64,000 bases of DNA from Streptococcus suis (lineage in GTDB: Bacteria; Bacillota; Bacilli; Lactobacillales; Streptococcaceae). Position 1 is the stretch's first letter, and each line of letters starts with the position of its first letter. Below, one piece after another: positions 1 through 64,000 of this stretch. Location of the stretch: assembly GCA_002831545.1 (NCBI GenBank), contig CP025095.1, forward strand, positions 1,922,001-1,986,000, written 5' to 3'. The translations under genes were made by a program, and so were the position numbers. Under the pieces are notes generated by a model that was not told the origin of the DNA, ran no database searches, and worked only from the letters and a program-made list of their open reading frames with translations.

Positions 1-1
1 T

Positions 2-148
2 GCAGGCAATCTGGCAGACGGAAGTGCTATCATCTACCATCAATTGACAGGATACAGCATTCCAAAAGTCTTCACAGTCCTGCTCATCAGTAACCTACTC
101 ATCTATTGCCTGCAATTCTATCTCCTGACAAGAAAAAGTGAGGTCTAA
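2..148 (+). CDS. ABC transporter permease, C-terminal fragment (5' end outside window)
   Basis: An open frame runs from the window edge to a TAA at 146-148 and encodes about 48 residues. It has one hydrophobic segment (VFTVLLISNLLIYCLQFYLL) followed by a charged tail (TRKSEV). It ends 2 bp before the ATP-binding gene at 151, so it is probably the membrane subunit of the same exporter operon. That role is inferred from position and hydrophobicity only. Confidence 0.6.
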   Translation, partial: AGNLADGSAIIYHQLTGYSIPKVFTVLLISNLLIYCLQFYLLTRKSEV

Positions 149-150
149 CC

Positions 151-1011
151 ATGCGATTATCCATACACAATTTGTGCAAATCCTACGGGAAAAAGAACAT
201 ACTAGACCAGCTAAACCTAGAACTGGTGGAACCTGGAATTTGGGCCTTGATTGGACCAAATGGAGCTGGAAAGACAACCCTCCTAGACTGCATTGCCAAC
301 CTGCAATCCTTTGATTCGGGAGAGATTTCAATAAATGGCAAAAAGCACGATAATACAAATGTCTACCAAACCTTTGCCTACCTGCAGGACAACCGTGTCC
401 TCTACCCTGAATTGACGGGGCTGGAACACTTGCGGTTGGTCCAGGCTATCCAAGATTTACCCAAAGAGCGGATTGAGGAAGTCATCCAAGAAATCGGTAT
501 CCGTGATTATGTGAATATCCCTGTCAAAAATTATTCCCTGGGAATGAAGCAACATCTCCTGCTGGCTATCGGTATAATGAACAAGCCCCAGGTCATGCTC
601 TTGGATGAACCCTTGAACGGCTTGGACCCGACCAGCTACATTCAAACCCGAAAATTGCTCCAGAAACTAGCCAAAAATGGTTCAACCATTATCGTGTCTT
701 CCCACCAATTAAACGAAGTAGACCAACTAACCGACCAACTGCTCTTTCTTAAACAGGGAAAAATCATTGAGTGGAAACTGGAACAGGTTGGGCGACAATA
801 TGCCGTTCAGACTAGTGACAATCAGACAGTTTTGCAGAAACTTAGACAAGTAAATGGATTGACTTTGGTCAATGATAGCATTCAGGTAGACACGAGTGTT
901 CATAGTCTGCATTTCTACCTAGACCAAGTCATGACGTGTCAGGTGGAAATTCTGGATATTACACCTCAGGAACACCAGTCCGAAGAGATTTATAAAGAAC
1001 TATTTGAATAG
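151..1011 (+). CDS. ABC transporter ATP-binding protein
   Basis: This is a cytoplasmic ATPase that would energise the membrane subunits on either side. The 286 residues carry Walker A GPNGAGKTT (about 35-43), signature YSLGMKQ (about 129-135), Walker B VMLLDEP (about 148-154) and the switch His in SSHQLNEV. The short single-domain form with a C-terminal extension of about 80 residues matches CcmA/BcrA-type exporters. It starts 2 bp after the preceding membrane protein and is followed 12 bp later by another membrane protein, so the three are likely one operon. The substrate cannot be read from sequence; bacteriocin, lantibiotic or drug export are all possible. Confidence 0.9.
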   Translation: MRLSIHNLCKSYGKKNILDQLNLELVEPGIWALIGPNGAGKTTLLDCIANLQSFDSGEISINGKKHDNTNVYQTFAYLQDNRVLYPELTGLEHLRLVQAIQDLPKERIEEVIQEIGIRDYVNIPVKNYSLGMKQHLLLAIGIMNKPQVMLLDEPLNGLDPTSYIQTRKLLQKLAKNGSTIIVSSHQLNEVDQLTDQLLFLKQGKIIEWKLEQVGRQYAVQTSDNQTVLQKLRQVNGLTLVNDSIQVDTSVHSLHFYLDQVMTCQVEILDITPQEHQSEEIYKELFE

Positions 1012-1023
1012 GGAGGTCTGACC

Positions 1024-1905
1024 ATGAAGCTACTGTCCCTTTTCATCCTACGACTGAGACGCAATGCTATTTTTCTATCCCTGATAACCGCTATCGCCCT
1101 CATCCCACTTGCCCTGTCCTATCGGAATGTCCTAGAGGCCGAAAACCTACGATTTGAGGATCGATCCCGTATCATACAAGTCAAAAAAGAAGCTGAAATT
1201 GTCTTGTATGCTGACGATAAGGAAGCTCAAGCCTTAGACCAGGAAAGCATGGATTATTATAAAAAACTCTTGGAACTGACGACCACCTACTTAGAAAAGG
1301 AACATATCCAAGGAAAAAGTCAGGAGGTCTTGGAAACGGAGTTAGAACTCTACCAGACCATGCAAAACTGGGAGGCAAACGGGCACAATATCAATCATTT
1401 TACAAACAGCGAACTGGCAGAACGTATCACAGTCTATAAAAAAGTTCTAGAGCAAACTCTTACCTTTCACTATCCTACTGCTCCCAAGGATTTTTATCTG
1501 ACCTTGTTGCAACTTCTTCCTGCCAGTATCTATATCATCCCCCTTGTCATCTGCTGTCTCTTAGCTTGGCTCCTCATGACCGACCTTTCCAAACATCGTG
1601 GCCTACTCTTTATCAACGGACTATCCCCTAGTCAATATGCCACTAGCTTGACCCTGCTTGCTCTTCTTCTACAAGTTGCTATCTATGTTCTCATCCTGTT
1701 CATGCTACTTCTATTGGCACATCAGTTCCAATTTACATTCCAAGAAGACTATCCTCTACTAGTCGGCACAAATACTCTATCTACCATATCTATCAGGGAA
1801 CAATTACAGAAACTCCTGCTGGTAATGGCTGGTGTGACAGGTTTCTATCTGACCTTTATCCGATTAGCAACTGCTAAAGTCCTACAAACATACAAGCGAA
1901 AATAA
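1024..1905 (+). CDS. ABC transporter permease-like membrane protein
   Basis: The 293-residue protein has an N-terminal membrane segment (about 15-33), then a long hydrophilic, mostly helical extracytoplasmic region (about 35-165), then further membrane segments (about 165-190, 205-235 and 260-282). This is the ABC-2 permease layout (one helix, large external domain, helix bundle). A GGAGG sequence precedes its ATG. It is last in the operon, and a hairpin terminator overlaps its stop codon. The family is inferred from topology and context. Confidence 0.7.
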   Translation: MKLLSLFILRLRRNAIFLSLITAIALIPLALSYRNVLEAENLRFEDRSRIIQVKKEAEIVLYADDKEAQALDQESMDYYKKLLELTTTYLEKEHIQGKSQEVLETELELYQTMQNWEANGHNINHFTNSELAERITVYKKVLEQTLTFHYPTAPKDFYLTLLQLLPASIYIIPLVICCLLAWLLMTDLSKHRGLLFINGLSPSQYATSLTLLALLLQVAIYVLILFMLLLLAHQFQFTFQEDYPLLVGTNTLSTISIREQLQKLLLVMAGVTGFYLTFIRLATAKVLQTYKRK

Positions 1906-1932
1906 GCCACCTCGAAAATGGTGGCTTTTTGA
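1904..1932 (+). terminator. Rho-independent terminator of the ABC operon
   Basis: The inverted repeat AAGCCACC / GGTGGCTT encloses an 8-base loop and is followed by TTT. It begins within the stop codon of the permease gene. The ISL3 element starts 14 bp downstream. Confidence 0.8.
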
Positions 1933-1979
1933 ATGCAAAAAAACAGGCTCATTGTCAACTGTAGTGGGTAGACGAAAAG

Positions 1980-2906
1980 CTAACACCTAGAGAGGACGAA
2001 ATTCGTTCTCTCATTTTTGATGTTCAAAGCAATATATATCTTGGTTTTAAAGTTCGTAAAGTTCCTAAAGCCGAACGCTTGCCTCTTGATGTCTTTGATG
2101 AGTTTATTGGTCGCTTCCAGCTTAGCGTTGGAATATGGAAGCTCCATGGCGTTCGTGATGTACGTTTTATACTTTAGAAAAGTTTTAAAAACAGTTTTAA
2201 AGGCAGGATTGACAAGATCCAAATTGTCTTCTAGAAGCTCGAAGAAATATTTCGAGTTCATCTCTTGGAAATGGAAGAGAAGGATCTGGTAGAGTTCGTA
2301 ATAGAATTTCAATTCATTTGAGAAATCCAATGTCTTCTGGACAACCTCTCTCGGTGTTACTGTTTGCCCAAAAGTGCGGGAATAGAAGCGATTTCGAGAC
2401 AGTTTTCGACTATCTTTTTGGAGAATACGCCAGTGATTTTTCATGGATCGATAAGGTAGGGAACGCGTATCGAAAGTCTTCATAATATCAATTCTAGTCG
2501 TCATCATAGCACGGCTCAGGTGTTGGATAATGTGAAATCTATCAAGGACAATTTTAGCTCTTGGAAATAGTTTTTTGATGATGGGAATATAGCTACCCGA
2601 CATGTCCACTGTTACGACCTCGACAGTTTCTCTGACTGCCCTAGGATACTTGTAGAAATAGTTCTTTATGGTTGCTTGGCGGTTATTCTCTAGAATGGTC
2701 ACAATGCGTCTCGTCTCAAAATCCTGAGCAATAAAGGCGAGTTTTCCCTTGTTCCGACTAAATTCATCCCAGCTCAAGACTTTTGGTAATTTCGTAAAAT
2801 CATGCTCAAATTGAAACTGAGCCAGTTTCCTCTGGACGACCGATACGGAAATATGTAGTCTCCTAGCGATGACTGATATGTAAAGCCCTTTGTCAAGTAA
2901 AAACAA
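1980..2906 (-). pseudogene. ISL3 transposase, C-terminal part (split gene)
   Basis: This half holds a helix-turn-helix-like segment (SVIARRLHISVSVVQRKL) and the DDE-type catalytic domain of ISL3 transposases, including VTVDMSGSYIPIIKKLFPRAKIVLDRFHIIQH. The first residues of the frame (MFLLDKGLY) come from the nested element. Joining to the other half at 4484-4879 restores ...HTENMTNI-SVIARRL... in frame, about 440 residues in total, the normal family length. The interruption should abolish activity of this copy. Confidence 0.9.
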
Positions 2907-3249
2907 TCGAACTGATTAAAAAATGAAAAGTATCTAGAAAGAGCCTAGTTCTTAGCTTCGGGCATTGGCCACTCTGATATTCGTGGATTGGTTACCTACA
3001 GGTCAATGGTTCTGCCGCGAGTCCTACTCTCTATAAGCGTGGATCACAATTGTGCCACTTAGTCGTTTCGTAGATGACTCAAACCTTGAAGTCCTAAACT
3101 CCTTCAAGATACTTTCCATTCAAACATGATTTCAATCCTTATTTCTGTCCAAATTCACCCAGTGATTTTGGATAGAAATAGGGATTCCTCATCGCTCTGC
3201 GATGATAAAACTTAATGGTCAAAAGTGTACATGAAAACAAGCGCTAACT
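2907..3249. ncRNA. Candidate bridge-RNA region of the IS110-family element
   Basis: These 343 bp between the transposase stop and the element end contain no credible ORF but several hairpins. One is a 25-bp stem, 3134-3158 with 3162-3186, around a 3-base loop, with two G-U pairs and one mismatch when read on the plus strand. Others are CTTGAAG/CTTCAAG near 3100-3125 and TCATCGC/GCGATGA at 3189-3205. An 8-bp stem (2963-2970 with 3001-3008) encloses CTGATAT (2974-2980) and ATTGGT (2987-2992), the two halves of the rebuilt target. IS110-family elements are known to encode bridge RNAs with target- and donor-binding loops. The RNA strand and ends are not determined here. Confidence 0.45.
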
Positions 3250-4371
3250 TCAAGCTATTCTTCCTGTCATCATCCCCCAAATAAAACCAGACAATTCTCG
3301 TGCAATAGCTGTTTTAGCAACATTTTGTTTCTTATTTTTTCCTAGAACAAGTGTGCGATAACGTCTTCTTAAGCGTTCATTAGCCTTATCCGCATAAGCA
3401 ATCACCTCCACTCGGTTTCCACTTTGTCTCCTTTTCAATTCTTTGGATTTATACCCAATCGTCCCCTTAGCCAATGATTGTGCAGCTTCTATCAGAAGTC
3501 GTCTCACATGGCTATTCCCAGCTTTGGTGATAGCACCTCTTCTCTCCTTGTCGCCGCTAGAATTTTCGCTAGGAGTTAGCCCAAGATAAGAAGCAAAATG
3601 TTGAGCTGTCGCAAAGCGATTAAAATCACCGATTTCTGTCACAATGGAAAGAGCAGTTAGTGTTTTAATGCCAATAAAGCAAGAAAGCCGTGAGACCTTC
3701 TCTTGATAACTGTCGCTTTGACCCAGTTGCTCAATTCGTGCATCATACCGTTCTATTTGATCTACTAATTTCTCATAGGTCAATAGATATTCTGTCAAAA
3801 TCTCTGCATAAAGTCCATCAGGATTTAGGGAACGGAGCCAGCGGACATGTTTCTGTGTCCAATTACTGCTTCCCTCGGTATAGCGAAAATCATGTCGGAG
3901 ACAGAAGGCAAGAATTTGTTGTTTGATTTTCTTCAGAGCCACTTTGTGGTCTGTTCTCATGCGGATATATTCTTTGACTTGTTCATCCTCAACAGTAGGA
4001 ATATGAACAGGCCGATAGCTACGAAAGGCCAGAGCTTTTGCGAGCTGAGCTGCATCTTTTTTATCAGTCTTAACACGCTTAGATCCTTCCTTCATCACCG
4101 TTGTAGGCGCCATCACGATACAAGGAATCCCGTGAGCTTGTAGCTGGTGATATAGGGTAAATCCAAGACATCCGGCTTCGTAGCCACATAACACTTCTGC
4201 ATCTTGACCATATAAACGACGAAGCTCATTCACATAGTTCACAATATAGCTAACATTTGGACCAACTTTAGTGCTATGTTTGAATTGATTCGCCATCATA
4301 TCATAATAGCAGAGTGAAAAACTTTCTTTGTGAACATCCATTCCGATGAAAAGTGTGGTAAAATGAAACAT
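3250..4371 (-). CDS. IS110-family DEDD transposase/recombinase
   Basis: The 373 residues begin with FIGMDVHKESF, the RuvC-like DEDD N-terminal domain with the first catalytic Asp. The C-terminal Transposase_20 part holds the conserved stretch IGIKTLTALSIVTEIGDFNRF...ASYLGLTPSENSSG with its downstream Ser-containing motif. The family rearranges DNA through a bridge-RNA-guided mechanism. GGAGG lies 6 bases before the ATG. The gene looks intact, so this nested element may still be active although its host ISL3 is not. Confidence 0.92.
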   Translation of the reverse strand: MFHFTTLFIGMDVHKESFSLCYYDMMANQFKHSTKVGPNVSYIVNYVNELRRLYGQDAEVLCGYEAGCLGFTLYHQLQAHGIPCIVMAPTTVMKEGSKRVKTDKKDAAQLAKALAFRSYRPVHIPTVEDEQVKEYIRMRTDHKVALKKIKQQILAFCLRHDFRYTEGSSNWTQKHVRWLRSLNPDGLYAEILTEYLLTYEKLVDQIERYDARIEQLGQSDSYQEKVSRLSCFIGIKTLTALSIVTEIGDFNRFATAQHFASYLGLTPSENSSGDKERRGAITKAGNSHVRRLLIEAAQSLAKGTIGYKSKELKRRQSGNRVEVIAYADKANERLRRRYRTLVLGKNKKQNVAKTAIARELSGFIWGMMTGRIA

Positions 4372-4468
4372 ATAAGACCTCCAATTGAGTGTGGTAATTC
4401 CTGTTAGAAGTTGATTGTTTTTTTATTCTAGTGTACAGGTAAATCCACGAATTCTCAACTGGGGGTCT

Positions 4469-4879
4469 TTACATATTGTCTATATTGGTCATGTTTTCTG
4501 TATGGAGTTGTGTCACTTTCTCCCAAATAGGTTGTGAAATCTGACAGTTTTTCTTGACTAGAGTTGTCTCAGCTACAGTCACTTTTTGGCAAGATTTGCA
4601 TTGAAACCGCCGTTTCTTAAGCAAGAGGAGGGTCGGAAAGCCCTGGCAATCCAAAATCGGAATCTTTGACGACTTTTGAAAGTCGTACTTGATACACTTT
4701 CCTTGGCAATGAGGACAACCAGGGCTGTCGTAATCTAGCTTTGCCCTGATTTCTAGATGGGTCTGATGTTTCAAAACAAAGAGAATTTTGATGTTTTTGT
4801 CTTTGATTCCGATTAGTTCTGTGGTATGATAAAGTTGTTCCATATGAGTCTTTCTAATGTGAGTGTGGTTGCTTTTCAT
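4469..4879 (-). pseudogene. ISL3 transposase, N-terminal part (split gene)
   Basis: This half carries the N-terminal zinc-binding region of ISL3 transposases, with CPHC near residue 56 and CKSC near 95, followed by the start of the helix-turn-helix. The natural start is probably the internal Met of MEQLYHTTELIG (about 4843). The last residues (DNM-stop) are supplied by the nested element. The other half is at 1980-2879. Confidence 0.88.
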
Positions 4880-4970
4880 TATAGGTTATATGGGACTTTT
4901 TGTATATATTCAAAAAGGCTCCATAATCTCTATGGTGGATTTACCCACTACAGAAATTATAGAGCCAAAA

Positions 4971-4993
4971 AACGATGCCGAACAGGCATCGTT
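4971..4993 (-). terminator. tpx terminator
   Basis: AACGATGCC / GGCATCGTT forms a 9-bp stem around 5 bases just after the tpx stop. On the minus strand it is followed by TTTT, which now reaches the ISL3 end at 4966. The IS probably landed in the T-run. Confidence 0.8.
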
Positions 4994-5001
4994 ATATTCT
5001 T

Positions 5002-5487
5002 TTATTTAACAGCCTCTAAAGCCGCTTCATAGTCTGGGTGTTCGTTGACATTGTCCAGGTATTCTACATAGGTGATTTCATTGTCGGCATTGAGGACAAA
5101 GACCGCACGCGCCAACAAATTCCACTCCCGCATGAGCACACCGTAGGATTTACCAAAGGCATGGTCATAGTAATCCGACAGGGTCACTGCATCTTCCAAA
5201 CCTGCAGCGCCACACCAGCGTTTCTGAGCAAAAGGCAGGTCTGCCGAGATAGTAATGACAACCGTATTGTCACGATCAGCCAACTCCTGATTGAAGCGAC
5301 GAGTCTGGGTATCGCAAATCCCTGTATCAATAGAAGGCACAACACTGATGACCTTAGTCTGCTTGCCAAAGTCCTTCAAACTTTTCAAACTCAGATCATT
5401 GGCCATGAGGACAAAATCAGGGGCTACATCTCCCACTCGTAACTGTGGACCTACCAAGGTCACCGGTTTTCCAATAAAGGTTGTCAT
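5002..5487 (-). CDS. tpx: Thiol peroxidase (2-Cys peroxiredoxin, Tpx type)
   Basis: This cytoplasmic enzyme reduces hydrogen and organic peroxides using thioredoxin. The 161-residue length matches the family. The peroxidatic Cys58 lies in [10 protein letters not shown] and the resolving Cys92 in KRWCGAAG; both are present. The N-terminus ([20 protein letters not shown]) is typical. AAGGGAG precedes the ATG. The gene is single, with its own terminator; a cre-like site lies about 30 bp upstream of its start. Confidence 0.95.
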
Positions 5488-5517
5488 ATCTATCTCCCTT
5501 GCACTTAATATATCTAT

Positions 5518-5531
5518 TGTAAGCGTTTATG
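5518..5531. promoter_or_regulatory. Possible CcpA (cre) site upstream of tpx
   Basis: TGTAAGCGTTTATG agrees with the streptococcal cre consensus TGTAAGCGYTTACA except near its 3' end. It lies in the 83-bp gap between lysR and tpx, so it could link peroxide defence to carbon status. Binding is not shown. Confidence 0.5.
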
Positions 5532-5570
5532 ACTAAAATTACCAGTTTTTTGACTGCTAATTTTAGTAAG

Positions 5571-6452
5571 TTATCTATCTAAATTTGCATTCTCTAGGTC
5601 TTCCTCAAGAATTTCAATAAAACGCTTGGCTATTGGGCTCAACACCACTCCTTTTTTCCAAAGAAGCTGCAAGCTATCCGTTGACAAATCTAGAGGACGA
5701 AAGACCAGTCCACTTCCATCATAGCTTGTATCAACAATTCCGTCCAAACAAAGAGCAATCCCAACCCCAGCCTTTACTAATAAAGAGGCATTGTAGAGGA
5801 GATTGTAGGTCGCTACGATCCGATAATCGCCTAATCCAGCAAAGATAGACTTATCAACATTGCTTTGGGAGGAAACAATCAAGGGATAGGCTAGAACATC
5901 GCTCAGCACTAGCTCTTCTTTAGAAGCTAAAGGATGAAAACGAGGGACTAGAATCCCCCAACTATCTCGGTTAAGTAAAGGCAGACTGTCAAATTTTTTT
6001 GTAGAATAGCGCCCGAAGGTAATCCCAACATCTTGAATACCATCTTGCAATTGTTCTAAAATATGGTCTGCATTTCCACTTTGAATGTGCACTCTCGTAT
6101 TGGGATACTGACTGGTTAAGCTTGCGATTGCTCTTGCAATAGGCTCCAAAGACTGACTCTCTGCTGCACCAATGTAAAGGTCACCAGAAATCATCTCCGT
6201 TGGGCGAAGAGTATCTTCTGTTTTTTTAACCAAACTGGTAATTTCCAATGCGCGATTGTAGAGATATTGCCCTGCTTCTGTCAGCTGAATTTCTCTACTC
6301 CCACGATAAAACAAAATGGTGTCTAACTCTTGCTCCAATTCTTTTATTTGCCGTGATAAGGTGGGCTGAGTAATGTGTAAGCTCTGAGCCGCATTTGATA
6401 TGGATCCTGTTTGTACAATGGCAATAAAATAGGTCAATACACGAATATCCAT
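5571..6452 (-). CDS. LysR-family transcriptional regulator
   Basis: The N-terminal winged helix-turn-helix is seen in about residues 1-60 (SISNAAQSLHITQPTLSRQIKELEQELDTILFYR), followed by the co-inducer-binding domain (GDLYIGAAESQSLEPIARAI). Length is about 293 residues. Two adjacent ATGs are possible; the second lies 6 bases after GGAGG and is preferred. It is divergent from the hydrolase/acetyltransferase pair at 6578-8133 across a 125-bp AT-rich gap, so it probably controls them, as LysR regulators often do with a divergent target. The effector is unknown. Confidence 0.88.
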   Translation of the reverse strand: MDIRVLTYFIAIVQTGSISNAAQSLHITQPTLSRQIKELEQELDTILFYRGSREIQLTEAGQYLYNRALEITSLVKKTEDTLRPTEMISGDLYIGAAESQSLEPIARAIASLTSQYPNTRVHIQSGNADHILEQLQDGIQDVGITFGRYSTKKFDSLPLLNRDSWGILVPRFHPLASKEELVLSDVLAYPLIVSSQSNVDKSIFAGLGDYRIVATYNLLYNASLLVKAGVGIALCLDGIVDTSYDGSGLVFRPLDLSTDSLQLLWKKGVVLSPIAKRFIEILEEDLENANLDR

Positions 6453-6577
6453 CATCTACCTCCAACTTTTTTACTTTATTATACCATGCTCATAAGGCAT
6501 ATAAAACATATAAAATAGGTATTTGTAATATCTTTGTTTCCCTGATATGATAAGAATCAAGAAGAGGAGGAAGAAAC

Positions 6578-7549
6578 ATGAAATCAATAAAAATGACAGA
6601 AGAATGGGATAAAACATTTCCAAAGAGTGACAAGGTTGAACACCAAAAAGTGACCTTTCAAAATCATTTTGGTATCACCTTAGTGGCAGATCAGTACAAA
6701 CCAAAACAGATTCAAGAGAAATTACCCGCCATTGCTGTTGCAGGTCCATTTGGAGCAGTTAAAGAACAGGCTTCCGGTCTCTATGCTCAAGAAATGGCGG
6801 AACGCGGCTTTTTAACCATTGCTTTCGATCCATCTTATACAGGAGAGTCCGGTGGTAGCCCGCGCTACATGAACTCACCTGACATCAATACAGAAGATTT
6901 TCAAGCAGCGATCGACTATCTATCTACCTTAGATGAGGTTGATACGGAAAACATTGCTATTATCGGAATCTGTGGTTGGGGAGGAATTGCCCTAAATGTC
7001 GCAGCCCTTGACCCTCGTGTCAAGGTGACCGTAGCATCCACTCTCTATGATTTGTCTCGCGTTACTAGAAAGGGTTATTTTGATGAATCCGATACAGAGG
7101 AGTCTCGCTATCAGATGCGTTTAGCACTTGCCAAACAACGGACTGAGGATTTCAAAAATCACAACTATCAACTTGCAGGTGGCGTGATTGACCCGCTGCC
7201 AGATGATGCGCCACAATTTGTCAAAGATTATTATGCCTACTATAAAGAACAACGAGGCTACCATGAACGTAGCCTAAATTCAAATCAAGGATGGGCCATC
7301 CAAGCAGGTACAAGCCTCTTAAACACTCATCTACTAGATAGCATTGGAGAAACTAGAAATGCAGTCCTTGTTGTTCATGGTGACAAGGCGCATTCCTACT
7401 ATATGGGCAAAGATGCTTTTGAACAATTGACAGGTGGCAACAAGCAGATGATAACAGTCGAAGGTGCAAGCCATACAGACCTCTATGATCAAATGGAAAT
7501 TATTCCATTCGAGGAAATCGAGGCATTTATCCGCCAACACTTTGCATAA
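6578..7549 (+). CDS. Alpha/beta hydrolase with Cys nucleophile (dienelactone hydrolase-like)
   Basis: The 323-residue protein shows an alpha/beta hydrolase fold. The nucleophile elbow is GICGWGG with Cys132 in place of Ser, a feature of dienelactone hydrolases and the YcjY-type group. The Asp/His part follows (VVHGDKAHSYYMG, then GASHTDLYDQ with the likely catalytic His). There is no signal peptide. GAGGAGGAAG gives a strong ribosome-binding site. It is the first gene of a pair with the acetyltransferase 17 bp downstream and is divergent from lysR. The substrate is unknown. Confidence 0.8.
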   Translation: MKSIKMTEEWDKTFPKSDKVEHQKVTFQNHFGITLVADQYKPKQIQEKLPAIAVAGPFGAVKEQASGLYAQEMAERGFLTIAFDPSYTGESGGSPRYMNSPDINTEDFQAAIDYLSTLDEVDTENIAIIGICGWGGIALNVAALDPRVKVTVASTLYDLSRVTRKGYFDESDTEESRYQMRLALAKQRTEDFKNHNYQLAGGVIDPLPDDAPQFVKDYYAYYKEQRGYHERSLNSNQGWAIQAGTSLLNTHLLDSIGETRNAVLVVHGDKAHSYYMGKDAFEQLTGGNKQMITVEGASHTDLYDQMEIIPFEEIEAFIRQHFA

Positions 7550-7566
7550 GAAAAGGAAAAGTTGCT

Positions 7567-8133
7567 ATGATTGAAGCAGTTTTTAAGGAGTTTATTGATA
7601 GAGATCGCTTGGTGCCAGAAAAAGCTGGCCTACGCCAGCTCATATCCGATATTCAAAGAGAGAATCAGCCCCTTGTTCAAGAATTGAATACTTCCATTCA
7701 AACCGTTGACAGCACACGAAAACTCGTTGAACAGCTCACATTGGAAAAGATTGACGAATCCGTTATCATCAATCCCCCTTTCCAAACAGATTTTGGACGT
7801 CATATTCATTTCGGAAAGGATATCTACATCAACAAAGATGTCTTTATGGTAGACTTGGGAGGTATTTTTATTGAAGATCAGGTTTTGATTGGTCCCCGTG
7901 CTAAACTGATTTCCGTCAACCATCCCTTGAAAGCGGAAGATCGTCACAAACTTGAACTCAAATCAGTTCGTATCCAGCAAAATGCCTGGATAGGTGCAGA
8001 TGCGACGATTTTACCTGGAGTGACAATTGGTAAGAATGCGGTGGTGGCTGCTGGTGCGATTGTCACAAAAGATGTATCTGACAACACACTCGTAGCAGGC
8101 GTTCCTGCAAGGATAATAAAAACACTAATCTAA
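7567..8133 (+). CDS. Hexapeptide-repeat O-acetyltransferase (LacA/Maa type)
   Basis: The 188 residues include a left-handed beta-helix of hexapeptide repeats (INKDVFMVDLGGIFIEDQVLIGPRAKLISVNHPL), the conserved His-containing ISVNHP, and the C-terminal NAWIGADATILPGVTIGKNAVVAAGAIVTKDV...GVPARIIK signature of maltose/galactoside acetyltransferases. The N-terminal region is slightly divergent from that family, so the acceptor is uncertain. It would transfer acetyl from acetyl-CoA in the cytoplasm. It follows the hydrolase and is closed by a strong hairpin. Confidence 0.85.
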   Translation: MIEAVFKEFIDRDRLVPEKAGLRQLISDIQRENQPLVQELNTSIQTVDSTRKLVEQLTLEKIDESVIINPPFQTDFGRHIHFGKDIYINKDVFMVDLGGIFIEDQVLIGPRAKLISVNHPLKAEDRHKLELKSVRIQQNAWIGADATILPGVTIGKNAVVAAGAIVTKDVSDNTLVAGVPARIIKTLI

Positions 8134-8134
8134 G

Positions 8135-8188
8135 AAAAAATCCCTATAGACTGATAAGAGGTAGCCTCTCCAGTCTGTAGGGATTTTT
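8135..8188. terminator. Bidirectional terminator between acetyltransferase and copA
   Basis: AAAAATCCCTATAGACTG pairs with CAGTCTGTAGGGATTTTT with one mismatch around a loop with its own small stem. T-runs occur on both strands, so it can serve both convergent genes. Confidence 0.85.
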
Positions 8189-8210
8189 AGCAGTGATATC
8201 TGTCAGAAAA

Positions 8211-10667
8211 CTAATTGTCTATTTTCACTCTTTTCAATCGCAGAGCGTTCAAGACGACTGACACTGAGCTGAGGGCCATGGCTGCACCTGCAAACATAGG
8301 ATTGAGCAGAGGTCCACCAAATGCATGTAATAGCCCCATGGCTATTGGAATACCAATCACATTGTAAGCAAAGGCCCAGAAGAGATTTTGCTTGATGGTC
8401 CGCATGGTTGCCTGGCTGAGTTTGACAGCCTTGACCACATCCAAAATATCACTATGCATGAGGACAATGTCGGCAGACTCAATGGCAATATCAGTCCCTG
8501 AACCAATGGCTAGACCCACATGTGCTTGAGCTAGAGCTGGGGCATCGTTGATGCCATCCCCTACCATGGCGACTGTCTTGCCCTGTTCTTGTAAGTGCTT
8601 GACTTGGTTAGCCTTGTCATCTGGCAGAACCTGACTGACCACCTGCTCAATGCCGACATCCTTGGCAATGGCTTTGGCAGTTTTTTCATTATCTCCAGTC
8701 AGCATGACAACTTCTAGTCCCATGGTTTGCAGAGCCTGGACAGCCTGACGGCTGGTCCCTTTTACTTTATCAGCAATGGCAATGACTGCTAGTAATTCTT
8801 GCTGGCTTGCTAGGAAAACAGGCGTCTTAGCTTGATGGGCAAATGTTTCCGCAACTGCACATCCTTTGGAAACATCAATTCCCTGTTCCCGTATCAACCT
8901 TTCATTTCCCAGATAGATGGTCTGCTCGGCTATTGTCACCGAAAGACCACGGCCTGAAAGCGCCTGAAAATCTGTGGCGGGCAAGAGATCAATCTTTTCT
9001 GTATGAGCAGCTTGCAGGAGGGCCTGAGCCAATGGATGCTCGGAAAATTGCTCGCTACTTGCTGCCAACTGGAGGACCTGCTCACGATTTTTAGTAGATA
9101 AGAGATGAACGTCTGTCACCTGGGGCTTGCCCTCAGTAATGGTCCCAGTCTTGTCGAAGACAATGGTGTTCACACCTTGTAGGGTTTCAATAGCTTGACC
9201 AGACTTGAACAAAAGACCATTTTCTGCCCCTTTTCCAGTCCCAACCATGATAGCCGTCGGAGTTGCCAGCCCCAAAGCACAAGGGCAGGCGATGACCAAG
9301 ACGGCGATGATAATACTTAATGAAAAAATCCAGGATTCTTGACCCAAGAAGTACCAGGCCAGACCGGACAAGAGAGCCAAGCCCATGACAACTGGAACAA
9401 AGACGGCTGATACTTGGTCAGCCAATTTGGCAATAGGGGCCTTAGAACCTTGAGCCTCTTCTACCAAGCGAATAATCTGGGCCAGAGTCGTATCACGACC
9501 AACTTTGGTAGCCTGCATGGTAATGGCACCTTGCTGGTTAAGGGTGCCGCCAAAAACATTATCGCCTAGAGCTTTCTTCACTGGTAGACTCTCACCCGTC
9601 AGCATAGACTCATCCACACGTGTTTGGCCTTCGAGAACCTGACCATCAACAGGAATCTGCTGACCTGGACGAACAATGACCTGGTCACCGACCACCACTT
9701 CTTCAATCGGCACTTGTATTTCCTGACCATTTCGCAAGACCTGGGCCGTCTTAGGAGCCAGATCCATCAATTTCTTAATCGCCTCAGAAGTCTGACCTTT
9801 GGACCTAACTTCAAAATATTTTCCTAGGGTAATCAATGTCAAGATAACGGCGGCTGATTCAAAATACAGTTCTGGATGGTGACCGTGCATGGCCACTTCT
9901 TTCCCCATCAGAAGAAACGCAATCATCAAAAGACCCTGAACCAAGGCTGTCCCTGTCCCAACAGCAATCAAGGAATCCATATTTGGATGGCCTTGCAAGA
10001 GAGTTTTAAAGCCTTTTTGGAAAAAACTGCGTCCGATATAGAGGATAGGGATGAGCAAGATGACTTGGCTGATCGCATAGACTAGCGGTTGATGGAGCAA
10101 AGCTGGTAATGGAAGCCCTCCCCAAGGCAACATAGGCCCCATAGCAATATAGAGCAATGGAAGAGTAAATGCTGCTGACCAGACAAATCGATGCCACAGC
10201 TTTTCTTCCTTGCTCGGTCCCTTGTCCGCAGCCTCTTCTACTTCTTCTGGTCGAATCAGCTGATAACCTGCCTGCTCAACTGCTCTTTCAAGACTAGCTG
10301 GATTTTGCCTATGACGGCTATAACGGATAGTCGCCTTTTCTGTTGCCAGATTGACACTAACTTCTTCTACACCCTCTAGTTTTCCCAGAGCTTTTTCAAC
10401 CGTCAGAGCACAGGAAGCGCAGGTCATACCTGAAATATCATAAGACTCGGTCACCAAGTTATCGACTAACTGATACCCCGCCTTTTCAACTGCCTGACGA
10501 ATATCTTCTAGTCCCAAAAGCTTTTCATCATAGCTAACACTCAATTTTTCAGTCGCTAGGTTGACACTGACTTCTTCCATTCCTGCTAGTTTACCAACCG
10601 CTTTCTCAACCGTCATAGCACAGGAAGCACAGGTCATACCTTGAATGGGATAGCTTGCTTGTTTCAT
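8211..10667 (-). CDS. copA: Copper-exporting P1B-type ATPase
   Basis: The 818-residue protein exports Cu(I) across the membrane. Two N-terminal heavy-metal domains each show GMTCASC (about residues 10-16 and 79-85). The membrane CPC motif is in [15 protein letters not shown], the phosphorylated Asp in [12 protein letters not shown], the TGES actuator motif in MLTGESLP, the HP motif in SEHPLAQ, and the hinge in [14 protein letters not shown]. Its promoter carries CopY-type operators. Unlike many streptococcal cop operons, no copY or copZ gene lies beside it in this window, so the repressor is encoded elsewhere. Confidence 0.95.
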
Positions 10668-10686
10668 AGGTTACTCCTTTTCTGAC

Positions 10687-10730
10687 TACATCTGTAAACA
10701 AATTATACAATATACGACTACATTTGTAAA
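10687..10730 (-). promoter_or_regulatory. copA promoter with two CopY-type operators
   Basis: On the minus strand TTTACA (10725-10730) and TATAAT (10702-10707) are spaced by 17 bp. Two cop boxes of the form TACANNTGTA lie at 10687-10696 and 10719-10728. One overlaps the -35 and the other sits just after the -10, so CopY binding would block RNA polymerase until copper releases it. Confidence 0.88.
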
Positions 10731-10742
10731 CAAAATTGTTTC

Positions 10743-10778
10743 AAAAAAGTAGATTGAATTCAATCCAACCTACTTTTA
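10743..10778 (-). terminator. Terminator of the dipeptidase gene
   Basis: On the minus strand, AAAAGTAGGTTG and CAATCTACTTTT pair with small internal irregularities and are followed by a T-run, just after the stop at 10788. Confidence 0.65.
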
Positions 10779-10787
10779 CGTATTCAT

Positions 10788-12623
10788 TTATTCTTTACTG
10801 GATTTTTTTCGATGAAGAAAAATTGCTGTTAAAATTCCTGCAACACCTAGCGCCACCAACAAGAGGCTGACTTGCTCACCTGTACTAGGAAGACTTGATT
10901 TACCTTTTTTATTGGTAGGTGTTACTTTCTTATCTGAAGACACTACTGTTCCGCTGGAGGAGGAAGTATCCGTAGCTCCTCCTGTATCAGAAGCACTTGT
11001 AGACTGACTTGTACTGCTTGAAGTACTGGTTGAGGTTTCGGTACCACTTGATGATGGTTCAGTACTGCTTGATGAGTCGGTGCTGCTGGATGACGGAGGT
11101 GTTGCTGCTTCAATTTTTGCCATCATTTCAGCTTCAACAGCTTTTAGTTGGGCAAAAATCTCTGCTGAACGAGCCAAGGTTTCCTCGGTTACAGTTGGAG
11201 CCAGGGCTACAGCTGCATCTTCTGAAAGTTCAGCATATTGAGCATCAAGAGTTGCCTGTACAGCAATCCAGTCATTTTCAAGGGCTATCCATTTTTCTTG
11301 AATCGATGTACCAAATAACTCTGGGTGTGAGATGGCCATCTTATCAATATTTTGTACCGTCCAGTACCATGAATTCGTATCATAAGAAGCTGAGCGATTT
11401 TTAAAGGCTTCATAAGTATCAGTCACAATACCATAGAATGGAACATACGGTGTATTCCTTGTCTGAGCCAAGCCCAACCACACTGTACCACCGAAGGCTG
11501 ATGGTAAGCTACTATTGATCTGATAAACATGGGCATCGATGACGTTTTCATTACCAAGAGCGTATTTATAAGTCGCATCTACCACTTGGTCATTCGCACC
11601 ATTATCCCCTTGTTTTACCTTGCCTGCTTCATCGTCTGGACGAAATTCTGGAAGATGTTCAAAACGGTTACGTTGTAAGGCAAAGGTATCTTGTAAACTA
11701 AAGCGACGACTTGGATCTGTTGGCTGACGTAGCAAATCATACACAGCATCTTCATAGGTTACAGACGATGCTGGATCCATCAATTTAATACCTGCATACA
11801 CACGGGAACGGTCTGCTTCAGCATAAGTTGCAGGACCATATGATTTAGCAATATGGAACTGTCCATCGACTGTCACATAATTATCCGCTTGTTTGGCTAC
11901 TTCTTCAACCTTTGCAGAAGCAATCACATTTTCTGTATCGGTAAAATCAACATGACCTAGATAGTAAGTATTTGCAAAAATTGCATACTTATCTTCAGGG
12001 AACTTGATGGCTACGTATTGGTGTCCTGACAAGATTTCCATGTACCAAACTTCATTTTTGTCAGCAATAATAACAATATTCCCTTCTGCTGAGCCTTTTT
12101 CATCGATTGTCTTTGCAATCAACTCAACACCTTCACGCGCACTAGTGACCCTAGGAAGAACATAATCAATCAAAATTGGTTCTCCCAGCCCTCCAGCTTC
12201 AACTAGAGGATCAACTGCTAAGACTTTAGCATTTGGAATAGCTGTTACAGTAGCAGTCATGGATACGCCTTTTTCATTAAAACCATGCGCCCCATAATTA
12301 CCATTTGAACCATCCCCACGCGCCGCATCAGGCGTAGAGGTGTACTTGAACTCATTTGCCAAGTGTGGTGCTGTAAAACCAAATGTTTCATCCACCAACA
12401 TATCTCCCTCAGCATAGCTTGCTGCTGGAACCACAATATAATTTTTATTGTGCGCTCCATTATCTGGTGGATAGGGATAATCTTCCGTTCTACCATAAAG
12501 GATAGAACCATCCGTTGTCAACCCTTTCCCAATGATAAAGCCTGAGCAGGCCTGAACAAGTTGAGCAGGGAATAGGCAAACCAACATTAGAAATGTGGCT
12601 ATACGAACAAAAGTCTTTTTCAT
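10788..12623 (-). CDS. Cell-wall-anchored C69-family dipeptidase
   Basis: Family C69 enzymes are N-terminal-nucleophile dipeptidases. Here a signal peptide (about 1-25) is followed directly by Cys26 in ACSGFIIGKG, the expected nucleophile once exposed. The catalytic domain runs to about residue 480 (GRTEDYPY, YGAHGFNEKGVSMTAT, WYMEILSGHQ). A helical region, a Ser/Thr-rich wall-spanning stretch (about 515-570) and a sortase signal follow: LPSTG, hydrophobic helix, HRKKSSKE tail. At 611 residues it is longer than cytosolic PepD because of the wall anchor. Its surface location suggests peptide harvesting or host-peptide cleavage. AAAGGAG precedes the start. Confidence 0.9.
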   Translation of the reverse strand: MKKTFVRIATFLMLVCLFPAQLVQACSGFIIGKGLTTDGSILYGRTEDYPYPPDNGAHNKNYIVVPAASYAEGDMLVDETFGFTAPHLANEFKYTSTPDAARGDGSNGNYGAHGFNEKGVSMTATVTAIPNAKVLAVDPLVEAGGLGEPILIDYVLPRVTSAREGVELIAKTIDEKGSAEGNIVIIADKNEVWYMEILSGHQYVAIKFPEDKYAIFANTYYLGHVDFTDTENVIASAKVEEVAKQADNYVTVDGQFHIAKSYGPATYAEADRSRVYAGIKLMDPASSVTYEDAVYDLLRQPTDPSRRFSLQDTFALQRNRFEHLPEFRPDDEAGKVKQGDNGANDQVVDATYKYALGNENVIDAHVYQINSSLPSAFGGTVWLGLAQTRNTPYVPFYGIVTDTYEAFKNRSASYDTNSWYWTVQNIDKMAISHPELFGTSIQEKWIALENDWIAVQATLDAQYAELSEDAAVALAPTVTEETLARSAEIFAQLKAVEAEMMAKIEAATPPSSSSTDSSSSTEPSSSGTETSTSTSSSTSQSTSASDTGGATDTSSSSGTVVSSDKKVTPTNKKGKSSLPSTGEQVSLLLVALGVAGILTAIFLHRKKSSKE

Positions 12624-12711
12624 AGACTTCTCCTTTCATATAATAAAATACCCATTTGCACATATATTGTATCGCAAAAGCACCTGCCTTGCAAGTGCTT
12701 CTAGATATATT

Positions 12712-13572
12712 TTACACATTTTTTCTAGCCAACATGGTCGCAAACCGCATCTTAAGGAAATTGCCATTTTCATCCCGCTTATGGAGTTGACCAAAATCTT
12801 CATTGTATTTGACCAGTTCCCAGTCACGGTAGTATTCCTTCAACTCACCTGCTCCAAAAGTAAAGGAGAAATTCATAGGACAGGGCGCATCTTCCGTATC
12901 CATAGCCGCCACAATCAAGTTATAGCCACCAGGTCGTGTCTGCTCCTGCATATTGCGGATAATGGCTGGCACCCGATCCCGCTCCAAGAACATAAAGACC
13001 ACTGTTGAGATAATCCAGTCGTAATCCTGCTCCAGACTAGCTGAGTTAATATCGTAAGTCCCAGCCTGCAAGTCCAAGTCCTCCACTTCCTTGACCTGCA
13101 AGAGTGTCTGGATGCTGGGCACATGTTTATCAACTGCCGTCACCTCAAATCCCTGCTGAGCCAAGTAGAGACTGTTCCTGCCATGACCACAGCCCAGGTC
13201 CAAGACCTTACAAGGTTTGATAGTATGTAAGGCCTCCAAGACTTCCGAATGCGTCCGAGTATAGTCATACTTTTTGGCAAAATAGTCTTCTGGTTGACAG
13301 AAAAATTCCAAGAAAAACTCCGTATCCTCTGTCAACAGGGTCACCCGATGCCAAGCCTGTGGCTCCACAAAAGGAATATCGTCTGTCGGACCATAAACAT
13401 ATTCTCCCAAAATCTCATTATCATCTGAAATGGGCTCAAATTTGAGCTGGCCTTTCAAGACCTTGATTTTGGCCCAAGTACCCACCTTGGTATTGTGCTT
13501 GGTCAAAAAATGCTGGGGAACCGTATCCTGATTCCAAATGGGCATCCGTTTGTAAGGAACTAAAACCGTCAT
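12712..13572 (-). CDS. tehB: SAM-dependent methyltransferase, TehB type with N-terminal cupin-like domain
   Basis: The N-terminal domain of about 90 residues (MTVLVPYKRMPIWNQDTVPQ to VEPQAWHRVTLL) resembles the DUF1971/cupin region of long TehB proteins. The methyltransferase domain has motif I VLDLGCGHGRNSLYLA. The start is placed at 13572 because AAAGGAGAGATA lies just upstream; this gives 286 residues, the length I recall for the long H. influenzae form. A longer upstream frame adds 19 residues without support. Tellurite and selenite methylation is the family name; the physiological substrate is uncertain. Confidence 0.85.
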   Translation of the reverse strand: MTVLVPYKRMPIWNQDTVPQHFLTKHNTKVGTWAKIKVLKGQLKFEPISDDNEILGEYVYGPTDDIPFVEPQAWHRVTLLTEDTEFFLEFFCQPEDYFAKKYDYTRTHSEVLEALHTIKPCKVLDLGCGHGRNSLYLAQQGFEVTAVDKHVPSIQTLLQVKEVEDLDLQAGTYDINSASLEQDYDWIISTVVFMFLERDRVPAIIRNMQEQTRPGGYNLIVAAMDTEDAPCPMNFSFTFGAGELKEYYRDWELVKYNEDFGQLHKRDENGNFLKMRFATMLARKNV

Positions 13573-13642
13573 TATCTCTCCTTTTCTTTCCAATACACTT
13601 AGCCTATCATAAAGAAAATTGGAATTCAAACCTATTTTTTAC

Positions 13643-13673
13643 TTGACTTGGAGTGAACTCTAAGGTGTATAAT
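13643..13673 (+). promoter_or_regulatory. MerR/NmlR-type promoter of the alcohol dehydrogenase gene
   Basis: TTGACT (13643-13648) and TATAAT (13668-13673) are separated by 19 bp, the over-long spacer characteristic of MerR-family promoters. The spacer holds the dyad CTTGGAGTGAACTCTAAG (13647-13664), matching the operator type of NmlR/AdhR regulators, which respond to aldehydes and other electrophiles. No merR-like gene is present in this window, so the activator acts from elsewhere. Confidence 0.85.
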
Positions 13674-13725
13674 AGTTCATATCAATCAGAAAGGATATTT
13701 ACTAACAAGTAAATGTGTGATAAAT

Positions 13726-14769
13726 ATGAAAGCAGCTATTTATGAAAAAGCCGGTAAGATGACCGTTGCAGAAATCGAAAAACCAAGTCTTCAAGCCAAG
13801 GATGATGTCATTATCAAGGTCGTGCGGGCCTGCGTCTGTGGGTCAGACCTTTGGGGCTACGGTGAAGATATTCACCATGACCACGGTGACACCAACTCTG
13901 GTCATGAAGCCATCGGTATCGTTGAAGAGGTAGGCGAAGACATTACAACACTAGTTCCTGGTGACTTTGTGATTGTTCCATTTACACATGGTTGCGGACA
14001 CTGTGATGCCTGTCGCGCTGGCTTTGACGGTACTTGTGACAACCATCCAGGCTACACCAACTGGGGCAACAACTACCAGTCTCAATACATTCGTTTCCAC
14101 TACGGCAACTGGGCCTTGGTCAAAATTCCTGGCCAACCGAGCGACTACTCAGAAGGCATGATTAAATCACTTCTAACATTGGCAGATGTTATGCCTACAG
14201 GCTACCACGCAGCCCGCGTAGCAGATGTCAAACCTGGTGACAAGGTTGTTGTCATCGGTGATGGTGCAGTGGGTCAATGTGCCGTCATTGCTGCAAAAAT
14301 GCGCGGAGCTTCTCAGATTATCATGATGAGCCGTCACGCGGACCGTCAGCAAATGGCTTTGGAATCAGGTGCTACTGCCATCGTAGCAGAACGGGGCGAA
14401 GAAGGCATTGCTAAAGTTCGTGAAATTCTTGGTGGAGGCGCTGATGCTGCCCTAGAATGTGTTGGTACAGAAGCCTCCATTGACCAAGCACTCGGTGTCC
14501 TTCACAATGGTGGTCGTATCGGTTTTGTCGGTGTGCCACACTACAACAACCACGCCCTTGGCTCAACCTTTGCACAAAATATCATTATCGGTGGTGGCTC
14601 TGCTTCTGTCACAACCTATGATAAGGAAATTTTGCTCGATGCTGTTCTCAAAGGCGACATCAACCCAGGTCGTGTTTTCACCCAAACTTACAGCCTAGAC
14701 AATATTGACCAAGCCTACAAAGACATGGCCAACCGTAAAACGATTAAAGCAATGGTGACGGTGGATTAA
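13726..14769 (+). CDS. Zinc-dependent alcohol dehydrogenase (MDR superfamily)
   Basis: The enzyme oxidises or reduces an alcohol/aldehyde pair with NAD(P). Catalytic zinc ligands are in CVCGSDLWGYG and SGHEAIGIVEEVG; the structural zinc site is in CGHCDACRAGFDGTC; the Rossmann motif is VVIGDGAVGQCA. About 347 residues. The ATG at 13726 (MKAAIYEKAGKM) is the usual family start; a GTG at 13717 is in frame, and neither has a well-placed ribosome-binding site. A 10-codon frame beginning at 13713 overlaps the start in another frame. The NmlR-type promoter suggests aldehyde detoxification. Confidence 0.9.
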   Translation: MKAAIYEKAGKMTVAEIEKPSLQAKDDVIIKVVRACVCGSDLWGYGEDIHHDHGDTNSGHEAIGIVEEVGEDITTLVPGDFVIVPFTHGCGHCDACRAGFDGTCDNHPGYTNWGNNYQSQYIRFHYGNWALVKIPGQPSDYSEGMIKSLLTLADVMPTGYHAARVADVKPGDKVVVIGDGAVGQCAVIAAKMRGASQIIMMSRHADRQQMALESGATAIVAERGEEGIAKVREILGGGADAALECVGTEASIDQALGVLHNGGRIGFVGVPHYNNHALGSTFAQNIIIGGGSASVTTYDKEILLDAVLKGDINPGRVFTQTYSLDNIDQAYKDMANRKTIKAMVTVD

Positions 14770-14790
14770 GAAAGACGGTGGATTAAGAAA
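14757..14790 (+). repeat. 17-bp tandem duplication across the adh stop codon
   Basis: GACGGTGGATTAAGAAA occurs twice in direct succession (14757-14773 and 14774-14790). The first copy contains the functional stop; the second is untranslated. Confidence 0.85.
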
Positions 14791-14797
14791 ATAGAAC

Positions 14798-14836
14798 AAA
14801 ACCCCAGAAGTTCATTACATAAACTTCTGGGGTTTC
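14798..14836 (+). terminator. Terminator of the adh gene
   Basis: AAACCCCAGAAGTT pairs with AACTTCTGGGGTTT around a loop of about 10 bases, a stem of 14 bp. Confidence 0.85.
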
Positions 14837-14946
14837 GTATAATTTATAGAAAGATAAAAACGGAACCATCCCACTCATTAGAACTACTAATACTCAACGG
14901 GAGTAGAAAGGTCCAGTTTCAACATTTGCAATAACAGAAGCAAGTG

Positions 14947-15396
14947 TTAAGCATGAATTTTTTTATCTGCAATTGCATCCGTGAGGGTCTGTGAGAAATT
15001 CAATCCTAGTTCACGTCCTAGAGTGTCTGCCCAGCGTGGGATAGTGAGTGTTTTCTTTACTGGCTCTTGACTGCCCAAATACTTTGCAACGTCCACCATC
15101 ACCATGGAGATAAAAGACTTGCTAGAATCGTAAACCATCTCAAAATCCTCATTACGGAAAGGGTTATTATCTACTAATGACAAAGTGTTTATAGAAGACG
15201 GGGTAGGAATGTCTCTTCCATTCTCGATATAATCAGCTAAGTTCATGCCTAACCAATCGCTAGCCATTGCCATAGCGTCCGCCATATCCTCGCCTTGAGT
15301 TGCTGAATGCTCAAAATCAGGGAAAGTTACAAAGTAAGGGGCGTTAGCTCCGTCTGTATCATCAAAATAAAATAAAGCTGGATAAGTGACAAGCAT
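14947..15396 (-). CDS. hicB: HicB-family antitoxin
   Basis: The 149-residue protein has the partial RNase H-like HicB domain at the N-terminus (YPALFYFDDTDG...YFVTFPDFEHSATQGEDMADAMAMASDWLG) and a DNA-binding-type C-terminus (PVKKTLTIPRWADTLGRELGLNFSQTLTDAI). It would bind and neutralise HicA and repress the operon. The toxin gene lies immediately upstream on the same strand, in the common hicA-hicB order. This is one of two hicAB pairs in the window; the other is at 42539-43188, and the two antitoxins share little beyond the fold. Confidence 0.9.
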   Translation of the reverse strand: MLVTYPALFYFDDTDGANAPYFVTFPDFEHSATQGEDMADAMAMASDWLGMNLADYIENGRDIPTPSSINTLSLVDNNPFRNEDFEMVYDSSKSFISMVMVDVAKYLGSQEPVKKTLTIPRWADTLGRELGLNFSQTLTDAIADKKIHA

Positions 15397-15433
15397 AGTT
15401 TACCTCCAAAAGAAAACAAGCGGTAGGCTGTTG

Positions 15434-15616
15434 TTATAACAGCCCTGCTTGCTTTTTGATACCCCTTTCGGTGTATTTGTTTATTTCACCGTGGGGAATG
15501 GTTATAGGTCGCTCGCCTGCTTTTTCAAGTTTCACGTGTGACCCCTTACCGCCTTTGGTTTTTGTCCAACCATGGGCGGTAAGTAGCTTAACCATTTCTT
15601 TTTGTGTCATAGGCAT
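15434..15616 (-). CDS. hicA: HicA-family mRNA interferase toxin
   Basis: The 60-residue toxin has the double-stranded-RNA-binding-like HicA fold with the catalytic His in GGKGSHVKLEK and the C-terminal IPHGEINKYTERGIKKQAGL. The start at 15616 (MPMTQKEMVKLL) follows AGGAGG; a longer upstream frame lacks support. HicA cleaves mRNA in the cytoplasm. The hicB start lies 37 bp downstream. Confidence 0.9.
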   Translation of the reverse strand: MPMTQKEMVKLLTAHGWTKTKGGKGSHVKLEKAGERPITIPHGEINKYTERGIKKQAGLL

Positions 15617-15641
15617 AGCGCTTTTACCTCCTGACAAGATT

Positions 15642-15670
15642 ATTATATCATACGTATTACACGTATTCAA
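15642..15670 (-). promoter_or_regulatory. hicAB promoter with palindromic operator
   Basis: On the minus strand TTGAAT (15665-15670), a 17-bp spacer and TATAAT (15642-15647) form a promoter. The inverted repeat ATACGT (15650-15655) / ACGTAT (15661-15666) fills the spacer and is a likely HicB operator. Confidence 0.75.
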
Positions 15671-15780
15671 CTATAAAGAATCAGAAAATGTCTGAAATTT
15701 GTGACTGATACTCAATGAAAATCAAAATAAAAAAAGACAGTTCAGTAAACAAACTGAACTGTTCCATATTTTAAGACACA

Positions 15781-16347
15781 TTATTTCCAAGTTCTTAATT
15801 CTGTCCATCCAATCGCATTACTAATAGTATAAGTCTTTCCAGCGTTGACATACTTATTCGTACCTAGATATCTCACCTTAAGATCGTACTCATTCAAATT
15901 ATAATTAGCTTTTACAATAATATGTCCATAAGTGTATGGAGGTACATTATGAGAAACCCCTAAACTAACAGTAACCCCATGTCCAGTATTTGGGTCAGCA
16001 AAACTATAAGAAACTGGAGGGGTAAGAGTTGCTCCAGCCTCACCACCATAAGCATTAATTGATATTGCTCCACTAGTATAAGTTTTTGGAATAGACCTTA
16101 CAAATACTCTCTTAGTATCAGCAACACCATTTGACCTTGTTTGGTATTTAGAATTACTAGCTAAAAAATCATCTCGATATTCCTCTGAATAAAATTCATA
16201 TAGAATTCCATTTTCATTATCTACTATTACTAAATCAGAAATCACCTCATAATTTGACAAAAGAGTAGTTTCTGCATGAGAGACCATAGGTGAACACAAA
16301 CATAGTATACTGAACAAAAATAAAATAATAAACTTTCTTTTACTCAT
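15781..16347 (-). CDS. Secreted protein of unknown function
   Basis: The first 25 or so residues are a clear signal peptide (charged MSKRK, hydrophobic FIILFLFSILCLCSPMV, cleavage probably after SHA). The mature part of about 160 residues is rich in beta-prone, Gly/Tyr/Val sequence (ISINAYGGEAGATLTPPVSYSF, GHIIVKANYNL) and has no Cys. No family is recognised. It lies 13 bp after a small membrane protein on the same strand, and both are more AT-rich than the flanking housekeeping genes, which suggests acquisition by transfer. A paired secreted and membrane protein could be a bacteriocin-like peptide and its partner, but nothing in the sequence proves this. Confidence 0.7.
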   Translation of the reverse strand: MSKRKFIILFLFSILCLCSPMVSHAETTLLSNYEVISDLVIVDNENGILYEFYSEEYRDDFLASNSKYQTRSNGVADTKRVFVRSIPKTYTSGAISINAYGGEAGATLTPPVSYSFADPNTGHGVTVSLGVSHNVPPYTYGHIIVKANYNLNEYDLKVRYLGTNKYVNAGKTYTISNAIGWTELRTWK

Positions 16348-16360
16348 GATGTTCTCCTTA

Positions 16361-16579
16361 TTATTTTTTAAAACTTTTGCAAAATAATATAGCTCCTATT
16401 AAAAAACTTAAGGTTTCTACAGGTTTCCAAAATAATTGATATATATAAAGTGTGATTGTATTCCAAATATCACCACGTGTCTCAATCCAAGTTGGTTTTA
16501 TCATAAAATTTAAGTATCCAAAACACATTAAAATTATGCCACATAAAAATAATGTATCCGAACTTCTTTTATTATTCAT
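16361..16579 (-). CDS. Small two-helix membrane protein, unknown function
   Basis: About 72 residues with two hydrophobic segments (TLFLCGIILMCFGYLNFMI and TLSFLIGAILFCKSF). The start at 16579 (MNNKRSS) is preferred because AAGGATGG lies about 10 bases upstream; an ATG four codons earlier is also in frame. Probably cotranscribed with the secreted protein downstream. No family recognised. Confidence 0.6.
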   Translation of the reverse strand: MNNKRSSDTLFLCGIILMCFGYLNFMIKPTWIETRGDIWNTITLYIYQLFWKPVETLSFLIGAILFCKSFKK

Positions 16580-16591
16580 ATAAACCACCAT

Positions 16592-16822
16592 CCTTATTTT
16601 TCATATAATAATAAACAGTCTAGTCATCAGAAATATAGTTTCCTACGTTATTTTACCTCCTAGCCTGATGCCATATTATTTATATACTTTATATTATTAA
16701 TATAACATATAAAGTTTATAATGTAAAGTTATTATAAGTTTATTTCTAAAAATAGCAGATTATGATCATACGAGCTGACAGAAAACAAACATTTAATAAA
16801 TAGATAAATAATACGATTTTTA
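16592..16822. other. AT-rich intergenic region
   Basis: There is no credible gene here. It contains many overlapping TATAAT-like sequences near 16680-16740 that could start transcription of the minus-strand pair, but no single promoter stands out. Confidence 0.5.
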
Positions 16823-16930
16823 TTAACAATCTTTTTTCTTTGTTTTATAATCAAACTGTGAGGTAACCCCAACAGAAGGAGGAGAAATAGTATGAAAGCA
16901 TTATTAAATTGGTTGTTTAAAGGCTATTAA
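16823..16930 (+). CDS. Possible 12-residue peptide gene with its own promoter
   Basis: The coding part is 16892-16930 and reads MKALLNWLFKGY. Its ATG follows AGAAGGAGGAGAAATAGT, a near-perfect ribosome-binding site. Upstream, TTAACA (16823-16828), a 17-bp spacer and TATAAT (16846-16851) form a promoter, and a strong terminator lies at 17018-17070. The transcript would be about 215 nt. The peptide is cationic and amphipathic with no secretion signal. It could be a toxic or signalling peptide or a leader; no known family is recognised. Entry coordinates include the promoter. Confidence 0.45.
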
Positions 16931-17017
16931 AAAATTAGGAATTAAATGACAAAAATTTAAAAAATTTTACTTTTTAACACTAAAAATAAAATGAACCTAG
17001 AATAGACTTCCTATAAT

Positions 17018-17070
17018 AAAAACGAATACAGTAGTTCTTTTCTAAGACATGAACTATTGTATTCGTTTTT
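17018..17070. terminator. Strong bidirectional terminator (12-aa transcript and smpB)
   Basis: AAAAACGAATACAGTAGTTC and GAACTATTGTATTCGTTTTT form a 20-bp stem with a single G-U pair around a 13-base loop, with A/T runs at both ends. Confidence 0.88.
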
Positions 17071-17125
17071 ATAAATCTTATCCATTCAGTAGATTGGACA
17101 ATAAATATCCATTCTTACACCAAAC

Positions 17126-17593
17126 TCATCTTGCATTAATCGCCTTCATAGTCCGCTTAATATCCCGGTCTTGCTCACGGCGTTTGATGGATTCCCGCTT
17201 GTCGTAGTCGTGCTTCCCTTTGGCAAGTCCAATCAAAACCTTGGCAAAGCCGTCCTTGATATAGACCTTGAGGGGCACAAGAGTCATCCCTGTCCCCTTA
17301 ACCTCATTGCCCAGAGACTCAATTTGTTTCTTCCGCAAGAGCAACTTGCGGGTTCGCGTTGGCTCCTGGTTCCAGATATTGCCCTCATCGTAGGGAGCGA
17401 TATGGACATTGACCAACCAAGCCTCGCCCTGCTTGATTTGGGCAAAGCCGTCCTTAAGGTTGATCCGCCCCGCACGAATGGACTTAATCTCCGTCCCCGT
17501 CAGGACCATCCCCGCCTCCACTGTATCAACAATGGTATAGTCGTGGCGGGCTTTTTTATTCTGCGCAATCACGTTGCCCTCACCCTTGGCCAT
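17126..17593 (-). CDS. smpB: SsrA-binding protein SmpB
   Basis: SmpB binds tmRNA and delivers it to stalled ribosomes. The 155-residue length and the conserved N-terminus ([33 protein letters not shown]), LLL(R)[21 protein letters not shown] and the basic C-terminal tail are all typical. It starts 2 bp after the rnr stop; RNase R and SmpB work together in trans-translation, and their linkage is common in streptococci. Confidence 0.97.
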
Positions 17594-17595
17594 GC

Positions 17596-19965
17596 CTATC
17601 TCCTTTTCTTCTTGTTCTTTTTAGCTACTTCTTTGTAAAATGGTTTCTTTTTCTTGTCTTTTTTACCACTTTTTGACTTGTGGTCTTTCCCAGACTTGTG
17701 ATGTTTGCTGTCGCGACCAGCAGCTTCTTGCTTGTGGTGCTTGCCCCGTCCTCGCCCTGACCGATCATCACGGTCACGGTTGGAGTGACTAGCAGTTCTC
17801 CGTTTGGCTTTCAGAGCTTTTTCCACAATATCCAGCTCGGACGGCACGTGGGCAAAATCAATCTCCCCTGTCATCTTGTCTGCCCGCGTTAGCTTGATAC
17901 GGATTGGCTGACCAACACGGAAGACTCGACCTGATTTCTCACCCTGCAAGGTCAGAGTCCGCTCGTGGAACTGGTAGTATTCGTTGAGGTTGGTGATATG
18001 AATCAGACCTTCAACCGTATTTGGCAACTCTACAAAGAGACCAAACTTAACTACGCTAGACACGACACCGTCAAACTCTTGCCCGACAAATTCTTGCATG
18101 AACTCTGCCTTCTTCATGGCTTCGACTTCCCGCTCTGCCTCAATGGCACGGCGTTCTAAACTGGACGAAGACTTGGCAAGTTCAGGAATAACCTGCTCAA
18201 AATGCTCTGCTTTTTCCGCAGGATTGTGACCATATTCCCGTACCATACGGTGAACCAGCAGGTCGGGATAGCGGCGGATAGGACTGGTGAAGTGGGTGTA
18301 GAACTCCGCACCCAGTCCATAGTGGCCGTGGTTATGCTCCGAGTAGCGTGCCTGCTGCATAGAACGCAGCAACATCATGTTGAGGACATCCGCATAGGGT
18401 TCATCCTTGACTCGCTCCATGAGGTCCTGAAGGGCGTCCTGGCTGATAGAGCTGGCTGTACCATATACCGTCAGACCAAAGCTGGTCGCATAGTCGATGA
18501 ACTTCTGCAACTTGTCTGACTTAGGCTCCTCGTGGATCCGATAGATGAAAGGCAGATCCAGCTTGGCAAAATGCTCGGCAACGCACTCATTGGCCGCCAA
18601 CATGAAGGACTCAATCATTCGCTCGGCAATGCCCCGCTGACGTAGTTGAATATCGACTGGTAGACCATCCTTGTTGACGATGATTTTGGCTTCTGTCGTG
18701 TCAAAGTTGAGAGCACCGCGTTTGTAGCGCATGGTTTCCAATGTTTCATGGAGTTTAACCATGAGCTCAACACTTGGTACGATAGCCTTGTATGTAGCAA
18801 GCTTTTCCTGATTGCCTGCAATCATGTCATTGACATCGGAATAGGTCATACGGAAGGTGGTTTTGATAACCGTCTGGCCAATCCAGTGCTTGACTACCTT
18901 GCCCTTGCGATCAATTTCCATAATAGCCGACTGGGTTAGACGGTCCACATTTGGATTAAGGGAACAAATACCGTTTGACAGGCGTTCTGGCAGCATTGGC
19001 ACCACACGGTCGGTCACATAGACAGAAGTCCCACGCTTGACAGCTTCCTGGTCCAAGGCAGAGCCTTCCGTCACATAGTAGCTGACATCAGCGATATGGA
19101 CACCCAACTCCAGATTGCCGTTCTTGAGTTGCTTGATATGGACCGCATCGTCCAAGTCCTTGGCATCCGCACCGTCAATGGTGAAGATGATTTCATTCCG
19201 CAGGTCCAAGCGTCCTTCAAAGTCCTTCTCAGACGGACTTTCTGGTACTCGATTAGCCTCCGCCAAAACTTCATCAGGGAATTCCGACACGATGTCCATG
19301 GACTCCAAGACTTCCAAGACATCGATTCCCACATCGTCCTTGTGACCCACCACGTCCCGAATGGTCGCAACAAAGTGGTCCCGTTTCTTATTGGGATAAG
19401 CCTCGATATCAACCTTGAGGATTTCTGTTCCGGTCAATACCAGAGGTGACTTCTTGATGTAAATCTTCTGAGCGATTTTCTGGTTTTTAGACTTGATGTA
19501 GCCTGCATATTCTGGCTTGTCTTCGTCAAAAACAATCAAGCCCACCGCTGTTTTTAGGCTATGTTCTAAAATATCAATGACTTCCGCTTCCGCAGCGGTT
19601 CCCTTGAGCCTATCCGCCACTTTCTTAATGGCCACTTCCACTCGGTCGCCCTCGATAGCGAAGTTGACATCGTCACGGCTGACAAAGAGATCATCTTCCT
19701 CTTCATCAATGGTCACAAAACCAAAGCCTGACTTGTGGGCACGAAAAATCCCCTGTAAGGTTACCTTGTTTTTGGATACTTTGGGTGCTGGCAGAGCGAT
19801 TCGACCCGCACTGTCAAAGACAAGTTGACGACTGCCTTCCATGCTGGAAACCAGTTTGACCAAGTCAGTAAAGCTCTTGGCAGAGCTAGCTCCAAACTGG
19901 TCTGCCAGCTGGTCCATGGTCACAGGACCAACTTCTTTAATATAGTTAATAATATCGTTTTTCAT
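17596..19965 (-). CDS. rnr: Ribonuclease R
   Basis: This processive 3'-5' exoribonuclease degrades structured RNA, including tmRNA-tagged messages. The 789 residues show an N-terminal helix-turn-helix ([16 protein letters not shown]), cold-shock domains, the RNB catalytic region with [14 protein letters not shown] (conserved Asp cluster, near residues 265-280) and [13 protein letters not shown], then an S1 domain ([20 protein letters not shown]). A very basic Lys/His-rich tail from about 730 to the end is characteristic. It is the first gene of the rnr-smpB pair. Confidence 0.97.
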
Positions 19966-20557
19966 TTATACTTACCAAAGTGCAGAATAAAAACCTAGCA
20001 CTATTTCTCTTTCAGTCCTTTAGTTTATCTTTTATTACTGCGACGTACGAGGAAACTCCGTTTCCCTATTTCCAACTTCAAATAATTTCATCATTATTTG
20101 AACTCGCTTTGTCGTACTTTGCAGAAGTGACTTGCGAGGCAAGTCTTATCTCCAACCTATAACAGCCTTTAGGCGGTTATAGCAACCTGCAGCTCGTTGC
20201 CTAGTACTAAAAGCAAACTAAAAGACTGTATTTTGCGTTATATCCAGACGCAGTGGTTGATTGCTCCAACAATCAAATGATTGTTGGAGGTGGGAGATAG
20301 GATTTGCAAAGCAAATCTCAATAGTTCGCGTATAACGCTCCGAACCATACCTATTCAACTTATGCGGGGGTGGGCAGACGAACTCTTTATATAGTCATTT
20401 GAATTATCTTTGATACATCGTCACTTTCGCCTTGCCATACTTTAGTATAGCCTGCGCCTCAGTTCCTTGTCTGAAAGCTAATTCATTCGACTATACTTGT
20501 CGAGTTCTGGCCCACTCCCAAAAAAATAGACCAAGAACAAGTCCCAGTCTGATTTAT
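19966..20557. repeat. Hairpin-rich intergenic region between secG and rnr
   Basis: 592 bp with no credible gene. It holds several perfect inverted repeats: TTCAAATAAT/ATTATTTGAA (20077-20102), CTCCAACAATC/GATTGTTGGAG (20264-20289), and GATTTGCAAAGCAAATC (20301-20317). A looser pair, around GGGGGTGGGCAGACGAACTC (20365-20384) and its near-complement at 20501-20519, is about 120 bp apart and could bound a small repeat element. Such patchworks of small palindromes are seen in S. suis intergenic regions; copy number cannot be judged here. Confidence 0.5.
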
Positions 20558-20791
20558 CTACTTACTTGAAATGATAACAAGTGCCAGCGCATCCAGCATC
20601 CAAAGAAAAACAAGAATAGCTGTAATGCGTTGCATCACCGCTTCAAAACCACGGGCCTTTGTACGTTCAAATAAGGCTCCACTAGAAGAGTCAAAGACGT
20701 TGCTAGACTGGTTTTTAGCCGGTTGAATAAAAATCACTACAATCAAAATAACAGATAAAATCAACAGAATTGCTAATAATGCTTGATACAT
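20558..20791 (-). CDS. secG: Preprotein translocase subunit SecG
   Basis: The 77-residue protein has two membrane helices (about 4-22 and 54-73) joined by a polar loop with the family motif SSGALFERTKARGFE. SecG assists SecYEG in protein export. It lies downstream of rpmG in the streptococcal order pmrA-rpmG-secG-rnr. Confidence 0.93.
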   Translation of the reverse strand: MYQALLAILLILSVILIVVIFIQPAKNQSSNVFDSSSGALFERTKARGFEAVMQRITAILVFLWMLDALALVIISSK

Positions 20792-20837
20792 ATTTTTTTC
20801 ACTTTCTACAATAACTTATGACATTATACCATAAAAC

Positions 20838-20987
20838 CTACTTAGTTTCAAGGTGGAGGGTTACTTTTCTCTCTTTTGGGCAGTATTTAAGGACTTCAAT
20901 CTTATCTGGATGAGTCTTGGCGTTTTTGCTAGTCAAGTAGTTCTTACTACCACATTCTGAACATTGTAAATTGATTTTAACTCTCAC
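20838..20987 (-). CDS. rpmG: 50S ribosomal protein L33
   Basis: The 49-residue ORF, too short for ordinary ORF calling, reads [20 protein letters not shown]...[21 protein letters not shown]. It keeps the first Cys pair (CSEC) and the first Cys of the second, whereas the last is replaced (CPKE), a common streptococcal form. The GTG start overlaps the pmrA stop by one base (TAGTG), indicating translational coupling. Confidence 0.92.
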
Positions 20988-22192
20988 TAAACATCCCTTA
21001 CTTTCAAATAGTTTCTAAAATTGGTCAAAGACCAGATAAGGTTAAAGAGGACAAGTCCACTCGACAGATAGAAAACCCAGTCATAACCCATGTGAGCAGC
21101 TACCGCAGACCCCATCATGGGACCAACAACCGAACCTAGATTATTAAAGAGTTGGTTGTAGGAAAATATCCTTGAAATCCCTTCTTTTGGGGTCAACTTG
21201 GTCAAAAGAGAATTGACCGAAGGCAACAATGCTCCTGTCCCAAAACCATACATGAATCGCAACAAACCAAGCTGGAAAGGATTTTCTGCAAAAACACAGA
21301 AAACATTAATCAACAGACTGTAAGTCAAAGCAATTAATAGAAGTCGATGATTGCCAATACGATCACCAATTTTCCCTAAATAACCTGATGTCACTAGCGA
21401 TGCCATACCAGGCAAGGAAATGATAAAACCAGCAACAAATAACAGATTATCTGTCTGTCCCAAATGCCGCACATAGAGGGTCAATATAGGAACGACGGCC
21501 TGAGCAGCTGCAATAATAATCATAGAAGTCACAAAAAGCCCAACCAGCATCTGCCGATCTTTCACCTGCTCAAATACCTCTTTAACCGACATTTCTTCGC
21601 CTTTTTTGATTGGAACAAAATCCTCTCGAATATAGAAAACGGTCAGTAACACAACGATAGCATAAAGAAGTCCCACCAGCAAAAATACCGTATGTACACC
21701 AAACATCTCTGCTAAGATACCACCCAGGGTCGGACCAATCAAATTACCCGCTACCGCACCTGTTGACAATGTACCCAGAGCATACCCCGTCTTATCCTTT
21801 GGAACCTGACTGGCAATCAAGGCAGTCGCATTGGGAATGTATCCTGTAAATACCCCATTCAGGACACGTAAGGCAAGCAACCAAAAAACATTTGGTACAA
21901 AGGCCATACCACCCATAGTAAAAATCATCGCAAAAGCAGCCCGCACCATCATGGGCTTGCGACCGTAACGGTCCGCCAAACTCCCCCAAATAGGTGCCAT
22001 CAAGGCTGCCGCAAGGGCATTAACAGATACCGCAAGCCCCGCATAATATTCTACCTGTCCAGGTCCCACTCCCAACTCTTCTACAAAGACCGAGATAAAG
22101 GGCATAACCAAGGTAAAACTCGTCCCTGTTAGGAAATTTCCCAACCAAGCCACCTTCAAATTCTGCTTCCAATAACTACTACCGTCGTCCAT
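20987..22192 (-). CDS. pmrA: MFS multidrug efflux protein, PmrA/SmrA type
   Basis: The 401-residue protein has 12 predicted membrane helices and the MFS motif A in [13 protein letters not shown] (loop 2-3) with a degenerate copy [13 protein letters not shown] in the second half. PmrA of S. pneumoniae and its S. suis homologue SmrA are drug/proton antiporters. Synteny (mutM-coaE-pmrA-rpmG-secG-rnr-smpB) supports the assignment. Its start overlaps the end of coaE by 14 bp. Which drugs it exports cannot be read from the sequence. Confidence 0.9.
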
Positions 22193-22781
22193 CCTTTAAT
22201 TCCTCCAAAAGTTGCGCAACCTGTGCTAAGGTCGCCTCAACCGCTCCGCTATTGTCAATCACCACCTGGGCTTGCGACCGTTTTTCCTCTAAAGAAAGCT
22301 GAGCAGCCAGACGATTTTCCGCATCTTGAACAGCTAAGCCATTACGTTTCATAAGCCGTTCCAACTGCTGCGCTCTATCGACATAAACCAGCCAGACTTC
22401 ATCTACTTCCCCGCTATAATCTGCCTCGTAAAGCAAAGGAATATCCATAAAAATTACATCCTCAGTCTGCTTGAGAGCATCCCTTCTTGCCAGCAATTCA
22501 TGTCTGATAATTTGGTCCTGCAGGTCAGACAGGCGAGCCCGCAGATTGCTATCCGCAAAAACAGCCTGACCCAGCTTAGCCCTATCTAAATTTCCATCTG
22601 CCGACAAGATGTCTTGACCAAACTCTTTCAGCAAAACCTGATAGAGCTCGCCTCCTTTGGCCTGTAATTCGTGAACAACCGCATCCGCATCGATGACTGG
22701 ATAGCCCTGTTCTCGCAAAAAAGCTGTGACCGTTGATTTTCCAGAGGCGATACCGCCTGTTAAACCGATAATTTTAGCCAT
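22179..22781 (-). CDS. coaE: Dephospho-CoA kinase
   Basis: CoaE phosphorylates dephospho-CoA, the last step of coenzyme A synthesis. The 200 residues carry the P-loop [12 protein letters not shown] (about 6-17), DADAVVHEL and the lid region. It overlaps mutM upstream and pmrA downstream, so the three are translationally linked. Confidence 0.95.
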
Positions 22782-23601
22782 TTTTCACCTGACACTTGGG
22801 ACAGAAATGCGTCCCTCGACCACCAAGCTGGATTTTGACAATCTCTGTCTGGCAACGGGGACAGGACTGCCCTGTCTTTCCGTAAACTTGTAAATAATCC
22901 TGCATAGTCCCATCCATGCCCAAGGCATTTTTGTAGGTCCGAATGGTTGATCCACCTTTTTCGATTCCCAGTTGTAGAACTGCTATGGTGGCTTGACGGA
23001 GGTCTGCCACCTGCTCAGCCGATAGCTGATTACTTGCTTGAGCAGGATGAACTTGTGCCTTGAATAAGACCTCATCGACATAAATATTTCCCAAACCAGC
23101 CACCAAAGACTGGTCCAAAAGATGCGACTTAATGGGCTTTTTCGACTTAGCTAACTTGAGTGCAAATTCTTCTAGGACAAAATCTTCCTCCGTCGGCTCA
23201 GGACCAATTTTTCGACTGATAAAATAGGCACCCACATCTGCCTTGCCCAGCAGTTCCATTGTGCCAAACTTGCGGACATCCTGATAAACCAAGGTCGAGC
23301 CATCTGAAAAAGTAAAAAAGGCATGGAAATGTTTGTTGGCAGGCACCTGGTCAGGAAAGAAATTGTACTTACCTTCCATCCGCAAATGAGAAATGAGGAC
23401 ATGGTCTGTCAGGTAAATCAAGAGATACTTGCCACGACGGTCCACATCTAAAATCTCCTGACCAATCAAGTCTTGGCAGAAGGCATCCACACCTGTCTTA
23501 ATCATGGGAGCATAGGTTACCTTGACCTTTTCGATGACCTTTCCCTTTACCAACCGATTCAAACCACGACGAACCGTCTCAACCTCAGGCAATTCGGGCA
23601 T
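22774..23601 (-). CDS. mutM: Formamidopyrimidine-DNA glycosylase (Fpg/MutM)
   Basis: This base-excision repair enzyme removes 8-oxoguanine and ring-opened purines. The N-terminus [14 protein letters not shown] carries the catalytic Pro2 (after Met removal) and Glu3. The helix-two-turn-helix motif is in [17 protein letters not shown], and the C-terminal zinc finger has CPRC and CPKC. At 275 residues the length is normal. Confidence 0.97.
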
Positions 23602-23630
23602 ACTAAGATACTAAGCCGTTAAGCGACTCA

Positions 23631-23980
23631 AAGAAAAATAGAAACCTGACCGACGGTGCTTCAGCACCTAGGTCACGGTTGTGATTTTCACAGAGGCCTA
23701 GGCGTGTTCAATTCCATCACCTAACCGGCTTTCCTTTCTAAATAATGATTACAAGATAAAAGGAGAGCGACGCTGTGTGACTTGCACACAAGGAGCTCTA
23801 TCTATTTTCCGAGCTTTTAGCTCGGGTTCAAGTACGCTAACACTCGTCCTTTCTAATAAGATTACAAAGTAAATAGAAACCTGACCGACGGTGCTTCGGC
23901 ACCTAGGTCACGGTTATCTCTTTTCAAAGAGTCGTAGGCGAGTTCAATTACAACACCTAACCGGCTTTCCTTTCTAAACT
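23631..23980. repeat. Tandem intergenic repeat units with variable hairpins
   Basis: Two copies of a unit of about 110 bp lie at 23636-23741 and 23870-23976. They share the segment at 23637-23679, with the hairpin GGTGCTTC(A/G)GCACC, then a hairpin whose sequence differs (GTGATTTTCAC in one, CTCTTTTCAAAGAG in the other), then GTTCAATT and CACCTAACCGGCTTTCCTTTCTAA. A third, diverged unit lies between them (23760-23870), with its own hairpins and a similar CCTTTCTAATAAGATTACAA end. No ORF is present. This looks like an amplified structured element rather than a gene. Confidence 0.7.
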
Positions 23981-24001
23981 AAATTTTTAATTGATAACCT
24001 G

Positions 24002-24439
24002 TTAATCACTAGTCAAATCCCGAATATAGTGAACTGTTCGGCTAACTTCTCGGAAGCCATGTTTGATATGAAAGTTCTGACTCAGTAGATTGTCTAGTTC
24101 CGTATCAGACCCTAGTTGGCTTATACCTCGGCTTTTAGCCCAACCCTCTGCAAAATTCAACAGTTCTTCCGCAAGCCCTTGACTACGATAATTCGGACTA
24201 ATAAAAATTCCTTCTAAATAGGCAACTGGCCTCGCCTGACATCCTTCAACATAGTCGTGGCGAAGCGACAAACTAATCCACGCTATCGGCTCCTCACTTT
24301 GAGAGTAATACAAAAACTCAAAAGGAAACTCATTATTTGAAAATTCTTCTATCAAAACTTGCTCTTTTGTCTGCCAAACCTGACTTGCAAAAGTAGCCCA
24401 GACAGAAAGAGTCTGTTCATTAACTGCTCTAATTGTCAT
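24002..24439 (-). CDS. GNAT N-acetyltransferase, AAC(6')-like
   Basis: The 145-residue single GNAT domain carries LEGIFISPNYRSQGLAEELLNFAEGWAKSRG, the acetyl-CoA-binding R-x-x-G-x-A loop. HDYVEG...PVAYLEGIFI and the C-terminal GSDTELDN...HIKHGFREVSRTVHYIRDL are arranged as in AAC(6')-I aminoglycoside acetyltransferases. Whether it modifies aminoglycosides or another amine is uncertain, since many chromosomal relatives confer little resistance. It stands alone between repeat-rich DNA and era. Confidence 0.75.
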   Translation of the reverse strand: MTIRAVNEQTLSVWATFASQVWQTKEQVLIEEFSNNEFPFEFLYYSQSEEPIAWISLSLRHDYVEGCQARPVAYLEGIFISPNYRSQGLAEELLNFAEGWAKSRGISQLGSDTELDNLLSQNFHIKHGFREVSRTVHYIRDLTSD

Positions 24440-24562
24440 AATATCTCACCGTAACGACGCAAAACACCACAAAAGTGGTGCTTTACGCTTGAAATTAATT
24501 CATTCTATTCTGTTGAAGAAAGTCCCCAGACTTCCTCGCTTTCCCATTTTCAAGCTCGGGTT

Positions 24563-24585
24563 AAAAACGTCACCCGGACGTTTTT
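24563..24585 (-). terminator. era terminator overlapping the stop codon
   Basis: AAAAACGTC / GACGTTTTT forms a 9-bp stem around 5 bases. The era stop codon (24584-24586) lies at its edge. Confidence 0.75.
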
Positions 24586-25483
24586 AATACTCTTTCTCAT
24601 TATAACCAAAGTCAGCGAGGTCGAGTTTTTTGTCACGCCAGTTTTTCTTAACCTTGACCCAAGTTTCTAGGAAGACCTTATCTCCTAGCATGAGTTCGAT
24701 ATCACGGCGGGCCATGGAGCCGATTTTCTTGAGCATAGCTCCTTGCTTGCCAATGATAATACCTTTCTGGCTATCACGCTCTACCATAATAGTGGCACGA
24801 ATGTGAACCTTGTCCGTAAATTCATCGCGTTTCATGGACTCGATGACAACGGCCACAGAGTGCGGAATTTCCTCACGAGTCAGGTGTAGAACCTTCTCCC
24901 GAATCATCTCAGATACTAAGAAACGTTCTGGGTGGTCAGTGATTTGGTCCGCAGGGAAATATTGGAAGCCTTCGTCCAGGTTTTCCTTGAGAATTTCCAT
25001 CAAGCGGTTGACATTGTTGCCTTGGGTAGCAGAAATAGGCACAATTTCCTTGAAGTCCATCTGTTGACGGAAATCATCAATCTGTTCCAAAAGCTGGTCT
25101 GGATGAACCTTGTCAATCTTGTTAACCACCAAAATGACCGGAACCTTGGCTTGTTTAAGGCGTTCCATAATCATGTCGTCACCCTTGCCTCGTTTTTCAT
25201 CGGCTGGCACCATAAAGAGGACCGTATCCACTTCACGAAGGGTGCTATAGGCAGATTCCACCATAAAGTCACCCAAGGCTGTCTTAGGCTTGTGAATTCC
25301 CGGTGTGTCAATGAAGACAATCTGCTCTTCTTCTGTCGTATAAATGCCCATAATCTTGTTACGGGTGGTTTGAGCCTTGTCGCTCATGATGGCAATTTTT
25401 TGCCCCATTACATAGTTGAGAAAGGTTGATTTCCCAACGTTTGGACGACCTAAAATCGCCACAAAACCTGACTTAAATGTCAT
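24584..25483 (-). CDS. era: GTPase Era
   Basis: Era is a GTPase needed for 30S subunit maturation. G1 is [10 protein letters not shown]3 is DTPG, G4 is NKID, and a C-terminal KH domain carries [15 protein letters not shown], which binds the 3' end of 16S rRNA. The 299-residue length is standard. Conserved order ybeY-dgkA-era supports it. Confidence 0.97.
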
Positions 25484-25499
25484 GTATTCTCCTTATATT

Positions 25500-25901
25500 C
25501 TAAAAAATAAAGTCCCAAATTTTCGGCACAAAGATAATCAATCCTGTCAACAAGGCAAAGCCTGACACAAACAAAACTGCCCCTGCTGCCATATCTTTTG
25601 CATTCTTTGCCAACATGGAAAAATGATAGTCTGACGCCAAATCCACCACATTCTCAATAGCCGAATTCACAATTTCAAAAGCGATAACTAGACTGATGCT
25701 AAGCAAGAGGAAGAGCCATTCTGTAACAGATACTTGGAAAATAAGTCCCGCAAGCACTACAAGAATAGCTGAAGCAAGGTGCTTCTTCATATTGCGTTCT
25801 TCCTTGAAAGCCGTCAACAAACCTGTTACTGCAAATTCTAGACTAGCAATCAATTCTCGGTTTTTCCAGCGATTTTTTGAATTATTCTCTTGTAAGTCCA
25901 T
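25500..25901 (-). CDS. dgkA: Undecaprenol/diacylglycerol kinase
   Basis: This 133-residue small membrane kinase has three hydrophobic helices and the signature [17 protein letters not shown] containing the catalytic Glu/Asn residues. In Gram-positive bacteria it phosphorylates undecaprenol, recycling the carrier for wall synthesis. Its start overlaps the end of ybeY by 20 bp. Confidence 0.92.
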
Positions 25902-26379
25902 AGGCCGTCAAAATTTCTTCTTGTAAACCAAACATTTCTGCCTCTTCTTCTGGCGTATAATGATCATAGCCATTGATATGCAGAAAACCGTGTACAGCTA
26001 AAAAGCCCATTTCGCGCTCGTAGCTGTGTCCGTAATCTTCAGCTTGCTCACGCGCCTTATCGATTGAAATATACAATTCACCGATATAGGCATCGAAATC
26101 TTCCATCATTTCAGCCAATTCAGTATTATCCAGTAAGTCTTCCTCATCAAAAACAATCTCCGACTCTGGCTTATATTCTAGGCTGACAACGTCTGTCGGA
26201 CGGTCAATCCCACGGTACTCCAAGTTCACCTCATGGACACGCTTATTATCCACAAAGGTCACAGCCATTTCCTTATTCTGCTTGCCAATTTTTTCGGCCG
26301 CAAACTGGAGCAATTCCGTAATCTGCTCCTGCATTTGAGCAGAAACCTGCCCCGTCTCATCAATCATTTCTATATACAT
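25882..26379 (-). CDS. ybeY: Endoribonuclease YbeY (rRNA maturation factor)
   Basis: The metal-binding motif [11 protein letters not shown] (H-x3-H-x5-H, about residues 130-140) defines this zinc-dependent enzyme in 16S rRNA 3'-end processing and ribosome quality control. 165 residues. It is the first gene of the ybeY-dgkA-era cluster. Confidence 0.95.
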
Positions 26380-26404
26380 AATCTTACATTCCTTTTACGT
26401 TTCC

Positions 26405-26504
26405 ATTATATCATAAAACCTATCAATGAGGAGGTTTTATGGTATAATGTCCTCAGAAGCTATCAGAGGAATGGAAAATGTTACAAACACCGAAACACAT
26501 CACT
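26405..26504 (+). repeat. Left copy of a 100-bp target duplication of the IS1634-family element
   Basis: These 100 bp are identical to 28473-28572. They contain the nanR promoter region with the palindrome CATAAAACCT/AGGTTTTATG and TATAAT, the ribosome-binding site and the first nine codons of nanR. In this copy the reading frame runs from the ATG at 26478 into the IS and stops after 25 codons. Confidence 0.95.
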
Positions 26505-28472
26505 CGGGAGTTTGACAGTTTGAAACCACCAAAAGTGTCACAAACGTTGATGTGACGCTATTTTTTTGTCAAATTCTCGCACATTTTTATTGCGTACTTT
26601 CTCGTACTGTGGTATAATAGAGTGAGGTGCGAATCCATGAGAGTTAAAAAATCAGTATCTAAAAATACTATCAACTATGCCATTATCAAAGATATCAAGG
26701 TCGGAAACAAACGGACATCAACCATTGTCGAAAATCTCGGCAATCATGAAACTCTTCAACAGCTACATCCCGAAATGGAACCAATGGAATGGGCAAAATT
26801 GCGGGCTAAAGAGTTAACCGAACTTGATAAAGAAGATAAACAAGAAATATTAGTCAAACTTCATGAGAATAAACAGTTGAAACAAAATCAACGAAATGAA
26901 TATCATGGGGGATATTTATTTCTACAGAATATCTATTATCAGTTGGGATTGGATAAAATCTGTCAAGATATTCAGAAGAGGTATCACTTTAGTTTTCACT
27001 TAGATACCATTCTTTCTCGTCTCCTCTACGGCAGAATCCTATTCCCATCCTCTAAACGGTCTACTGCTCATTTTTCACAAACTCTCCTAGAACCTAAAAC
27101 TCTGGAACTCCAGCACCTCTACCGAGGATTAGAAATTATTGCCAAAGAAACTGACTTTATTCAAGAACAACTCTATAAAAACTCAACTGCACTTTCCTCT
27201 CGTAAAACTGATGTCCTCTATTACGACTGTACAAATTTCTATTTCGAAATTGAGGAAGAAGATGAGGAGGGGCAACTGAGACAATATGGCTATTCTAAGG
27301 AACATCGACCGAATCCAATCGTTCAAATGGGGCTGTTTATGGATTCTCAAGGAATTCCATTAGCTTTCTCCGTCACACCTGGTAATACGAATGAACAAAC
27401 GACTATGAAACCTTTGGAGAAGAAGATTATCAAGGATTTTGAAAAAGCTCAATTTGTGGTCTGTACAGATGCTGGACTATCTTCTATTGGAAACAAACGC
27501 TACAATAATATCAGCGGGAGAGCCTTTGTCACAACTCAATCTATCAAAAAGTTAAAGAAAGAAGACAAAGACTGGGCTACAGCTTCTACAGGTTGGCGGT
27601 TGATGGGAGATAAGTCCGAGACATTCTATGATATTTCTGCACTAGATGAAAGTAATCAAGACTTTCTCTATAGACAAGTCTTTTACAAAGAATGCCCCTT
27701 ACCACAAGATGGGCTAGAAGACCAACGATTGATTGTAACCTTCTCAGCTAAATACAGAGATTACCAAAGAAAGATACGCGAACGCCAGATTCAACGTGCC
27801 TCAAAATGGATTGGAAAACCAGCTGACTACAAGAAGAAACAATCTACAGATCCTAAGCGTTTCCTAAAAGTAACAGAGACAACAAGGGATGGAGAAATAG
27901 CTGAGAAAACGTTTATTGAGTTGGATGAAGAACGAATTGTTTCTGAAGCTAGATTTGATGGAATTTATGCGGTAACAACAAACTTAGACGATACGATTGA
28001 GACCATTGTTTCCATTAATCAGAGAAGATGGGAAATTGAAGAATGTTTCCGTATTATGAAGCATGAATTGAAAGCTAGACCAGTTTATTTAAGTCGAGAA
28101 GATCGCATTTCTGCTCACTTTACAACTTGCTTTCTTGCTCTTATACTCTATCGTTACTTAGAGCTGGCGGTTCAGAAGCAATTCACATGTACTGAACTCA
28201 TTGAAACCTTACGTTCATACACCTTTAAGTATCTGCCTGGTTTTGGTTATCTACCTAACTACACTCGGACGGCTATTACTGACCAGCTGCATCAGACATT
28301 TGGATTCAGAAGTGATTATCAAATTCTAAGCGAAAAAAAGATGAAAAAAATTTTACAATCGTCAAAATCGAGAAAAAGTACGCATTTTTGATATAAAAAG
28401 AAAACCTCGCTAAACCCTTGATATGCATAGGGTTAGGGAGGTTTTTTGTCTTGTAAAACTGTCAAAGACGGG
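26505..28472 (+). mobile_element. IS1634-family insertion sequence
   Basis: The 1968-bp element ends in inverted repeats that share TTTGACAGTTT; the left end reads CGGGAGTTTGACAGTTT and the complement of the right end reads CCCGTCTTTGACAGTTT. It encodes one intact transposase and is flanked by a perfect 100-bp direct repeat. The IS1634/IS1549 family is known for unusually long, variable target duplications, which fits. Confidence 0.92.
26637..28391 (+). CDS. IS1634-family transposase
   Basis: The 584-residue DDE transposase shows an IS4-superfamily catalytic core. Likely catalytic regions are LYYDCTNFYFE (first Asp), VVCTDAGLSSIGN (second Asp) and the Y-(2)-R-(3)-E-(6)-K-like segment INQRRWEIEECFRIMKHELK (Glu). 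The ATG at 26637 is preferred to an upstream in-frame GTG. TTGCGT, 17 bp and TATAAT form a promoter just inside the left end, and a strong hairpin (28403-28448) ends the transcript. The frame is intact, so the element may be active. Confidence 0.92.
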   Translation: MRVKKSVSKNTINYAIIKDIKVGNKRTSTIVENLGNHETLQQLHPEMEPMEWAKLRAKELTELDKEDKQEILVKLHENKQLKQNQRNEYHGGYLFLQNIYYQLGLDKICQDIQKRYHFSFHLDTILSRLLYGRILFPSSKRSTAHFSQTLLEPKTLELQHLYRGLEIIAKETDFIQEQLYKNSTALSSRKTDVLYYDCTNFYFEIEEEDEEGQLRQYGYSKEHRPNPIVQMGLFMDSQGIPLAFSVTPGNTNEQTTMKPLEKKIIKDFEKAQFVVCTDAGLSSIGNKRYNNISGRAFVTTQSIKKLKKEDKDWATASTGWRLMGDKSETFYDISALDESNQDFLYRQVFYKECPLPQDGLEDQRLIVTFSAKYRDYQRKIRERQIQRASKWIGKPADYKKKQSTDPKRFLKVTETTRDGEIAEKTFIELDEERIVSEARFDGIYAVTTNLDDTIETIVSINQRRWEIEECFRIMKHELKARPVYLSREDRISAHFTTCFLALILYRYLELAVQKQFTCTELIETLRSYTFKYLPGFGYLPNYTRTAITDQLHQTFGFRSDYQILSEKKMKKILQSSKSRKSTHF

Positions 28473-28572
28473 ATTATATCATAAAACCTATCAATGAGGA
28501 GGTTTTATGGTATAATGTCCTCAGAAGCTATCAGAGGAATGGAAAATGTTACAAACACCGAAACACATCACT
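28473..28572 (+). repeat. Right copy of the 100-bp target duplication, with intact nanR promoter and start
   Basis: Identical to 26405-26504. Here it supplies the promoter, ribosome-binding site and first nine codons of the intact nanR gene. The palindrome CATAAAACCT (28480-28489) / AGGTTTTATG (28500-28509) lies just before TATAAT (28511-28516) and may be an operator. Confidence 0.95.
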
Positions 28573-29358
28573 GCCATCATTGAGTCTCATCTGGATCAGA
28601 TGACTAGACTTGAAAAGCAGATTGCCAGTTATTTTACTCAGTTAGACCCATCTAGCACCGATCTCAGCCAAGAAAACACTATACAGCAACTCCACATTTC
28701 TCCATCTGCTCTTACCCGTTTTGCCAAAAAATGTGGATTTTCCGGTTATCGAGAATTTGTCTTTGCCTTTCAGAATAACCAAGAATACTTGGATAAACAT
28801 TTTGAAAAATTACAGAGGAGCCTAACAAAAAAAGTCTTGGTAGACTATGAGGAAATCCTAACTGCTACCAATAAACTCGTTGATGAAGAAAAATTGGAAG
28901 AAATTGCCAAACTGATTGACAGTAGCAAGCGTGTCTATTTTTATGGAATCGGCAGTTCTGGTTTGGTTGCAATGGAAATCAAATCCCGTTTTATGCGACT
29001 GGGGGTCGTCTGCGATGCTATTACAGACAAAAACAACCTCATTTGGACAACCAATATCCTAGATCAGACCTGCTTGGTCATTGGACTCTCCTTATCCGGT
29101 CAGACAGAAGAAGTCATCGAACACTTACACTTGGCTGCTCAGAAAGGGAGCACAACTGCCCTTCTAACCACCAAGACACCTTCTCAGTCCCCCTTTGACC
29201 AAGTCATTCCAGTCGCCTCTGTCCGCCATCTCAACTATGGCAACCGTATTTCCCCTCAAATTCCCCTCCTCATCATGCTTGATGTTATCTACGCCTATTT
29301 TTTATCCATCGACAAGGACAGAAAAGAAAGTATTTTCAAACAAACCATCAAGGAATAA
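28546..29358 (+). CDS. nanR: RpiR-family regulator, probable NanR of the sialic-acid locus
   Basis: 270 residues: N-terminal RpiR helix-turn-helix (about 1-75, with TIQQLHISPSALTRFAKKCGFSGYREF) and C-terminal SIS sugar-phosphate-binding domain (YFYGIGSSGLVAMEIKSRFMRLG, VIGLSLSGQTEEVIEHL). RpiR proteins sense phosphosugars; in streptococci NanR controls sialic-acid genes and probably senses an aminosugar phosphate. It is convergent with the nan operon. The IS1634 element entered after codon 9, but its 100-bp duplication rebuilt the complete gene. Confidence 0.88.
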   Translation: MLQTPKHITAIIESHLDQMTRLEKQIASYFTQLDPSSTDLSQENTIQQLHISPSALTRFAKKCGFSGYREFVFAFQNNQEYLDKHFEKLQRSLTKKVLVDYEEILTATNKLVDEEKLEEIAKLIDSSKRVYFYGIGSSGLVAMEIKSRFMRLGVVCDAITDKNNLIWTTNILDQTCLVIGLSLSGQTEEVIEHLHLAAQKGSTTALLTTKTPSQSPFDQVIPVASVRHLNYGNRISPQIPLLIMLDVIYAYFLSIDKDRKESIFKQTIKE

Positions 29359-29363
29359 GCAGA

Positions 29364-29395
29364 AAAGGCACTACTGTATTTCAAGTAGTGCCTTT
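29364..29395. terminator. Bidirectional terminator between nanR and the esterase gene
   Basis: AAAGGCACTACT and AGTAGTGCCTTT form a perfect 12-bp stem around an 8-base loop, with A/T runs on both sides. Confidence 0.88.
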
Positions 29396-29397
29396 AA

Positions 29398-30369
29398 TTA
29401 GTTAGCCGAAAAACGTGTCCCGATTAAATAATCATAGACATAGTCATTAACCTTTACATGCATGGCATCGTGAGCATATTCTGGTAAGATTTTCATTTCT
29501 TTTTCAACTTCCAGTCGATTGTAGATAGCAAATTGGGTTGATGGAGGACAAACTCCATCTTCTAAGCCCGTCACCATAGCTACTGGGCATGAAATCAAGT
29601 GAGCCAGATTTTTTACATCAATATAGGATAGGGTTCGAAGAATCTCCTCTTCCCTTTCATGTAACGGATCTGAAAATTTGAAATAACGAAACAATTCGTC
29701 GTAGGCTTCACTGTTGTTGCCAAGTTCCAAGACCCGTTTAAAGTCAGATAGGAAAGGATAGATGGCTACAGTTTTACTGATGTAGGGACTGAGAGCGGCT
29801 GCCACCAAGGCCAAGGCCCCTCCCTGTGAGGCACCATAAGACACCAGGCGCTTCTGATCAACAAAGTCAAACTGTGCAACAATAGCAATCAGTTGATAGA
29901 CATCCAAATAGACATCCTTATAAAACAAGTGGTCTGGTCCTTGCAGCATCCCTCGAATAACCTGCCCCTTAATAGTTATTCCCTCAAATTGCCCCAAGTC
30001 TTGAGAACGACCAGCCTGCCCACGTACGTCCATAGCTACTACCCCATAACCAGCTGCTAAAAATTTCAAGTTCTCAGACCAGTCTGGACCCTGACCCTGG
30101 TAACCATGGAAATAAAAGAGAACTGGAACAGCTTGTTCACTCTTTGGAAAGAGGCACTTGGCAAAAATCTTAGATCCATTTGTTCCTGTAAAATTTAATT
30201 CATAACAGGATACTTGAGCTAAACCACAGTCTTTTTCAAGCAAGCTATAATCTGGTAAATCTACCAACTTAGATAGTTCATCTTGCCAGAAAACATCAAA
30301 ATCTGCAGGTATTTCCTGCCGACCACGATAGGTCAGCATATCCTGCAAGGTCATATTATCAATCATCAT
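29398..30369 (-). CDS. Acetyl xylan esterase / cephalosporin-C deacetylase family esterase
   Basis: This AXE1-family alpha/beta hydrolase of 323 residues has the nucleophile Ser in VSYGASQGGALALVAAALSP, the oxyanion/RGQ motif in AMDVRGQAGRSQD, the acid in MVTGLEDGVCPPSTQFA, and a C-terminal His in YAHDAMHV. The family removes acetyl groups from sugars. Next to sialic-acid genes, a plausible role is deacetylation of O-acetylated sialic acids or aminosugars; that is inference. No signal peptide, so it acts inside the cell. Confidence 0.82.
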   Translation of the reverse strand: MMIDNMTLQDMLTYRGRQEIPADFDVFWQDELSKLVDLPDYSLLEKDCGLAQVSCYELNFTGTNGSKIFAKCLFPKSEQAVPVLFYFHGYQGQGPDWSENLKFLAAGYGVVAMDVRGQAGRSQDLGQFEGITIKGQVIRGMLQGPDHLFYKDVYLDVYQLIAIVAQFDFVDQKRLVSYGASQGGALALVAAALSPYISKTVAIYPFLSDFKRVLELGNNSEAYDELFRYFKFSDPLHEREEEILRTLSYIDVKNLAHLISCPVAMVTGLEDGVCPPSTQFAIYNRLEVEKEMKILPEYAHDAMHVKVNDYVYDYLIGTRFSAN

Positions 30370-30385
30370 TCAACCTCTCTACAAC

Positions 30386-30446
30386 TAGAAAAAAGACGGA
30401 AAGCTTCCAAATCTAAAGGAGAAGAGAAAGGGTAGGAAGCTCTCCA
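30386..30446 (-). terminator. Terminator of the nan operon
   Basis: On the minus strand, GGAGAGCTTCC and GGAAGCTTTCC form an 11-bp stem with one wobble pair across a 30-base loop, followed by GTCTTTTTT. It separates nanK from the esterase gene. Confidence 0.7.
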
Positions 30447-30463
30447 TCTTACATTACTTGATA

Positions 30464-31354
30464 TTATCTTAGCCCTTGCTTCTGTTGGAAGTGGTAGAAG
30501 GCTCCCAGCATACCAGCAGCATTCTCATGCTCTGCAAAGGCCAGCTTTGTCTTGTCTGCCAGACTTGAAACCAAGTTTGCCTTAAGAGCTGCTTGGATTT
30601 TCTCATAAAGATAATCTTTTTGCGCCATAATACCACCACCAAGAATAACCACTTCTGGGTTGGCTACATAGCAGATATTGGCAATACCTTGACCAAGATA
30701 GTTGACCATGCGCTCAATGGCAGCAATACAGTGAGCATCTCCTGCCTTGGCTTCCTGGAAAATCTTATAGCCGTTCCACTCTTCTGGATTCTGATCATGT
30801 AAACGAGCCACTTCTTGAACAAGAGCCGTCGTTGAAGCCAAGTCTTGGAAGGCTCCATCAGAAAGATGAAGATAACCGACCTCGCAGGCTGAATTACTAA
30901 AGCCATGGAAGATTTGACCATCCACTAGCAAGCAACCTCCGATACCCGTACCAATGGTCAAGCAGAGACTAATCTGGCAATCCTGACCAGCACCTGAAAT
31001 CCCTTCTGCTAGTCCTGCACAATTCACATCATTTTCAATCTCGCAAGGAAGACCGAAATCTGTTTCAATTTCTGACTTGAACTGGGTTCCAGCATAGTTT
31101 GGAATTTGTGGTCCTGAGTAGAAAATCTCTCCCTTGTCAGGGTCAACCATCCCAGCCGAAGAAATGGCTACACCTGAAAGGGGGGCTTGGGCATGAAAAT
31201 CTGCCACAAGTTTTTTGACTGTCGCTAGGATATGGGGGCCACCCTTGTGGGCTTCCGTGTCTATCTTAAAACTTTCCAGGATCTGACCTGCTTCATCCAG
31301 ACGACCGTATTTAATCTGAGTTCCACCAATATCAATGGCAAGATAGGTTTTCAT
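30464..31354 (-). CDS. nanK: ROK-family kinase, probable N-acetylmannosamine kinase
   Basis: ROK fold: phosphate loop AIDIGGTQIKYGRL at the N-terminus, ENDVNCAGLAEG with the catalytic Asp, and LTIGTGIGGCLLVDG. The usual ROK zinc motif (CxCGxxGCxE) is absent; around 140-165 it reads NSACEVGYLHLSDGAFQDL, as in some Gram-positive relatives. It would phosphorylate ManNAc produced by the lyase. The ATG at 31354 follows AGGAGG. It lies 9 bp downstream of nanA. Confidence 0.85.
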   Translation of the reverse strand: MKTYLAIDIGGTQIKYGRLDEAGQILESFKIDTEAHKGGPHILATVKKLVADFHAQAPLSGVAISSAGMVDPDKGEIFYSGPQIPNYAGTQFKSEIETDFGLPCEIENDVNCAGLAEGISGAGQDCQISLCLTIGTGIGGCLLVDGQIFHGFSNSACEVGYLHLSDGAFQDLASTTALVQEVARLHDQNPEEWNGYKIFQEAKAGDAHCIAAIERMVNYLGQGIANICYVANPEVVILGGGIMAQKDYLYEKIQAALKANLVSSLADKTKLAFAEHENAAGMLGAFYHFQQKQGLR

Positions 31355-31363
31355 AGACACCTC

Positions 31364-32284
31364 CTAGGCACCAAATCTTTCCTTAGCATCGCGAATGAGT
31401 TGGGCTGCTTCTTGAGCAATGACCAAGTCTGCTTCCGTCAAGGCTGTCAGCGGTTCACGAACAGAACCAATATCCAAGCCATCATTGATACGGATGACTT
31501 CCTTGATGACAGCGTACATATGACCATGACCGGAAACCAGTTTACCAATAATAGTATTGATAGTCGCCTGCAATTGACGGGCTGTTTCCAAGTCCTTGTC
31601 CGCAATCAATTGGTTCAAACGCAGGAAGAGTTCTGGCATGGCACCATAGGTACCCCCAATTCCACCCTTAGCGCCCATGAGGCGACCACCTAAGAATTGC
31701 TCATCTGGACCATTGAATACCACATAGTCTTCACCGCCAAGGGTTACAAAGGTATCAATATCCTGAACTGGCATAGAGGAATTTTTCACCCCAACTACAC
31801 GTGGATTTTTCAACATTTCCTTATAAAGACTTGGTGTCAAGGAAACACCTGCCAGTTGCGGAATGTTGTAGATGATGAAATCTGTATTTGGTGCAGCTGC
31901 ACTAATACCGTTCCAGTAAGTAGCAATGCTGTACTCTGGCAAACGGAAATAGATTGGTGGGATGGCTGCAATAGCATCAACACCCAATTCTTCCGAATGA
32001 CGAGCTAGCTCCACACTATCCTTCAAATTGTTACAAGCCACATGGTTGATGATGGTCAATTTGCCCTTGGCAACTTCCATGACCGCTTCAAGAATTTGCT
32101 TGCGGTCTGCCACACTTTGGTAAATACATTCACCAGATGAACCGTTGACATATAGCCCTTGAACCCCCTTGTCAATGAAATACTGAACCAGGGCTTTTAC
32201 ACCTTCCGAACTAATCTCACCAGCCTCGTCATAACAGGCATAGAAGGCTGGGATAATTCCATGATATTTCGATAAATCTTTCAT
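31364..32284 (-). CDS. nanA: N-acetylneuraminate lyase
   Basis: This class I aldolase splits sialic acid into ManNAc and pyruvate. It is a TIM barrel of the DHDPS/NAL family with 306 residues. The pyruvate-binding GSSGE lies in VNGSSGECIYQS, the catalytic Tyr in IIYNIPQLAGVSLTP, and the Schiff-base Lys in RVVGVKNSSM. The nan neighbours make a lyase far more likely than dihydrodipicolinate synthase. It overlaps the DUF624 gene by 4 bp. Confidence 0.92.
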   Translation of the reverse strand: MKDLSKYHGIIPAFYACYDEAGEISSEGVKALVQYFIDKGVQGLYVNGSSGECIYQSVADRKQILEAVMEVAKGKLTIINHVACNNLKDSVELARHSEELGVDAIAAIPPIYFRLPEYSIATYWNGISAAAPNTDFIIYNIPQLAGVSLTPSLYKEMLKNPRVVGVKNSSMPVQDIDTFVTLGGEDYVVFNGPDEQFLGGRLMGAKGGIGGTYGAMPELFLRLNQLIADKDLETARQLQATINTIIGKLVSGHGHMYAVIKEVIRINDGLDIGSVREPLTALTEADLVIAQEAAQLIRDAKERFGA

Positions 32285-32940
32285 TCTAATTCCTTTTTAA
32301 CTGTTTTTATTCTTGACCCAAATTCTCTAATAAATAGAAAGGATAGGCCCGCATAGGCAAAAAATAGCAGACAAACTAGACCGATTAAAAATGTCAGGCC
32401 TGAATAAAAGAGGATAGTAGCTACAAGTAGAAAGACCAGACCAACCATAGCGGTCAAGGACAGCATATTCCCCAGGCATAAAATTCCTTTTAGGAATAAG
32501 TCTTTCAACTGCAAATCAAATCGACTGGCTAACGGGTAAATATAGACCCAAAGCAGCTGACTAAAGAGCAGGATGGCAATGCAGCTTGCACGAAAACTGT
32601 CAAATACCAGACCAGCCTGTCCCCAAATCAGATATAGATCCAAGAGGCAAAATGTCGTTAGCCCAATTTCTACCAGTGACAAGACAAAGCCCTGTTTCCA
32701 CTGGCGACCAAAATGACCCCAGTAGGTCGACCAGACCCTGACTTTCCCCTCTTCATTCATGTCCCATAAACTCGATTGGAGGGCTAGTTTGGCAATTCCC
32801 AAGGTAAAAAGCGGAAGACTTGCCAAAACAGTTAAGCCATTTAAGAGCATGAGATCAAAGAGTTTCTCTACCAGTTGCCAAGCTGGATGATTGACATCAA
32901 ACAAGGACTGAACCAGTGTTCTACCACCCTTTCCTTTCAT
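32281..32940 (-). CDS. DUF624 (YesL-like) membrane protein
   Basis: 219 residues with about five membrane helices (for example LMLLNGLTVLASLPLFTLGIA, IAILLFSQLLWVYIYPLA, MVGLVFLLVATILFYSGLTFLIGLVCLLF). The N-terminus LFDVNHPAWQLVEKLFDLMLLNGL is a hallmark of the YesL/DUF624 group, which sits in sugar-ABC operons of Firmicutes with no proven function. Its position within the nan operon suggests a role with the importer. Confidence 0.82.
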   Translation of the reverse strand: MKGKGGRTLVQSLFDVNHPAWQLVEKLFDLMLLNGLTVLASLPLFTLGIAKLALQSSLWDMNEEGKVRVWSTYWGHFGRQWKQGFVLSLVEIGLTTFCLLDLYLIWGQAGLVFDSFRASCIAILLFSQLLWVYIYPLASRFDLQLKDLFLKGILCLGNMLSLTAMVGLVFLLVATILFYSGLTFLIGLVCLLFFAYAGLSFLFIREFGSRIKTVKKELE

Positions 32941-32974
32941 TTACATCTTCCCCTTTCTATTTTTTTATTGAGAA

Positions 32975-33430
32975 CTAGTCGTCTAGTAAGACTTTAATGA
33001 CAAACTTGCGGACAGTCTTTTGTCCACCTGCCCATTGGTTTGGCTGATGAACCTCACCAGGTAGGAAAATGGCAAAGTAATTCCCATCAAGTAGGCAATC
33101 CACCCATTTTTCACTCGGAACAAAACCGATATCACTTGCTGGATCAAAACCAGTATCTTCTCCAACCAGACGACAACCGTAAGAAATTTGTTCCTGTCCA
33201 CTGATAACAAAATGGATATCTGCGTATGAACGATGGTATTCAAATTCCTCCTTGAACTCTTCAGAGAGGGTATTTTCCTGAAGGAAATAATAGACAGCCT
33301 GACCAGCGATTTCATACCTGCCTAGGTCCTGCTCGCGAAAATCACCCTTTTCCAAAACAGCCAAGGCAAGATCCAAGTTGGGATGTAGTCCCTTATATTG
33401 TGAACAATTATCAATATGATCATAAATCAT
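32975..33430 (-). CDS. YhcH/YjgK/YiaL family protein (NanQ-like)
   Basis: The 151-residue beta-sandwich protein has the family motifs FEYHRSYADIHFVISGQEQI and FAIFLPGEVHQPNQ with conserved His and Glu residues that bind metal. In E. coli the NanQ (YhcH) protein is associated with sialic-acid anomer interconversion. The location between permease and catabolic genes supports a similar role here. Confidence 0.85.
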   Translation of the reverse strand: MIYDHIDNCSQYKGLHPNLDLALAVLEKGDFREQDLGRYEIAGQAVYYFLQENTLSEEFKEEFEYHRSYADIHFVISGQEQISYGCRLVGEDTGFDPASDIGFVPSEKWVDCLLDGNYFAIFLPGEVHQPNQWAGGQKTVRKFVIKVLLDD

Positions 33431-33459
33431 GTATCTTTCTCCACCAACTATCCGAATTC

Positions 33460-34290
33460 TTAGCCTTTAACCGCTCCCATGGTGATACCTTGAGTAAAGG
33501 ATTTTTGGAAGACAAGGAAGACAGTAACGATTGGCACTGCAGCCATAGCAGCTCCCGCCATGATAACACCATAGTTGGTTGCCATTTCAGCCTGCATGGT
33601 TGCAACACCTAGCGAAATGGTCAAATTCTGACGAGAAGTCAACATAACCAACTGCATGAAGTAGTCATTCCAAGAGTTAATAAAGGTGAAGATAGCCAAG
33701 GCGGCAAAACCTGGTTTGACAATTGGAAAGGCAACATTCCAGAAGGTTGACAGCTCACCACAACCATCAATCTTAGCAGATTCCAAGAGCTCTGTTGGTA
33801 TATTTTCAGAGAATTGCTTCATCAAGAAAACCCCGAATGGCCAACCAACTAGCGGTAGAATCACCGCTGCTAAGGTATCATGAATCCCCATAAAGTTGAT
33901 AATCCGTACCAGAGGCACAAGTACAACCTGTTTAGGCAAAGCCATGGCAGCGATGAAGATTGAGAACAAGATCCGCTGTCCATAGAAACGTTTTTTAGCC
34001 AAGACATAACCTGCTAGAGAGGATGTTGAACAAACCAAAATCATGGTCGCCAAGGAAATAAATACTGAGTTCCATAGCCACTGTAAGGCTGGGTTTTGAA
34101 CAGTCAACTTGGTAAAGTTTTCTAGCGTTGGCTGGGTTGGCCACCACTGAGGCGGAATCACAATGGTATGAGGTTGTGACTTAAAGGCACCGGTCATAAT
34201 CCAATAGAAGGGGAAGATGAAAAGGATGGTCAACAAGAGCAAGATGAACGTTGAAATAACACCAAAGGGTGTAATGGTTTTCTTTTTCAT
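33460..34290 (-). CDS. Sugar ABC transporter permease (sialic acid importer), MalG type
   Basis: The 276-residue protein has six membrane segments and the EAA-type loop ESAKIDGCGELSTFWNVAFPIVKPGFAALAIFTFI that contacts the ATPase. The start at 34290 (MKKKTITPFG) follows AAAGGAGG; a frame 18 codons longer overlaps the upstream gene. It pairs with the 34304-35191 permease. No ATPase gene is present in the operon, so a shared ATPase such as MsmK is probably used, as in other streptococcal importers. Confidence 0.9.
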   Translation of the reverse strand: MKKKTITPFGVISTFILLLLTILFIFPFYWIMTGAFKSQPHTIVIPPQWWPTQPTLENFTKLTVQNPALQWLWNSVFISLATMILVCSTSSLAGYVLAKKRFYGQRILFSIFIAAMALPKQVVLVPLVRIINFMGIHDTLAAVILPLVGWPFGVFLMKQFSENIPTELLESAKIDGCGELSTFWNVAFPIVKPGFAALAIFTFINSWNDYFMQLVMLTSRQNLTISLGVATMQAEMATNYGVIMAGAAMAAVPIVTVFLVFQKSFTQGITMGAVKG

Positions 34291-34303
34291 AGTTTCCTCC
34301 TTT

Positions 34304-35191
34304 CTAGTATTCCACATCGTTACCCAAAATCTTGAATTGGGCAAAGGAAATCAGTGCAATCATGACTGCCAGGAAAACACCCATGGTGTTTGCATATCCA
34401 TACTCAGACAACTTAAAGGCCTTTTCGTACAAGTAGTACATGAGGGTGGAGGTTGAATAGTTCGGTCCACCTGAGGTCAAGAGCTGAATAAGGGCAAAAC
34501 ACTGGAAGGAGTTAATGGTTGTAATAACAGCAATATAAAGAGTGGTTGGCAAGAGGCTTGGCCATTTGATTTGCCAGAAAACCTGATGTTCGTTGGCTCC
34601 GTCCACACGCGCAGCTTCTACCAAGGAATTATCAATATTTCCTAGAGCTGCAATGTAAAGAATAATCGGCTGACCAACTGAAGTTGTTAAGAGGATAATG
34701 ATGATGGCTAACAAGGCCCACTGTTTATCCCCTAACCAACTGATATTTTGTTCAATAAGGCCACCTGATTTCAGAACAAAGTTCAAGATACCTGACAGGG
34801 GATCGTAAATCCATTTCCAAACAACCGTTACAGCAACGGAACCCGTTACAACAGGCAGGAAGAATACAGCCCGGTAAAACGAACGAGCGATGACATTCTT
34901 TTCATAGGTCTGCGAAGCCACAAAGACTGAAAAGAAGACAACTACTGGCACTGAACCAACCACGATAATCAACGTGTTAATCAGAGATTTGATAAAGATC
35001 GGATCATTAAACATCCGTACATAGTTATCCAGCCCAACGAAGCTAAAATCTGTCATGGTATAGTTAAAGAAACTTGTGACAAATCCCATAATCATTGGAG
35101 CGAGTACAAAAATGGTGAAGAAAATGAGAATAGGAGCTAAGAAGGTATAGGATACAATGGTTTCCCGCATTCTAATCTTATTTATCTGCAC
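34304..35191 (-). CDS. Sugar ABC transporter permease (sialic acid importer), MalF type
   Basis: 295 residues, six membrane helices, the EAA loop VEAARVDGANEHQVFWQIKWPSLLPTTLYIAVITTI. A GTG start at 35191 sits 8 bases after GGAGG. It lies downstream of the binding-protein gene across a hairpin, so it may be made at lower level than the binding protein. Confidence 0.9.
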   Translation of the reverse strand: MQINKIRMRETIVSYTFLAPILIFFTIFVLAPMIMGFVTSFFNYTMTDFSFVGLDNYVRMFNDPIFIKSLINTLIIVVGSVPVVVFFSVFVASQTYEKNVIARSFYRAVFFLPVVTGSVAVTVVWKWIYDPLSGILNFVLKSGGLIEQNISWLGDKQWALLAIIIILLTTSVGQPIILYIAALGNIDNSLVEAARVDGANEHQVFWQIKWPSLLPTTLYIAVITTINSFQCFALIQLLTSGGPNYSTSTLMYYLYEKAFKLSEYGYANTMGVFLAVMIALISFAQFKILGNDVEY

Positions 35192-35286
35192 TTAGAACAC
35201 CTCCATTCTAATCTTGTAACAAAACTCATTGAAAACCAAAATAAGTGATGAAAATTTTTTTGATTTTCATTAAGCATAAAAGGAAT

Positions 35287-35332
35287 GGCTCCTTTTCCAT
35301 ATCTATTGAATAGCTAACAGAGAAAAGGAGCC
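35287..35332 (-). terminator. Internal hairpin after the binding-protein gene (partial terminator)
   Basis: GGCTCCTTTTC and GAAAAGGAGCC form a perfect 11-bp stem with a 24-base loop, followed on the minus strand by ATTCCTTTTA. Placed between the binding protein and permease genes, it fits an attenuator or mRNA-stabilising stem giving excess binding protein. Confidence 0.7.
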
Positions 35333-35345
35333 TCATTCAATTCAT

Positions 35346-36653
35346 TTATTTAATCGTTGCGTTTGCTTGTTCAGTGAATTCTTTCAAAGCAGCCGCTGCT
35401 TCTTTTTCGCCATTTGATACAGCTTGAAGCATTGGGAACCAAAGAGTTCTCATTTCAGCAAATCCATCAATAGTGTTGTAGTATGGTGAGTAGTAGCCAG
35501 TCCACTTGTCAATCATAGCCATACGTTCGTCATCATAGAGAGCACCAAACGAAGTACGAACTGGGAAGGCACCTGTACGAACAACGTTCTTAGGACCCCA
35601 TTCTTTGTCATCTGCGATGAACTGGATGAATTTCTTAGACGCTGCTACACGAGCTTCGTCGCCATTGTTGAAGACTGCAAAGCCGTTTACAAGGTACTCA
35701 AGAGCTGCTTTACCATCTTCAGATGGGAATGGTACTTCAAGTACTTCTACTTTAGAAGCTTCTAGCAACTGCCCTTGGATACCGTTTTGAGCAGGACCCC
35801 AAAGGATAGTGTAAGATGTTTGACCGTTTGCAAAGTTTTGGATGTCATCGCCACCTGCATATTGAGAACCATTCATCAAGTAGCCATCTTTAATCCAGCT
35901 AGCTGCCTTAGACAAGGCCTTGATCATTTGCTCTGAATCAGTTGTATATTTGGTTACACCTTCATCAGTGATGCTTCCGCTGTAGAGGTTTGCCAAGAAG
36001 GCACGAGTACCTTGGTCACCACCCTGACCGTTAGAGAAGAGGGAACCTGGGTTGTAACCCTTGTCTTTCAAAGCTTTGATTACTTTTTCAAAGTCGTCAG
36101 TTGTCCAGCCGTCTTTGACAAGATCAAGCACACCTGCGTCTTTCAACATCGCTTTGTTAAAGGCCATGTAGAATGGAGCTGAGCTGAGTGGGTACATATA
36201 AGCAGTATCACCAGCCTTAGATGCTTGGATAATGTTTTGGTTGGCTACATCTTTGACAAATTCGTCTGTGAAGAGGTCATTCAACTCAGCCAATTTGCCA
36301 TTTTTTCCGTAGGTGATGATACGGCCTGGTGCGTCAAAGAGGACATCTGGAGCAGTACCTGCTTCGATAGCGGTTGTAATTTTTTCAGGACCAGATGTAA
36401 AGTCGATGGTTTCGAGTTTTACAGTGATGTCTGGGTTAGCTTCCTCAAAAGCAGCAATAATTTTTTGCTCATAGGTACCAACACCGTCTTCCGTTTTCTC
36501 TTGAGTGAAGACTGGGAAGGCCCACCATGTGATTTCTGTCTTACCAGAAGCACTAGAATCAGCAGTTTTTTCAGCAGTTGAATTACTGCTACCACAAGCT
36601 GCAAGTGACAAGACTGTCACACCAGCCAACAATGAATGTATGATTTTCTTCAT
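35346..36653 (-). CDS. Sugar ABC transporter substrate-binding lipoprotein (sialic acid importer)
   Basis: This binding protein has a lipoprotein signal (lipobox LAAC near residue 20), so it would be anchored outside the membrane, then an extracellular sugar-binding (SBP family 1) domain of about 415 residues ([27 protein letters not shown]). Its place with nanE, two permeases, lyase and kinase points to sialic acid as ligand, like SatA of S. pneumoniae. Two adjacent ATGs exist; the second is better spaced from AAAGGAG. Confidence 0.9.
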
Positions 36654-36707
36654 CATTCTTCTCCTTTATTTATTGATTACCCAATGGGTGTTTAGTGAAC
36701 TATATAA

Positions 36708-37412
36708 CTATTTTTCATGCAAAGCCTTGATAAACCGCTCTGCTATTTCCTTAGGACGGGTAATGGCTCCGCCAACTACAATACCTGCCACACCTAAATC
36801 ATGAATGGTTTTGACCTGATGTGGGTAATGGATTTTACCTTCTGCAATGACATCAATCCCTGCACGACAGAGGCGGTCAACCAGCTCAATATCCGGTCCA
36901 TCTTCTTGTCGGCTATAAGATGTGTAGCCTGATAGGGTCGTTCCAACAAAATCAATACCTGCCTCGTAGGCTGTCACACCTTCTTCATAGGTAGAAATAT
37001 CTGCCATGAAGAGTTGGTGTGGATATTTTTCCTTGATTTGCTTGATGAAATCAACGATGTCCAGACCATCAAACCGCTCACGTTTAGTACAATCCAGGGC
37101 AATAACTGCAATGTCTAGCTCAGCTAGCTCATCAACCTCTTTCATCGTTGCCGTAATGAAAGGCTCTTGAGGAGGGTAATCTCTCTTGATAATTCCGATA
37201 ATTGGTAAATTGGTCACTTCCTTGATTTCTTTAATATCTCGAACACTGTTTGCTCGAATACCTATAGCACCTGCTTCTTCTGCCGCCTTTACAAGTAAAG
37301 GCATAATCCCCCCTTCTTCCCTATACAAGGGTTCACCAGGTAAGGCCTGACAGGAAACAATAATGCCATCTTTAATCTGCTCTTTTAAGATTTCTTTGCT
37401 TATGATCGCCAT
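36708..37412 (-). CDS. nanE: N-acetylmannosamine-6-phosphate 2-epimerase
   Basis: NanE converts ManNAc-6-P to GlcNAc-6-P, feeding sialic acid into amino-sugar catabolism. The 234-residue TIM barrel has the family segments [34 protein letters not shown] (start region), [20 protein letters not shown] and [10 protein letters not shown] with the catalytic Lys and Glu. First gene of the operon, downstream of a promoter with a cre site. Confidence 0.95.
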
Positions 37413-37447
37413 TTAATTCTCCTTGCACCGTTCTACTATTGGATCCA

Positions 37448-37494
37448 AGATAGCGCTTACAATATAATTATATAATATACTGATGTTTTTTCAA
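37448..37494 (-). promoter_or_regulatory. nan operon promoter with CcpA (cre) site
   Basis: On the minus strand TTGAAA (37489-37494), a 16-bp spacer and TATAAT (37467-37472) form a promoter. The cre-like TGTAAGCGCTATCT (37448-37461) lies just downstream of the -10, where CcpA binding would repress. This predicts catabolite repression of sialic-acid use. Confidence 0.82.
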
Positions 37495-37607
37495 TAGACT
37501 TTTACATTTAAATTTTAATTTCTGCCTGAAGAAAGAAAAGGGGATTTTTTGAAACTACTTTCTATTTTCTAACTTTTTTATAAAAATAGTTTCACTTGTT
37601 AGAACTG

Positions 37608-37638
37608 AAAAACCAGCCGATTTTTCCGACTGGTTTTT
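37608..37638 (-). terminator. Terminator of the AhpD-like gene
   Basis: AAAACCAGCCGA and CCGACTGGTTTT pair around TTTTT, with wobble pairs, just after the stop of the minus-strand gene. The remaining stretch 37495-37607 shows no other feature. Confidence 0.7.
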
Positions 37639-37654
37639 ACTCTATTCTATTTAC

Positions 37655-38218
37655 TCAATTCTCCAAAGCATAGGCCTGTAATTCTGGATTGATAGGAGTG
37701 TTGATGAGATTGTTGGCATAATTACAAAGAGTTGCAAGACTGACTCCTAACACCACATCCAAGGCATTTTCATCCGTGTAGCCCTCTTGGAAAAATTCCT
37801 CTAGCAAGGGCTGTTCAACCTTGCCTTTTTCATGGATAACAGCCAGAGTAAATCGAGCGAGAGCATCTAATTTGGCATCCGTTTCGATTGGTGTCCCCTG
37901 ACGAAGAGCCTGCAAAATCTCATCCGGCATCTTGATTTGCTTGATAGATATAGCAGTGTGACCAGCTACACAGAAGCCGCAACCATTAGCAACCGCTGCT
38001 GTAATTTGTACTACTTCGCGTTCAGTCGGTGTTAGACTATTACGACGGTTGATGCCACCGACTGTCTGATAGGTTTCCAAGGCTGTTGGAGAATTGGCCA
38101 AAAGACCTATTAAATTGGGAATGTAGCCACCGTTATTTTTCTTGACCGTTTCCAAATTTTCTTTCAAATCAGGTCTAACAGTGTCCAAGGTATGAATTGG
38201 GAAAAAATCTTGTGTCAT
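37655..38218 (-). CDS. Carboxymuconolactone decarboxylase / AhpD-family protein
   Basis: 187 residues with the AhpD-like redox motif in ITAAVANGCGFCVAGHTAISIK (C-x-x-C followed by His). Such proteins act as alkylhydroperoxidases or related oxidoreductases. The start at 38218 (MTQDFF) follows GGAG; four more in-frame codons lie upstream. It stands alone with its own terminator. The substrate is unknown. Confidence 0.82.
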   Translation of the reverse strand: MTQDFFPIHTLDTVRPDLKENLETVKKNNGGYIPNLIGLLANSPTALETYQTVGGINRRNSLTPTEREVVQITAAVANGCGFCVAGHTAISIKQIKMPDEILQALRQGTPIETDAKLDALARFTLAVIHEKGKVEQPLLEEFFQEGYTDENALDVVLGVSLATLCNYANNLINTPINPELQAYALEN

Positions 38219-38362
38219 AGGATACTCCATTTCATGCTTTTTTTACATCAAGTCATCAATCCTGACTGCCATGATATAGCACTATCCTATCATACATCTA
38301 AAAGGTTTGCTAATATATTTTAACTATCATTCCAATAAAGAAAAACTATAATTTATTGCTTC

Positions 38363-40102
38363 CTAAACCCTAGATTGAATGTCATGCATCTGGGCATAGA
38401 CACCGCCTTGCTCAATCAGGTCTTCATGTCTGCCACGTTCGATAATGCGACCTTGGTCCAAGACCAAAATCTGGTCTGCATTTTGAATGGTAGAAAGTCG
38501 GTGGGCAATAATAAAGGTTGTCCGACCTTCTTTCACCACTTCCATAGCATGCTGGATAATTTCTTCCGTTTCCGTATCGATATGGGAAGTCGCCTCATCC
38601 AAAATCAAGATTTTGGGATTGGAGTAAAGGGTGCGGGCAAAAGCAATTAGCTGGCGTTCCCCACTAGAGAAGGTTGACCCCTTTTCAAATACTGGTTCAT
38701 CGATACCTTGTTCCAAGCGAGCAAGCATTGGACCTGCCCCAACTTTTTCCAGTGCCTCTATAACTGCCTGTCTATCCATCTTCTCCTTATCCATAGCCAC
38801 GTTGCTAGCGATGGTCCCAGTGAAGAGATAGGGATCCTGAAGGACAATCCCCATGTGACTGCGCAGGCTCTCACGAGAATATTCACGGATGTTTTTCCCA
38901 TCAATCAAAACCTGACCCTCCTGAGGATCATAGAAACGGTAGAGGAGGTTCATAATGGAGGACTTGCCTGATCCTGTGTGGCCCACCAGAGCAATGGTTT
39001 CCCCCTTGTCAGCCTGAATGGAGATGTCCTTGAGAATAGGCTTGCCAACTTCGTAGGCAAAGGTCACTTGGTTAAAGACCACCTGACCGTCTGTCACCGT
39101 CAATTCAGCACTACTATCAGGCTCCGTTTCTTCTTCCAGCAAGCCCATCAACCTCTTACCTGTTTCAATCGACCGAAGGAGATTTGGAAACTGCTTGACC
39201 AAGGCACCAAGGGACACAAAAATCCCTTCAATATAATCAATATAGACAAATAATTTACCCGGTGACAAGCTCGATTGACCTTGTAAAAATTGATAGCCAA
39301 TAATGGTTAAAATCCCTGTCACAACCAGAAATTTCAGAAACTCCAACAAGGTCCATGTCGAGCTGGATTGGGCCCAGATAATCTGGTTATCCGCACGGCG
39401 CATCTTATCTGCTGTCGCTTCAAACTCAGCTAGCACTCTCTCTTCCTGCCCATAGAGCTGGATCAAACTAGCACCATTCATGGTTTCATTGACCTGTGTA
39501 TTGACCTCGCTTCGCGCATCGTAAAAGTCTTTCATAGGCTTATCTGTCAACTTTTTATAGATAAATTGAATACCGATAAAGACTGGAATTAGTAGCAAGA
39601 GAGCAGAACCTAGACTAGGATTGAGGTAGAAAACAATCCCGTAGGTAAGAAGCAAGCGAACAAAACTATTAAAGACATTAACAAGAGTACCGTAAAACTG
39701 ATTGCGCAAGGTTTCAGTATCGTTAACAATACGAGTGGCAATCTTTCCGGCAGGTTTGTCATCAAAATAAGAAATAGGCAGGCGCTGCATAACATCATAG
39801 GCCTGGTTGCGCAAATACTCTGCTATCCTATTGGCAGAGTGCATCAAAATTCGCATGGAGAGGTAATAACCAAGTGCACCCAAGAAAATCATGGCCACAT
39901 ATTGACTTGACATCTGCAAGAAAAGGGATTCTTGGAAGGGTTGGCCTTCACTCAAGGCCCGTAAAGGTCCATCGATGGCTTTTTGAATAATAAGTGGGGC
40001 AAAACGCAAGAGGCTAGAAGCTGCTAAGTAACAGACTACAGCAAACGTAAAGAGCCACTTAACGCGACCAATTTGCTTCAATAAAAATCCTAAAACCTTC
40101 AT
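38363..40102 (-). CDS. ABC exporter half-transporter (canonical site subunit)
   Basis: 579 residues: six-helix ABC exporter domain (about 1-310) and nucleotide-binding domain with Walker A ALVGHTGSGKSS, Q-loop GIVLQDPYLF, signature FSSGERQ (a variant of LSGGQ), Walker B ILILDEATSHID with catalytic Glu, and switch His in IIAHRLST. It overlaps its partner gene by one base, so they form a heterodimeric multidrug-type exporter. The drug range is unknown. Confidence 0.9.
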   Translation of the reverse strand: MKVLGFLLKQIGRVKWLFTFAVVCYLAASSLLRFAPLIIQKAIDGPLRALSEGQPFQESLFLQMSSQYVAMIFLGALGYYLSMRILMHSANRIAEYLRNQAYDVMQRLPISYFDDKPAGKIATRIVNDTETLRNQFYGTLVNVFNSFVRLLLTYGIVFYLNPSLGSALLLLIPVFIGIQFIYKKLTDKPMKDFYDARSEVNTQVNETMNGASLIQLYGQEERVLAEFEATADKMRRADNQIIWAQSSSTWTLLEFLKFLVVTGILTIIGYQFLQGQSSLSPGKLFVYIDYIEGIFVSLGALVKQFPNLLRSIETGKRLMGLLEEETEPDSSAELTVTDGQVVFNQVTFAYEVGKPILKDISIQADKGETIALVGHTGSGKSSIMNLLYRFYDPQEGQVLIDGKNIREYSRESLRSHMGIVLQDPYLFTGTIASNVAMDKEKMDRQAVIEALEKVGAGPMLARLEQGIDEPVFEKGSTFSSGERQLIAFARTLYSNPKILILDEATSHIDTETEEIIQHAMEVVKEGRTTFIIAHRLSTIQNADQILVLDQGRIIERGRHEDLIEQGGVYAQMHDIQSRV

Positions 40103-41829
40103 TATTCTCCTCCTTCCTGACTTTGTTGGCGCTGGTATTGTTCATAGTACCAGCCTTCTTGGGCTAGCAGGTCGGCCGGTCGTCCTTCTTCGACAATGCG
40201 ACCCTCGTCCATGACTAGCACCCAGTCCGCATGGTTGACAGCAGACAGGCGGTGGGTCACAATGACATTTGTCTTGCCTGCACGTTCTTTCTGGATATTT
40301 TGGATAATCTGGCCTTCTGTTCGAGCATCAACTGCTGACAGGGAATCATCTAAAATGAGCAAGTCTGGCTCTCGTAAAAAGGCACGCGCAATAGAAATCC
40401 GTTGTTTCTGACCACCAGAAATAGACACACCCCGCTCGCCAATCATGGTGTCCAGTCCATGACTCATCCGCTCTAAGTCCTGGCTAAAGGCTGCGGTTGC
40501 GATAGCCGCTTCAATTTCTTCCAAACTACTGTCACGCTTACCAAAGGCAATATTTTCCCTAACTGATTTTGAAAAGAGAATGTGTTCTTGGGGAACATAG
40601 CCAATTTTTTGCTCCAGGCTTGAGCGTTTGAAGTCCAGGACAGACTGATGATTAACAAGAAACTCTCCCTGCCCAACTGGATACTGACGTAACAATTGTC
40701 TAACCAAGCTGGTCTTGCCGGAACCCGTTTTCCCAACAATCCCGACTGTCTGACCGGCTTTCAAGGTCCAGTTAATCTCCTGCAAACTCGGACGGTCCGA
40801 CTGAGGATAGCTAAAGCTGTAGTTCTTGAAAGAAATACTATCCAGCTCGGCTATTTCTACCGAGCCATCCACTTCCAAGTCATCTCCTGTTTCAATCAGC
40901 TCCTGCAGTTTTTCAAATGAAGTTTTACCAGTCTGGTAAACCAGTATGAAATCCGCCAGGGTCCAGAAAGGCTCTAGGAGGGAACTGACATAGAGTTGGA
41001 GGGCGATGACCTGCCCCAGGCTGAGCTGACCAGACTTGACTGCCCCTGCTCCAAGCACCAAGACCAGGATAGTCGACAAACCCAGACCGACCGTAGCCAG
41101 GGGGTTATAAAGGGATTGCAGGGTAGTAATCCGGTCCCCACCATCCGCCAATTCCTTGGTTCGCTCCTGAAACTGAGCCTTTTGAGCTGCCTTTTTGCTA
41201 TAGGCCCGGGTTACACGAATACCCTCGACAACTTCCAAAACCTCATTATTGAGCTGTGCAACTGCCTCACGGTTGGCATCAATAGCCAGATCCTGCTTGC
41301 GACCAATGAAAAAGAAAGCAACTGCCATAAAAATCATCGGTAAAATAGCAAGGAAGGAAATCTTCCAGTCAATCAAAAGCATGGTAGGAATGATAAATGC
41401 TAACATACCCCCGGAATAGACCACAATCATGAGCCCGTATCCGACCATCTCCATCAGCCCATCAACATCCGTAGAAAAGCGGGTCATGACGTCCCCAGAC
41501 CGAAATTTTTCATAAAAAGGTGTCCGCATAGTCACCATCTTTTTAAAGGCTCGTTGTTGCATATCAAATTTGAAATTGACCGAGGCCTGAAAAAGCTTAA
41601 GATGCCAGATAAAGCCCATCCCATAATTGAGAAAGGTCACCAAGAGCAAGAGTCCCATCTCTTGAACTAAAATGCGCTCAGTTAAGCCATTCTTGGTCAG
41701 CGTATCCACCATCCGCTGAATGATTTGCGTTGGTAGCAAAAGTGTGGCGTCATAAATAATCAAGGTCACAGCAACCAACAAATAGAGCCACTTGTGTTGT
41801 TTGACGTAATCAAAAATCAATTTAAACAT
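40102..41829 (-). CDS. ABC exporter half-transporter (degenerate site subunit)
   Basis: 575 residues with the same domain order. Walker A is GIVGKTGSGKTS, the signature is canonical ISGGQKQ, but Walker B reads LLILDDSLSAVD, with Asp where the catalytic Glu should be. That pattern of one degenerate and one canonical site is typical of heterodimeric exporters such as LmrCD and PatAB. It is first in the operon and lies behind a leader with two small ORFs and a terminator. Confidence 0.9.
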   Translation of the reverse strand: MFKLIFDYVKQHKWLYLLVAVTLIIYDATLLLPTQIIQRMVDTLTKNGLTERILVQEMGLLLLVTFLNYGMGFIWHLKLFQASVNFKFDMQQRAFKKMVTMRTPFYEKFRSGDVMTRFSTDVDGLMEMVGYGLMIVVYSGGMLAFIIPTMLLIDWKISFLAILPMIFMAVAFFFIGRKQDLAIDANREAVAQLNNEVLEVVEGIRVTRAYSKKAAQKAQFQERTKELADGGDRITTLQSLYNPLATVGLGLSTILVLVLGAGAVKSGQLSLGQVIALQLYVSSLLEPFWTLADFILVYQTGKTSFEKLQELIETGDDLEVDGSVEIAELDSISFKNYSFSYPQSDRPSLQEINWTLKAGQTVGIVGKTGSGKTSLVRQLLRQYPVGQGEFLVNHQSVLDFKRSSLEQKIGYVPQEHILFSKSVRENIAFGKRDSSLEEIEAAIATAAFSQDLERMSHGLDTMIGERGVSISGGQKQRISIARAFLREPDLLILDDSLSAVDARTEGQIIQNIQKERAGKTNVIVTHRLSAVNHADWVLVMDEGRIVEEGRPADLLAQEGWYYEQYQRQQSQEGGE

Positions 41830-41932
41830 ATTTCTCCTTTAAGTTAAAACCTGTATTCACTCAAAATACCCTCTCATTCTAAAAGCATTTTACTTGTGAA
41901 AAAGGTTATTAAAACGATTCCTTTCTAAGCAC

Positions 41933-41968
41933 AAAAAAGCCTAGGTGTCTATCACTCCACCTAGGCTT
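41933..41968 (-). terminator. Leader terminator (attenuator) upstream of the ABC exporter operon
   Basis: On the minus strand AAGCCTAGGTG, a 10-base loop and CACCTAGGCTT are followed by TTTTG. It lies 104 bp before the exporter start, within the transcript from the promoter at 42200-42227. The stop codon TAG of the second leader ORF is inside its 5' arm. Upstream GGGCTT (complement of 42013-42018) can alternatively pair with the AAGCC of this arm, a possible antiterminator. Confidence 0.75.
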
Positions 41969-42038
41969 GGCTCAGTCCACAAAAAATAGACCAACTCTCG
42001 AATAGCTCTGAAAAGCCCACCTGACCATGATAAGACAT
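41961..42038 (-). CDS. Second leader ORF (25 codons), possible attenuation peptide
   Basis: The frame begins MSYHGQVGFSEL and ends IFCGLSQA with TAG at 41961-41963, inside the terminator arm. GGGAAAG upstream is a weak ribosome-binding site. A ribosome finishing this ORF would cover the terminator. It extends upstream in the same frame, so the start is uncertain. Confidence 0.4.
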   Translation of the reverse strand: MSYHGQVGFSELFESWSIFCGLSQA

Positions 42039-42090
42039 GCTTGACTTTCCCACTATTCCAGAGTAGACCCACGAAAACTTCAAAAGTCTT

Positions 42091-42168
42091 TCAATGAGCC
42101 CTGTTTTCCTGCTTAGAAAGGAGTGTATGATAAAAAATAGCTTGCTGAAGGACAAGTTGTGTGTTCAT
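42091..42168 (-). CDS. First leader ORF (25 codons) of the ABC exporter operon
   Basis: The frame begins MNTQLVLQQAIFYH and ends KQENRAH. AGAAAGGAG lies at good spacing before its ATG, directly downstream of a strong promoter. Its position before a terminator and drug-type exporter is the arrangement of ribosome-mediated attenuation, where antibiotic-stalled ribosomes in a leader peptide allow readthrough. Confidence 0.6.
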   Translation of the reverse strand: MNTQLVLQQAIFYHTLLSKQENRAH

Positions 42169-42199
42169 TTGTTTTACTCCTTTCTTTTTTCTAAGCCCT

Positions 42200-42227
42200 A
42201 TTCTACCATAATAAACATTCATGTCAA
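42200..42227 (-). promoter_or_regulatory. Promoter of the ABC exporter leader
   Basis: On the minus strand TTGACA (42222-42227), a 16-bp spacer and TAGAAT (42200-42205). Transcription would start near 42193, giving a leader of about 365 nt before the exporter gene. Confidence 0.75.
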
Positions 42228-42506
42228 GGGATTTTTTGACAATAAGGGCGAATTTAGGACAAAAATAAGAAAAAACCTTGTCAAACAAGGCCTTTCGATA
42301 GTATTCGATGCTAGTTGCCACCTTTTAGCACCTGAATTAGCATGGATTAACCGAACGCAAAGCCCGTAAAATCGGGCTTTTTTGATTTTCCGTCTGGTTA
42401 AATTCGGCAAACTTTGAAAATAATTTGGGGCGAATTTGGGGCAGACGGTTTTTCATAGGTCAATTTTTGAAAAGTATTACTATCTATTTTCATAATTTTT
42501 TATACA
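42228..42506. other. Intergenic junction between chromosome and prophage remnant
   Basis: No credible gene. AAAGCCCG/CGGGCTTT (42359-42380) followed by TTTTG is a plus-strand terminator. GGGCGAATTTAGGACA (from about 42247) and GGGCGAATTTGGGGCA (from about 42428) are a near-repeat 181 bp apart, which could be a trace of an integrase gene end or attachment site. This is unproven. Confidence 0.4.
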
Positions 42507-42507
42507 G

Positions 42508-42533
42508 AAAAAAAGCGGCCATCTTTGACCGCT
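42508..42533 (-). terminator. Terminator of the second hicAB operon
   Basis: On the minus strand AGCGGTC and GGCCGCT pair around 6 bases, with one G-U pair, and are followed by seven T residues. Confidence 0.75.
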
Positions 42534-42538
42534 CTTTC

Positions 42539-42943
42539 TTATACTTGCAATTCCTCACGGATTGCTTTTTGCAACAGTTGGCTAAAATTGACCTTGTTCT
42601 CTTTTCCAACTTCCACAAGCCAGCTTGGCAGTGTGACAGTCTTATTGACGATTTTAGAGCGTTCACGCTCACGGACAAGTTCGGTATCAACAGAGATAGC
42701 CTGTATCACATCATCATCGCTTGCTAGGTTGCTTGCAAGTGCTTTGAATGATGATGGTTTAGGAAATTCTTTACCCTCGTCTTCAAACATGATGGTATAG
42801 ATTTCAAGAACTTCACGAGCGTTGAAAATAGCTTCGCTTAGATTGTCGGCTTCGCTAAATGCTCCAGGGAAATCAGGGAAAGAAATGCTGTAGCCACCAT
42901 TTTCCTTATCTGCTTCAAACAATGCTAAATAATTATATTTCAT
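42539..42943 (-). CDS. hicB: HicB-family antitoxin (second pair)
   Basis: 134 residues with the HicB domain YLALFEADKENGGYSISFPDFPGAFSEADNLSEAIFNAREVLEIY and a C-terminal RHH-like segment VNKTVTLPSWLVEVGKENKVNFSQLLQKAIREEL. Neutralises HicA and probably represses its operon through the direct repeats upstream of hicA. It lies at the downstream edge of the prophage, a position where accessory cargo genes often sit. Confidence 0.9.
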   Translation of the reverse strand: MKYNYLALFEADKENGGYSISFPDFPGAFSEADNLSEAIFNAREVLEIYTIMFEDEGKEFPKPSSFKALASNLASDDDVIQAISVDTELVRERERSKIVNKTVTLPSWLVEVGKENKVNFSQLLQKAIREELQV

Positions 42944-43002
42944 AGTGATAGATTAAGCCAATGATCAGAGTAACCCCTTTAGGGGTACAGGGAGGAGTGC
43001 CA

Positions 43003-43188
43003 TCACTCCCCGTACAAGACTTTGAGAATGTTGCTTAGTGTGCCTGGTCTGTAATCCTTTTCTTTTGGTTTAGGTATCGTCACTGTCCGTCCGTCTGGAT
43101 GTTTCCAAACCTCGTGAGACCCTTTGCCAAAGTTTGTTTTACTGAAACCTTGCTTCTTAGCAATCTTCTTAAGCTCTCGCTCTGTCAT
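43003..43188 (-). CDS. hicA: HicA-family mRNA interferase toxin (second pair)
   Basis: 61 residues: MTERELKKIAKKQGFSKTN, catalytic His in GKGSHEVWKHPDGRTVTIPKP. GGAGATAAGCC gives the ribosome-binding site. It differs from the toxin at 15434-15616, so the two systems are probably insulated from each other. Confidence 0.9.
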   Translation of the reverse strand: MTERELKKIAKKQGFSKTNFGKGSHEVWKHPDGRTVTIPKPKEKDYRPGTLSNILKVLYGE

Positions 43189-43219
43189 TGGCTTATCTCC
43201 TTTCCTTATCTTTAATTAT

Positions 43220-43270
43220 ATCATACACTTGTTTTTAACACTTGTCAACACAAAACACTTGTTTTTAACA
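43220..43270 (-). promoter_or_regulatory. hicAB promoter with two 16-bp direct repeats
   Basis: On the minus strand TTGACA (43243-43248), 17 bp and TATGAT (43220-43225). The 16-mer ACACTTGTTTTTAACA occurs at 43225-43240 and 43255-43270, exactly 30 bp apart (about three helical turns), on either side of the -35. These are likely HicB operators. Confidence 0.8.
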
Positions 43271-43507
43271 AATATTTTTCAAAAAATTCCATCATAACAG
43301 ACATTTTTGGAAATGTCCGCCACAATAGAAAATAGCCCCCAGTATTGCTGAGGGCTTTTGTCATTTTGCCCATTTTGTCAAAATAGAAATCAATTCCAGC
43401 AACCATTATTGACAAAATGGCGAGTTTGAGCAAATAGACTACTGTATTTTACTGTGTTTTACTGTATCTTGAGCCAACTTGAGACTATCTTGAGATTATC
43501 TTGAGCA
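43271..43507. repeat. Noncoding region with helically phased short repeats
   Basis: No credible gene. ACTGT(A/G)TTTT-type 10-bp units start at 43441, 43451 and 43461, and CTTGAG at 43468, 43478, 43489 and 43500, mostly 10-11 bp apart. Also CATTTTGTCAA and its complement (about 43371-43420) and a GACATT/AATGTC hairpin near 43302-43320. Confidence 0.55.
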
Positions 43508-43534
43508 CGAAAAAAAGCCCAGCAAACGCTGGGG
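43508..43534 (-). terminator. Terminator of the left antirepressor module
   Basis: CCCAGC and GCTGGG pair around 4 bases, followed on the minus strand by TTTTTTT. The stop codon of the antirepressor is 11 bp away. Confidence 0.85.
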
Positions 43535-43544
43535 AATTCTGCAT

Positions 43545-44294
43545 TTATACTCTCAATAAAATGTTAAAGGTTTCTCGTCCTTTAGGTGTTACGAGGGTCT
43601 GTGTACCTTTCCAAGCTGTACTTTCGTTCTTGGTTTCTTTGATTTCAAAGAGTCCGTCATTTTTGTTGGCAAATGGTACAAGTTTCCCTTTCTTGTCTCG
43701 GTACAGAAACTTCTTGTCCAGTAACCAATTAATGAACTCACGCTCTTTGATTTTTAGCATTTTAGCTGTATCTCGGAAACTTGTCAGCAAATTTCTGGCA
43801 ACTAGATCATCAAAATACTGGGCCTTTGGTTGCATAATCTGGTTGTCAACCATTAGTTGACTATTCGCTACTTGAAGCTGCTTACGTGCTTCTCTTTCTT
43901 CTTTCAGTTGAGTTGCTAACGATATGAGCGTATCTGGATTAAGCAACGCTTCCTCTAGCTTGTTATCTGTCAGATAGCCACCGTGCTTCCGAATACTTGG
44001 CAAGACTTCTGATGTGACCCAGCGTTTGAACTGCTTGGCTTGTGGTAACTTAGATTTCAAGATAAGCGAGTATAGACCGCTCTCGTTGATGATAACTTGG
44101 TCTTGACTTCCTCCAAGGGTGTCGCGTTTTGCGACCCCCTTATCTTCTTCATCAACATGCTTACTCAATGCATCACGAGAATTTTTATATCCCAAAATCT
44201 CCGCAATCTCTTTTCCGACGAACCAAGGCTCATTGTTGATTTCCACAAGTTGCACTTGTCCAAACTTCTCATTCTTAAAAATTTGTAGTTCCAT
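43545..44294 (-). CDS. Phage antirepressor, Bro-N plus KilA-C type (left module)
   Basis: 249 residues. The N-terminal Bro-N domain (WFVGKEIAEILGYKNSRDALSKHVDEEDKGVAKRDT...SGLYSLILKSKLPQAKQFKRWVTSEVLPSIRKHG, about 10-110) is followed by a coiled linker and a C-terminal DNA-binding KilA-C/ANT domain (AKMLKIKEREFINWLLDKKFLYRDKKGKLVPF). Such proteins inactivate repressors or act directly on DNA. Last gene of the RHH-sRNA-ORF-antirepressor module. It starts MELQIFKNEKFG after GAAAGGAAACTAAT, the same start context as the right-hand antirepressor. Confidence 0.88.
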   Translation of the reverse strand: MELQIFKNEKFGQVQLVEINNEPWFVGKEIAEILGYKNSRDALSKHVDEEDKGVAKRDTLGGSQDQVIINESGLYSLILKSKLPQAKQFKRWVTSEVLPSIRKHGGYLTDNKLEEALLNPDTLISLATQLKEEREARKQLQVANSQLMVDNQIMQPKAQYFDDLVARNLLTSFRDTAKMLKIKEREFINWLLDKKFLYRDKKGKLVPFANKNDGLFEIKETKNESTAWKGTQTLVTPKGRETFNILLRV

Positions 44295-44295
44295 A

Positions 44296-44544
44296 TTAGT
44301 TTCCTTTCATTGCATTTTCGATAATTGTTCTATGTTCAGCCTCTAAGCTGTCTAAACGGTGCATAATTAAATTCAGTAAAGCAAAATGTGAGCCATGAGC
44401 CACAATAATATCGTAATAAGTTTCTGGCTTGTCGAATTTCGGTTCTCGCGACAACCAGTTATGAATAATATTTAAACTCTCACGAATTTCAGCAGTAAAA
44501 TTCAACAAATCTTCGTACTCACTTAAAACATCAATTTTTGCCAT
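44296..44544 (-). CDS. Small phage protein in the left antirepressor module
   Basis: 82 residues, acidic, mostly helical (MAKIDVLSEYEDLLNFTAEIRE...), not recognised. AAAGGAG lies 8 bases before the ATG. The 76 bp from its start codon upstream (44542-44617) are identical to those before the 75-residue ORF of the right module, although the two proteins are unrelated in sequence. It ends 1 bp before the antirepressor start. Confidence 0.7.
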   Translation of the reverse strand: MAKIDVLSEYEDLLNFTAEIRESLNIIHNWLSREPKFDKPETYYDIIVAHGSHFALLNLIMHRLDSLEAEHRTIIENAMKGN

Positions 44545-44563
44545 AATAAAAACTCCTTTGGGT

Positions 44564-44592
44564 ATGACAAAGAAGCTCGTTTCTGATATAAT
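44564..44592 (+). promoter_or_regulatory. Plus-strand promoter of the left antisense sRNA
   Basis: ATGACA (44564-44569), a 17-bp spacer and TATAAT (44587-44592) point against the prophage transcripts. The sequence is identical in the right module (61500-61528). Confidence 0.75.
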
Positions 44593-44598
44593 GATTTC

Positions 44599-44670
44599 AG
44601 AAAGAGTTTCTTTCGAGGGATAACGTATAACTGCAATCTTGGCGGAGAGGAGTTATGCGTTATTTGTTTT
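44599..44670 (+). ncRNA. Predicted antisense sRNA, left module (sar-like)
   Basis: About 72 nt, antisense to the junction between the RHH gene and the small ORF. A 5' hairpin GAAAGA/TCTTTC is followed by a terminator: ATAACGTATAACT (44620-44632) pairs over 13 bp with AGTTATGCGTTAT (44651-44663) using one U-G pair, then TTTGTTTTC. The 18-nt loop has TTGGCG in the middle, which includes a YUNR motif (UUGG) of the kind that speeds antisense pairing. The U-G pair is allowed only in plus-strand RNA. The RHH stop codon (44660-44662) is inside the terminator arm. Confidence 0.65.
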
Positions 44671-44839
44671 CTTCCAGACCTAAAACTAACTTTATGCCTT
44701 TTCTGACCACCTCGGTACGAGTGGTCTTTTTTTGTAGACAATAATCTTCCAGTTGTTTATTTAACTCTGTATCAATTCTTGCCTTAACTTCGACATTAAG
44801 TGGTTTTTCACTCTTAGGTCTTCCTGTTCGTGGGCTCAT
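44660..44839 (-). CDS. Ribbon-helix-helix (Arc/CopG-like) repressor, left module
   Basis: 59 residues starting MSPRTGRPKSEKPLNVEV; strand residues VKARIDTEL and helices LNKQLEDYCLQ / TRTEVVRKGIKLVL fit the RHH fold. The start at 44839 follows AGGTGATGAA; a longer frame runs into the promoter. It is likely to repress its own promoter through two TGTGSCACA palindromes. Its stop codon lies inside the antisense sRNA terminator. Confidence 0.82.
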   Translation of the reverse strand: MSPRTGRPKSEKPLNVEVKARIDTELNKQLEDYCLQKKTTRTEVVRKGIKLVLGLEENK

Positions 44840-44855
44840 TTCATCACCTACTTTC

Positions 44856-44898
44856 TGTGCCACAACAATATAATATAACTTGTGCCACAAAAAGTCAA
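44856..44898 (-). promoter_or_regulatory. Left module promoter with two RHH operators
   Basis: On the minus strand TTGACT (44893-44898), 17 bp and TATTAT (44870-44875). TGTGCCACA occurs at 44881-44889, inside the spacer, and at 44856-44864, near the start of transcription, with centres 25 bp apart. Confidence 0.8.
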
Positions 44899-44940
44899 GA
44901 GGTTTTTGAAAAAACTTCAAAATATTATTCAATTTTCAAA

Positions 44941-44967
44941 GGACAGTGATTGATAGCTATCATGTCC
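44941..44967 (-). terminator. Hairpin downstream of the lysis genes
   Basis: On the minus strand GGACA...TGTCC encloses the palindrome GATAGCTATC and is followed by TTTGAAAATT. It lies between the endolysin gene and the RHH promoter and probably ends the late transcript. The T-run is weak. Confidence 0.5.
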
Positions 44968-45030
44968 TTAATTATATTTCTCAAAAAGCGCAAAAATGGT
45001 AAAAATGCGAAAAAATTTAAAAATGAAAAT

Positions 45031-45750
45031 CTATTTAAACGTACCATAAGGCACCACGTTACGCCGATTTGACTCCTCGCCTGCTGCTACATAGCGACGT
45101 ACACCGCTACGGCTAACATACGATACCCAAATGTATCCATCGGCAATATAGACCGAATCATAATTAAACTGCTCGCCATTCGTGTACGTTGCCACAACTT
45201 TACCGTCTAGACCAGGCTTGTCTCGGACATTGAGCAAAGATACTTTAACGGTCATTGTCCCCTTCTCGTCTTTGACCTTACCGAGATTGCCACTGCTTGA
45301 CTGTGTTGCCACTGCAGTAGAGTCGCTGTAAGGTGGATAAAACCAGCCGACAAGGTTGCTGATTTGCTGGCTAGCATATTGAGCAGGACCACCGACCGAC
45401 AAATTACCTACCAAGTTTTGCTCGATTGTTTGGACGGTATTGCCGCTAACACCGATAATCAAACCTGTATGCCCATAGTTGATACCGTCACCTGCCCAGT
45501 AATTTTTGACAAAGATAGCCCCTGGACGTGGACGTTCTGAGGTAGGCATATAATGCACCTCAAATCCGTGTTGCTTGGCTGACTTTATCAAATCAATGGC
45601 ATTGCCCCACAGAGCCTTGCCGAAATATTTTCCACAAATCCAGTTAGGTAGGTCTACACACTGCTTGCCGTACCAACCATCATAGTCTACGCCTTGACCA
45701 CGGTTGGCAAGGTCTTTGGCGAAGTTGGTGACTTCATTTACTGTTGTCAT
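45031..45750 (-). CDS. Phage endolysin (CHAP domain plus SH3b)
   Basis: 239 residues. The N-terminal CHAP peptidoglycan hydrolase (about 1-140) has the catalytic Cys in GWYGKQCVDLPNWICGKYFG and His in NYGHTGLIIGV. After a Ser-rich linker, an SH3b wall-binding domain (about 165-239) carries VSLLNVRDKPGLDGKVVATYTNGE. It cuts the wall at lysis. It overlaps the holin gene by 4 bp. Confidence 0.93.
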   Translation of the reverse strand: MTTVNEVTNFAKDLANRGQGVDYDGWYGKQCVDLPNWICGKYFGKALWGNAIDLIKSAKQHGFEVHYMPTSERPRPGAIFVKNYWAGDGINYGHTGLIIGVSGNTVQTIEQNLVGNLSVGGPAQYASQQISNLVGWFYPPYSDSTAVATQSSSGNLGKVKDEKGTMTVKVSLLNVRDKPGLDGKVVATYTNGEQFNYDSVYIADGYIWVSYVSRSGVRRYVAAGEESNRRNVVPYGTFK

Positions 45751-46085
45751 TTGTCAGTCTCCTTCCACGCATCGTTCATTTGCTTCACTGCTGATTCGAT
45801 AAAGGTCTCTAACTGTGTATCAGTCATATAGATGTTGTATTTAGCAAGCTGACCTGTTACGCGACGTTTAGCCATGTCTAGCTTGTCTACATGCTTGTCC
45901 TGGTCTAGCTTGGCGATTTGTTCAACTGCATTAACAGCGTTCCGTGCCAGAATCTCTGTAATTTCGACCGCTCGCTTACCGCCCTTGGCAATCAGATACT
46001 TTTTGACCTCATGGACAATCATACCGGCAACGATAGCTAATATACCAGTAGCAGACCCTATAATAATTTCTGTAAGTTGATTCAT
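45747..46085 (-). CDS. Phage holin (LL-H type)
   Basis: 112 residues: one strong N-terminal membrane helix (IIIGSATGILAIVAGMIVHEVKKYLI) and a long charged helical tail (GGKRAVEITEILARNAVNAVEQIAKLD). This layout fits LL-H-type holins. It sits directly before the endolysin and would open the membrane for it. Confidence 0.85.
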   Translation of the reverse strand: MNQLTEIIIGSATGILAIVAGMIVHEVKKYLIAKGGKRAVEITEILARNAVNAVEQIAKLDQDKHVDKLDMAKRRVTGQLAKYNIYMTDTQLETFIESAVKQMNDAWKETDK

Positions 46086-46087
46086 AC

Positions 46088-46387
46088 TTATTCTCCTTTT
46101 TCGATTTTTTCGATGCGGTCACTCATTAATGACACTTCACCTTTTAAGCCACCGATTTCACGAGCCATCGCCCCCATTTCTGCGGTAGTTTTCTCGAGGT
46201 GATTCATCAAACGGTCCTCCCGCTTATTACTTTCTTCCTTTGCTTGCTCATGGAAATCCATGAGCTTAGCTTCTCTCTTATCCGATGTCTTAATCAGATA
46301 CCGGATGACGAACCCAAATAATAAAATAAACAAAATAGCCCAAGCAACTTGGCTTTGAGCTATTCGTTCTGCGTGTTCGATTGGCAA
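46088..46387 (-). CDS. Second holin-like small membrane protein (BhlA/UviB-like)
   Basis: 99 residues from a TTG start at 46387 that follows AGGAGGAATTCTA; starting at the upstream Met would overlap the preceding gene. One membrane helix (VAWAILFILLFGFVIRYLI) and a long charged coiled tail. Resembles BhlA/UviB-type holin or holin-accessory proteins. Confidence 0.7.
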   Translation of the reverse strand: MPIEHAERIAQSQVAWAILFILLFGFVIRYLIKTSDKREAKLMDFHEQAKEESNKREDRLMNHLEKTTAEMGAMAREIGGLKGEVSLMSDRIEKIEKGE

Positions 46388-46398
46388 TAGAATTCCTC

Positions 46399-46740
46399 CT
46401 ATTCTTTTGGCAATGTCGGATCTGTCCAATCTGGATTTCCGTTTTCATCAAACTGCATGATGTAGAACTCCTCATTGAAGAGATCAGCAACGTTGATTGT
46501 CGTTGTAGTTCCGCCCCACTGATTAAAGGCCCACACAGTTTCAACTTCTACGAATTGACGACGGCCGTTGACAATACCTGGTCGACGTTGGACATCACGG
46601 TACATATAAAAATCATTTGTCGCATTTTTACAGCGAATAAATTCCCCGTTTTCCTTCATGTACTGCAATGCAGTCGCAAGGTCAAATGGTTCTGTAATAG
46701 TTGATAAGTCGAGTAAAGTATTGTTAGTAGTTTCAGTCAT
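46399..46740 (-). CDS. Phage hypothetical protein downstream of the tail fibre gene
   Basis: 113 residues, acidic, soluble (FDLATALQYMKENGEFIRCKN...VWAFNQWGGTTTTINVADLF). Not recognised. Proteins of this size often lie between receptor-binding protein and holin genes in streptococcal phages. It has its own ribosome-binding site (GGAG). Confidence 0.65.
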   Translation of the reverse strand: MTETTNNTLLDLSTITEPFDLATALQYMKENGEFIRCKNATNDFYMYRDVQRRPGIVNGRRQFVEVETVWAFNQWGGTTTTINVADLFNEEFYIMQFDENGNPDWTDPTLPKE

Positions 46741-46742
46741 GA

Positions 46743-46955
46743 TTATTCTCCTTCGATGATTTCTTCCGCTGGTTTAGTAGCTTCGTCCAGTTGCTTTGTT
46801 AACTCAGTAATTTCTGCCTGCAGACCTGCGATGGTCTGCTGAGCTTCTGTCAACTGGACAGCTAACAAGTTCTTAGTGTTCTTCTCTTCTGCCAATTGGT
46901 TGGCTAGTTCTTGGTTTGTCAAAGCGAGTGCTTGATTCAGTTGTTCTTGGTTCAT
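46743..46955 (-). CDS. Small coiled-coil phage protein
   Basis: 70 residues, almost wholly heptad-like (LNQALALTNQELANQLAEEKNTKNLLAVQLTEAQQTIAGLQAEITELTKQL written here in part: LALTNQELANQLAEEKN and LQAEITELTKQLDEAT). Probably a short accessory of the tail tip or lysis region. Function unknown. Confidence 0.65.
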   Translation of the reverse strand: MNQEQLNQALALTNQELANQLAEEKNTKNLLAVQLTEAQQTIAGLQAEITELTKQLDEATKPAEEIIEGE

Positions 46956-46969
46956 TTAAATATTTCCTC

Positions 46970-49900
46970 CTAAACTTTTGCTGGTAGAGTATAGCTATAA
47001 CCCCTCTCTGTCGATTTATTGTTGTGTAATAGCTGTAAGTTGTCGATGATCAAATTTATGGTATCTCTCATGCTCGAGTATGTCGTAGCGTTTTTCCACA
47101 ACCACAAATCCCCAACTTTTATCTTGGACGAAGCGCGGTGATCAGCATTAAATGCATCGATGTCTAATTTCCCAGGCAAGGTATTGATATTCCATCCATC
47201 CGCTGCTTCAAACGCTGAGCTTGCCAATCTGACCGTATCTCCAACCACGTCGATTTGGTCAATATTTGGACCGTTCCAAGCCCTAATTCCGACAAATCCG
47301 CCATCATTCGAGGACTCGGAATTCCAACGGTTGGAGCCTATTACGGTCACTCCAGCATTTCCTTTTCCAGTAACCGTACCAGTTGCGAACTTGACAAACT
47401 GGGTAGGATAGCCGTTTAAAACACGCTTGAGAGCTGCTTGGTCCGTATAGTACAAGATTTGACCAGCGTTTAGATTGACTTCCATAGCTTTGTTGGTCGC
47501 GGTCAAAATTCCACCTGAAATCTTACTTGCCGACAATGTGACAGCTTGCACTGCTGTCAAAAACGCATCCTTGGCAAACAATTTCTTCAGGTAGGCTTGG
47601 TTTGCGGATAACCCGTTGAAGAAAGCTTCATCGAATGCAATTTTTGACCCGTCGATACTATTCGCTTTAATGCGTGCAGCATCCACTGTACCCGACGTAA
47701 TCTTTCCAGCATCCAACTCACCAATCATAGCGTTCTTGATTACGCCATTATCAATCAAAGTCTGACCTGTGATATGCGTCAGTCGACCATCGATTCTATT
47801 AGTACCATTAGCCAGTAAATTGATTTGGTTAAGCACTGTACCAGCACTAGTCAGATTTTTAATAGCGTACGAATTATTAAGCTGACTAACCTGTGTAGCT
47901 GTACCGCTAATCTTATCCTTGACCTCGGTTAGAAATAGACTATCAGTCATGACCATACGAGCGACTTTGTCTTTGATACCAGTTTCCGTTGAGCCGATGA
48001 TACGCTCGTAAAGATTGACCGTCTCACGTACAGTCTGCAAGTCTACTTGGTTAGCCTTCTGAGATTGCAAGGTCGCAAATCGCCCGTCGACCGTGGTCTT
48101 ATATTCAGCGATTTTTGTGTCTGCGTAGGATTGTTGGTCTTCAGGAGCGGGCGACCAGTCAGTCGCAATCGCTCCGCGTTCAATTTTTGCTCGACGAATA
48201 ATAGGTTTTACTCCCGTGCCGTAAGTGCCATAAAAGGCTAAGTAACTATTTGCTAAACTCACTGTTCCCTCGGTTGGAGTAAAGGTCACATGGAACCTTT
48301 GCCACTCCGTTGTGACAGTCAAGTTTTTCCATAGACCCGAATATTTAGAACCTGATCCATTTTGCTGGTATACAGCGACTTGCCCCGTTTGAGATGCTCT
48401 CAAGTCAAAACTTAAGGTATACTCAATCAGCCCATACTTATCAAAAACTGGGGCCAAGTCATAAGGTGTTCGCAGAAACTCTGCGTGACTTTGTTCGCTG
48501 TTAAAGATTTCGGTGTATTCATCAGTGCCTGTCAATAGATTGGTACCGCCTACATACAGACTTTCAAACCGCTGACTAATTCCGCGAGCGGTTTCTTCAA
48601 ATACCGACTTAGCGACATAGTCTTGAGTAACAGCTACACGCAGAGCTGATACTTGGCGAGCAGTCTCATCACGACTAGCGGTAAAGTACTGACTAGCTCG
48701 TGTGCCTTCTTCATTTTTGTAGGTTTCTAGACTCTCCAGACGGGTCCTAAAACCTTCGGCGGTCTGCTGAGCGTAGGTCTTAGCCTCAACTGCCTTACCG
48801 TCTGCCAGTTGGATTTGACGGGACAACTCTGCACTGGATTCCTCAGCAGTGCGCTTGTAGGTTGCGATTTCGGAGCGGAGGTCTTCTGGAGAAGCCTGCC
48901 AACCTAAATCAATATTTCCACGTCTGAGCGACACTTTTTCAAATTCCACTTCCCCAGTGAAATCTCTTGCATAGATATAGAAATCAAGAGACTTTATCTG
49001 GTTTCGAGGTACGTTTATCCTAAAGGTAGTCGCAAACTGCACAACTCCTCTATTATTGACCGCATCTAAGCGATTGGCTGTCAAATATGTTGCGCCAAAC
49101 CATGTTTTTGCGCTGTCGTTCTTTTTGCCATCTGTATAAAGTGCAAGATATGGATTTCTAGAACCAGCCACATAATTAGAGACCTTAACTGAGATTGATG
49201 CTATGTATACTTGGCTAACATCGTCATTAGCTATCTGAGACTTGATGCTTTGGTAAATGTACTTGGTTTTATTAAGTTCTCCTATAATTCTCGCTTTACC
49301 ATCAACTATAGTCACTCCGTTTCCTTGCCATTGGTTCAAGTTTTCGTTGAATGAGCTATTGAGCAAAAGATTGTCTTCTATCCGCAAACTCTCAAACCGC
49401 TCCGTCACTCCGTCAATCCCGCTCTGCAAGTCAGCAGTCTTGCGATTGATACTCTCAATCTGCCCTGTCTGAGTATTGACGGTCTGCGTCAGAGCCTCGT
49501 ATTGGGTCCTCGTTTGGCTCAGAGTGTCTTCTACGGTCTTAGTTCGATTGGTAACATTAGTGATGTCTCCAGTTGCTTTAGATACGGTTTTAGACAGTTC
49601 TGCGACTGTTGACCTCGTACCATCAGCCAGAGTTTCAACTGTCGTCACTCGATTGGTCAAATCCGTCTGTGCTCGTGCTTGCTCCAAAATCTTGCCAGCT
49701 TGCAAGTTAAGGTCATTCCGCAAGGCTGTAGCACTCGCTTGACTATCTCTAGCCTTTTGGTCTGCACTAGCGATTGCCGTCTGCAGTTCGGACTTGGCAG
49801 TGTTTAAGGCTTGACTGACCGTCGCAACCTGCGCTCTTGCATCTGCGATAGCCTCCGTCTTGACTTGGTTAGCTCTAGCCAGTGCACTAGTAGCATCCGA

Positions 49901-51205
49901 CTTGGCTTGGTTGGCAAGCGATTCGACAGACTGGGTTTTGGACAATATATCTGCGACCTGTCTGTCGTGTTCTTCAGATTGAGCTTGCATGGATTGATTG
50001 ACTTGGGCGATTTCAGCATTGATACTTTGCTTGATATTGTCTGCATAACGTTCAGCCTCAGCCCTTGACTGCTCGATACCGTCGTTGATTTCCTCGACTC
50101 GCTTTTCAAATTCAGCGTCGAAATGGCGGTTTGCATTGTCAATTTCCTTCTGCAGTTTCTGTTCAAAGGATGCTGATAATGTATTTGTAGCTTTATCTAC
50201 ACTGCCAGCGACCATGCTTGCCACTGTAGACTTGACAGATTGCGACACCTTACCAAATCCTATGGATTTCAATCGCTTGGACATCGGTGCAAAATGGTAG
50301 CTAGTAATTTTCAAACGCAAATCAACATCGAATCGCTCGTGGAATACACTTACCGTGTCGAACATCTTAACAGATACATCAGACTTGCCTTTGACATCCA
50401 GATTGATAGAGTTTTCTACCAAATCACAAAGAGTTGAGCCAAAATACCTCTGCCCATAAGCCAAAAGGCTAGCTTCATCTGTTACATCTTGGTCATTGAC
50501 CTCAATATCTGCTTCGTAGATTTGACGATATTGCCCAATCAACGGACTATCCACTGTCACAGCAATAACACGGTCTGCCTCACCCTCAGACTGTCCTTGG
50601 ATTGTCTTTTTGAGATGCAATCGTGTCTTTAAGTTGTTGATATTCTCAGACTCTTCGTAGCTACTGAGATTTTTCTTGTACATAAACAGCGACTCATTCT
50701 CAATACCGCCGTTTTTTAACAATTTAACCTGGTACTTGTCACGCACCAAGTCACCACCCCACTGACCGACAATAGAGTGTTTATCCTTGGCCAAAGAATC
50801 CATGACTGATACATTGGACTCATTAAACGTATGACGATCCATGATATCGCTGAAAAAGGTAAACGGACAGTTCCGCTTGATACTACCAGCTAAGGCAGTC
50901 ATAGCCGTCTGCCCTGATACCCTGTCAACCGAGATAGTGTTGATAGAGTAGTAATTCAAGAGTGTTGCGACCTGCTTAGCATAAACCTGCACATAGCCAT
51001 TTACTTTCTTTACTTCAAAAATAAAAAATTCCTGTTCACCGTGCAGGTCATCAGCCAGCAGAAAAACTTCCCTTTTGAGCAGATTCCACTTCCCATCAGT
51101 CAGCGGAAATTTAAAGGATAGTTGGTAGGTGCTATTGGCTTCTTGCACGATGTCATCATCATAAGCAAGATTGAGCGGGATATTCCCGTCTTTAAGATAG
51201 ATCAA
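46970..51205 (-). CDS. Tail-associated protein: tail endopeptidase domain with receptor-binding region
   Basis: 1411 residues. The N-terminal part of about 340 residues is the Prophage_tail/Tal domain (YQLSFKFPLTDGKWNLLKREVFLL, DVSVKMFDTVSVFHERFDV). A very long coiled-coil region follows (about 350-620, ASADQKARDSQASATAL and similar), then carbohydrate-binding-like beta domains (ESLRIEDNLLLNSSFNENLNQWQG; ESLYVGGTNLLTGTDEYTEI, two related modules) and a C-terminal fibre part. It forms the tail tip and probably binds the host surface. The paired modules suggest duplication. Confidence 0.85.
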   Translation of the reverse strand: MIYLKDGNIPLNLAYDDDIVQEANSTYQLSFKFPLTDGKWNLLKREVFLLADDLHGEQEFFIFEVKKVNGYVQVYAKQVATLLNYYSINTISVDRVSGQTAMTALAGSIKRNCPFTFFSDIMDRHTFNESNVSVMDSLAKDKHSIVGQWGGDLVRDKYQVKLLKNGGIENESLFMYKKNLSSYEESENINNLKTRLHLKKTIQGQSEGEADRVIAVTVDSPLIGQYRQIYEADIEVNDQDVTDEASLLAYGQRYFGSTLCDLVENSINLDVKGKSDVSVKMFDTVSVFHERFDVDLRLKITSYHFAPMSKRLKSIGFGKVSQSVKSTVASMVAGSVDKATNTLSASFEQKLQKEIDNANRHFDAEFEKRVEEINDGIEQSRAEAERYADNIKQSINAEIAQVNQSMQAQSEEHDRQVADILSKTQSVESLANQAKSDATSALARANQVKTEAIADARAQVATVSQALNTAKSELQTAIASADQKARDSQASATALRNDLNLQAGKILEQARAQTDLTNRVTTVETLADGTRSTVAELSKTVSKATGDITNVTNRTKTVEDTLSQTRTQYEALTQTVNTQTGQIESINRKTADLQSGIDGVTERFESLRIEDNLLLNSSFNENLNQWQGNGVTIVDGKARIIGELNKTKYIYQSIKSQIANDDVSQVYIASISVKVSNYVAGSRNPYLALYTDGKKNDSAKTWFGATYLTANRLDAVNNRGVVQFATTFRINVPRNQIKSLDFYIYARDFTGEVEFEKVSLRRGNIDLGWQASPEDLRSEIATYKRTAEESSAELSRQIQLADGKAVEAKTYAQQTAEGFRTRLESLETYKNEEGTRASQYFTASRDETARQVSALRVAVTQDYVAKSVFEETARGISQRFESLYVGGTNLLTGTDEYTEIFNSEQSHAEFLRTPYDLAPVFDKYGLIEYTLSFDLRASQTGQVAVYQQNGSGSKYSGLWKNLTVTTEWQRFHVTFTPTEGTVSLANSYLAFYGTYGTGVKPIIRRAKIERGAIATDWSPAPEDQQSYADTKIAEYKTTVDGRFATLQSQKANQVDLQTVRETVNLYERIIGSTETGIKDKVARMVMTDSLFLTEVKDKISGTATQVSQLNNSYAIKNLTSAGTVLNQINLLANGTNRIDGRLTHITGQTLIDNGVIKNAMIGELDAGKITSGTVDAARIKANSIDGSKIAFDEAFFNGLSANQAYLKKLFAKDAFLTAVQAVTLSASKISGGILTATNKAMEVNLNAGQILYYTDQAALKRVLNGYPTQFVKFATGTVTGKGNAGVTVIGSNRWNSESSNDGGFVGIRAWNGPNIDQIDVVGDTVRLASSAFEAADGWNINTLPGKLDIDAFNADHRASSKIKVGDLWLWKNATTYSSMRDTINLIIDNLQLLHNNKSTERGYSYTLPAKV

Positions 51206-51897
51206 ACCTTATACCTCCAATTCCCTTGAATCGTTATTTTCGTAACTGTCCCACTTGTCGCGACACCACTCCGACCGACAGGTATCTCAAAGAATGGACC
51301 ACGTTTGCGAATAGTGTTCTTTACAGCACCATTCTTGTCATAGATATTTTGTCGCTTATGCCGACAGTCAATGGTCGCACGAGTATCCAAATCTAATTCC
51401 ATGACCTGCTGACCAATAGTCAAGGTCACACGACCCGAACCCTCTATGATGATGATAGGCTCCGAATAGACCGTGCCAGGATTTTGAATAGAACCAGATG
51501 AAGTCAAAACGACGTCAGCTGGATTTTTAACATACCGAAACGGATGCATAGTCACAGTAATTTCCACCTTCCAACGATATGGACCAAGTGGCACGTAACT
51601 ACTAGACACCAAATCACAGTAGAAAAGGCTATCCCTTAGATAGCCGAATTCCACCGTATTATTTTCCGACTGGAAAACCTCAATCAAGCGCATAGCATCC
51701 GACAAATGCCTCAGCGTGATGATAAATGTCCTGTTGTAGCCATCGTACACACCCTCGCTGACATGTAGTTGCCCGTTTGCACCATAGACTTCCACCAACT
51801 CAGCCCGCTCGACTGAAGTTTGTGCTTTACCAAAGTCAAGAACATGGCAATCAGCCAAGGTTGAAGTATCTAAGCCATTGATGATCATATAGTCCAT
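51202..51897 (-). CDS. Distal tail protein (Dit)
   Basis: 231 residues with the Siphovirus tail component fold: INGLDTSTLADCHVLDFGKAQTSVERAELVEVYGANG at the start (shown in part) and PFRYVKNPADVVLTSSG...NPGTVYSEPIIIIEGSG in the C-terminal galectin-like half. It links the tail tube to the tip. Located between tape measure and Tal as expected. Confidence 0.88.
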   Translation of the reverse strand: MDYMIINGLDTSTLADCHVLDFGKAQTSVERAELVEVYGANGQLHVSEGVYDGYNRTFIITLRHLSDAMRLIEVFQSENNTVEFGYLRDSLFYCDLVSSSYVPLGPYRWKVEITVTMHPFRYVKNPADVVLTSSGSIQNPGTVYSEPIIIIEGSGRVTLTIGQQVMELDLDTRATIDCRHKRQNIYDKNGAVKNTIRKRGPFFEIPVGRSGVATSGTVTKITIQGNWRYKV

Positions 51898-54263
51898 TAA
51901 ATCCCCTCCCTTGCCATAATCGCACCTTGATGCATATAGCTATTTTGAGCTAATTTTTCACCGTCCAAATAAACTGCCAACTCCTTATCCACCAAGACAG
52001 ACAGGAAGCGCTCAATATTTGCCAAACGAGCACTCAAGCTACTACCTCCATCACTTCCAGCCAAATCGCCAGTAGAAGACAGCAAGTTTCGACGTACATC
52101 CACCGATGCACTTGACGTCATATCATAAGCCAAGGACTGATTTTCAAAAGGCTTAGCAATTGCTCCAGCCATGCCAGATACCGTCCCCATGACATCCTTG
52201 AATCCCACTTGTAAGTTGGTATTTAAGCCTTGCATGATAGCTAGACCAGCAGGTTTCAAAAGTACTCGGTCGTATGAGATAGGACCCTTGTTTTTCGCAA
52301 TCCAATCAGCAATTCCTCCTACGAAACTCTTGACACCCTCCCAAGCAGACTTCAAACCACCCAAGAAGCCATCCATAATCGCTTTACCAGCTCCAGAAAT
52401 ATCGATATTGGCAACTTCCTTGATGGTGGAGACAACCGTATCAATGACCCCATTGACCGCCTTCCCAACACTAGATACAACATCCTGAAAGCTAGTAAAG
52501 GCTGACTTAACACCCTTGATGACACCGTCAATAATGTCCTTAGCAACCTTAATGGCATCTTGAATGCCCATCCAAGCCAAAGAAAAGACATTTTTAAGCA
52601 CATCAACAGCATTTCCAGCTCCAGAAAAAGCCAATTTGATCCAGTCAATGACTGTTCCAATGATATTTCCAGCCGTCTGAATAGCTGATTGAATGTTAGT
52701 CCAAGCCGACTTGATAAAAGCACTCAAACCTTCCCCAGCCGTACCCAGATTACCAAACATACCGATAGCTACACCAATCCATTCAGCAATCGTACTCAGC
52801 ACAGGCTGAACGAAATTCAAAGCCTGTACCAAAAAATCGACCACAGGAGTCAGGAACTCGATAGCCACTTTTAAAGCATCGAAAGCAAATCCGACACCTT
52901 CAAGAGCTCCTTTTACAACACCTCCAAGGAAGGACCCCAGAATTTGCAAGACAGGCATTAAAGCACCGCTCAAAATGGTTATCAAAGGTTGAGCAGCATT
53001 CCACATAGACACGAAGGATTGAACGACTGAGTCAATGGCAGGGCTGACAATGCTCATGAAGGTCTGGAAGCCAGCTTGTAGAGCTGGTAAAATAGCACTT
53101 ATTAAGGACTGGAAGCCTGAAAAGTCCATCCGAGCAATACCGTCCATAATCGTCGTAATCACTGGACCAACAGCCGCACCAATCGCCGAAAAGAAACCAG
53201 GTAATTGCCCAAAAGCCGTCTGTAGCCCTGCTATGACAGGCTGAAATGCCGTCAAAATCCCTTGAAATTTTGAAGTAATAGGGGTTAAATCAACACTCAT
53301 TCCAAGACTCGAAAACAAACCCTGAAACTGTTGAGCAACCAAAGGACTAGCCTCAGCGATAAACGTTCCAATCGCAGTTGGCAAACCCTTGAATACATTC
53401 CCAACCATCGGAATAAAGTTTCCGAATAAAAAATTAGACGTTGTCGACGCTAAGGCTTGTAATTGTGGCGTGATATTCTCGCCCAAAGATAAGCCTGCAA
53501 GTGTGTTAGCCCAACTTGCCTTCATTGCAGCAAGCGAACCCGTGTAGGTATTCTCAGCCTCTGCAGCTGCTACACCTGTCAATCCCATACTTTCCTGGAC
53601 AAGGTGGATAGCCTCTACCACATCCGCATAGTTACTGATATCAAACTTGCGCCCCATAGCAGACGGCAAGCCCTCAGCAGTCGTCAACAAACGTTCCATT
53701 TCAGCCTTTGTGCCACCAAAACCAAGCTTCAGGTTATCCAGCATGGCATAGTTGCCACGGGCTAAACTTTGATAGGTCTGTTGGATGATACCGATATCGG
53801 TACCCATTTTAGCCGCATTGTCCGTCATGTCCATGATAGCCACGTTTGCCATGTTGATGGCCTTGGTCGAATCACCACCAAGAGCCTGTTTCAGGCTAGC
53901 CCCCATGGATACAGCTTGCTCTGCGTAGGTGTTTGCCGATATTCCAGCCTTGTAGGCCTCTTTTGCAAACTGCTTAGCAGACTCTTGAGCACCATCATAG
54001 ATAGTATCCAGACCACCAAAAGATTGTTGCAAATCAGCACCAGCACTCAAAGCAGAACCAATGATTTTTCCAATCCCTGCTGCTGCAAGTGCTCCACTTA
54101 AAGCAGAGACGAGCGAGGCACCGAGACTTGAGCCAGCAGATCTACCTGCACTCTCAACTTCACCACCCAATAATTTCGAAATCGACCCGCTAATGCCTTT
54201 TGCAGACGGGACTATCTGCACATAAGCAGAACCTAAATCAGTCGCCACGCTCCTCACCTCCAA
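51897..54263 (-). CDS. Tape measure protein
   Basis: 788 residues, alanine/glycine-rich, with hydrophobic helices (SALSGALAAAGIGKIIGSAL, LGSFLGGVVKGALEGVGFAF) and repeated GAL/amphipathic segments; the N-terminal GSAYVQIVPSAKGISGSISK is a common siphovirus tape-measure start. Its length sets the tail length. Shorter than many, so the tail would be short if built. Confidence 0.9.
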   Translation of the reverse strand: MEVRSVATDLGSAYVQIVPSAKGISGSISKLLGGEVESAGRSAGSSLGASLVSALSGALAAAGIGKIIGSALSAGADLQQSFGGLDTIYDGAQESAKQFAKEAYKAGISANTYAEQAVSMGASLKQALGGDSTKAINMANVAIMDMTDNAAKMGTDIGIIQQTYQSLARGNYAMLDNLKLGFGGTKAEMERLLTTAEGLPSAMGRKFDISNYADVVEAIHLVQESMGLTGVAAAEAENTYTGSLAAMKASWANTLAGLSLGENITPQLQALASTTSNFLFGNFIPMVGNVFKGLPTAIGTFIAEASPLVAQQFQGLFSSLGMSVDLTPITSKFQGILTAFQPVIAGLQTAFGQLPGFFSAIGAAVGPVITTIMDGIARMDFSGFQSLISAILPALQAGFQTFMSIVSPAIDSVVQSFVSMWNAAQPLITILSGALMPVLQILGSFLGGVVKGALEGVGFAFDALKVAIEFLTPVVDFLVQALNFVQPVLSTIAEWIGVAIGMFGNLGTAGEGLSAFIKSAWTNIQSAIQTAGNIIGTVIDWIKLAFSGAGNAVDVLKNVFSLAWMGIQDAIKVAKDIIDGVIKGVKSAFTSFQDVVSSVGKAVNGVIDTVVSTIKEVANIDISGAGKAIMDGFLGGLKSAWEGVKSFVGGIADWIAKNKGPISYDRVLLKPAGLAIMQGLNTNLQVGFKDVMGTVSGMAGAIAKPFENQSLAYDMTSSASVDVRRNLLSSTGDLAGSDGGSSLSARLANIERFLSVLVDKELAVYLDGEKLAQNSYMHQGAIMAREGI

Positions 54264-54621
54264 TCTCTATTTCTAGCGCACGCATAGCACGTTCAAACTC
54301 CTCACCAGAAGAAAAGACACGTTCCTCACGTTCCACTTTCGACCCTTCCAAGGCTTGAGCAACAGAGTTTGGACGATTCCGTCCAGCCTGTCCATCCTTA
54401 GTTTTAGCCCAAAAGAGCAAACGAACCGTATCATAGATACCTGCAAGCAGCAGAGTATCCAAGTCTTCTTTCTGACCAGACAAGACCTTCTTAATCCGTG
54501 ATTTTTCACTTAACCCGCAAGCAAAAACAGCTACCCGCAAAACAGGTAGCTGTCGATAATCATATATGCCATAGGTTTCAGCCAAATCACAGACAAGAGC
54601 ATCCTCATCTGCCGAAATCAT
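54238..54621 (-). CDS. Tail assembly protein (DUF5361-like)
   Basis: 127 residues (MISADEDALVCDLAETYGIYDYRQLPVLRVAVFACGL in part). It lies between the tail assembly chaperone and the tape measure and overlaps the latter by 26 bp. Phages often express such a gene as the frameshift extension of the chaperone; here it has its own Met and a 4-bp overlap. The family match is by memory. Confidence 0.7.
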   Translation of the reverse strand: MISADEDALVCDLAETYGIYDYRQLPVLRVAVFACGLSEKSRIKKVLSGQKEDLDTLLLAGIYDTVRLLFWAKTKDGQAGRNRPNSVAQALEGSKVEREERVFSSGEEFERAMRALEIEIGGEERGD

Positions 54622-54896
54622 TCTGGCGAGGATTGCGAGTTTTTTAAGTCTTTGACTTGTTCAAAGACATCCTTGATTTCAGCACCAAGAGCAGAAATAG
54701 GCACCAGCCCTTTTTCTGTACGGACATGGTCCTTGAGTTTCTTCGCTTCGTCACCGAGTAACAAATTGACAATCCGAATCATGGCACTGCTGTCTCCAGA
54801 TTCTTCAGCAGCGATTGCCTCAAAAAGCTCATAGTTTTCCAAACGGTCTTGGTCAATGCTAATCACAAGACCTGTACTGGTTTTTACTTCAAACAT
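54618..54896 (-). CDS. Tail assembly chaperone
   Basis: 92 residues, acidic, helical (FEVKTSTGLVISIDQDRLENYELFEAIAAEESGD). Placed directly after the major tail protein as tail chaperones are. A 4-bp overlap joins it to the next gene. Confidence 0.75.
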   Translation of the reverse strand: MFEVKTSTGLVISIDQDRLENYELFEAIAAEESGDSSAMIRIVNLLLGDEAKKLKDHVRTEKGLVPISALGAEIKDVFEQVKDLKNSQSSPE

Positions 54897-54906
54897 TTAA
54901 ACCTCC

Positions 54907-55494
54907 TTACGATGACGACGGCGAGCTTGTTCCTGTCGATTCGCTAGCTCCCTTAATGTACTCATAGTGTGTATTGCCTTTGCTATCTGGCAGAGCTTGG
55001 ATAGTTGTTTCATAACCAGCCAAGTCACTGTCGGCGTAGGTAATCTCCCCAACTTCCAGCACCTTAGCATTTGGGATGACAATCCGCTTCTTAGCACCAT
55101 TTTTCAGCAGCATATCCACTACCAATGGATGCGTAGGCAATTCCTTAGAGTTGACCTCCACAGTAATCCCTGATTCAAGGTCGCCTTTCACATTTTCAGG
55201 ACCATAGACCTCTTTTAAGACATCCACATTTAACACCTCAATGAGTTTGTAGGTAAATTTGTCTGATTTTCCTGTTTGAGGAGTATCAACCACATCACCG
55301 CCCCAGGCTTTCAGTTCTTCCGATTCACGAGTGTCCTCGTTGGTCAAGCCATCCTCTGAAATGTAGCCTAAGTTTTTAAAAGCCGTATTTAGCTTAGTAG
55401 TCGCATTGGTCGGCAAGCTCGTTCCAGTTGGAGCTGAGGAAATCGCCCCAGCAATATCAGGCTTTGCCGATGACACAAGTTTTGCATCTGCCAT
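54907..55494 (-). CDS. Major tail protein
   Basis: 195 residues, the tail tube subunit: KLVSSAKPDIAGAISSAPTGTSLPTN, NTAFKNLGYISEDGLTNE, KLIEVLNVDVLKEVYGPENV. Beta-rich. Ends in a Ser/Thr-rich tail. Typical of phi13-like major tail proteins. Confidence 0.88.
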   Translation of the reverse strand: MADAKLVSSAKPDIAGAISSAPTGTSLPTNATTKLNTAFKNLGYISEDGLTNEDTRESEELKAWGGDVVDTPQTGKSDKFTYKLIEVLNVDVLKEVYGPENVKGDLESGITVEVNSKELPTHPLVVDMLLKNGAKKRIVIPNAKVLEVGEITYADSDLAGYETTIQALPDSKGNTHYEYIKGASESTGTSSPSSS

Positions 55495-55507
55495 GTAAAT
55501 TCTCCTT

Positions 55508-55843
55508 TTAAAAATAAATAAAATCCACCACCGCTTGATAGCGATAGCGTTTGGTTTCCGTATCTGTAAAATTATAGTCCGAGTTGAGTTCTACCTTACT
55601 GATACTCGGTAGCCCAATCATCTTTTCAACCACCGTTTTGACCTCTTCATTCAAAAAGGCAGCCTCTTCCAAAGACTGCCCATAAGATTGTATCGCCAAA
55701 GTCGCTTGATTCAGATGGTTCTTCTTGCCACCGCTCGTCTTTTCAAAAATCACAAAACACTCAGGCATTTCCTCCTGATGTTCCGTATAGACAGGCACAG
55801 AAAGATGCTCGGTTAAAAAGTTCAACATGATGACTTCAATCAT
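55508..55843 (-). CDS. Tail completion / minor tail protein
   Basis: 111 residues (MIEVIMLNFLTEHLSVPVY, ECFVIFEKTSGGKKNHLNQA) resembling the tail-terminator-type small proteins next to the major tail gene. An ATG six codons in (MLNFL) is also possible. Overlaps the upstream gene by 4 bp. Confidence 0.72.
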   Translation of the reverse strand: MIEVIMLNFLTEHLSVPVYTEHQEEMPECFVIFEKTSGGKKNHLNQATLAIQSYGQSLEEAAFLNEEVKTVVEKMIGLPSISKVELNSDYNFTDTETKRYRYQAVVDFIYF

Positions 55844-56079
55844 GACTTCACCGCCTTTAACAAGGTATTATGCTTCTTGTTGTCCCGTTTAGCTTGAAAG
55901 CTATTCGCATAGACCATAGCGTTGGCACGAGTCTTACCGACATAGATATCCGATTCATACCCATCGCCTGCACGGTTTCGGATAGCATTTGCCTTGTCAG
56001 TCAAAACTGCCTGCATCTCAGGCGATTTCATCAACTCACGGACACCTGCACGGTTCAACTTAAATTTCATGCTAGCCAT
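55840..56079 (-). CDS. HK97 gp10-like head-tail protein
   Basis: 79 residues from MASMKFKLNRAGVRELMKS; LNRAGVRELMKSPEMQAVL is a common gp10 start. The longer frame from 56112 overlaps the upstream gene without support. A short form of the family. Confidence 0.72.
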   Translation of the reverse strand: MASMKFKLNRAGVRELMKSPEMQAVLTDKANAIRNRAGDGYESDIYVGKTRANAMVYANSFQAKRDNKKHNTLLKAVKS

Positions 56080-56410
56080 ACCGTTCCACCTGCACTTTCT
56101 TATTCCATTCAAGCGGGATCAGATGGTCAAGACCTTCCAGCGGCTCACCAACTGTTCGCCAGCGTTGACCAAAGAAACGCACCTCTCGATTTTCCCATTG
56201 GTTTGTATCCCTTTTGGGAATAGCTAGCGTGTATTCCACTTTCTTTCCTGTCAAATTGATTTGATTGGTAATATCCTCGGTTGTCGCGGGCGCAACCAAG
56301 ACATTCTCAACCACAATCTCCACATCTGCAGTCTTTGGATGACCAAACGAATCCTTGCCAATGATCTGTTTGTCAATCAAGACAATCGGTATACCTTTAA
56401 TCCGTCCCAT
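56072..56410 (-). CDS. Head-tail joining protein
   Basis: 112 residues; the start at 56410 (MGRIKGIPIVLIDKQ) follows GAGGGAT. Beta-rich (VEIVVENVLVAPATTEDI, EVRFFGQRWRTVGEPLEG). Head-closure/stopper-like position between adaptor and gp10. Confidence 0.72.
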   Translation of the reverse strand: MGRIKGIPIVLIDKQIIGKDSFGHPKTADVEIVVENVLVAPATTEDITNQINLTGKKVEYTLAIPKRDTNQWENREVRFFGQRWRTVGEPLEGLDHLIPLEWNKKVQVERYG

Positions 56411-56792
56411 AAATATCCCTCGCTCCAAAACGTTGTTTCTTCAGTCCCAATCGCTTCAGCTCGCTATCTTTGATAAAGAGCCCTCCGCCAGGAACCAAAA
56501 ACGAACCAGACACCGAATAGCCAAGAGCTGACTCGTTAAATTGAGTCATAGGCTCTTGGTCTGTTGATGTCATGAGAGTGCGAGCAACTACATCGACTGT
56601 AACGGATTTGACCACCGAGGCAAACACCGGACTATCAGCAATCATCTCATCCAAATCCTTCCCGACTTTTTGAGCTTCATGACGTATAGAGTTTGACACA
56701 ACTTCAAGTAAGGCTTCTGCCCGCTCCGTTTCGTCAAATTTCAACACCCGCCACAAAGTTTCCAAATCGGATATTGTCGCAAAAGGAGTCAT
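56397..56792 (-). CDS. Head-tail connector / adaptor protein (gp6 type)
   Basis: 131 residues with FATISDLETLWRVLKFDETERAEALLEVVSNSIRHEA (in part), the Gp19/Gp15-type adaptor start. It would attach below the portal, which is missing from this prophage. Confidence 0.75.
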   Translation of the reverse strand: MTPFATISDLETLWRVLKFDETERAEALLEVVSNSIRHEAQKVGKDLDEMIADSPVFASVVKSVTVDVVARTLMTSTDQEPMTQFNESALGYSVSGSFLVPGGGLFIKDSELKRLGLKKQRFGARDIYGTD

Positions 56793-56795
56793 AAG

Positions 56796-57020
56796 CTACT
56801 CCTCTTCATTCAGATTCTGGCTTTCTTGGTAAAGTTGCAACAACTCATCTTTATTCGCTTTCGGATTAAATTCAATCCCCAATTCGGTCAACATCGACTT
56901 CAATTCAGGCACTGTCGGAGTTTTTTGAACATCCTTCTCTTTAACTAGTTCCCAATCGCCTTTTAGTTCGCTATCTGTGACAACAACCGCACCTGTTTCT
57001 TTATGTTTATAAATAGCCAT
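56796..57020 (-). CDS. Small phage protein with C-terminal HeH/SAP-like helix pair
   Basis: 74 residues from MAIYKHKETGAVVVTDSE; the C-terminal VPELKSMLTELGIEFNPKANKDELLQLY resembles a HeH/Rho-N type helix-extended loop-helix. GGAGGTGCCCT precedes the ATG. Located directly after the capsid gene. Confidence 0.75.
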   Translation of the reverse strand: MAIYKHKETGAVVVTDSELKGDWELVKEKDVQKTPTVPELKSMLTELGIEFNPKANKDELLQLYQESQNLNEEE

Positions 57021-57030
57021 AGGGCACCTC

Positions 57031-57930
57031 CTAAGCTTGTTCGACACGAGCAAAGGCAGTTTCATCAAGGATACCCCAACCGATAAACGCCTCTGTACGT
57101 AGCAAAATCTCATTGTAAGCTTTCAAATCACGACCTGAGCCATCTGGATCACCATACTCAATGATTTCCATCGGGATATTTTCAGCATACCCCCACTTAA
57201 ATTTATTTTTAAAGTCGCCCACAATGGCATGGTCAGTCTTGGCAGTACCGCCAGTCACGGTTAGCGTCTTGTTGATGTCAAGGTCCATGTTGAAGAAGTT
57301 ATTTGGTCGCTGACCAAATCGGAATTCTGGGTACATAATACCATCAAATTTATCCTTGATTTTAGACATAGCCTGACCTGCAACTGGTGACATGGCAATG
57401 CCAGTCACTTCGTTTCCGTTAATAACAATAGTTTGAACAGCTGCATCAATGTTGTCATCAATTTTATCTGCACTATAGGTAATAACATTCCCTGTAATTA
57501 CACCATCAAAAGAATTCGTTGCTTTAAATGATGCATCTGTTAAAGATTTTGGCTCAAGGCCATGGAGAGCTGCGATGTCAAAAGCCTCTGCCATCTTTTT
57601 AGCAAATCCATCGGCATAGTGTTTCAAGAAGTCCAACTGCTTCTCTTCTGATGCGTATTTAAATTCATCAGTCAAACGAGCTTGATAAACAAATTTAAGT
57701 GGCTTGATTACTTTTGATGTGACCGTAGCTGAACCAGCTCCCTTTAAGTCCCCTTCACCTACAATCTGTGCATTGCCATCCAGATTGAAAATAAATTGCT
57801 CAGTACCATTAAACGGAATTGGTTTTTGAGTAGATAGCTTAGCAAGAGTCGAATGACCTTGAACCTTTGACATAATTTCTTTTACTAATTCTGGTTCAAA
57901 AAGTGTTCCAGCTTTCATAGATGTTGACAT
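57031..57930 (-). CDS. Major capsid protein
   Basis: 299 residues, HK97 fold: GTLFEPELVKEIMSKVQGHSTLAKLS, GDLKGAGSATVTSKVIKPLKF, FGQRPNNFFNMDLDINKTLTVTGG. Preceded by the scaffold gene as usual. Confidence 0.9.
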   Translation of the reverse strand: MSTSMKAGTLFEPELVKEIMSKVQGHSTLAKLSTQKPIPFNGTEQFIFNLDGNAQIVGEGDLKGAGSATVTSKVIKPLKFVYQARLTDEFKYASEEKQLDFLKHYADGFAKKMAEAFDIAALHGLEPKSLTDASFKATNSFDGVITGNVITYSADKIDDNIDAAVQTIVINGNEVTGIAMSPVAGQAMSKIKDKFDGIMYPEFRFGQRPNNFFNMDLDINKTLTVTGGTAKTDHAIVGDFKNKFKWGYAENIPMEIIEYGDPDGSGRDLKAYNEILLRTEAFIGWGILDETAFARVEQA

Positions 57931-57933
57931 ATA

Positions 57934-58392
57934 TTATTCTCCTTTATTTAAATCTTTTATAACGTGACGCCATGCAGCATCTTCACCTTTTACTTCTGGC
58001 TCAATACTTTTAAGTGGTGGAATTGGAGCTTGTGGTTTCATGAGACTTGCAAAGCGTTCCGCATCTGCCGTCAGGCTTGCTTCATCTTCACCTTGCAAAC
58101 GATCAGCAAATTCAATAGGCAAGCCATATTTAAGAGCAATAGCCGTCTTCGTTTTCGCAGTTTCATAATCTGCAATGGTTGACTTATACCCTTCAATTTG
58201 GCTTTCAAAATCAGCTGCAGTCTGATTTGATTGTGCGACCGTTTCTTTGAGACCAGCATTCTCCGCTTCCAATGTTGAAACACGGGATTTCAGTTCGTCG
58301 TAGTCAGCATACTGCTCTTTCAGACGCCCCAAACGAGCCTTGATAATCGTATCTAGCTCTTCCTGTGTTTCGATAACTTTAAATTCAGACAT
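57934..58392 (-). CDS. Capsid scaffolding protein (DUF4355-like)
   Basis: 152 residues from MSEFKVIETQEELDTIIKAR, with a central coiled coil and a C-terminal PPLKSIEPEVKGEDAAWR. GAAAGGAGACATTGAT sets the start at 58392. An in-frame extension upstream (GRPVFFNAKNITERTGNA) overlaps the terminase end and may be a scrap of a lost gene. Confidence 0.85.
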   Translation of the reverse strand: MSEFKVIETQEELDTIIKARLGRLKEQYADYDELKSRVSTLEAENAGLKETVAQSNQTAADFESQIEGYKSTIADYETAKTKTAIALKYGLPIEFADRLQGEDEASLTADAERFASLMKPQAPIPPLKSIEPEVKGEDAAWRHVIKDLNKGE

Positions 58393-58471
58393 ATCAATGT
58401 CTCCTTTCTCCGCATTTCCCGTGCGTTCGGTAATATTTTTTGCATTAAAAAAGACAGGTCGCCCCGTCCAC

Positions 58472-59884
58472 TTAATACCTAATTTGTTGCTTTTTCTTAG
58501 GCTTGGTTGTAGCACAAGCCCAATGCGCCAGCAAAGCACTGTCCATTAAACTAATATCCATATCGTCAAAGTGTGAGCGATAGCCAAAACCACCATTTGA
58601 GCCAATGTTCCGCTTATCGCAGTTGGTAACGACCTTGGCTAGTGACGGTTGCCCATTGTGACAAATCGTGTGCTGGTAGATACCCTGCTCCCACATAGAG
58701 TTAGCAATGATGATTTCCTTGACGGTTGGCAAGATGACATTGCGGATTTTAGAGTCTTTCAACTCCTCCTCCAGCATCTTCTGGCCACTAGCTCCGTCAA
58801 TGACGATTTGAGCCACATCAGCCTGCTTCAAAAAGGCGACCAGCCAGGCACTACCATTCCGCACAGATTGACAGTCAATTGTCTCAATAAAGAATTGACC
58901 GTCTTTAGTTCGTACTGCGATTGACAAGGCTACGTTGGTGCCGTCCTGCCCAAACTTGATGCCAGCAAATAGCTTGCCAGTCAGCTTCGGCATATCGTCA
59001 ATCTTGAGTGCGTTCCACTCAGTCTCAGATATAGCTGATTTCTGGTTGTAAGTCGGCCAGAAACCCAAACGCTGTACATTATGGTCTAACTTGTCTTCGC
59101 CAAGCTCAGCCTCAATCTTCCTCTCGTTGAGATGATAGCCCATGGACGGATTAGAGTTGTACCATGCTGCTACATCGTCAATCTCTTTCTCTTGGTCCAC
59201 AGACCATTCAGCCCAACCTGAATACTTCCCCTTGCCAAACAGACAAGTCTCACGATACTTGGTAAATACCGTACCGCTTGAAACGGGTGTCGGAGGAGTT
59301 CCACACATGATTGTCATCGGATTGTCCGAATCCGTCACAGTGTACTTAAGAGCAGATTCCTGCTCCGTGGTGTATTCCTGGGCTTCGTCAATGATAAGCA
59401 GGTCAAATCCCTCACCAAGACCGCCAGTCCCTGTCCGAGTACGGAACTGGACCACACCGCCTGTCTCATAGAGTTCGATTCTTTCCTGCCCCTTAGCCCG
59501 AATGGAGTTGAAGTCCTCGCCGTCCACATAACCCATCTTTTCCAGATAACGCTTGACCTTCTCAAAGGACGAGTGCGATGTTGAAATGCGGTGGGCTGTG
59601 TGCAGGATATTGAGACCGTTGTGCAAGCCCCAAATCTCTAGCATATAGAGAATTTCAGATTTACCATTTCGCCGAGGGATAGAGTAGCCAAACTTTTGAT
59701 GCACCCATAGACCATTCTTGTCAACAGCCATGATTGGATTGAGCAAATTGACCTGCCAAGCGTAGCAAGACAGACCTGTTCGCTCATAGAGTTCTATCGC
59801 TTCTTTGGCTTTAGAATTTCGTTTAACGTATTTGAGTATTACCGATTGAGTAGGATTTTGATTGCCAAGCTTCTTTCTTGCCAT
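58472..59884 (-). CDS. Terminase large subunit
   Basis: 470 residues. ATPase Walker A is PRRNGKSE (about 70-77), Walker B FDLLIIDEAQEY (about 163-174), motif C GTPPTP; the C-terminal nuclease includes FAGIKFGQDGTNVALSIA with an acidic residue, IVIDGASG and DDMDISLMDSAL. It packages DNA into heads. Unusually, the next gene is the scaffold, 79 bp on, with no portal or minor head gene between. No terminase small subunit is recognised upstream. Confidence 0.9.
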   Translation of the reverse strand: MARKKLGNQNPTQSVILKYVKRNSKAKEAIELYERTGLSCYAWQVNLLNPIMAVDKNGLWVHQKFGYSIPRRNGKSEILYMLEIWGLHNGLNILHTAHRISTSHSSFEKVKRYLEKMGYVDGEDFNSIRAKGQERIELYETGGVVQFRTRTGTGGLGEGFDLLIIDEAQEYTTEQESALKYTVTDSDNPMTIMCGTPPTPVSSGTVFTKYRETCLFGKGKYSGWAEWSVDQEKEIDDVAAWYNSNPSMGYHLNERKIEAELGEDKLDHNVQRLGFWPTYNQKSAISETEWNALKIDDMPKLTGKLFAGIKFGQDGTNVALSIAVRTKDGQFFIETIDCQSVRNGSAWLVAFLKQADVAQIVIDGASGQKMLEEELKDSKIRNVILPTVKEIIIANSMWEQGIYQHTICHNGQPSLAKVVTNCDKRNIGSNGGFGYRSHFDDMDISLMDSALLAHWACATTKPKKKQQIRY

Positions 59885-59939
59885 ATATCCGTCCTTTCAA
59901 TCGTATCGCATGATAACCCTATCGCTGGGAGAAATTAGA

Positions 59940-60206
59940 TCACCGACCCTTTCTCTTGTACCAAGGTTTCTGCAGTTGCTTAACCTGCTCCTGCAATTCA
60001 GTAATCAAAAGCCCCTGTTGCTCGAACAGCTGATTGATTGACTGGACATTCTTCGAACCGTCTTCCTCGAAACGCTCCATCCGCTGAACAACTTCTTCCA
60101 CAATACCAGCCAAACCGTCAAGACTTGCTGAAGTAGCCAAGGCAAGAGTAGCAACTGCCGCCAACCGCACCTCCTGCTCACGCTTTTTCTTAATACGCTT
60201 ATTCAT
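59940..60206 (-). CDS. Phage hypothetical protein upstream of terminase
   Basis: 88 residues with a basic N-terminus (MNKRIKKKREQEVR), an Ala-rich helix and a coiled coil (VQSINQLFEQQGLLITELQEQ), ending KPWYKRKGR. Sits where a terminase small subunit often lies, but no helix-turn-helix is visible, so that role is not claimed. Confidence 0.6.
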   Translation of the reverse strand: MNKRIKKKREQEVRLAAVATLALATSASLDGLAGIVEEVVQRMERFEEDGSKNVQSINQLFEQQGLLITELQEQVKQLQKPWYKRKGR

Positions 60207-60230
60207 AGCGACCTCCTTTCTAGGTATAAG

Positions 60231-60256
60231 AAAAGCACCCGATTTCTCGAATGCTT
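60231..60256 (-). terminator. Terminator of the right antirepressor module
   Basis: On the minus strand AAGCATTCGA and TCGGGTGCTT form a 10-bp stem with two G-U pairs around GAAA, followed by TTTC. It separates the module from the late genes. Confidence 0.75.
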
Positions 60257-60266
60257 ATCGTTAGAC

Positions 60267-60494
60267 TTAATGACCAATTTCTATTAGTTCAAGGTACGTC
60301 AGGCCAGAAGATTTTTTTAGAGCTTCAATTTTTTCAGACAACAAATCACGTTTCGTTCTAAGATTGAATAGAAAAATCTTATTACTCAACTTTCCCGAAC
60401 GATTTAGGCTCATCAAGTCATCCATTTCCTCGACAAAATCAAGTTTAGCCTTGACAATATCTGCCAATAATGTAGCTTGCTTTTCAGTCATCAC
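60267..60494 (-). CDS. Small phage protein downstream of the right antirepressor
   Basis: 75 residues, helical and charged (MMTEKQATLLADIVKAKLDFVEEMDDLMSLN in part). Not recognised. Follows the antirepressor by 6 bp and is the last gene before the terminator. An internal Met directly after the first is also possible. Confidence 0.65.
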   Translation of the reverse strand: MMTEKQATLLADIVKAKLDFVEEMDDLMSLNRSGKLSNKIFLFNLRTKRDLLSEKIEALKKSSGLTYLELIEIGH

Positions 60495-60500
60495 TTCCTC

Positions 60501-61235
60501 CTACTCCATAAAATCAAAACTCATCTGGCTGTTACAAGCCTGAATTTCCATTTTCAAGTTTGTGGACGGCTCCCAGTTCTTCCAGTAAGCATAGGCAGCC
60601 TCAATCGCCTTTTTCGGTAGCAAGTCATAGCGAGAAACACGGAAATGCTCCTTGAAATCATTCATCGCCTGTTGGAAGACACGTTTTGCTAAAGATTTGT
60701 CCATATAGGCAGGGCTATCCATCCCACCCATACAAGCTACCACACGCTTTTTTCTAGTCTTTTCCAAGTCCAAACGTACATCAGGGTTGATAGGCTGTTC
60801 AGCCTTCAAGTAGTTCAAATCCGCCTCAAATACATCTTGACGCTGACGCATACTCTTCTGAGTTTCCAAGACATAGATAAGTGCATCCTCATTGACCGTT
60901 TCAGGAGAGACAGTATAACCCCCAGTTTTACGAATAGTCTTCAAAATCTCCTTAACCTTTTTCTTGAATTGTTTAGCAATCGGCTTACGTGACTGCATCA
61001 AGACTTCATACAGACCATCTTCGGTCAAAAACCACATTTGACGGTTCTGACCTGATGCGAATAATGTTCGCATCAGCTTCTCGTCTTCATCAATATTGTT
61101 AATCATTTTCTGAGTGTCGGAATGCTCAATCCACTCCGCCACATCTTTTGCCAAAAACAAAGGCTCGTCCGCCGTCCCATAAATCGTAAAGTTCTTCCCC
61201 AGTACTTCCTGTTGATTTATAATTTGTAGTTCCAT
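60501..61235 (-). CDS. Phage antirepressor, Bro-N plus ORF6C type (right module)
   Basis: 244 residues. Bro-N domain (PLFLAKDVAEWIEHSDTQKMINNIDEDEKL...EDGLYEVLMQSRKPIAKQFKKKVKEILKTIRKTGGY, about 20-110) followed by an ORF6C-like C-terminal domain (RVSRYDLLPKKAIEAAYAYWKNW). The C-terminal domain differs from the left antirepressor. The start MELQII at 61235 is preferred because it lies 8 bases after AAAGG and aligns with the left copy; another ATG is two codons upstream. Confidence 0.87.
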   Translation of the reverse strand: MELQIINQQEVLGKNFTIYGTADEPLFLAKDVAEWIEHSDTQKMINNIDEDEKLMRTLFASGQNRQMWFLTEDGLYEVLMQSRKPIAKQFKKKVKEILKTIRKTGGYTVSPETVNEDALIYVLETQKSMRQRQDVFEADLNYLKAEQPINPDVRLDLEKTRKKRVVACMGGMDSPAYMDKSLAKRVFQQAMNDFKEHFRVSRYDLLPKKAIEAAYAYWKNWEPSTNLKMEIQACNSQMSFDFME

Positions 61236-61252
61236 ATTCATTTCCTTTCGTT

Positions 61253-61480
61253 TTAATTGCTTCTTTCTGCTCTGATACCTGCGATTCTTCCCATAACAAA
61301 GACTTGTGCAATAGCATCAATGAGTGATTTTCCTTGTTCCATTGCATGATTTGCCATACAATACAAATCATGTTTTTCCTGTAGTGTTAGGTCGTGAAAT
61401 TCTGAGACCCTATACTCGTCTTGATAACAATCAGCAAAGTTCATTGATTGATACTGTTCGACTTCTTCGTAAATTGACAT
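61253..61480 (-). CDS. Small phage protein in the right antirepressor module
   Basis: 75 residues (MSIYEEVEQYQSMNFADCYQ...), helical, unrelated to the left module's 82-residue protein though both start after the same 76-bp sequence. No family recognised. Confidence 0.7.
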   Translation of the reverse strand: MSIYEEVEQYQSMNFADCYQDEYRVSEFHDLTLQEKHDLYCMANHAMEQGKSLIDAIAQVFVMGRIAGIRAERSN

Positions 61481-61499
61481 AATAAAAACTCCTTTGGGT

Positions 61500-61528
61500 A
61501 TGACAAAGAAGCTCGTTTCTGATATAAT
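61500..61528 (+). promoter_or_regulatory. Plus-strand promoter of the right antisense sRNA
   Basis: ATGACA (61500-61505), 17 bp and TATAAT (61523-61528), identical to the left copy. Confidence 0.75.
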
Positions 61529-61534
61529 GATTTC

Positions 61535-61606
61535 AGAAAGAGTTTCTTTCGAGCGATAAGGTATGACCTACGGTTTGGCGATTGCGGGTTATACCTTATT
61601 TTTTGA
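61535..61606 (+). ncRNA. Predicted antisense sRNA, right module (sar-like)
   Basis: About 70 nt. The same 5' hairpin GAAAGA/TCTTTC as the left copy. The terminator stem is different: TAAGGTATGACC (61557-61568) pairs over 12 bp with GGTTATACCTTA (61587-61598) using one G-U pair, then TTTTTTG. The loop is again exactly 18 nt with TTGGCG at the same position. The RHH stop codon (61596-61598) again lies in the 3' arm. Different stems with kept pairing are covariation evidence for the structure. Confidence 0.65.
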
Positions 61607-61757
61607 TTTCATCATAAATCTTTTGAATACCGTCACGAATGACCTCAGATTTTTTTCTGTTGGTCTTTTTTTCTATGTATTCTAATTGCTCTACGGTCTT
61701 ACTATCAACCCTAGCACGAATGACGGTATCCTTGTTGGATTTTTGATTGTCAGCCAT
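61596..61757 (-). CDS. Ribbon-helix-helix repressor, right module
   Basis: 53 residues: MADNQKSNKDTVIRARVDSK (strand), then TVEQLEYIEKKTNRKKSEVI and RDGIQKIYDEIKK (helices). It is short but preceded by AAGGAGGTGAGACA. Same order and overlap with the sRNA as in the left module. Operators differ from the left pair, so the two repressors probably do not cross-bind. Confidence 0.82.
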   Translation of the reverse strand: MADNQKSNKDTVIRARVDSKTVEQLEYIEKKTNRKKSEVIRDGIQKIYDEIKK

Positions 61758-61774
61758 TGTCTCACCTCCTTGTT

Positions 61775-61820
61775 ATGTGGCTACATTTTTAATTATAGAT
61801 AAATGTAGCTACATTGTCAA
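61775..61820 (-). promoter_or_regulatory. Right module promoter with two RHH operators
   Basis: On the minus strand TTGACA (61815-61820), 17 bp and TATAAT (61792-61797), a consensus promoter. ATGTAGCTACAT (61803-61814) fills the spacer and ATGTGGCTACAT (61775-61786) lies just downstream of the -10; centres are 28 bp apart. Confidence 0.82.
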
Positions 61821-61943
61821 GAGGTTTTTGAAAAAAACTTCAAAATATTATTCAATTTTCAAAGGACAGTGATTGATAGTAACCGCCCAATAACAAGGTA
61901 TATTGAAAAGGTTCCAAAGTCCTGTCGACTCTGGAACCTTTTT

Positions 61944-63456
61944 CTATTTGCACTTTTCTTGAATATTTTCAGCCCATGGTAAATAAGCCTCCAGAACTTC
62001 TTTTTTTGCGAGCGTCTCTTCGTTAGGTAAGTGTTCTAGAAGATAGGTCATATATTTCTCTGCATCAAGACCGTGTCGTTTAGCAGTTTCTAAAAGACTC
62101 AAAATGATAGCTGTCGACTTGGCCCCCTCAAAGCTTTGAGAGAACAGCCAATTTTTACGTCCCATCACCAAGGTCTTCATAGCCCTCTCAGCCATATTGT
62201 TGGACAGGACTAAATCGCCATCCGAGAGAACGGTTCGGAAGGTGGTTTCGTATTTGAGGCTATACTCTATTGCAGTGCCCAATTTGGAACCTGGCAAGAC
62301 AGCCTGATTGCGACACCAATCAAAGAACTCGTCCATCAAGGGAGCCAACTCTGTCTGCCGTTTATGCAGCCGCTCCTCAGTAGACAAGTCAGTCCAGTCA
62401 TTCTCCAAGGCAAACAGGCGGTCGCAATAGGCTAAGCCCTTGGCTCCTAAAGAAGTCTTGTCTGTCTTCTTAGGAGTCGCCTCAAAGAATTTTCTTCTGA
62501 CATGAGCCCAACAGCCAACCAGCTGAGCCTTGTCTAACTGCCGATAGGCTGACCACATGTCACAATGTACATAGCCCGCATAGTCCCCAAGAACTTCCTC
62601 CACAACCAAGCCACTCCGTCGTTTGTCATGATGATAGAGGGTGATGCCCTTTTTCTCATGCTTCCCAGACAAGAAAGTCCAGTAGAAGGTCAACTGGCTA
62701 TCATTTTCTAAGACCTTGTAGGAGGTTTCATCCGCATGGAGAATAGGCTGCTCCAACAATTTCTCGTGCAACAGGTTATAAATCGGTTCGAAATAATACT
62801 GACTAGACTTGATGTGCCAATTGGCTATTTCCTTGCGACTGATGGGCAGACCGAGCTTGTTCCAATCCTCTTCCTGACGGTAATTGGGCACCTTCAGATT
62901 GAACTTCTGGTGAATGGTGTGGGCAATGATAGAGGCTGAACCCAAGCTGTGTGCCAAAGGTGCCTTAGGAATGGGAGCCTTGATAATCTTATCGCTCAGA
63001 TTCTTCTGACTACATGCCTGACACTTGTATGCGTGTTGAACATGGTCAATCCGCTTTAATTGTGCAGGAATGAAGACCAACTCTTGTCGTTGAACAGTTG
63101 AACCAATCTCCTTTAATTGACCATGACAGTCTGGACAGGTACAATCTTCGCCTTGCAATTCGTGATGCACTATCTCTGGAGTGAATTGGCTGAAAATAGC
63201 CTGACGAACTCCCTTAGCTTTCTTGCGTTTATAGGTAATCGTTTCTGTTTCAACTGGGTAAGTCAGCTTCTTCTTCAGGGAGAATTTCCTCCCCAAACAA
63301 GCTCAGCTGACCGGGTTGATACACAACCTTCTCTGATGATTTTCCGTAGAGTTTCTGTCTCAGATACTCAATCTGTTCACGAAGGAGGGTAAGTTCATTA
63401 GCCATCATATCTATCGTTTTTGACTGTGTTTCAATAATTTTTTCTAGTGATGACAT
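61944..63456 (-). pseudogene. IS66 TnpC transposase with a frameshift
   Basis: The N-terminal part (63250-63456, MSSLEKIIETQSKTIDMMAN...LFGEEILPEEEADLP) carries the leucine-zipper region. The rest continues in another frame (from about 63260 to 61944: PVETETITYKRKKAKGVR, zinc motif CTCPDCHGQ and CQAC, DDE core with LHADETSYKV, VHCDMWSAYR and NNMAERAMKTLVMGRKN). Deleting one C near 63262 (TTACCC to TTACC) would give an uninterrupted ADLPVETET. The break would inactivate TnpC unless it is a sequencing error or is bypassed. Confidence 0.8.
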
Positions 63457-63506
63457 AACCAATCTCCTTCTTTTTATCTCATTATACACAAAGAAAAGCC
63501 ATGATT

Positions 63507-63857
63507 TCAATAGAAATCACGACTTTTTGAAAGATTTATTTTTGGATTGATAGAAAATCCTTTCATGAGCCAGTCCACCTGCTCGGAAGTTAGAGCCTTG
63601 ACCTCTTCTTCATTGTTTGGCCAGGTCAATTTTCCATTCTCAAAACGTTTATACAATAACCAAAATCCTTGTCCGTCCCAGTAAAGAGCTTTGAATCGGT
63701 CTTTTCGACCTCCGCAGAAGAGATAGACCTGACCTGAAAAGGGATCCAGATTGAATTGACTTTTGACAAGGTAGGCGAGAGAATCAATCCCTTGACGCAT
63801 GTCCGTTTTACCGCAAACCAAGTAGACTTGACCTAAATCACTGAGTCGGATGGTCAT
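63507..63857 (-). CDS. tnpB: IS66 Orf2 / TnpB accessory protein
   Basis: 116 residues: VYLVCGKTDMRQGIDSLAYLV, FSGQVYLFCGGRKDRFKALYWDGQGFWLLYKRFENG are diagnostic of IS66 TnpB. Required with TnpA and TnpC for transposition. Its start overlaps the tnpA end. Confidence 0.93.
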   Translation of the reverse strand: MTIRLSDLGQVYLVCGKTDMRQGIDSLAYLVKSQFNLDPFSGQVYLFCGGRKDRFKALYWDGQGFWLLYKRFENGKLTWPNNEEEVKALTSEQVDWLMKGFSINPKINLSKSRDFY

Positions 63858-64000
63858 AGTGCAGTACCTTATCCAAGATTGTTTCTAATATTTTTTGGTT
63901 GATAGAGTGAAAGAATGTGACTTCCACTTTTCCGAGACGAATTTTCATCAGAATATCATTTCTGCCTTTCTTCTCAAAGCGGCGAGATAGGGGAATAGTC
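63838..64000 (-). CDS. tnpA: IS66 TnpA, C-terminal part (continues beyond window)
   Basis: The frame is open from the window edge to TGA at 63838-63840: TIPLSRRFEKKGRND, then MKIRLGKVEVTFFHSINQ and ILDKVLHYDHPTQ. The position ahead of tnpB and the short basic sequence fit IS66 TnpA. Overlaps tnpB by 20 bp. Confidence 0.75.
   Translation of the reverse strand, partial: TIPLSRRFEKKGRNDILMKIRLGKVEVTFFHSINQKILETILDKVLHYDHPTQ

What the first reader, a model, noticed from the sequence alone, without database searches (positions are those of the whole stretch)
60231..61820. Twin immI-like modules in one prophage: RHH repressor, antisense sRNA, small ORF, Bro-N antirepressor (with 43508-44898)
Seen: both prophage ends carry the same gene order on the minus strand (RHH, small ORF, antirepressor), each behind a promoter with two palindromic operators, and each with an opposing promoter and terminator between the RHH gene and the small ORF. 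Known: in phage P22 immI, Arc (RHH), the sar antisense RNA from the arc-ant gap, and the antirepressor Ant form the same arrangement. Inferred: these are sar-like switches, two per prophage, with different operators (TGTGCCACA versus ATGTAGCTACAT) and antirepressors of different C-terminal class, so possibly orthogonal. In P22 sar covers the ant start; here the sRNA starts about 40 bp before the ribosome-binding site, so the mechanism may differ (interference or leader refolding).
Basis: partly seen in the sequence, partly recalled or inferred. Interest (0 to 1): 0.85.

Follow-up and report, generated by a model that had tools for sequence, protein, structure and literature searches.

The report
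Plasmid-style RNA brake on phage antirepressors
A dormant virus in a Streptococcus chromosome carries two copies of a small control cassette - a repressor gene plus a predicted tiny antisense RNA, laid out like plasmid copy-number controls - that appears to hold an antirepressor gene switched off, and the same design with ever-changing specificity turns up in other streptococcal viruses, their satellites and a plasmid.

Summary
The anatomy is confirmed. Modules A (60501-61820) and B (43545-44898) each have, on the minus strand, an RHH repressor gene behind a two-operator promoter, a small ORF and a Bro-N antirepressor, and on the plus strand a predicted ~70-nt RNA with its own promoter and terminator. 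Module A is internal to the prophage, not at its end. The RNA is supported by covariation; in 16 of 16 model matches of 37.8 bits or more (8 of them with sequences used to build the model) an RHH gene ends in the RNA's 3' end. The P22 sar comparison holds for circuit logic only: the RNA stops short of the ribosome-binding site. The mRNA leader can form either of two hairpins; the second is terminator-like and in this branch masks the ribosome-binding site. The layout recalls streptococcal plasmid copG-rnaII-repB; module B's RNA weakly resembles pT181 countertranscripts, below threshold. The design also heads operons in three satellite phages fetched. RHH, operator and hairpin vary and recombine. 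Best reading: two-layer silencing of antirepressor cartridges, RHH autorepression plus antisense-induced attenuation. No transcript was measured, and for A and B predicted refolding is weak at equilibrium.

The parts
61775..61820 (-). Module A RHH promoter (TTGACA-17-TATAAT) with two operators, 61803-61814 in the spacer and 61775-61786 downstream of the -10
61596..61757 (-). Module A RHH repressor, 53 aa; stop codon lies in the antisense RNA's T-run
   Evidence: RHH_1 17 bits, below cut-off 20.5; phrog_876 E 4e-10
61500..61528 (+). Module A antisense RNA promoter, ATGACA-17-TATAAT, TG-extended
   Evidence: same frame in 13 of 15 representatives
61535..61604 (+). Module A antisense RNA (predicted start 61535): 5' hairpin, then terminator hairpin with loop UUUGGCG (YUNR) and T-run
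61506..61550 (-). Module A mRNA hairpin U:M (antiterminator / anti-sequestor; approximate ends), encloses the complement of the antisense -10
61486..61514 (-). Module A mRNA hairpin M:S, overlapping and followed by the T5 (61488-61484); contains the Shine-Dalgarno (61489-61494)
61478..61553 (.). 76-bp leader block identical to 44542-44617
61253..61480 (-). Module A small ORF, 75 aa, 11 nt before the antirepressor gene
60501..61241 (-). Module A antirepressor, Bro-N + ORF6C, 246 aa
44856..44898 (-). Module B RHH promoter (TTGACT-17-TATTAT) with operators 44880-44890 and 44856-44864
44660..44839 (-). Module B RHH repressor, 59 aa
   Evidence: (phrog_876 E 4e-15)
44564..44592 (+). Module B antisense RNA promoter
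44599..44669 (+). Module B antisense RNA (predicted start 44599); loop CUUGGCG; RF00242 ctRNA_pT181 at 19.8 bits, below its gathering score 56
44550..44578 (-). Module B mRNA hairpin M:S with T5 (44552-44548), holds the Shine-Dalgarno (44553-44558)
44542..44617 (.). 76-bp leader block identical to 61478-61553
44296..44544 (-). Module B small ORF, 82 aa (phrog_13592), 1 nt before the antirepressor gene
43545..44294 (-). Module B antirepressor, Bro-N + ANT (KilAC), 249 aa

Best explanation
Each module is a self-silencing antirepressor cartridge under two negative controls. (1) The RHH protein represses its own promoter through two operators on either side of the -10, so RHH, small ORF and antirepressor are shut when RHH is present. 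(2) A ~70-nt antisense RNA, read from a promoter inside the mRNA leader, pairs with the leader upstream of the small ORF, probably starting at its UUGGCG loop. Left alone, the nascent leader first folds as U:M. Pairing with U frees M, which folds with S into a terminator-like hairpin that also masks the Shine-Dalgarno, so the mRNA ends early and/or the small ORF is not translated; the antirepressor, 1-11 nt behind it, is not made. Because the RNA acts on transcripts, it could also silence read-through from late promoters, which RHH cannot. In a cell lacking that RHH and RNA (new infection) the module would fire briefly. Shown here: gene order, promoter sequences, hairpin covariation, U:M and M:S complementarity across families, coupling to RHH genes. 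Inferred: the transcripts, the switch, the burst, the antirepressor's targets.
For: Covariation of the RNA helices. A -35 with at least 4 of 6 matches exactly 17 nt from the -10 in 13 of 15 representatives of five leader families; L087 has it at 18 nt, L078 has none (the -10 was what located them). A hairpin of at least 6 pairs at a U-run in 35 of 35 leaders under a strict rule, though L061's is only -2.3 kcal/mol; at least as stable in 0-2 of 60 shuffles for each of 9 representatives; an independent scan lists it in both modules. With strict hairpins, cognate U:M -9.9 against -6.0 kcal/mol across families and M:S -13.8 against -5.3, 0 of 5000 permutations as stable for either. Masking the antisense-bound stretch raises predicted P(M:S) in 34 of 35 leaders (by under 0.01 in L077), e.g. 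0.03 to 0.92 in L056 and 0.00 to 0.97 in L058. In module A the fold formed before S is made must cross 7.4 kcal/mol to reach the M:S fold. An RHH profile of ten proteins matches the ORF ending at the RNA's 3' end in 16 of 16 R1 matches of 37.8 bits or more; 8 of these 16 were not used to build R1, two of those 8 with the same RNA match. Streptococcal phage integrase leaders carry a similarly placed RNA: RF00242 40.9 and RF02589 39.7 bits, both below gathering; one deposited record labels it ctRNA_pT181. RNA-seq found antisense sRNAs upstream of four S. pyogenes prophage integrases (PMC6431027 section 7).
Against: No transcript of either module was measured. For family 1, the window's own, P(M:S) is already 0.79 unbound, and in a longer context P(SD open) does not fall for module A (0.034 to 0.039) though it does for B (0.083 to 0.002); 25 of 27 leaders fall, one of 28 left out for lack of sequence. 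In module B, L073 and L058 the minimum-energy fold at the U-run still holds U:M. M:S in A and B is AU-rich (-9.8 kcal/mol), weak for a terminator. The M:S permutation test is biased because M:S was chosen for stability. RF00242 is far below its cut-off in B (19.8 of 56) and not listed up to E 10 in A.
Confidence: 0.62

Rival explanations
1. Purely post-transcriptional: pairing masks the Shine-Dalgarno through M:S, or exposes the duplex to RNase III; no transcript is terminated.
For: In family 1 and 2 leaders M:S contains the Shine-Dalgarno. pMV158 RNAII acts by inhibiting repB translation (PMC4485353, passages).
Against: M:S lies at a U-run in the leaders examined (34 of 35 with a credible hairpin). 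In family 3 leaders the U-run lies between M:S and a separate Shine-Dalgarno (read by eye), where masking would not apply.
Confidence: 0.2
2. P22 sar-type: the antisense RNA covers the start region of the target gene and blocks ribosomes directly.
For: Same circuit logic: RHH gene, intercistronic antisense RNA, antirepressor.
Against: The RNA's predicted 5' end (61535) is ~40 nt from the Shine-Dalgarno (61489-61494); the aligned relatives keep that distance within a few nt.
Confidence: 0.05
3. Interference: the convergent promoter only obstructs RNA polymerase; the RNA itself is inert.
For: Two opposed promoters with predicted starts ~250 bp apart. In pIP501 convergent transcription does affect antisense output (PMC4981023, passages).
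Against: Covariation of the RNA hairpin, a kept loop motif (UUGGCG in 16 of 24 distinct RNAs) and kept U:M:S complementarity are not needed for interference.
Confidence: 0.08
4. Decayed remnants: the two modules are inactive in this prophage.
For: An IS66 copy splits the upstream block of module A.
Against: RHH, small ORF and antirepressor reading frames are open in both modules, and both promoter pairs match the consensus.
Confidence: 0.05

Closest known systems
copG-rnaII-repB of streptococcal plasmid pMV158 (PMC4485353, passages; PMC5717011, abstract)
   Same: Small autorepressor gene first in the operon; antisense RNA from the following gap, with a terminator hairpin, complementary to mRNA immediately upstream of the next gene's initiation signals. 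CopG is the best natural repressor, though weak, in a PDB profile search with the RHH alignment (E 0.037).
   Different: Payload is an antirepressor, not a replication initiator; RNA has a YUNR loop and a 5' hairpin, whereas RNAII has a single-stranded 5' tail and no U-turn.
pT181 / pIP501 antisense-induced attenuation (Rfam RF00242 ctRNA_pT181; PMC4981023, passages)
   Same: RF00242's model has two hairpins and a UUUGG loop (alignment), as here; alternative leader folds ending in a terminator; pIP501 pairs this with a small repressor protein (CopR).
   Different: Sub-threshold Rfam score in B (19.8 of 56), none listed in A; CopR is a helix-turn-helix protein; target is phage genes.
P22 immI (arc-sar-ant)
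   Same: RHH repressor, intercistronic antisense RNA, antirepressor (PMC11016777 and PMC12197685, passages; RHH fold of Arc recalled).
   Different: Predicted antisense RNA does not reach the start site; no P22-type Ant domain listed; small ORF interposed; no Mnt-like gene seen.
P1/P7 immI (c4-icd-ant)
   Same: Antisense RNA represses Ant synthesis (PMC8546580, passages); small ORF directly before ant (recalled).
   Different: Own opposed promoter here; in P1 the RNA is processed from the same operon's transcript (recalled).
Antisense sRNAs upstream of S. pyogenes prophage integrases (PMC6431027, section 7 read)
   Same: Antisense RNA in front of a phage gene. Streptococcal integrase-leader RNAs L081 and L089, to which R1 gives 27.6 and 27.4 bits, occupy the same position; identity with the paper's four RNAs was not tested.
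   Different: No RHH gene; integrase target.

Membership tests
P22 immI / sar | RHH repressor encoded just upstream | tested here: met
   phrog_876; AlphaFold model pLDDT 80.6, pTM 0.51; Foldseek's best hits include CopG and other RHH domains but none at E 0.001 or better; Pfam RHH_1 17 bits, below cut-off
P22 immI / sar | Antisense RNA overlaps the start of ant | tested here: not met
   Predicted RNAs 61535-61604 / 44599-44669; the nearest Shine-Dalgarno (61489-61494) belongs to the small ORF
P22 immI / sar | P22-type antirepressor protein | tested here: not met
   Bro-N + ORF6C and Bro-N + ANT; no P22_AR domain listed at E 0.1 (that domain name is recalled)
pMV158 CopG-RNAII | RHH gene then antisense RNA complementary to the gap immediately upstream of the next gene's initiation signals | tested here: met
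   by sequence only; description of RNAII
pMV158 CopG-RNAII | Target is a replication initiator | tested here: not met
   Bro-N antirepressors
pT181-type ctRNA (RF00242) | Reaches Rfam gathering score 56 | tested here: not met
   B 19.8 bits at the right place and strand; A not listed up to E 10; a whole-genome search with RF00242 listed three other places, not the modules
pT181/pIP501-type attenuation | Mutually exclusive leader hairpins, the second an intrinsic terminator | tested here: inconclusive
   Predicted and kept across families but weak at equilibrium in A and B
pT181/pIP501-type attenuation | Antisense RNA raises premature termination | not testable with these tools
   Needs transcription assays
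Antisense RNA with U-turn loop | YUNR motif in the recognition loop | tested here: met
   UUGG in the loops of A and B. Of 24 distinct family-1 RNAs, 16 have UUGGCG, 3 UUGGUCG (L015, L030, L031), 1 UUUGCG (L033), and 4 neither (L021, L022, L032, L035)

The most novel reading that the evidence does not exclude
Streptococcal phages, satellites and plasmids share a plasmid-incompatibility-like system turned into viral immunity types: swappable cartridges in which RHH, operators and antisense hairpin diversify and recombine while the promoter frame and leader switch stay fixed. A cartridge is silent in a cell that already holds its type and fires its antirepressor only in a cell that does not, so that phages and satellites test and unseat one another's repressors by type.
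Probability: 0.3. Interest if true: 0.85.

Novelty: new variant of a known kind. Interest (0 to 1): 0.63.

Why it matters
It joins two well-studied kinds of control - small repressors and antisense attenuators of plasmid replication - to phage lysogeny and satellite biology in a genus rich in prophages. If the switch works as drawn, it explains how an antirepressor can be carried safely between late genes, gives a sequence code for which streptococcal phages and satellites should silence or trigger one another, and offers naturally varied RHH-operator and antisense pairs whose cross-talk can be measured directly.

Tried and rejected
Filing under P22 sar: rejected on RNA position and antirepressor family. 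Rfam over 43000-62500 gave nothing relevant up to E 5, and for ten related loci nothing at the cassettes up to E 0.5; only short-stretch scans showed the weak RF00242 match (B 19.8 bits; L086 23.2 bits), while for A 21 unrelated chance matches were listed. R1 matches below 37 bits are mixed: of 14, L077 and L078 have an RHH ORF; L059, L075, L076, L079, L080, L066, L062, L063 and L064 have none and are treated as chance or unknown; L060, L061 and L081 lie before integrases, without RHH. R1 did not find the L084 cassette at E 0.05. Equilibrium folding alone does not prove a switch for A and B. An exact 25-base pattern found nothing in genome contigs; the gapped pattern found 4. L060's leader had no match among phages. 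A first RHH finder was too strict and was replaced by seeds. The ORF list used the wrong strand for minus-strand hits and was redone. The hairpin search credited a later U-run in three family-2 leaders (L072, L073, L057) and one search took an odd hairpin in L086; a strict version was run as and gives the numbers quoted (L086 still takes a long hairpin there). Literature: 10 of 10 searches used on open-licence PMC papers only; no title or abstract listed describes RHH/antisense control of antirepressors in Gram-positive phages. Subscription papers and unlisted hits were not seen.
Full report
What is there. The window lies at 1922001-1986000 of a 2.72-Mb single-contig genome; the named relatives of the cassette are Streptococcus. 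They share an identical 76-bp leader block and a near-identical block upstream of the RHH promoter; between these, operator, RHH gene and terminator hairpin differ. RHH A and B are 25% identical; the small ORFs align with a negative score, and the antirepressors are alike mainly in the Bro-N part. Module A is internal: an IS66 sits in its upstream block and phage genes continue beyond.

The RNA is supported as an evolving structure. In 24 distinct related sequences (A1), the terminator stem is rewritten with compensating changes: 59 both-side changes against 17.0 in shuffles, 0 of 500 as high; covariation score 0.399 against 0.057-0.115 when slid; the shuffle control does not allow for relatedness, the slide does. 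Of the 24 distinct RNAs 16 have a UUGGCG loop, 3 UUGGUCG, 1 UUUGCG, 4 neither. The first 5' hairpin is paired in 98.6% of cells but varies little.

Spread. Family-1 leaders: exact core in 14 viral contigs; a gapped pattern in 19 viral contigs, 4 genome contigs and 7 of 284 genomes of the genus; 9 phage records with the module B query; one 10.8-kb plasmid. A covariance model (R1) matched 21 of 284 genomes of the genus and 11 of 395 of the order, the latter including genus members, at E 0.01. Eight of the 16 carry sequences used to build R1; the other eight (L072, L082, L073, L056, L057, L083, L074, L058) do not, though L072 and L082 have the same RNA match. L077 and L078 also have an RHH ORF; the other 12 do not. 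Further families differ wholly in leader sequence: family 2 in 10 phage records; family 3 in 41 records, 37 of the 40 listed being satellite phages, and in 10 with another query. In the five such regions fetched - satellites L084, L085, L088 and phages L086, L087 - the gene before the leader matches the RHH profile at E 3e-11 or better; R1 found four of the five, not L084.

Payload and place. Modules sit between capsid genes (Javan326, MismyG, Javan336), between terminase and portal (Javan362), before terminase (Javan583; in the window before a gene with a sub-threshold TerL_nuclease match), between genes deposited as hyaluronate lyase and hyaluronidase (Javan119, 190, 197) or behind the lysin (phi30c, Javan549, window B by eye). 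In 28 family-1 loci a Bro-N frame follows in 23 and AntA in one (L018); three stretches end too early (L013, L031, L033) and plasmid L022 has a short frame. One family-2 cassette has a NUMOD4/HNH protein (L082) and one family-3 operon an ERF gene (L074). In the three satellites the cassette stands before an operon whose genes are mostly deposited as hypothetical. Tandem pairs occur in four prophages: L007, L014, L038 (same contig as L019/L083) and L051 (Javan190; Javan192 gave the same hits).

Two diversifying layers. By eye, about a dozen operator types go with RHH types inside one constant frame. RHH and hairpin types recombine: in 28 family-1 loci, type II RHH occurs with four hairpins and hairpin GCTTAGAACC with three RHH types (types are my seeds).

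Mechanism. In each leader the mRNA contains U (pairs with the antisense RNA), M and S; U:M and M:S compete. With strictly defined hairpins both pairings are more stable in cognate than permuted combinations over 15 representatives (U:M -9.9 against -6.0 across families, M:S -13.8 against -5.3; 0 of 5000 each), though M:S was selected for stability. A hairpin of 6 or more pairs at a U-run is found in 35 of 35 leaders, L061's being negligible; shuffles matched its stability in 0-2 of 60 for nine representatives. Blocking the antisense-bound part raises P(M:S) in 34 of 35; L061 goes the other way. The effect is large in family 2 except L072 (0.62 to 0.97), in L074, L058 and L078; nil in L077; small in most of family 1, where kinetics would have to matter: in module A the pre-formed U:M fold must cross 7.4 kcal/mol to reach M:S; in module B the minimum-energy fold at the U-run keeps U:M, so no such barrier was obtained. 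Whether the window's M:S ends transcripts, hides the Shine-Dalgarno, or both, is open.

Comparison. pMV158 RNAII is complementary to mRNA immediately upstream of the repB initiation signals, acts on translation and lacks a U-turn (PMC4485353, passages). pIP501 uses CopR plus RNAIII attenuation (PMC4981023, passages). P22 sar and P1 c4 facts come from passages and recall. Streptococcal integrase leaders carry a similarly placed RNA: the L081 query matched 248 phage records; one record labels it ctRNA_pT181; RF00242 gives 40.9 bits and RF02589 39.7 there, both below gathering, and R1 gives 27.4. RNA-seq in S. pyogenes S119 reported antisense sRNAs upstream of four prophage integrases (PMC6431027, section 7). 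These support the class; they are not evidence that the window's RNAs are made.

Verdict. A genuine, compact branch of plasmid-like RHH-plus-antisense control, with no Rfam match at threshold in the window, set on phage antirepressors: a new variant of a known kind.

Noticed in passing
61879 to genome 1986107 (window 61879-64000 and L028:1-608): IS66-type element with 23-bp inverted ends and GATTGATA on both sides, inserted about 60 bp upstream of the module A promoter.
   Followed up: yes
L028:12080-12805 (minus): A third antirepressor in the same prophage region, AntA + ANT domains.
   Followed up: partly
L007, L014, L038/L083, L051: Tandem cassettes: RHH1-RNA1-very short ORF-RHH2-RNA2-small ORF-antirepressor, the first leader running straight into the second RHH promoter.
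   Followed up: partly
L047 (plasmid NZ_CP118736.1) 9970-10499: The cassette on a 10.8-kb plasmid, where the downstream frame is shorter (80 aa) than the 247-aa Bro-N fusion of its relatives.
   Followed up: no
L082:1333-2418: Cassette with a NUMOD4/HNH protein instead of an antirepressor, among replication-like genes (by eye); three R1 matches lie on this contig.
   Followed up: partly
L089:664-763 and L081:1501-1639: Antisense RNA in integrase leaders of many streptococcal phages; in L089 it matches RF00242 and RF02589 below threshold, so those two Rfam families may belong together.
   Followed up: partly
L084 leader (satellite Javan518): The UUUGGCG loop is on the mRNA strand instead of the antisense strand.
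   Followed up: no
L073:357-419 (minus): GP20-b RNA (RF03003), 52.8 bits, above its cut-off of 36.2.
   Followed up: no
window 42539-43188 (minus): Two ORFs resembling a HicA/HicB pair beside the prophage end (by eye; not searched).
   Followed up: no
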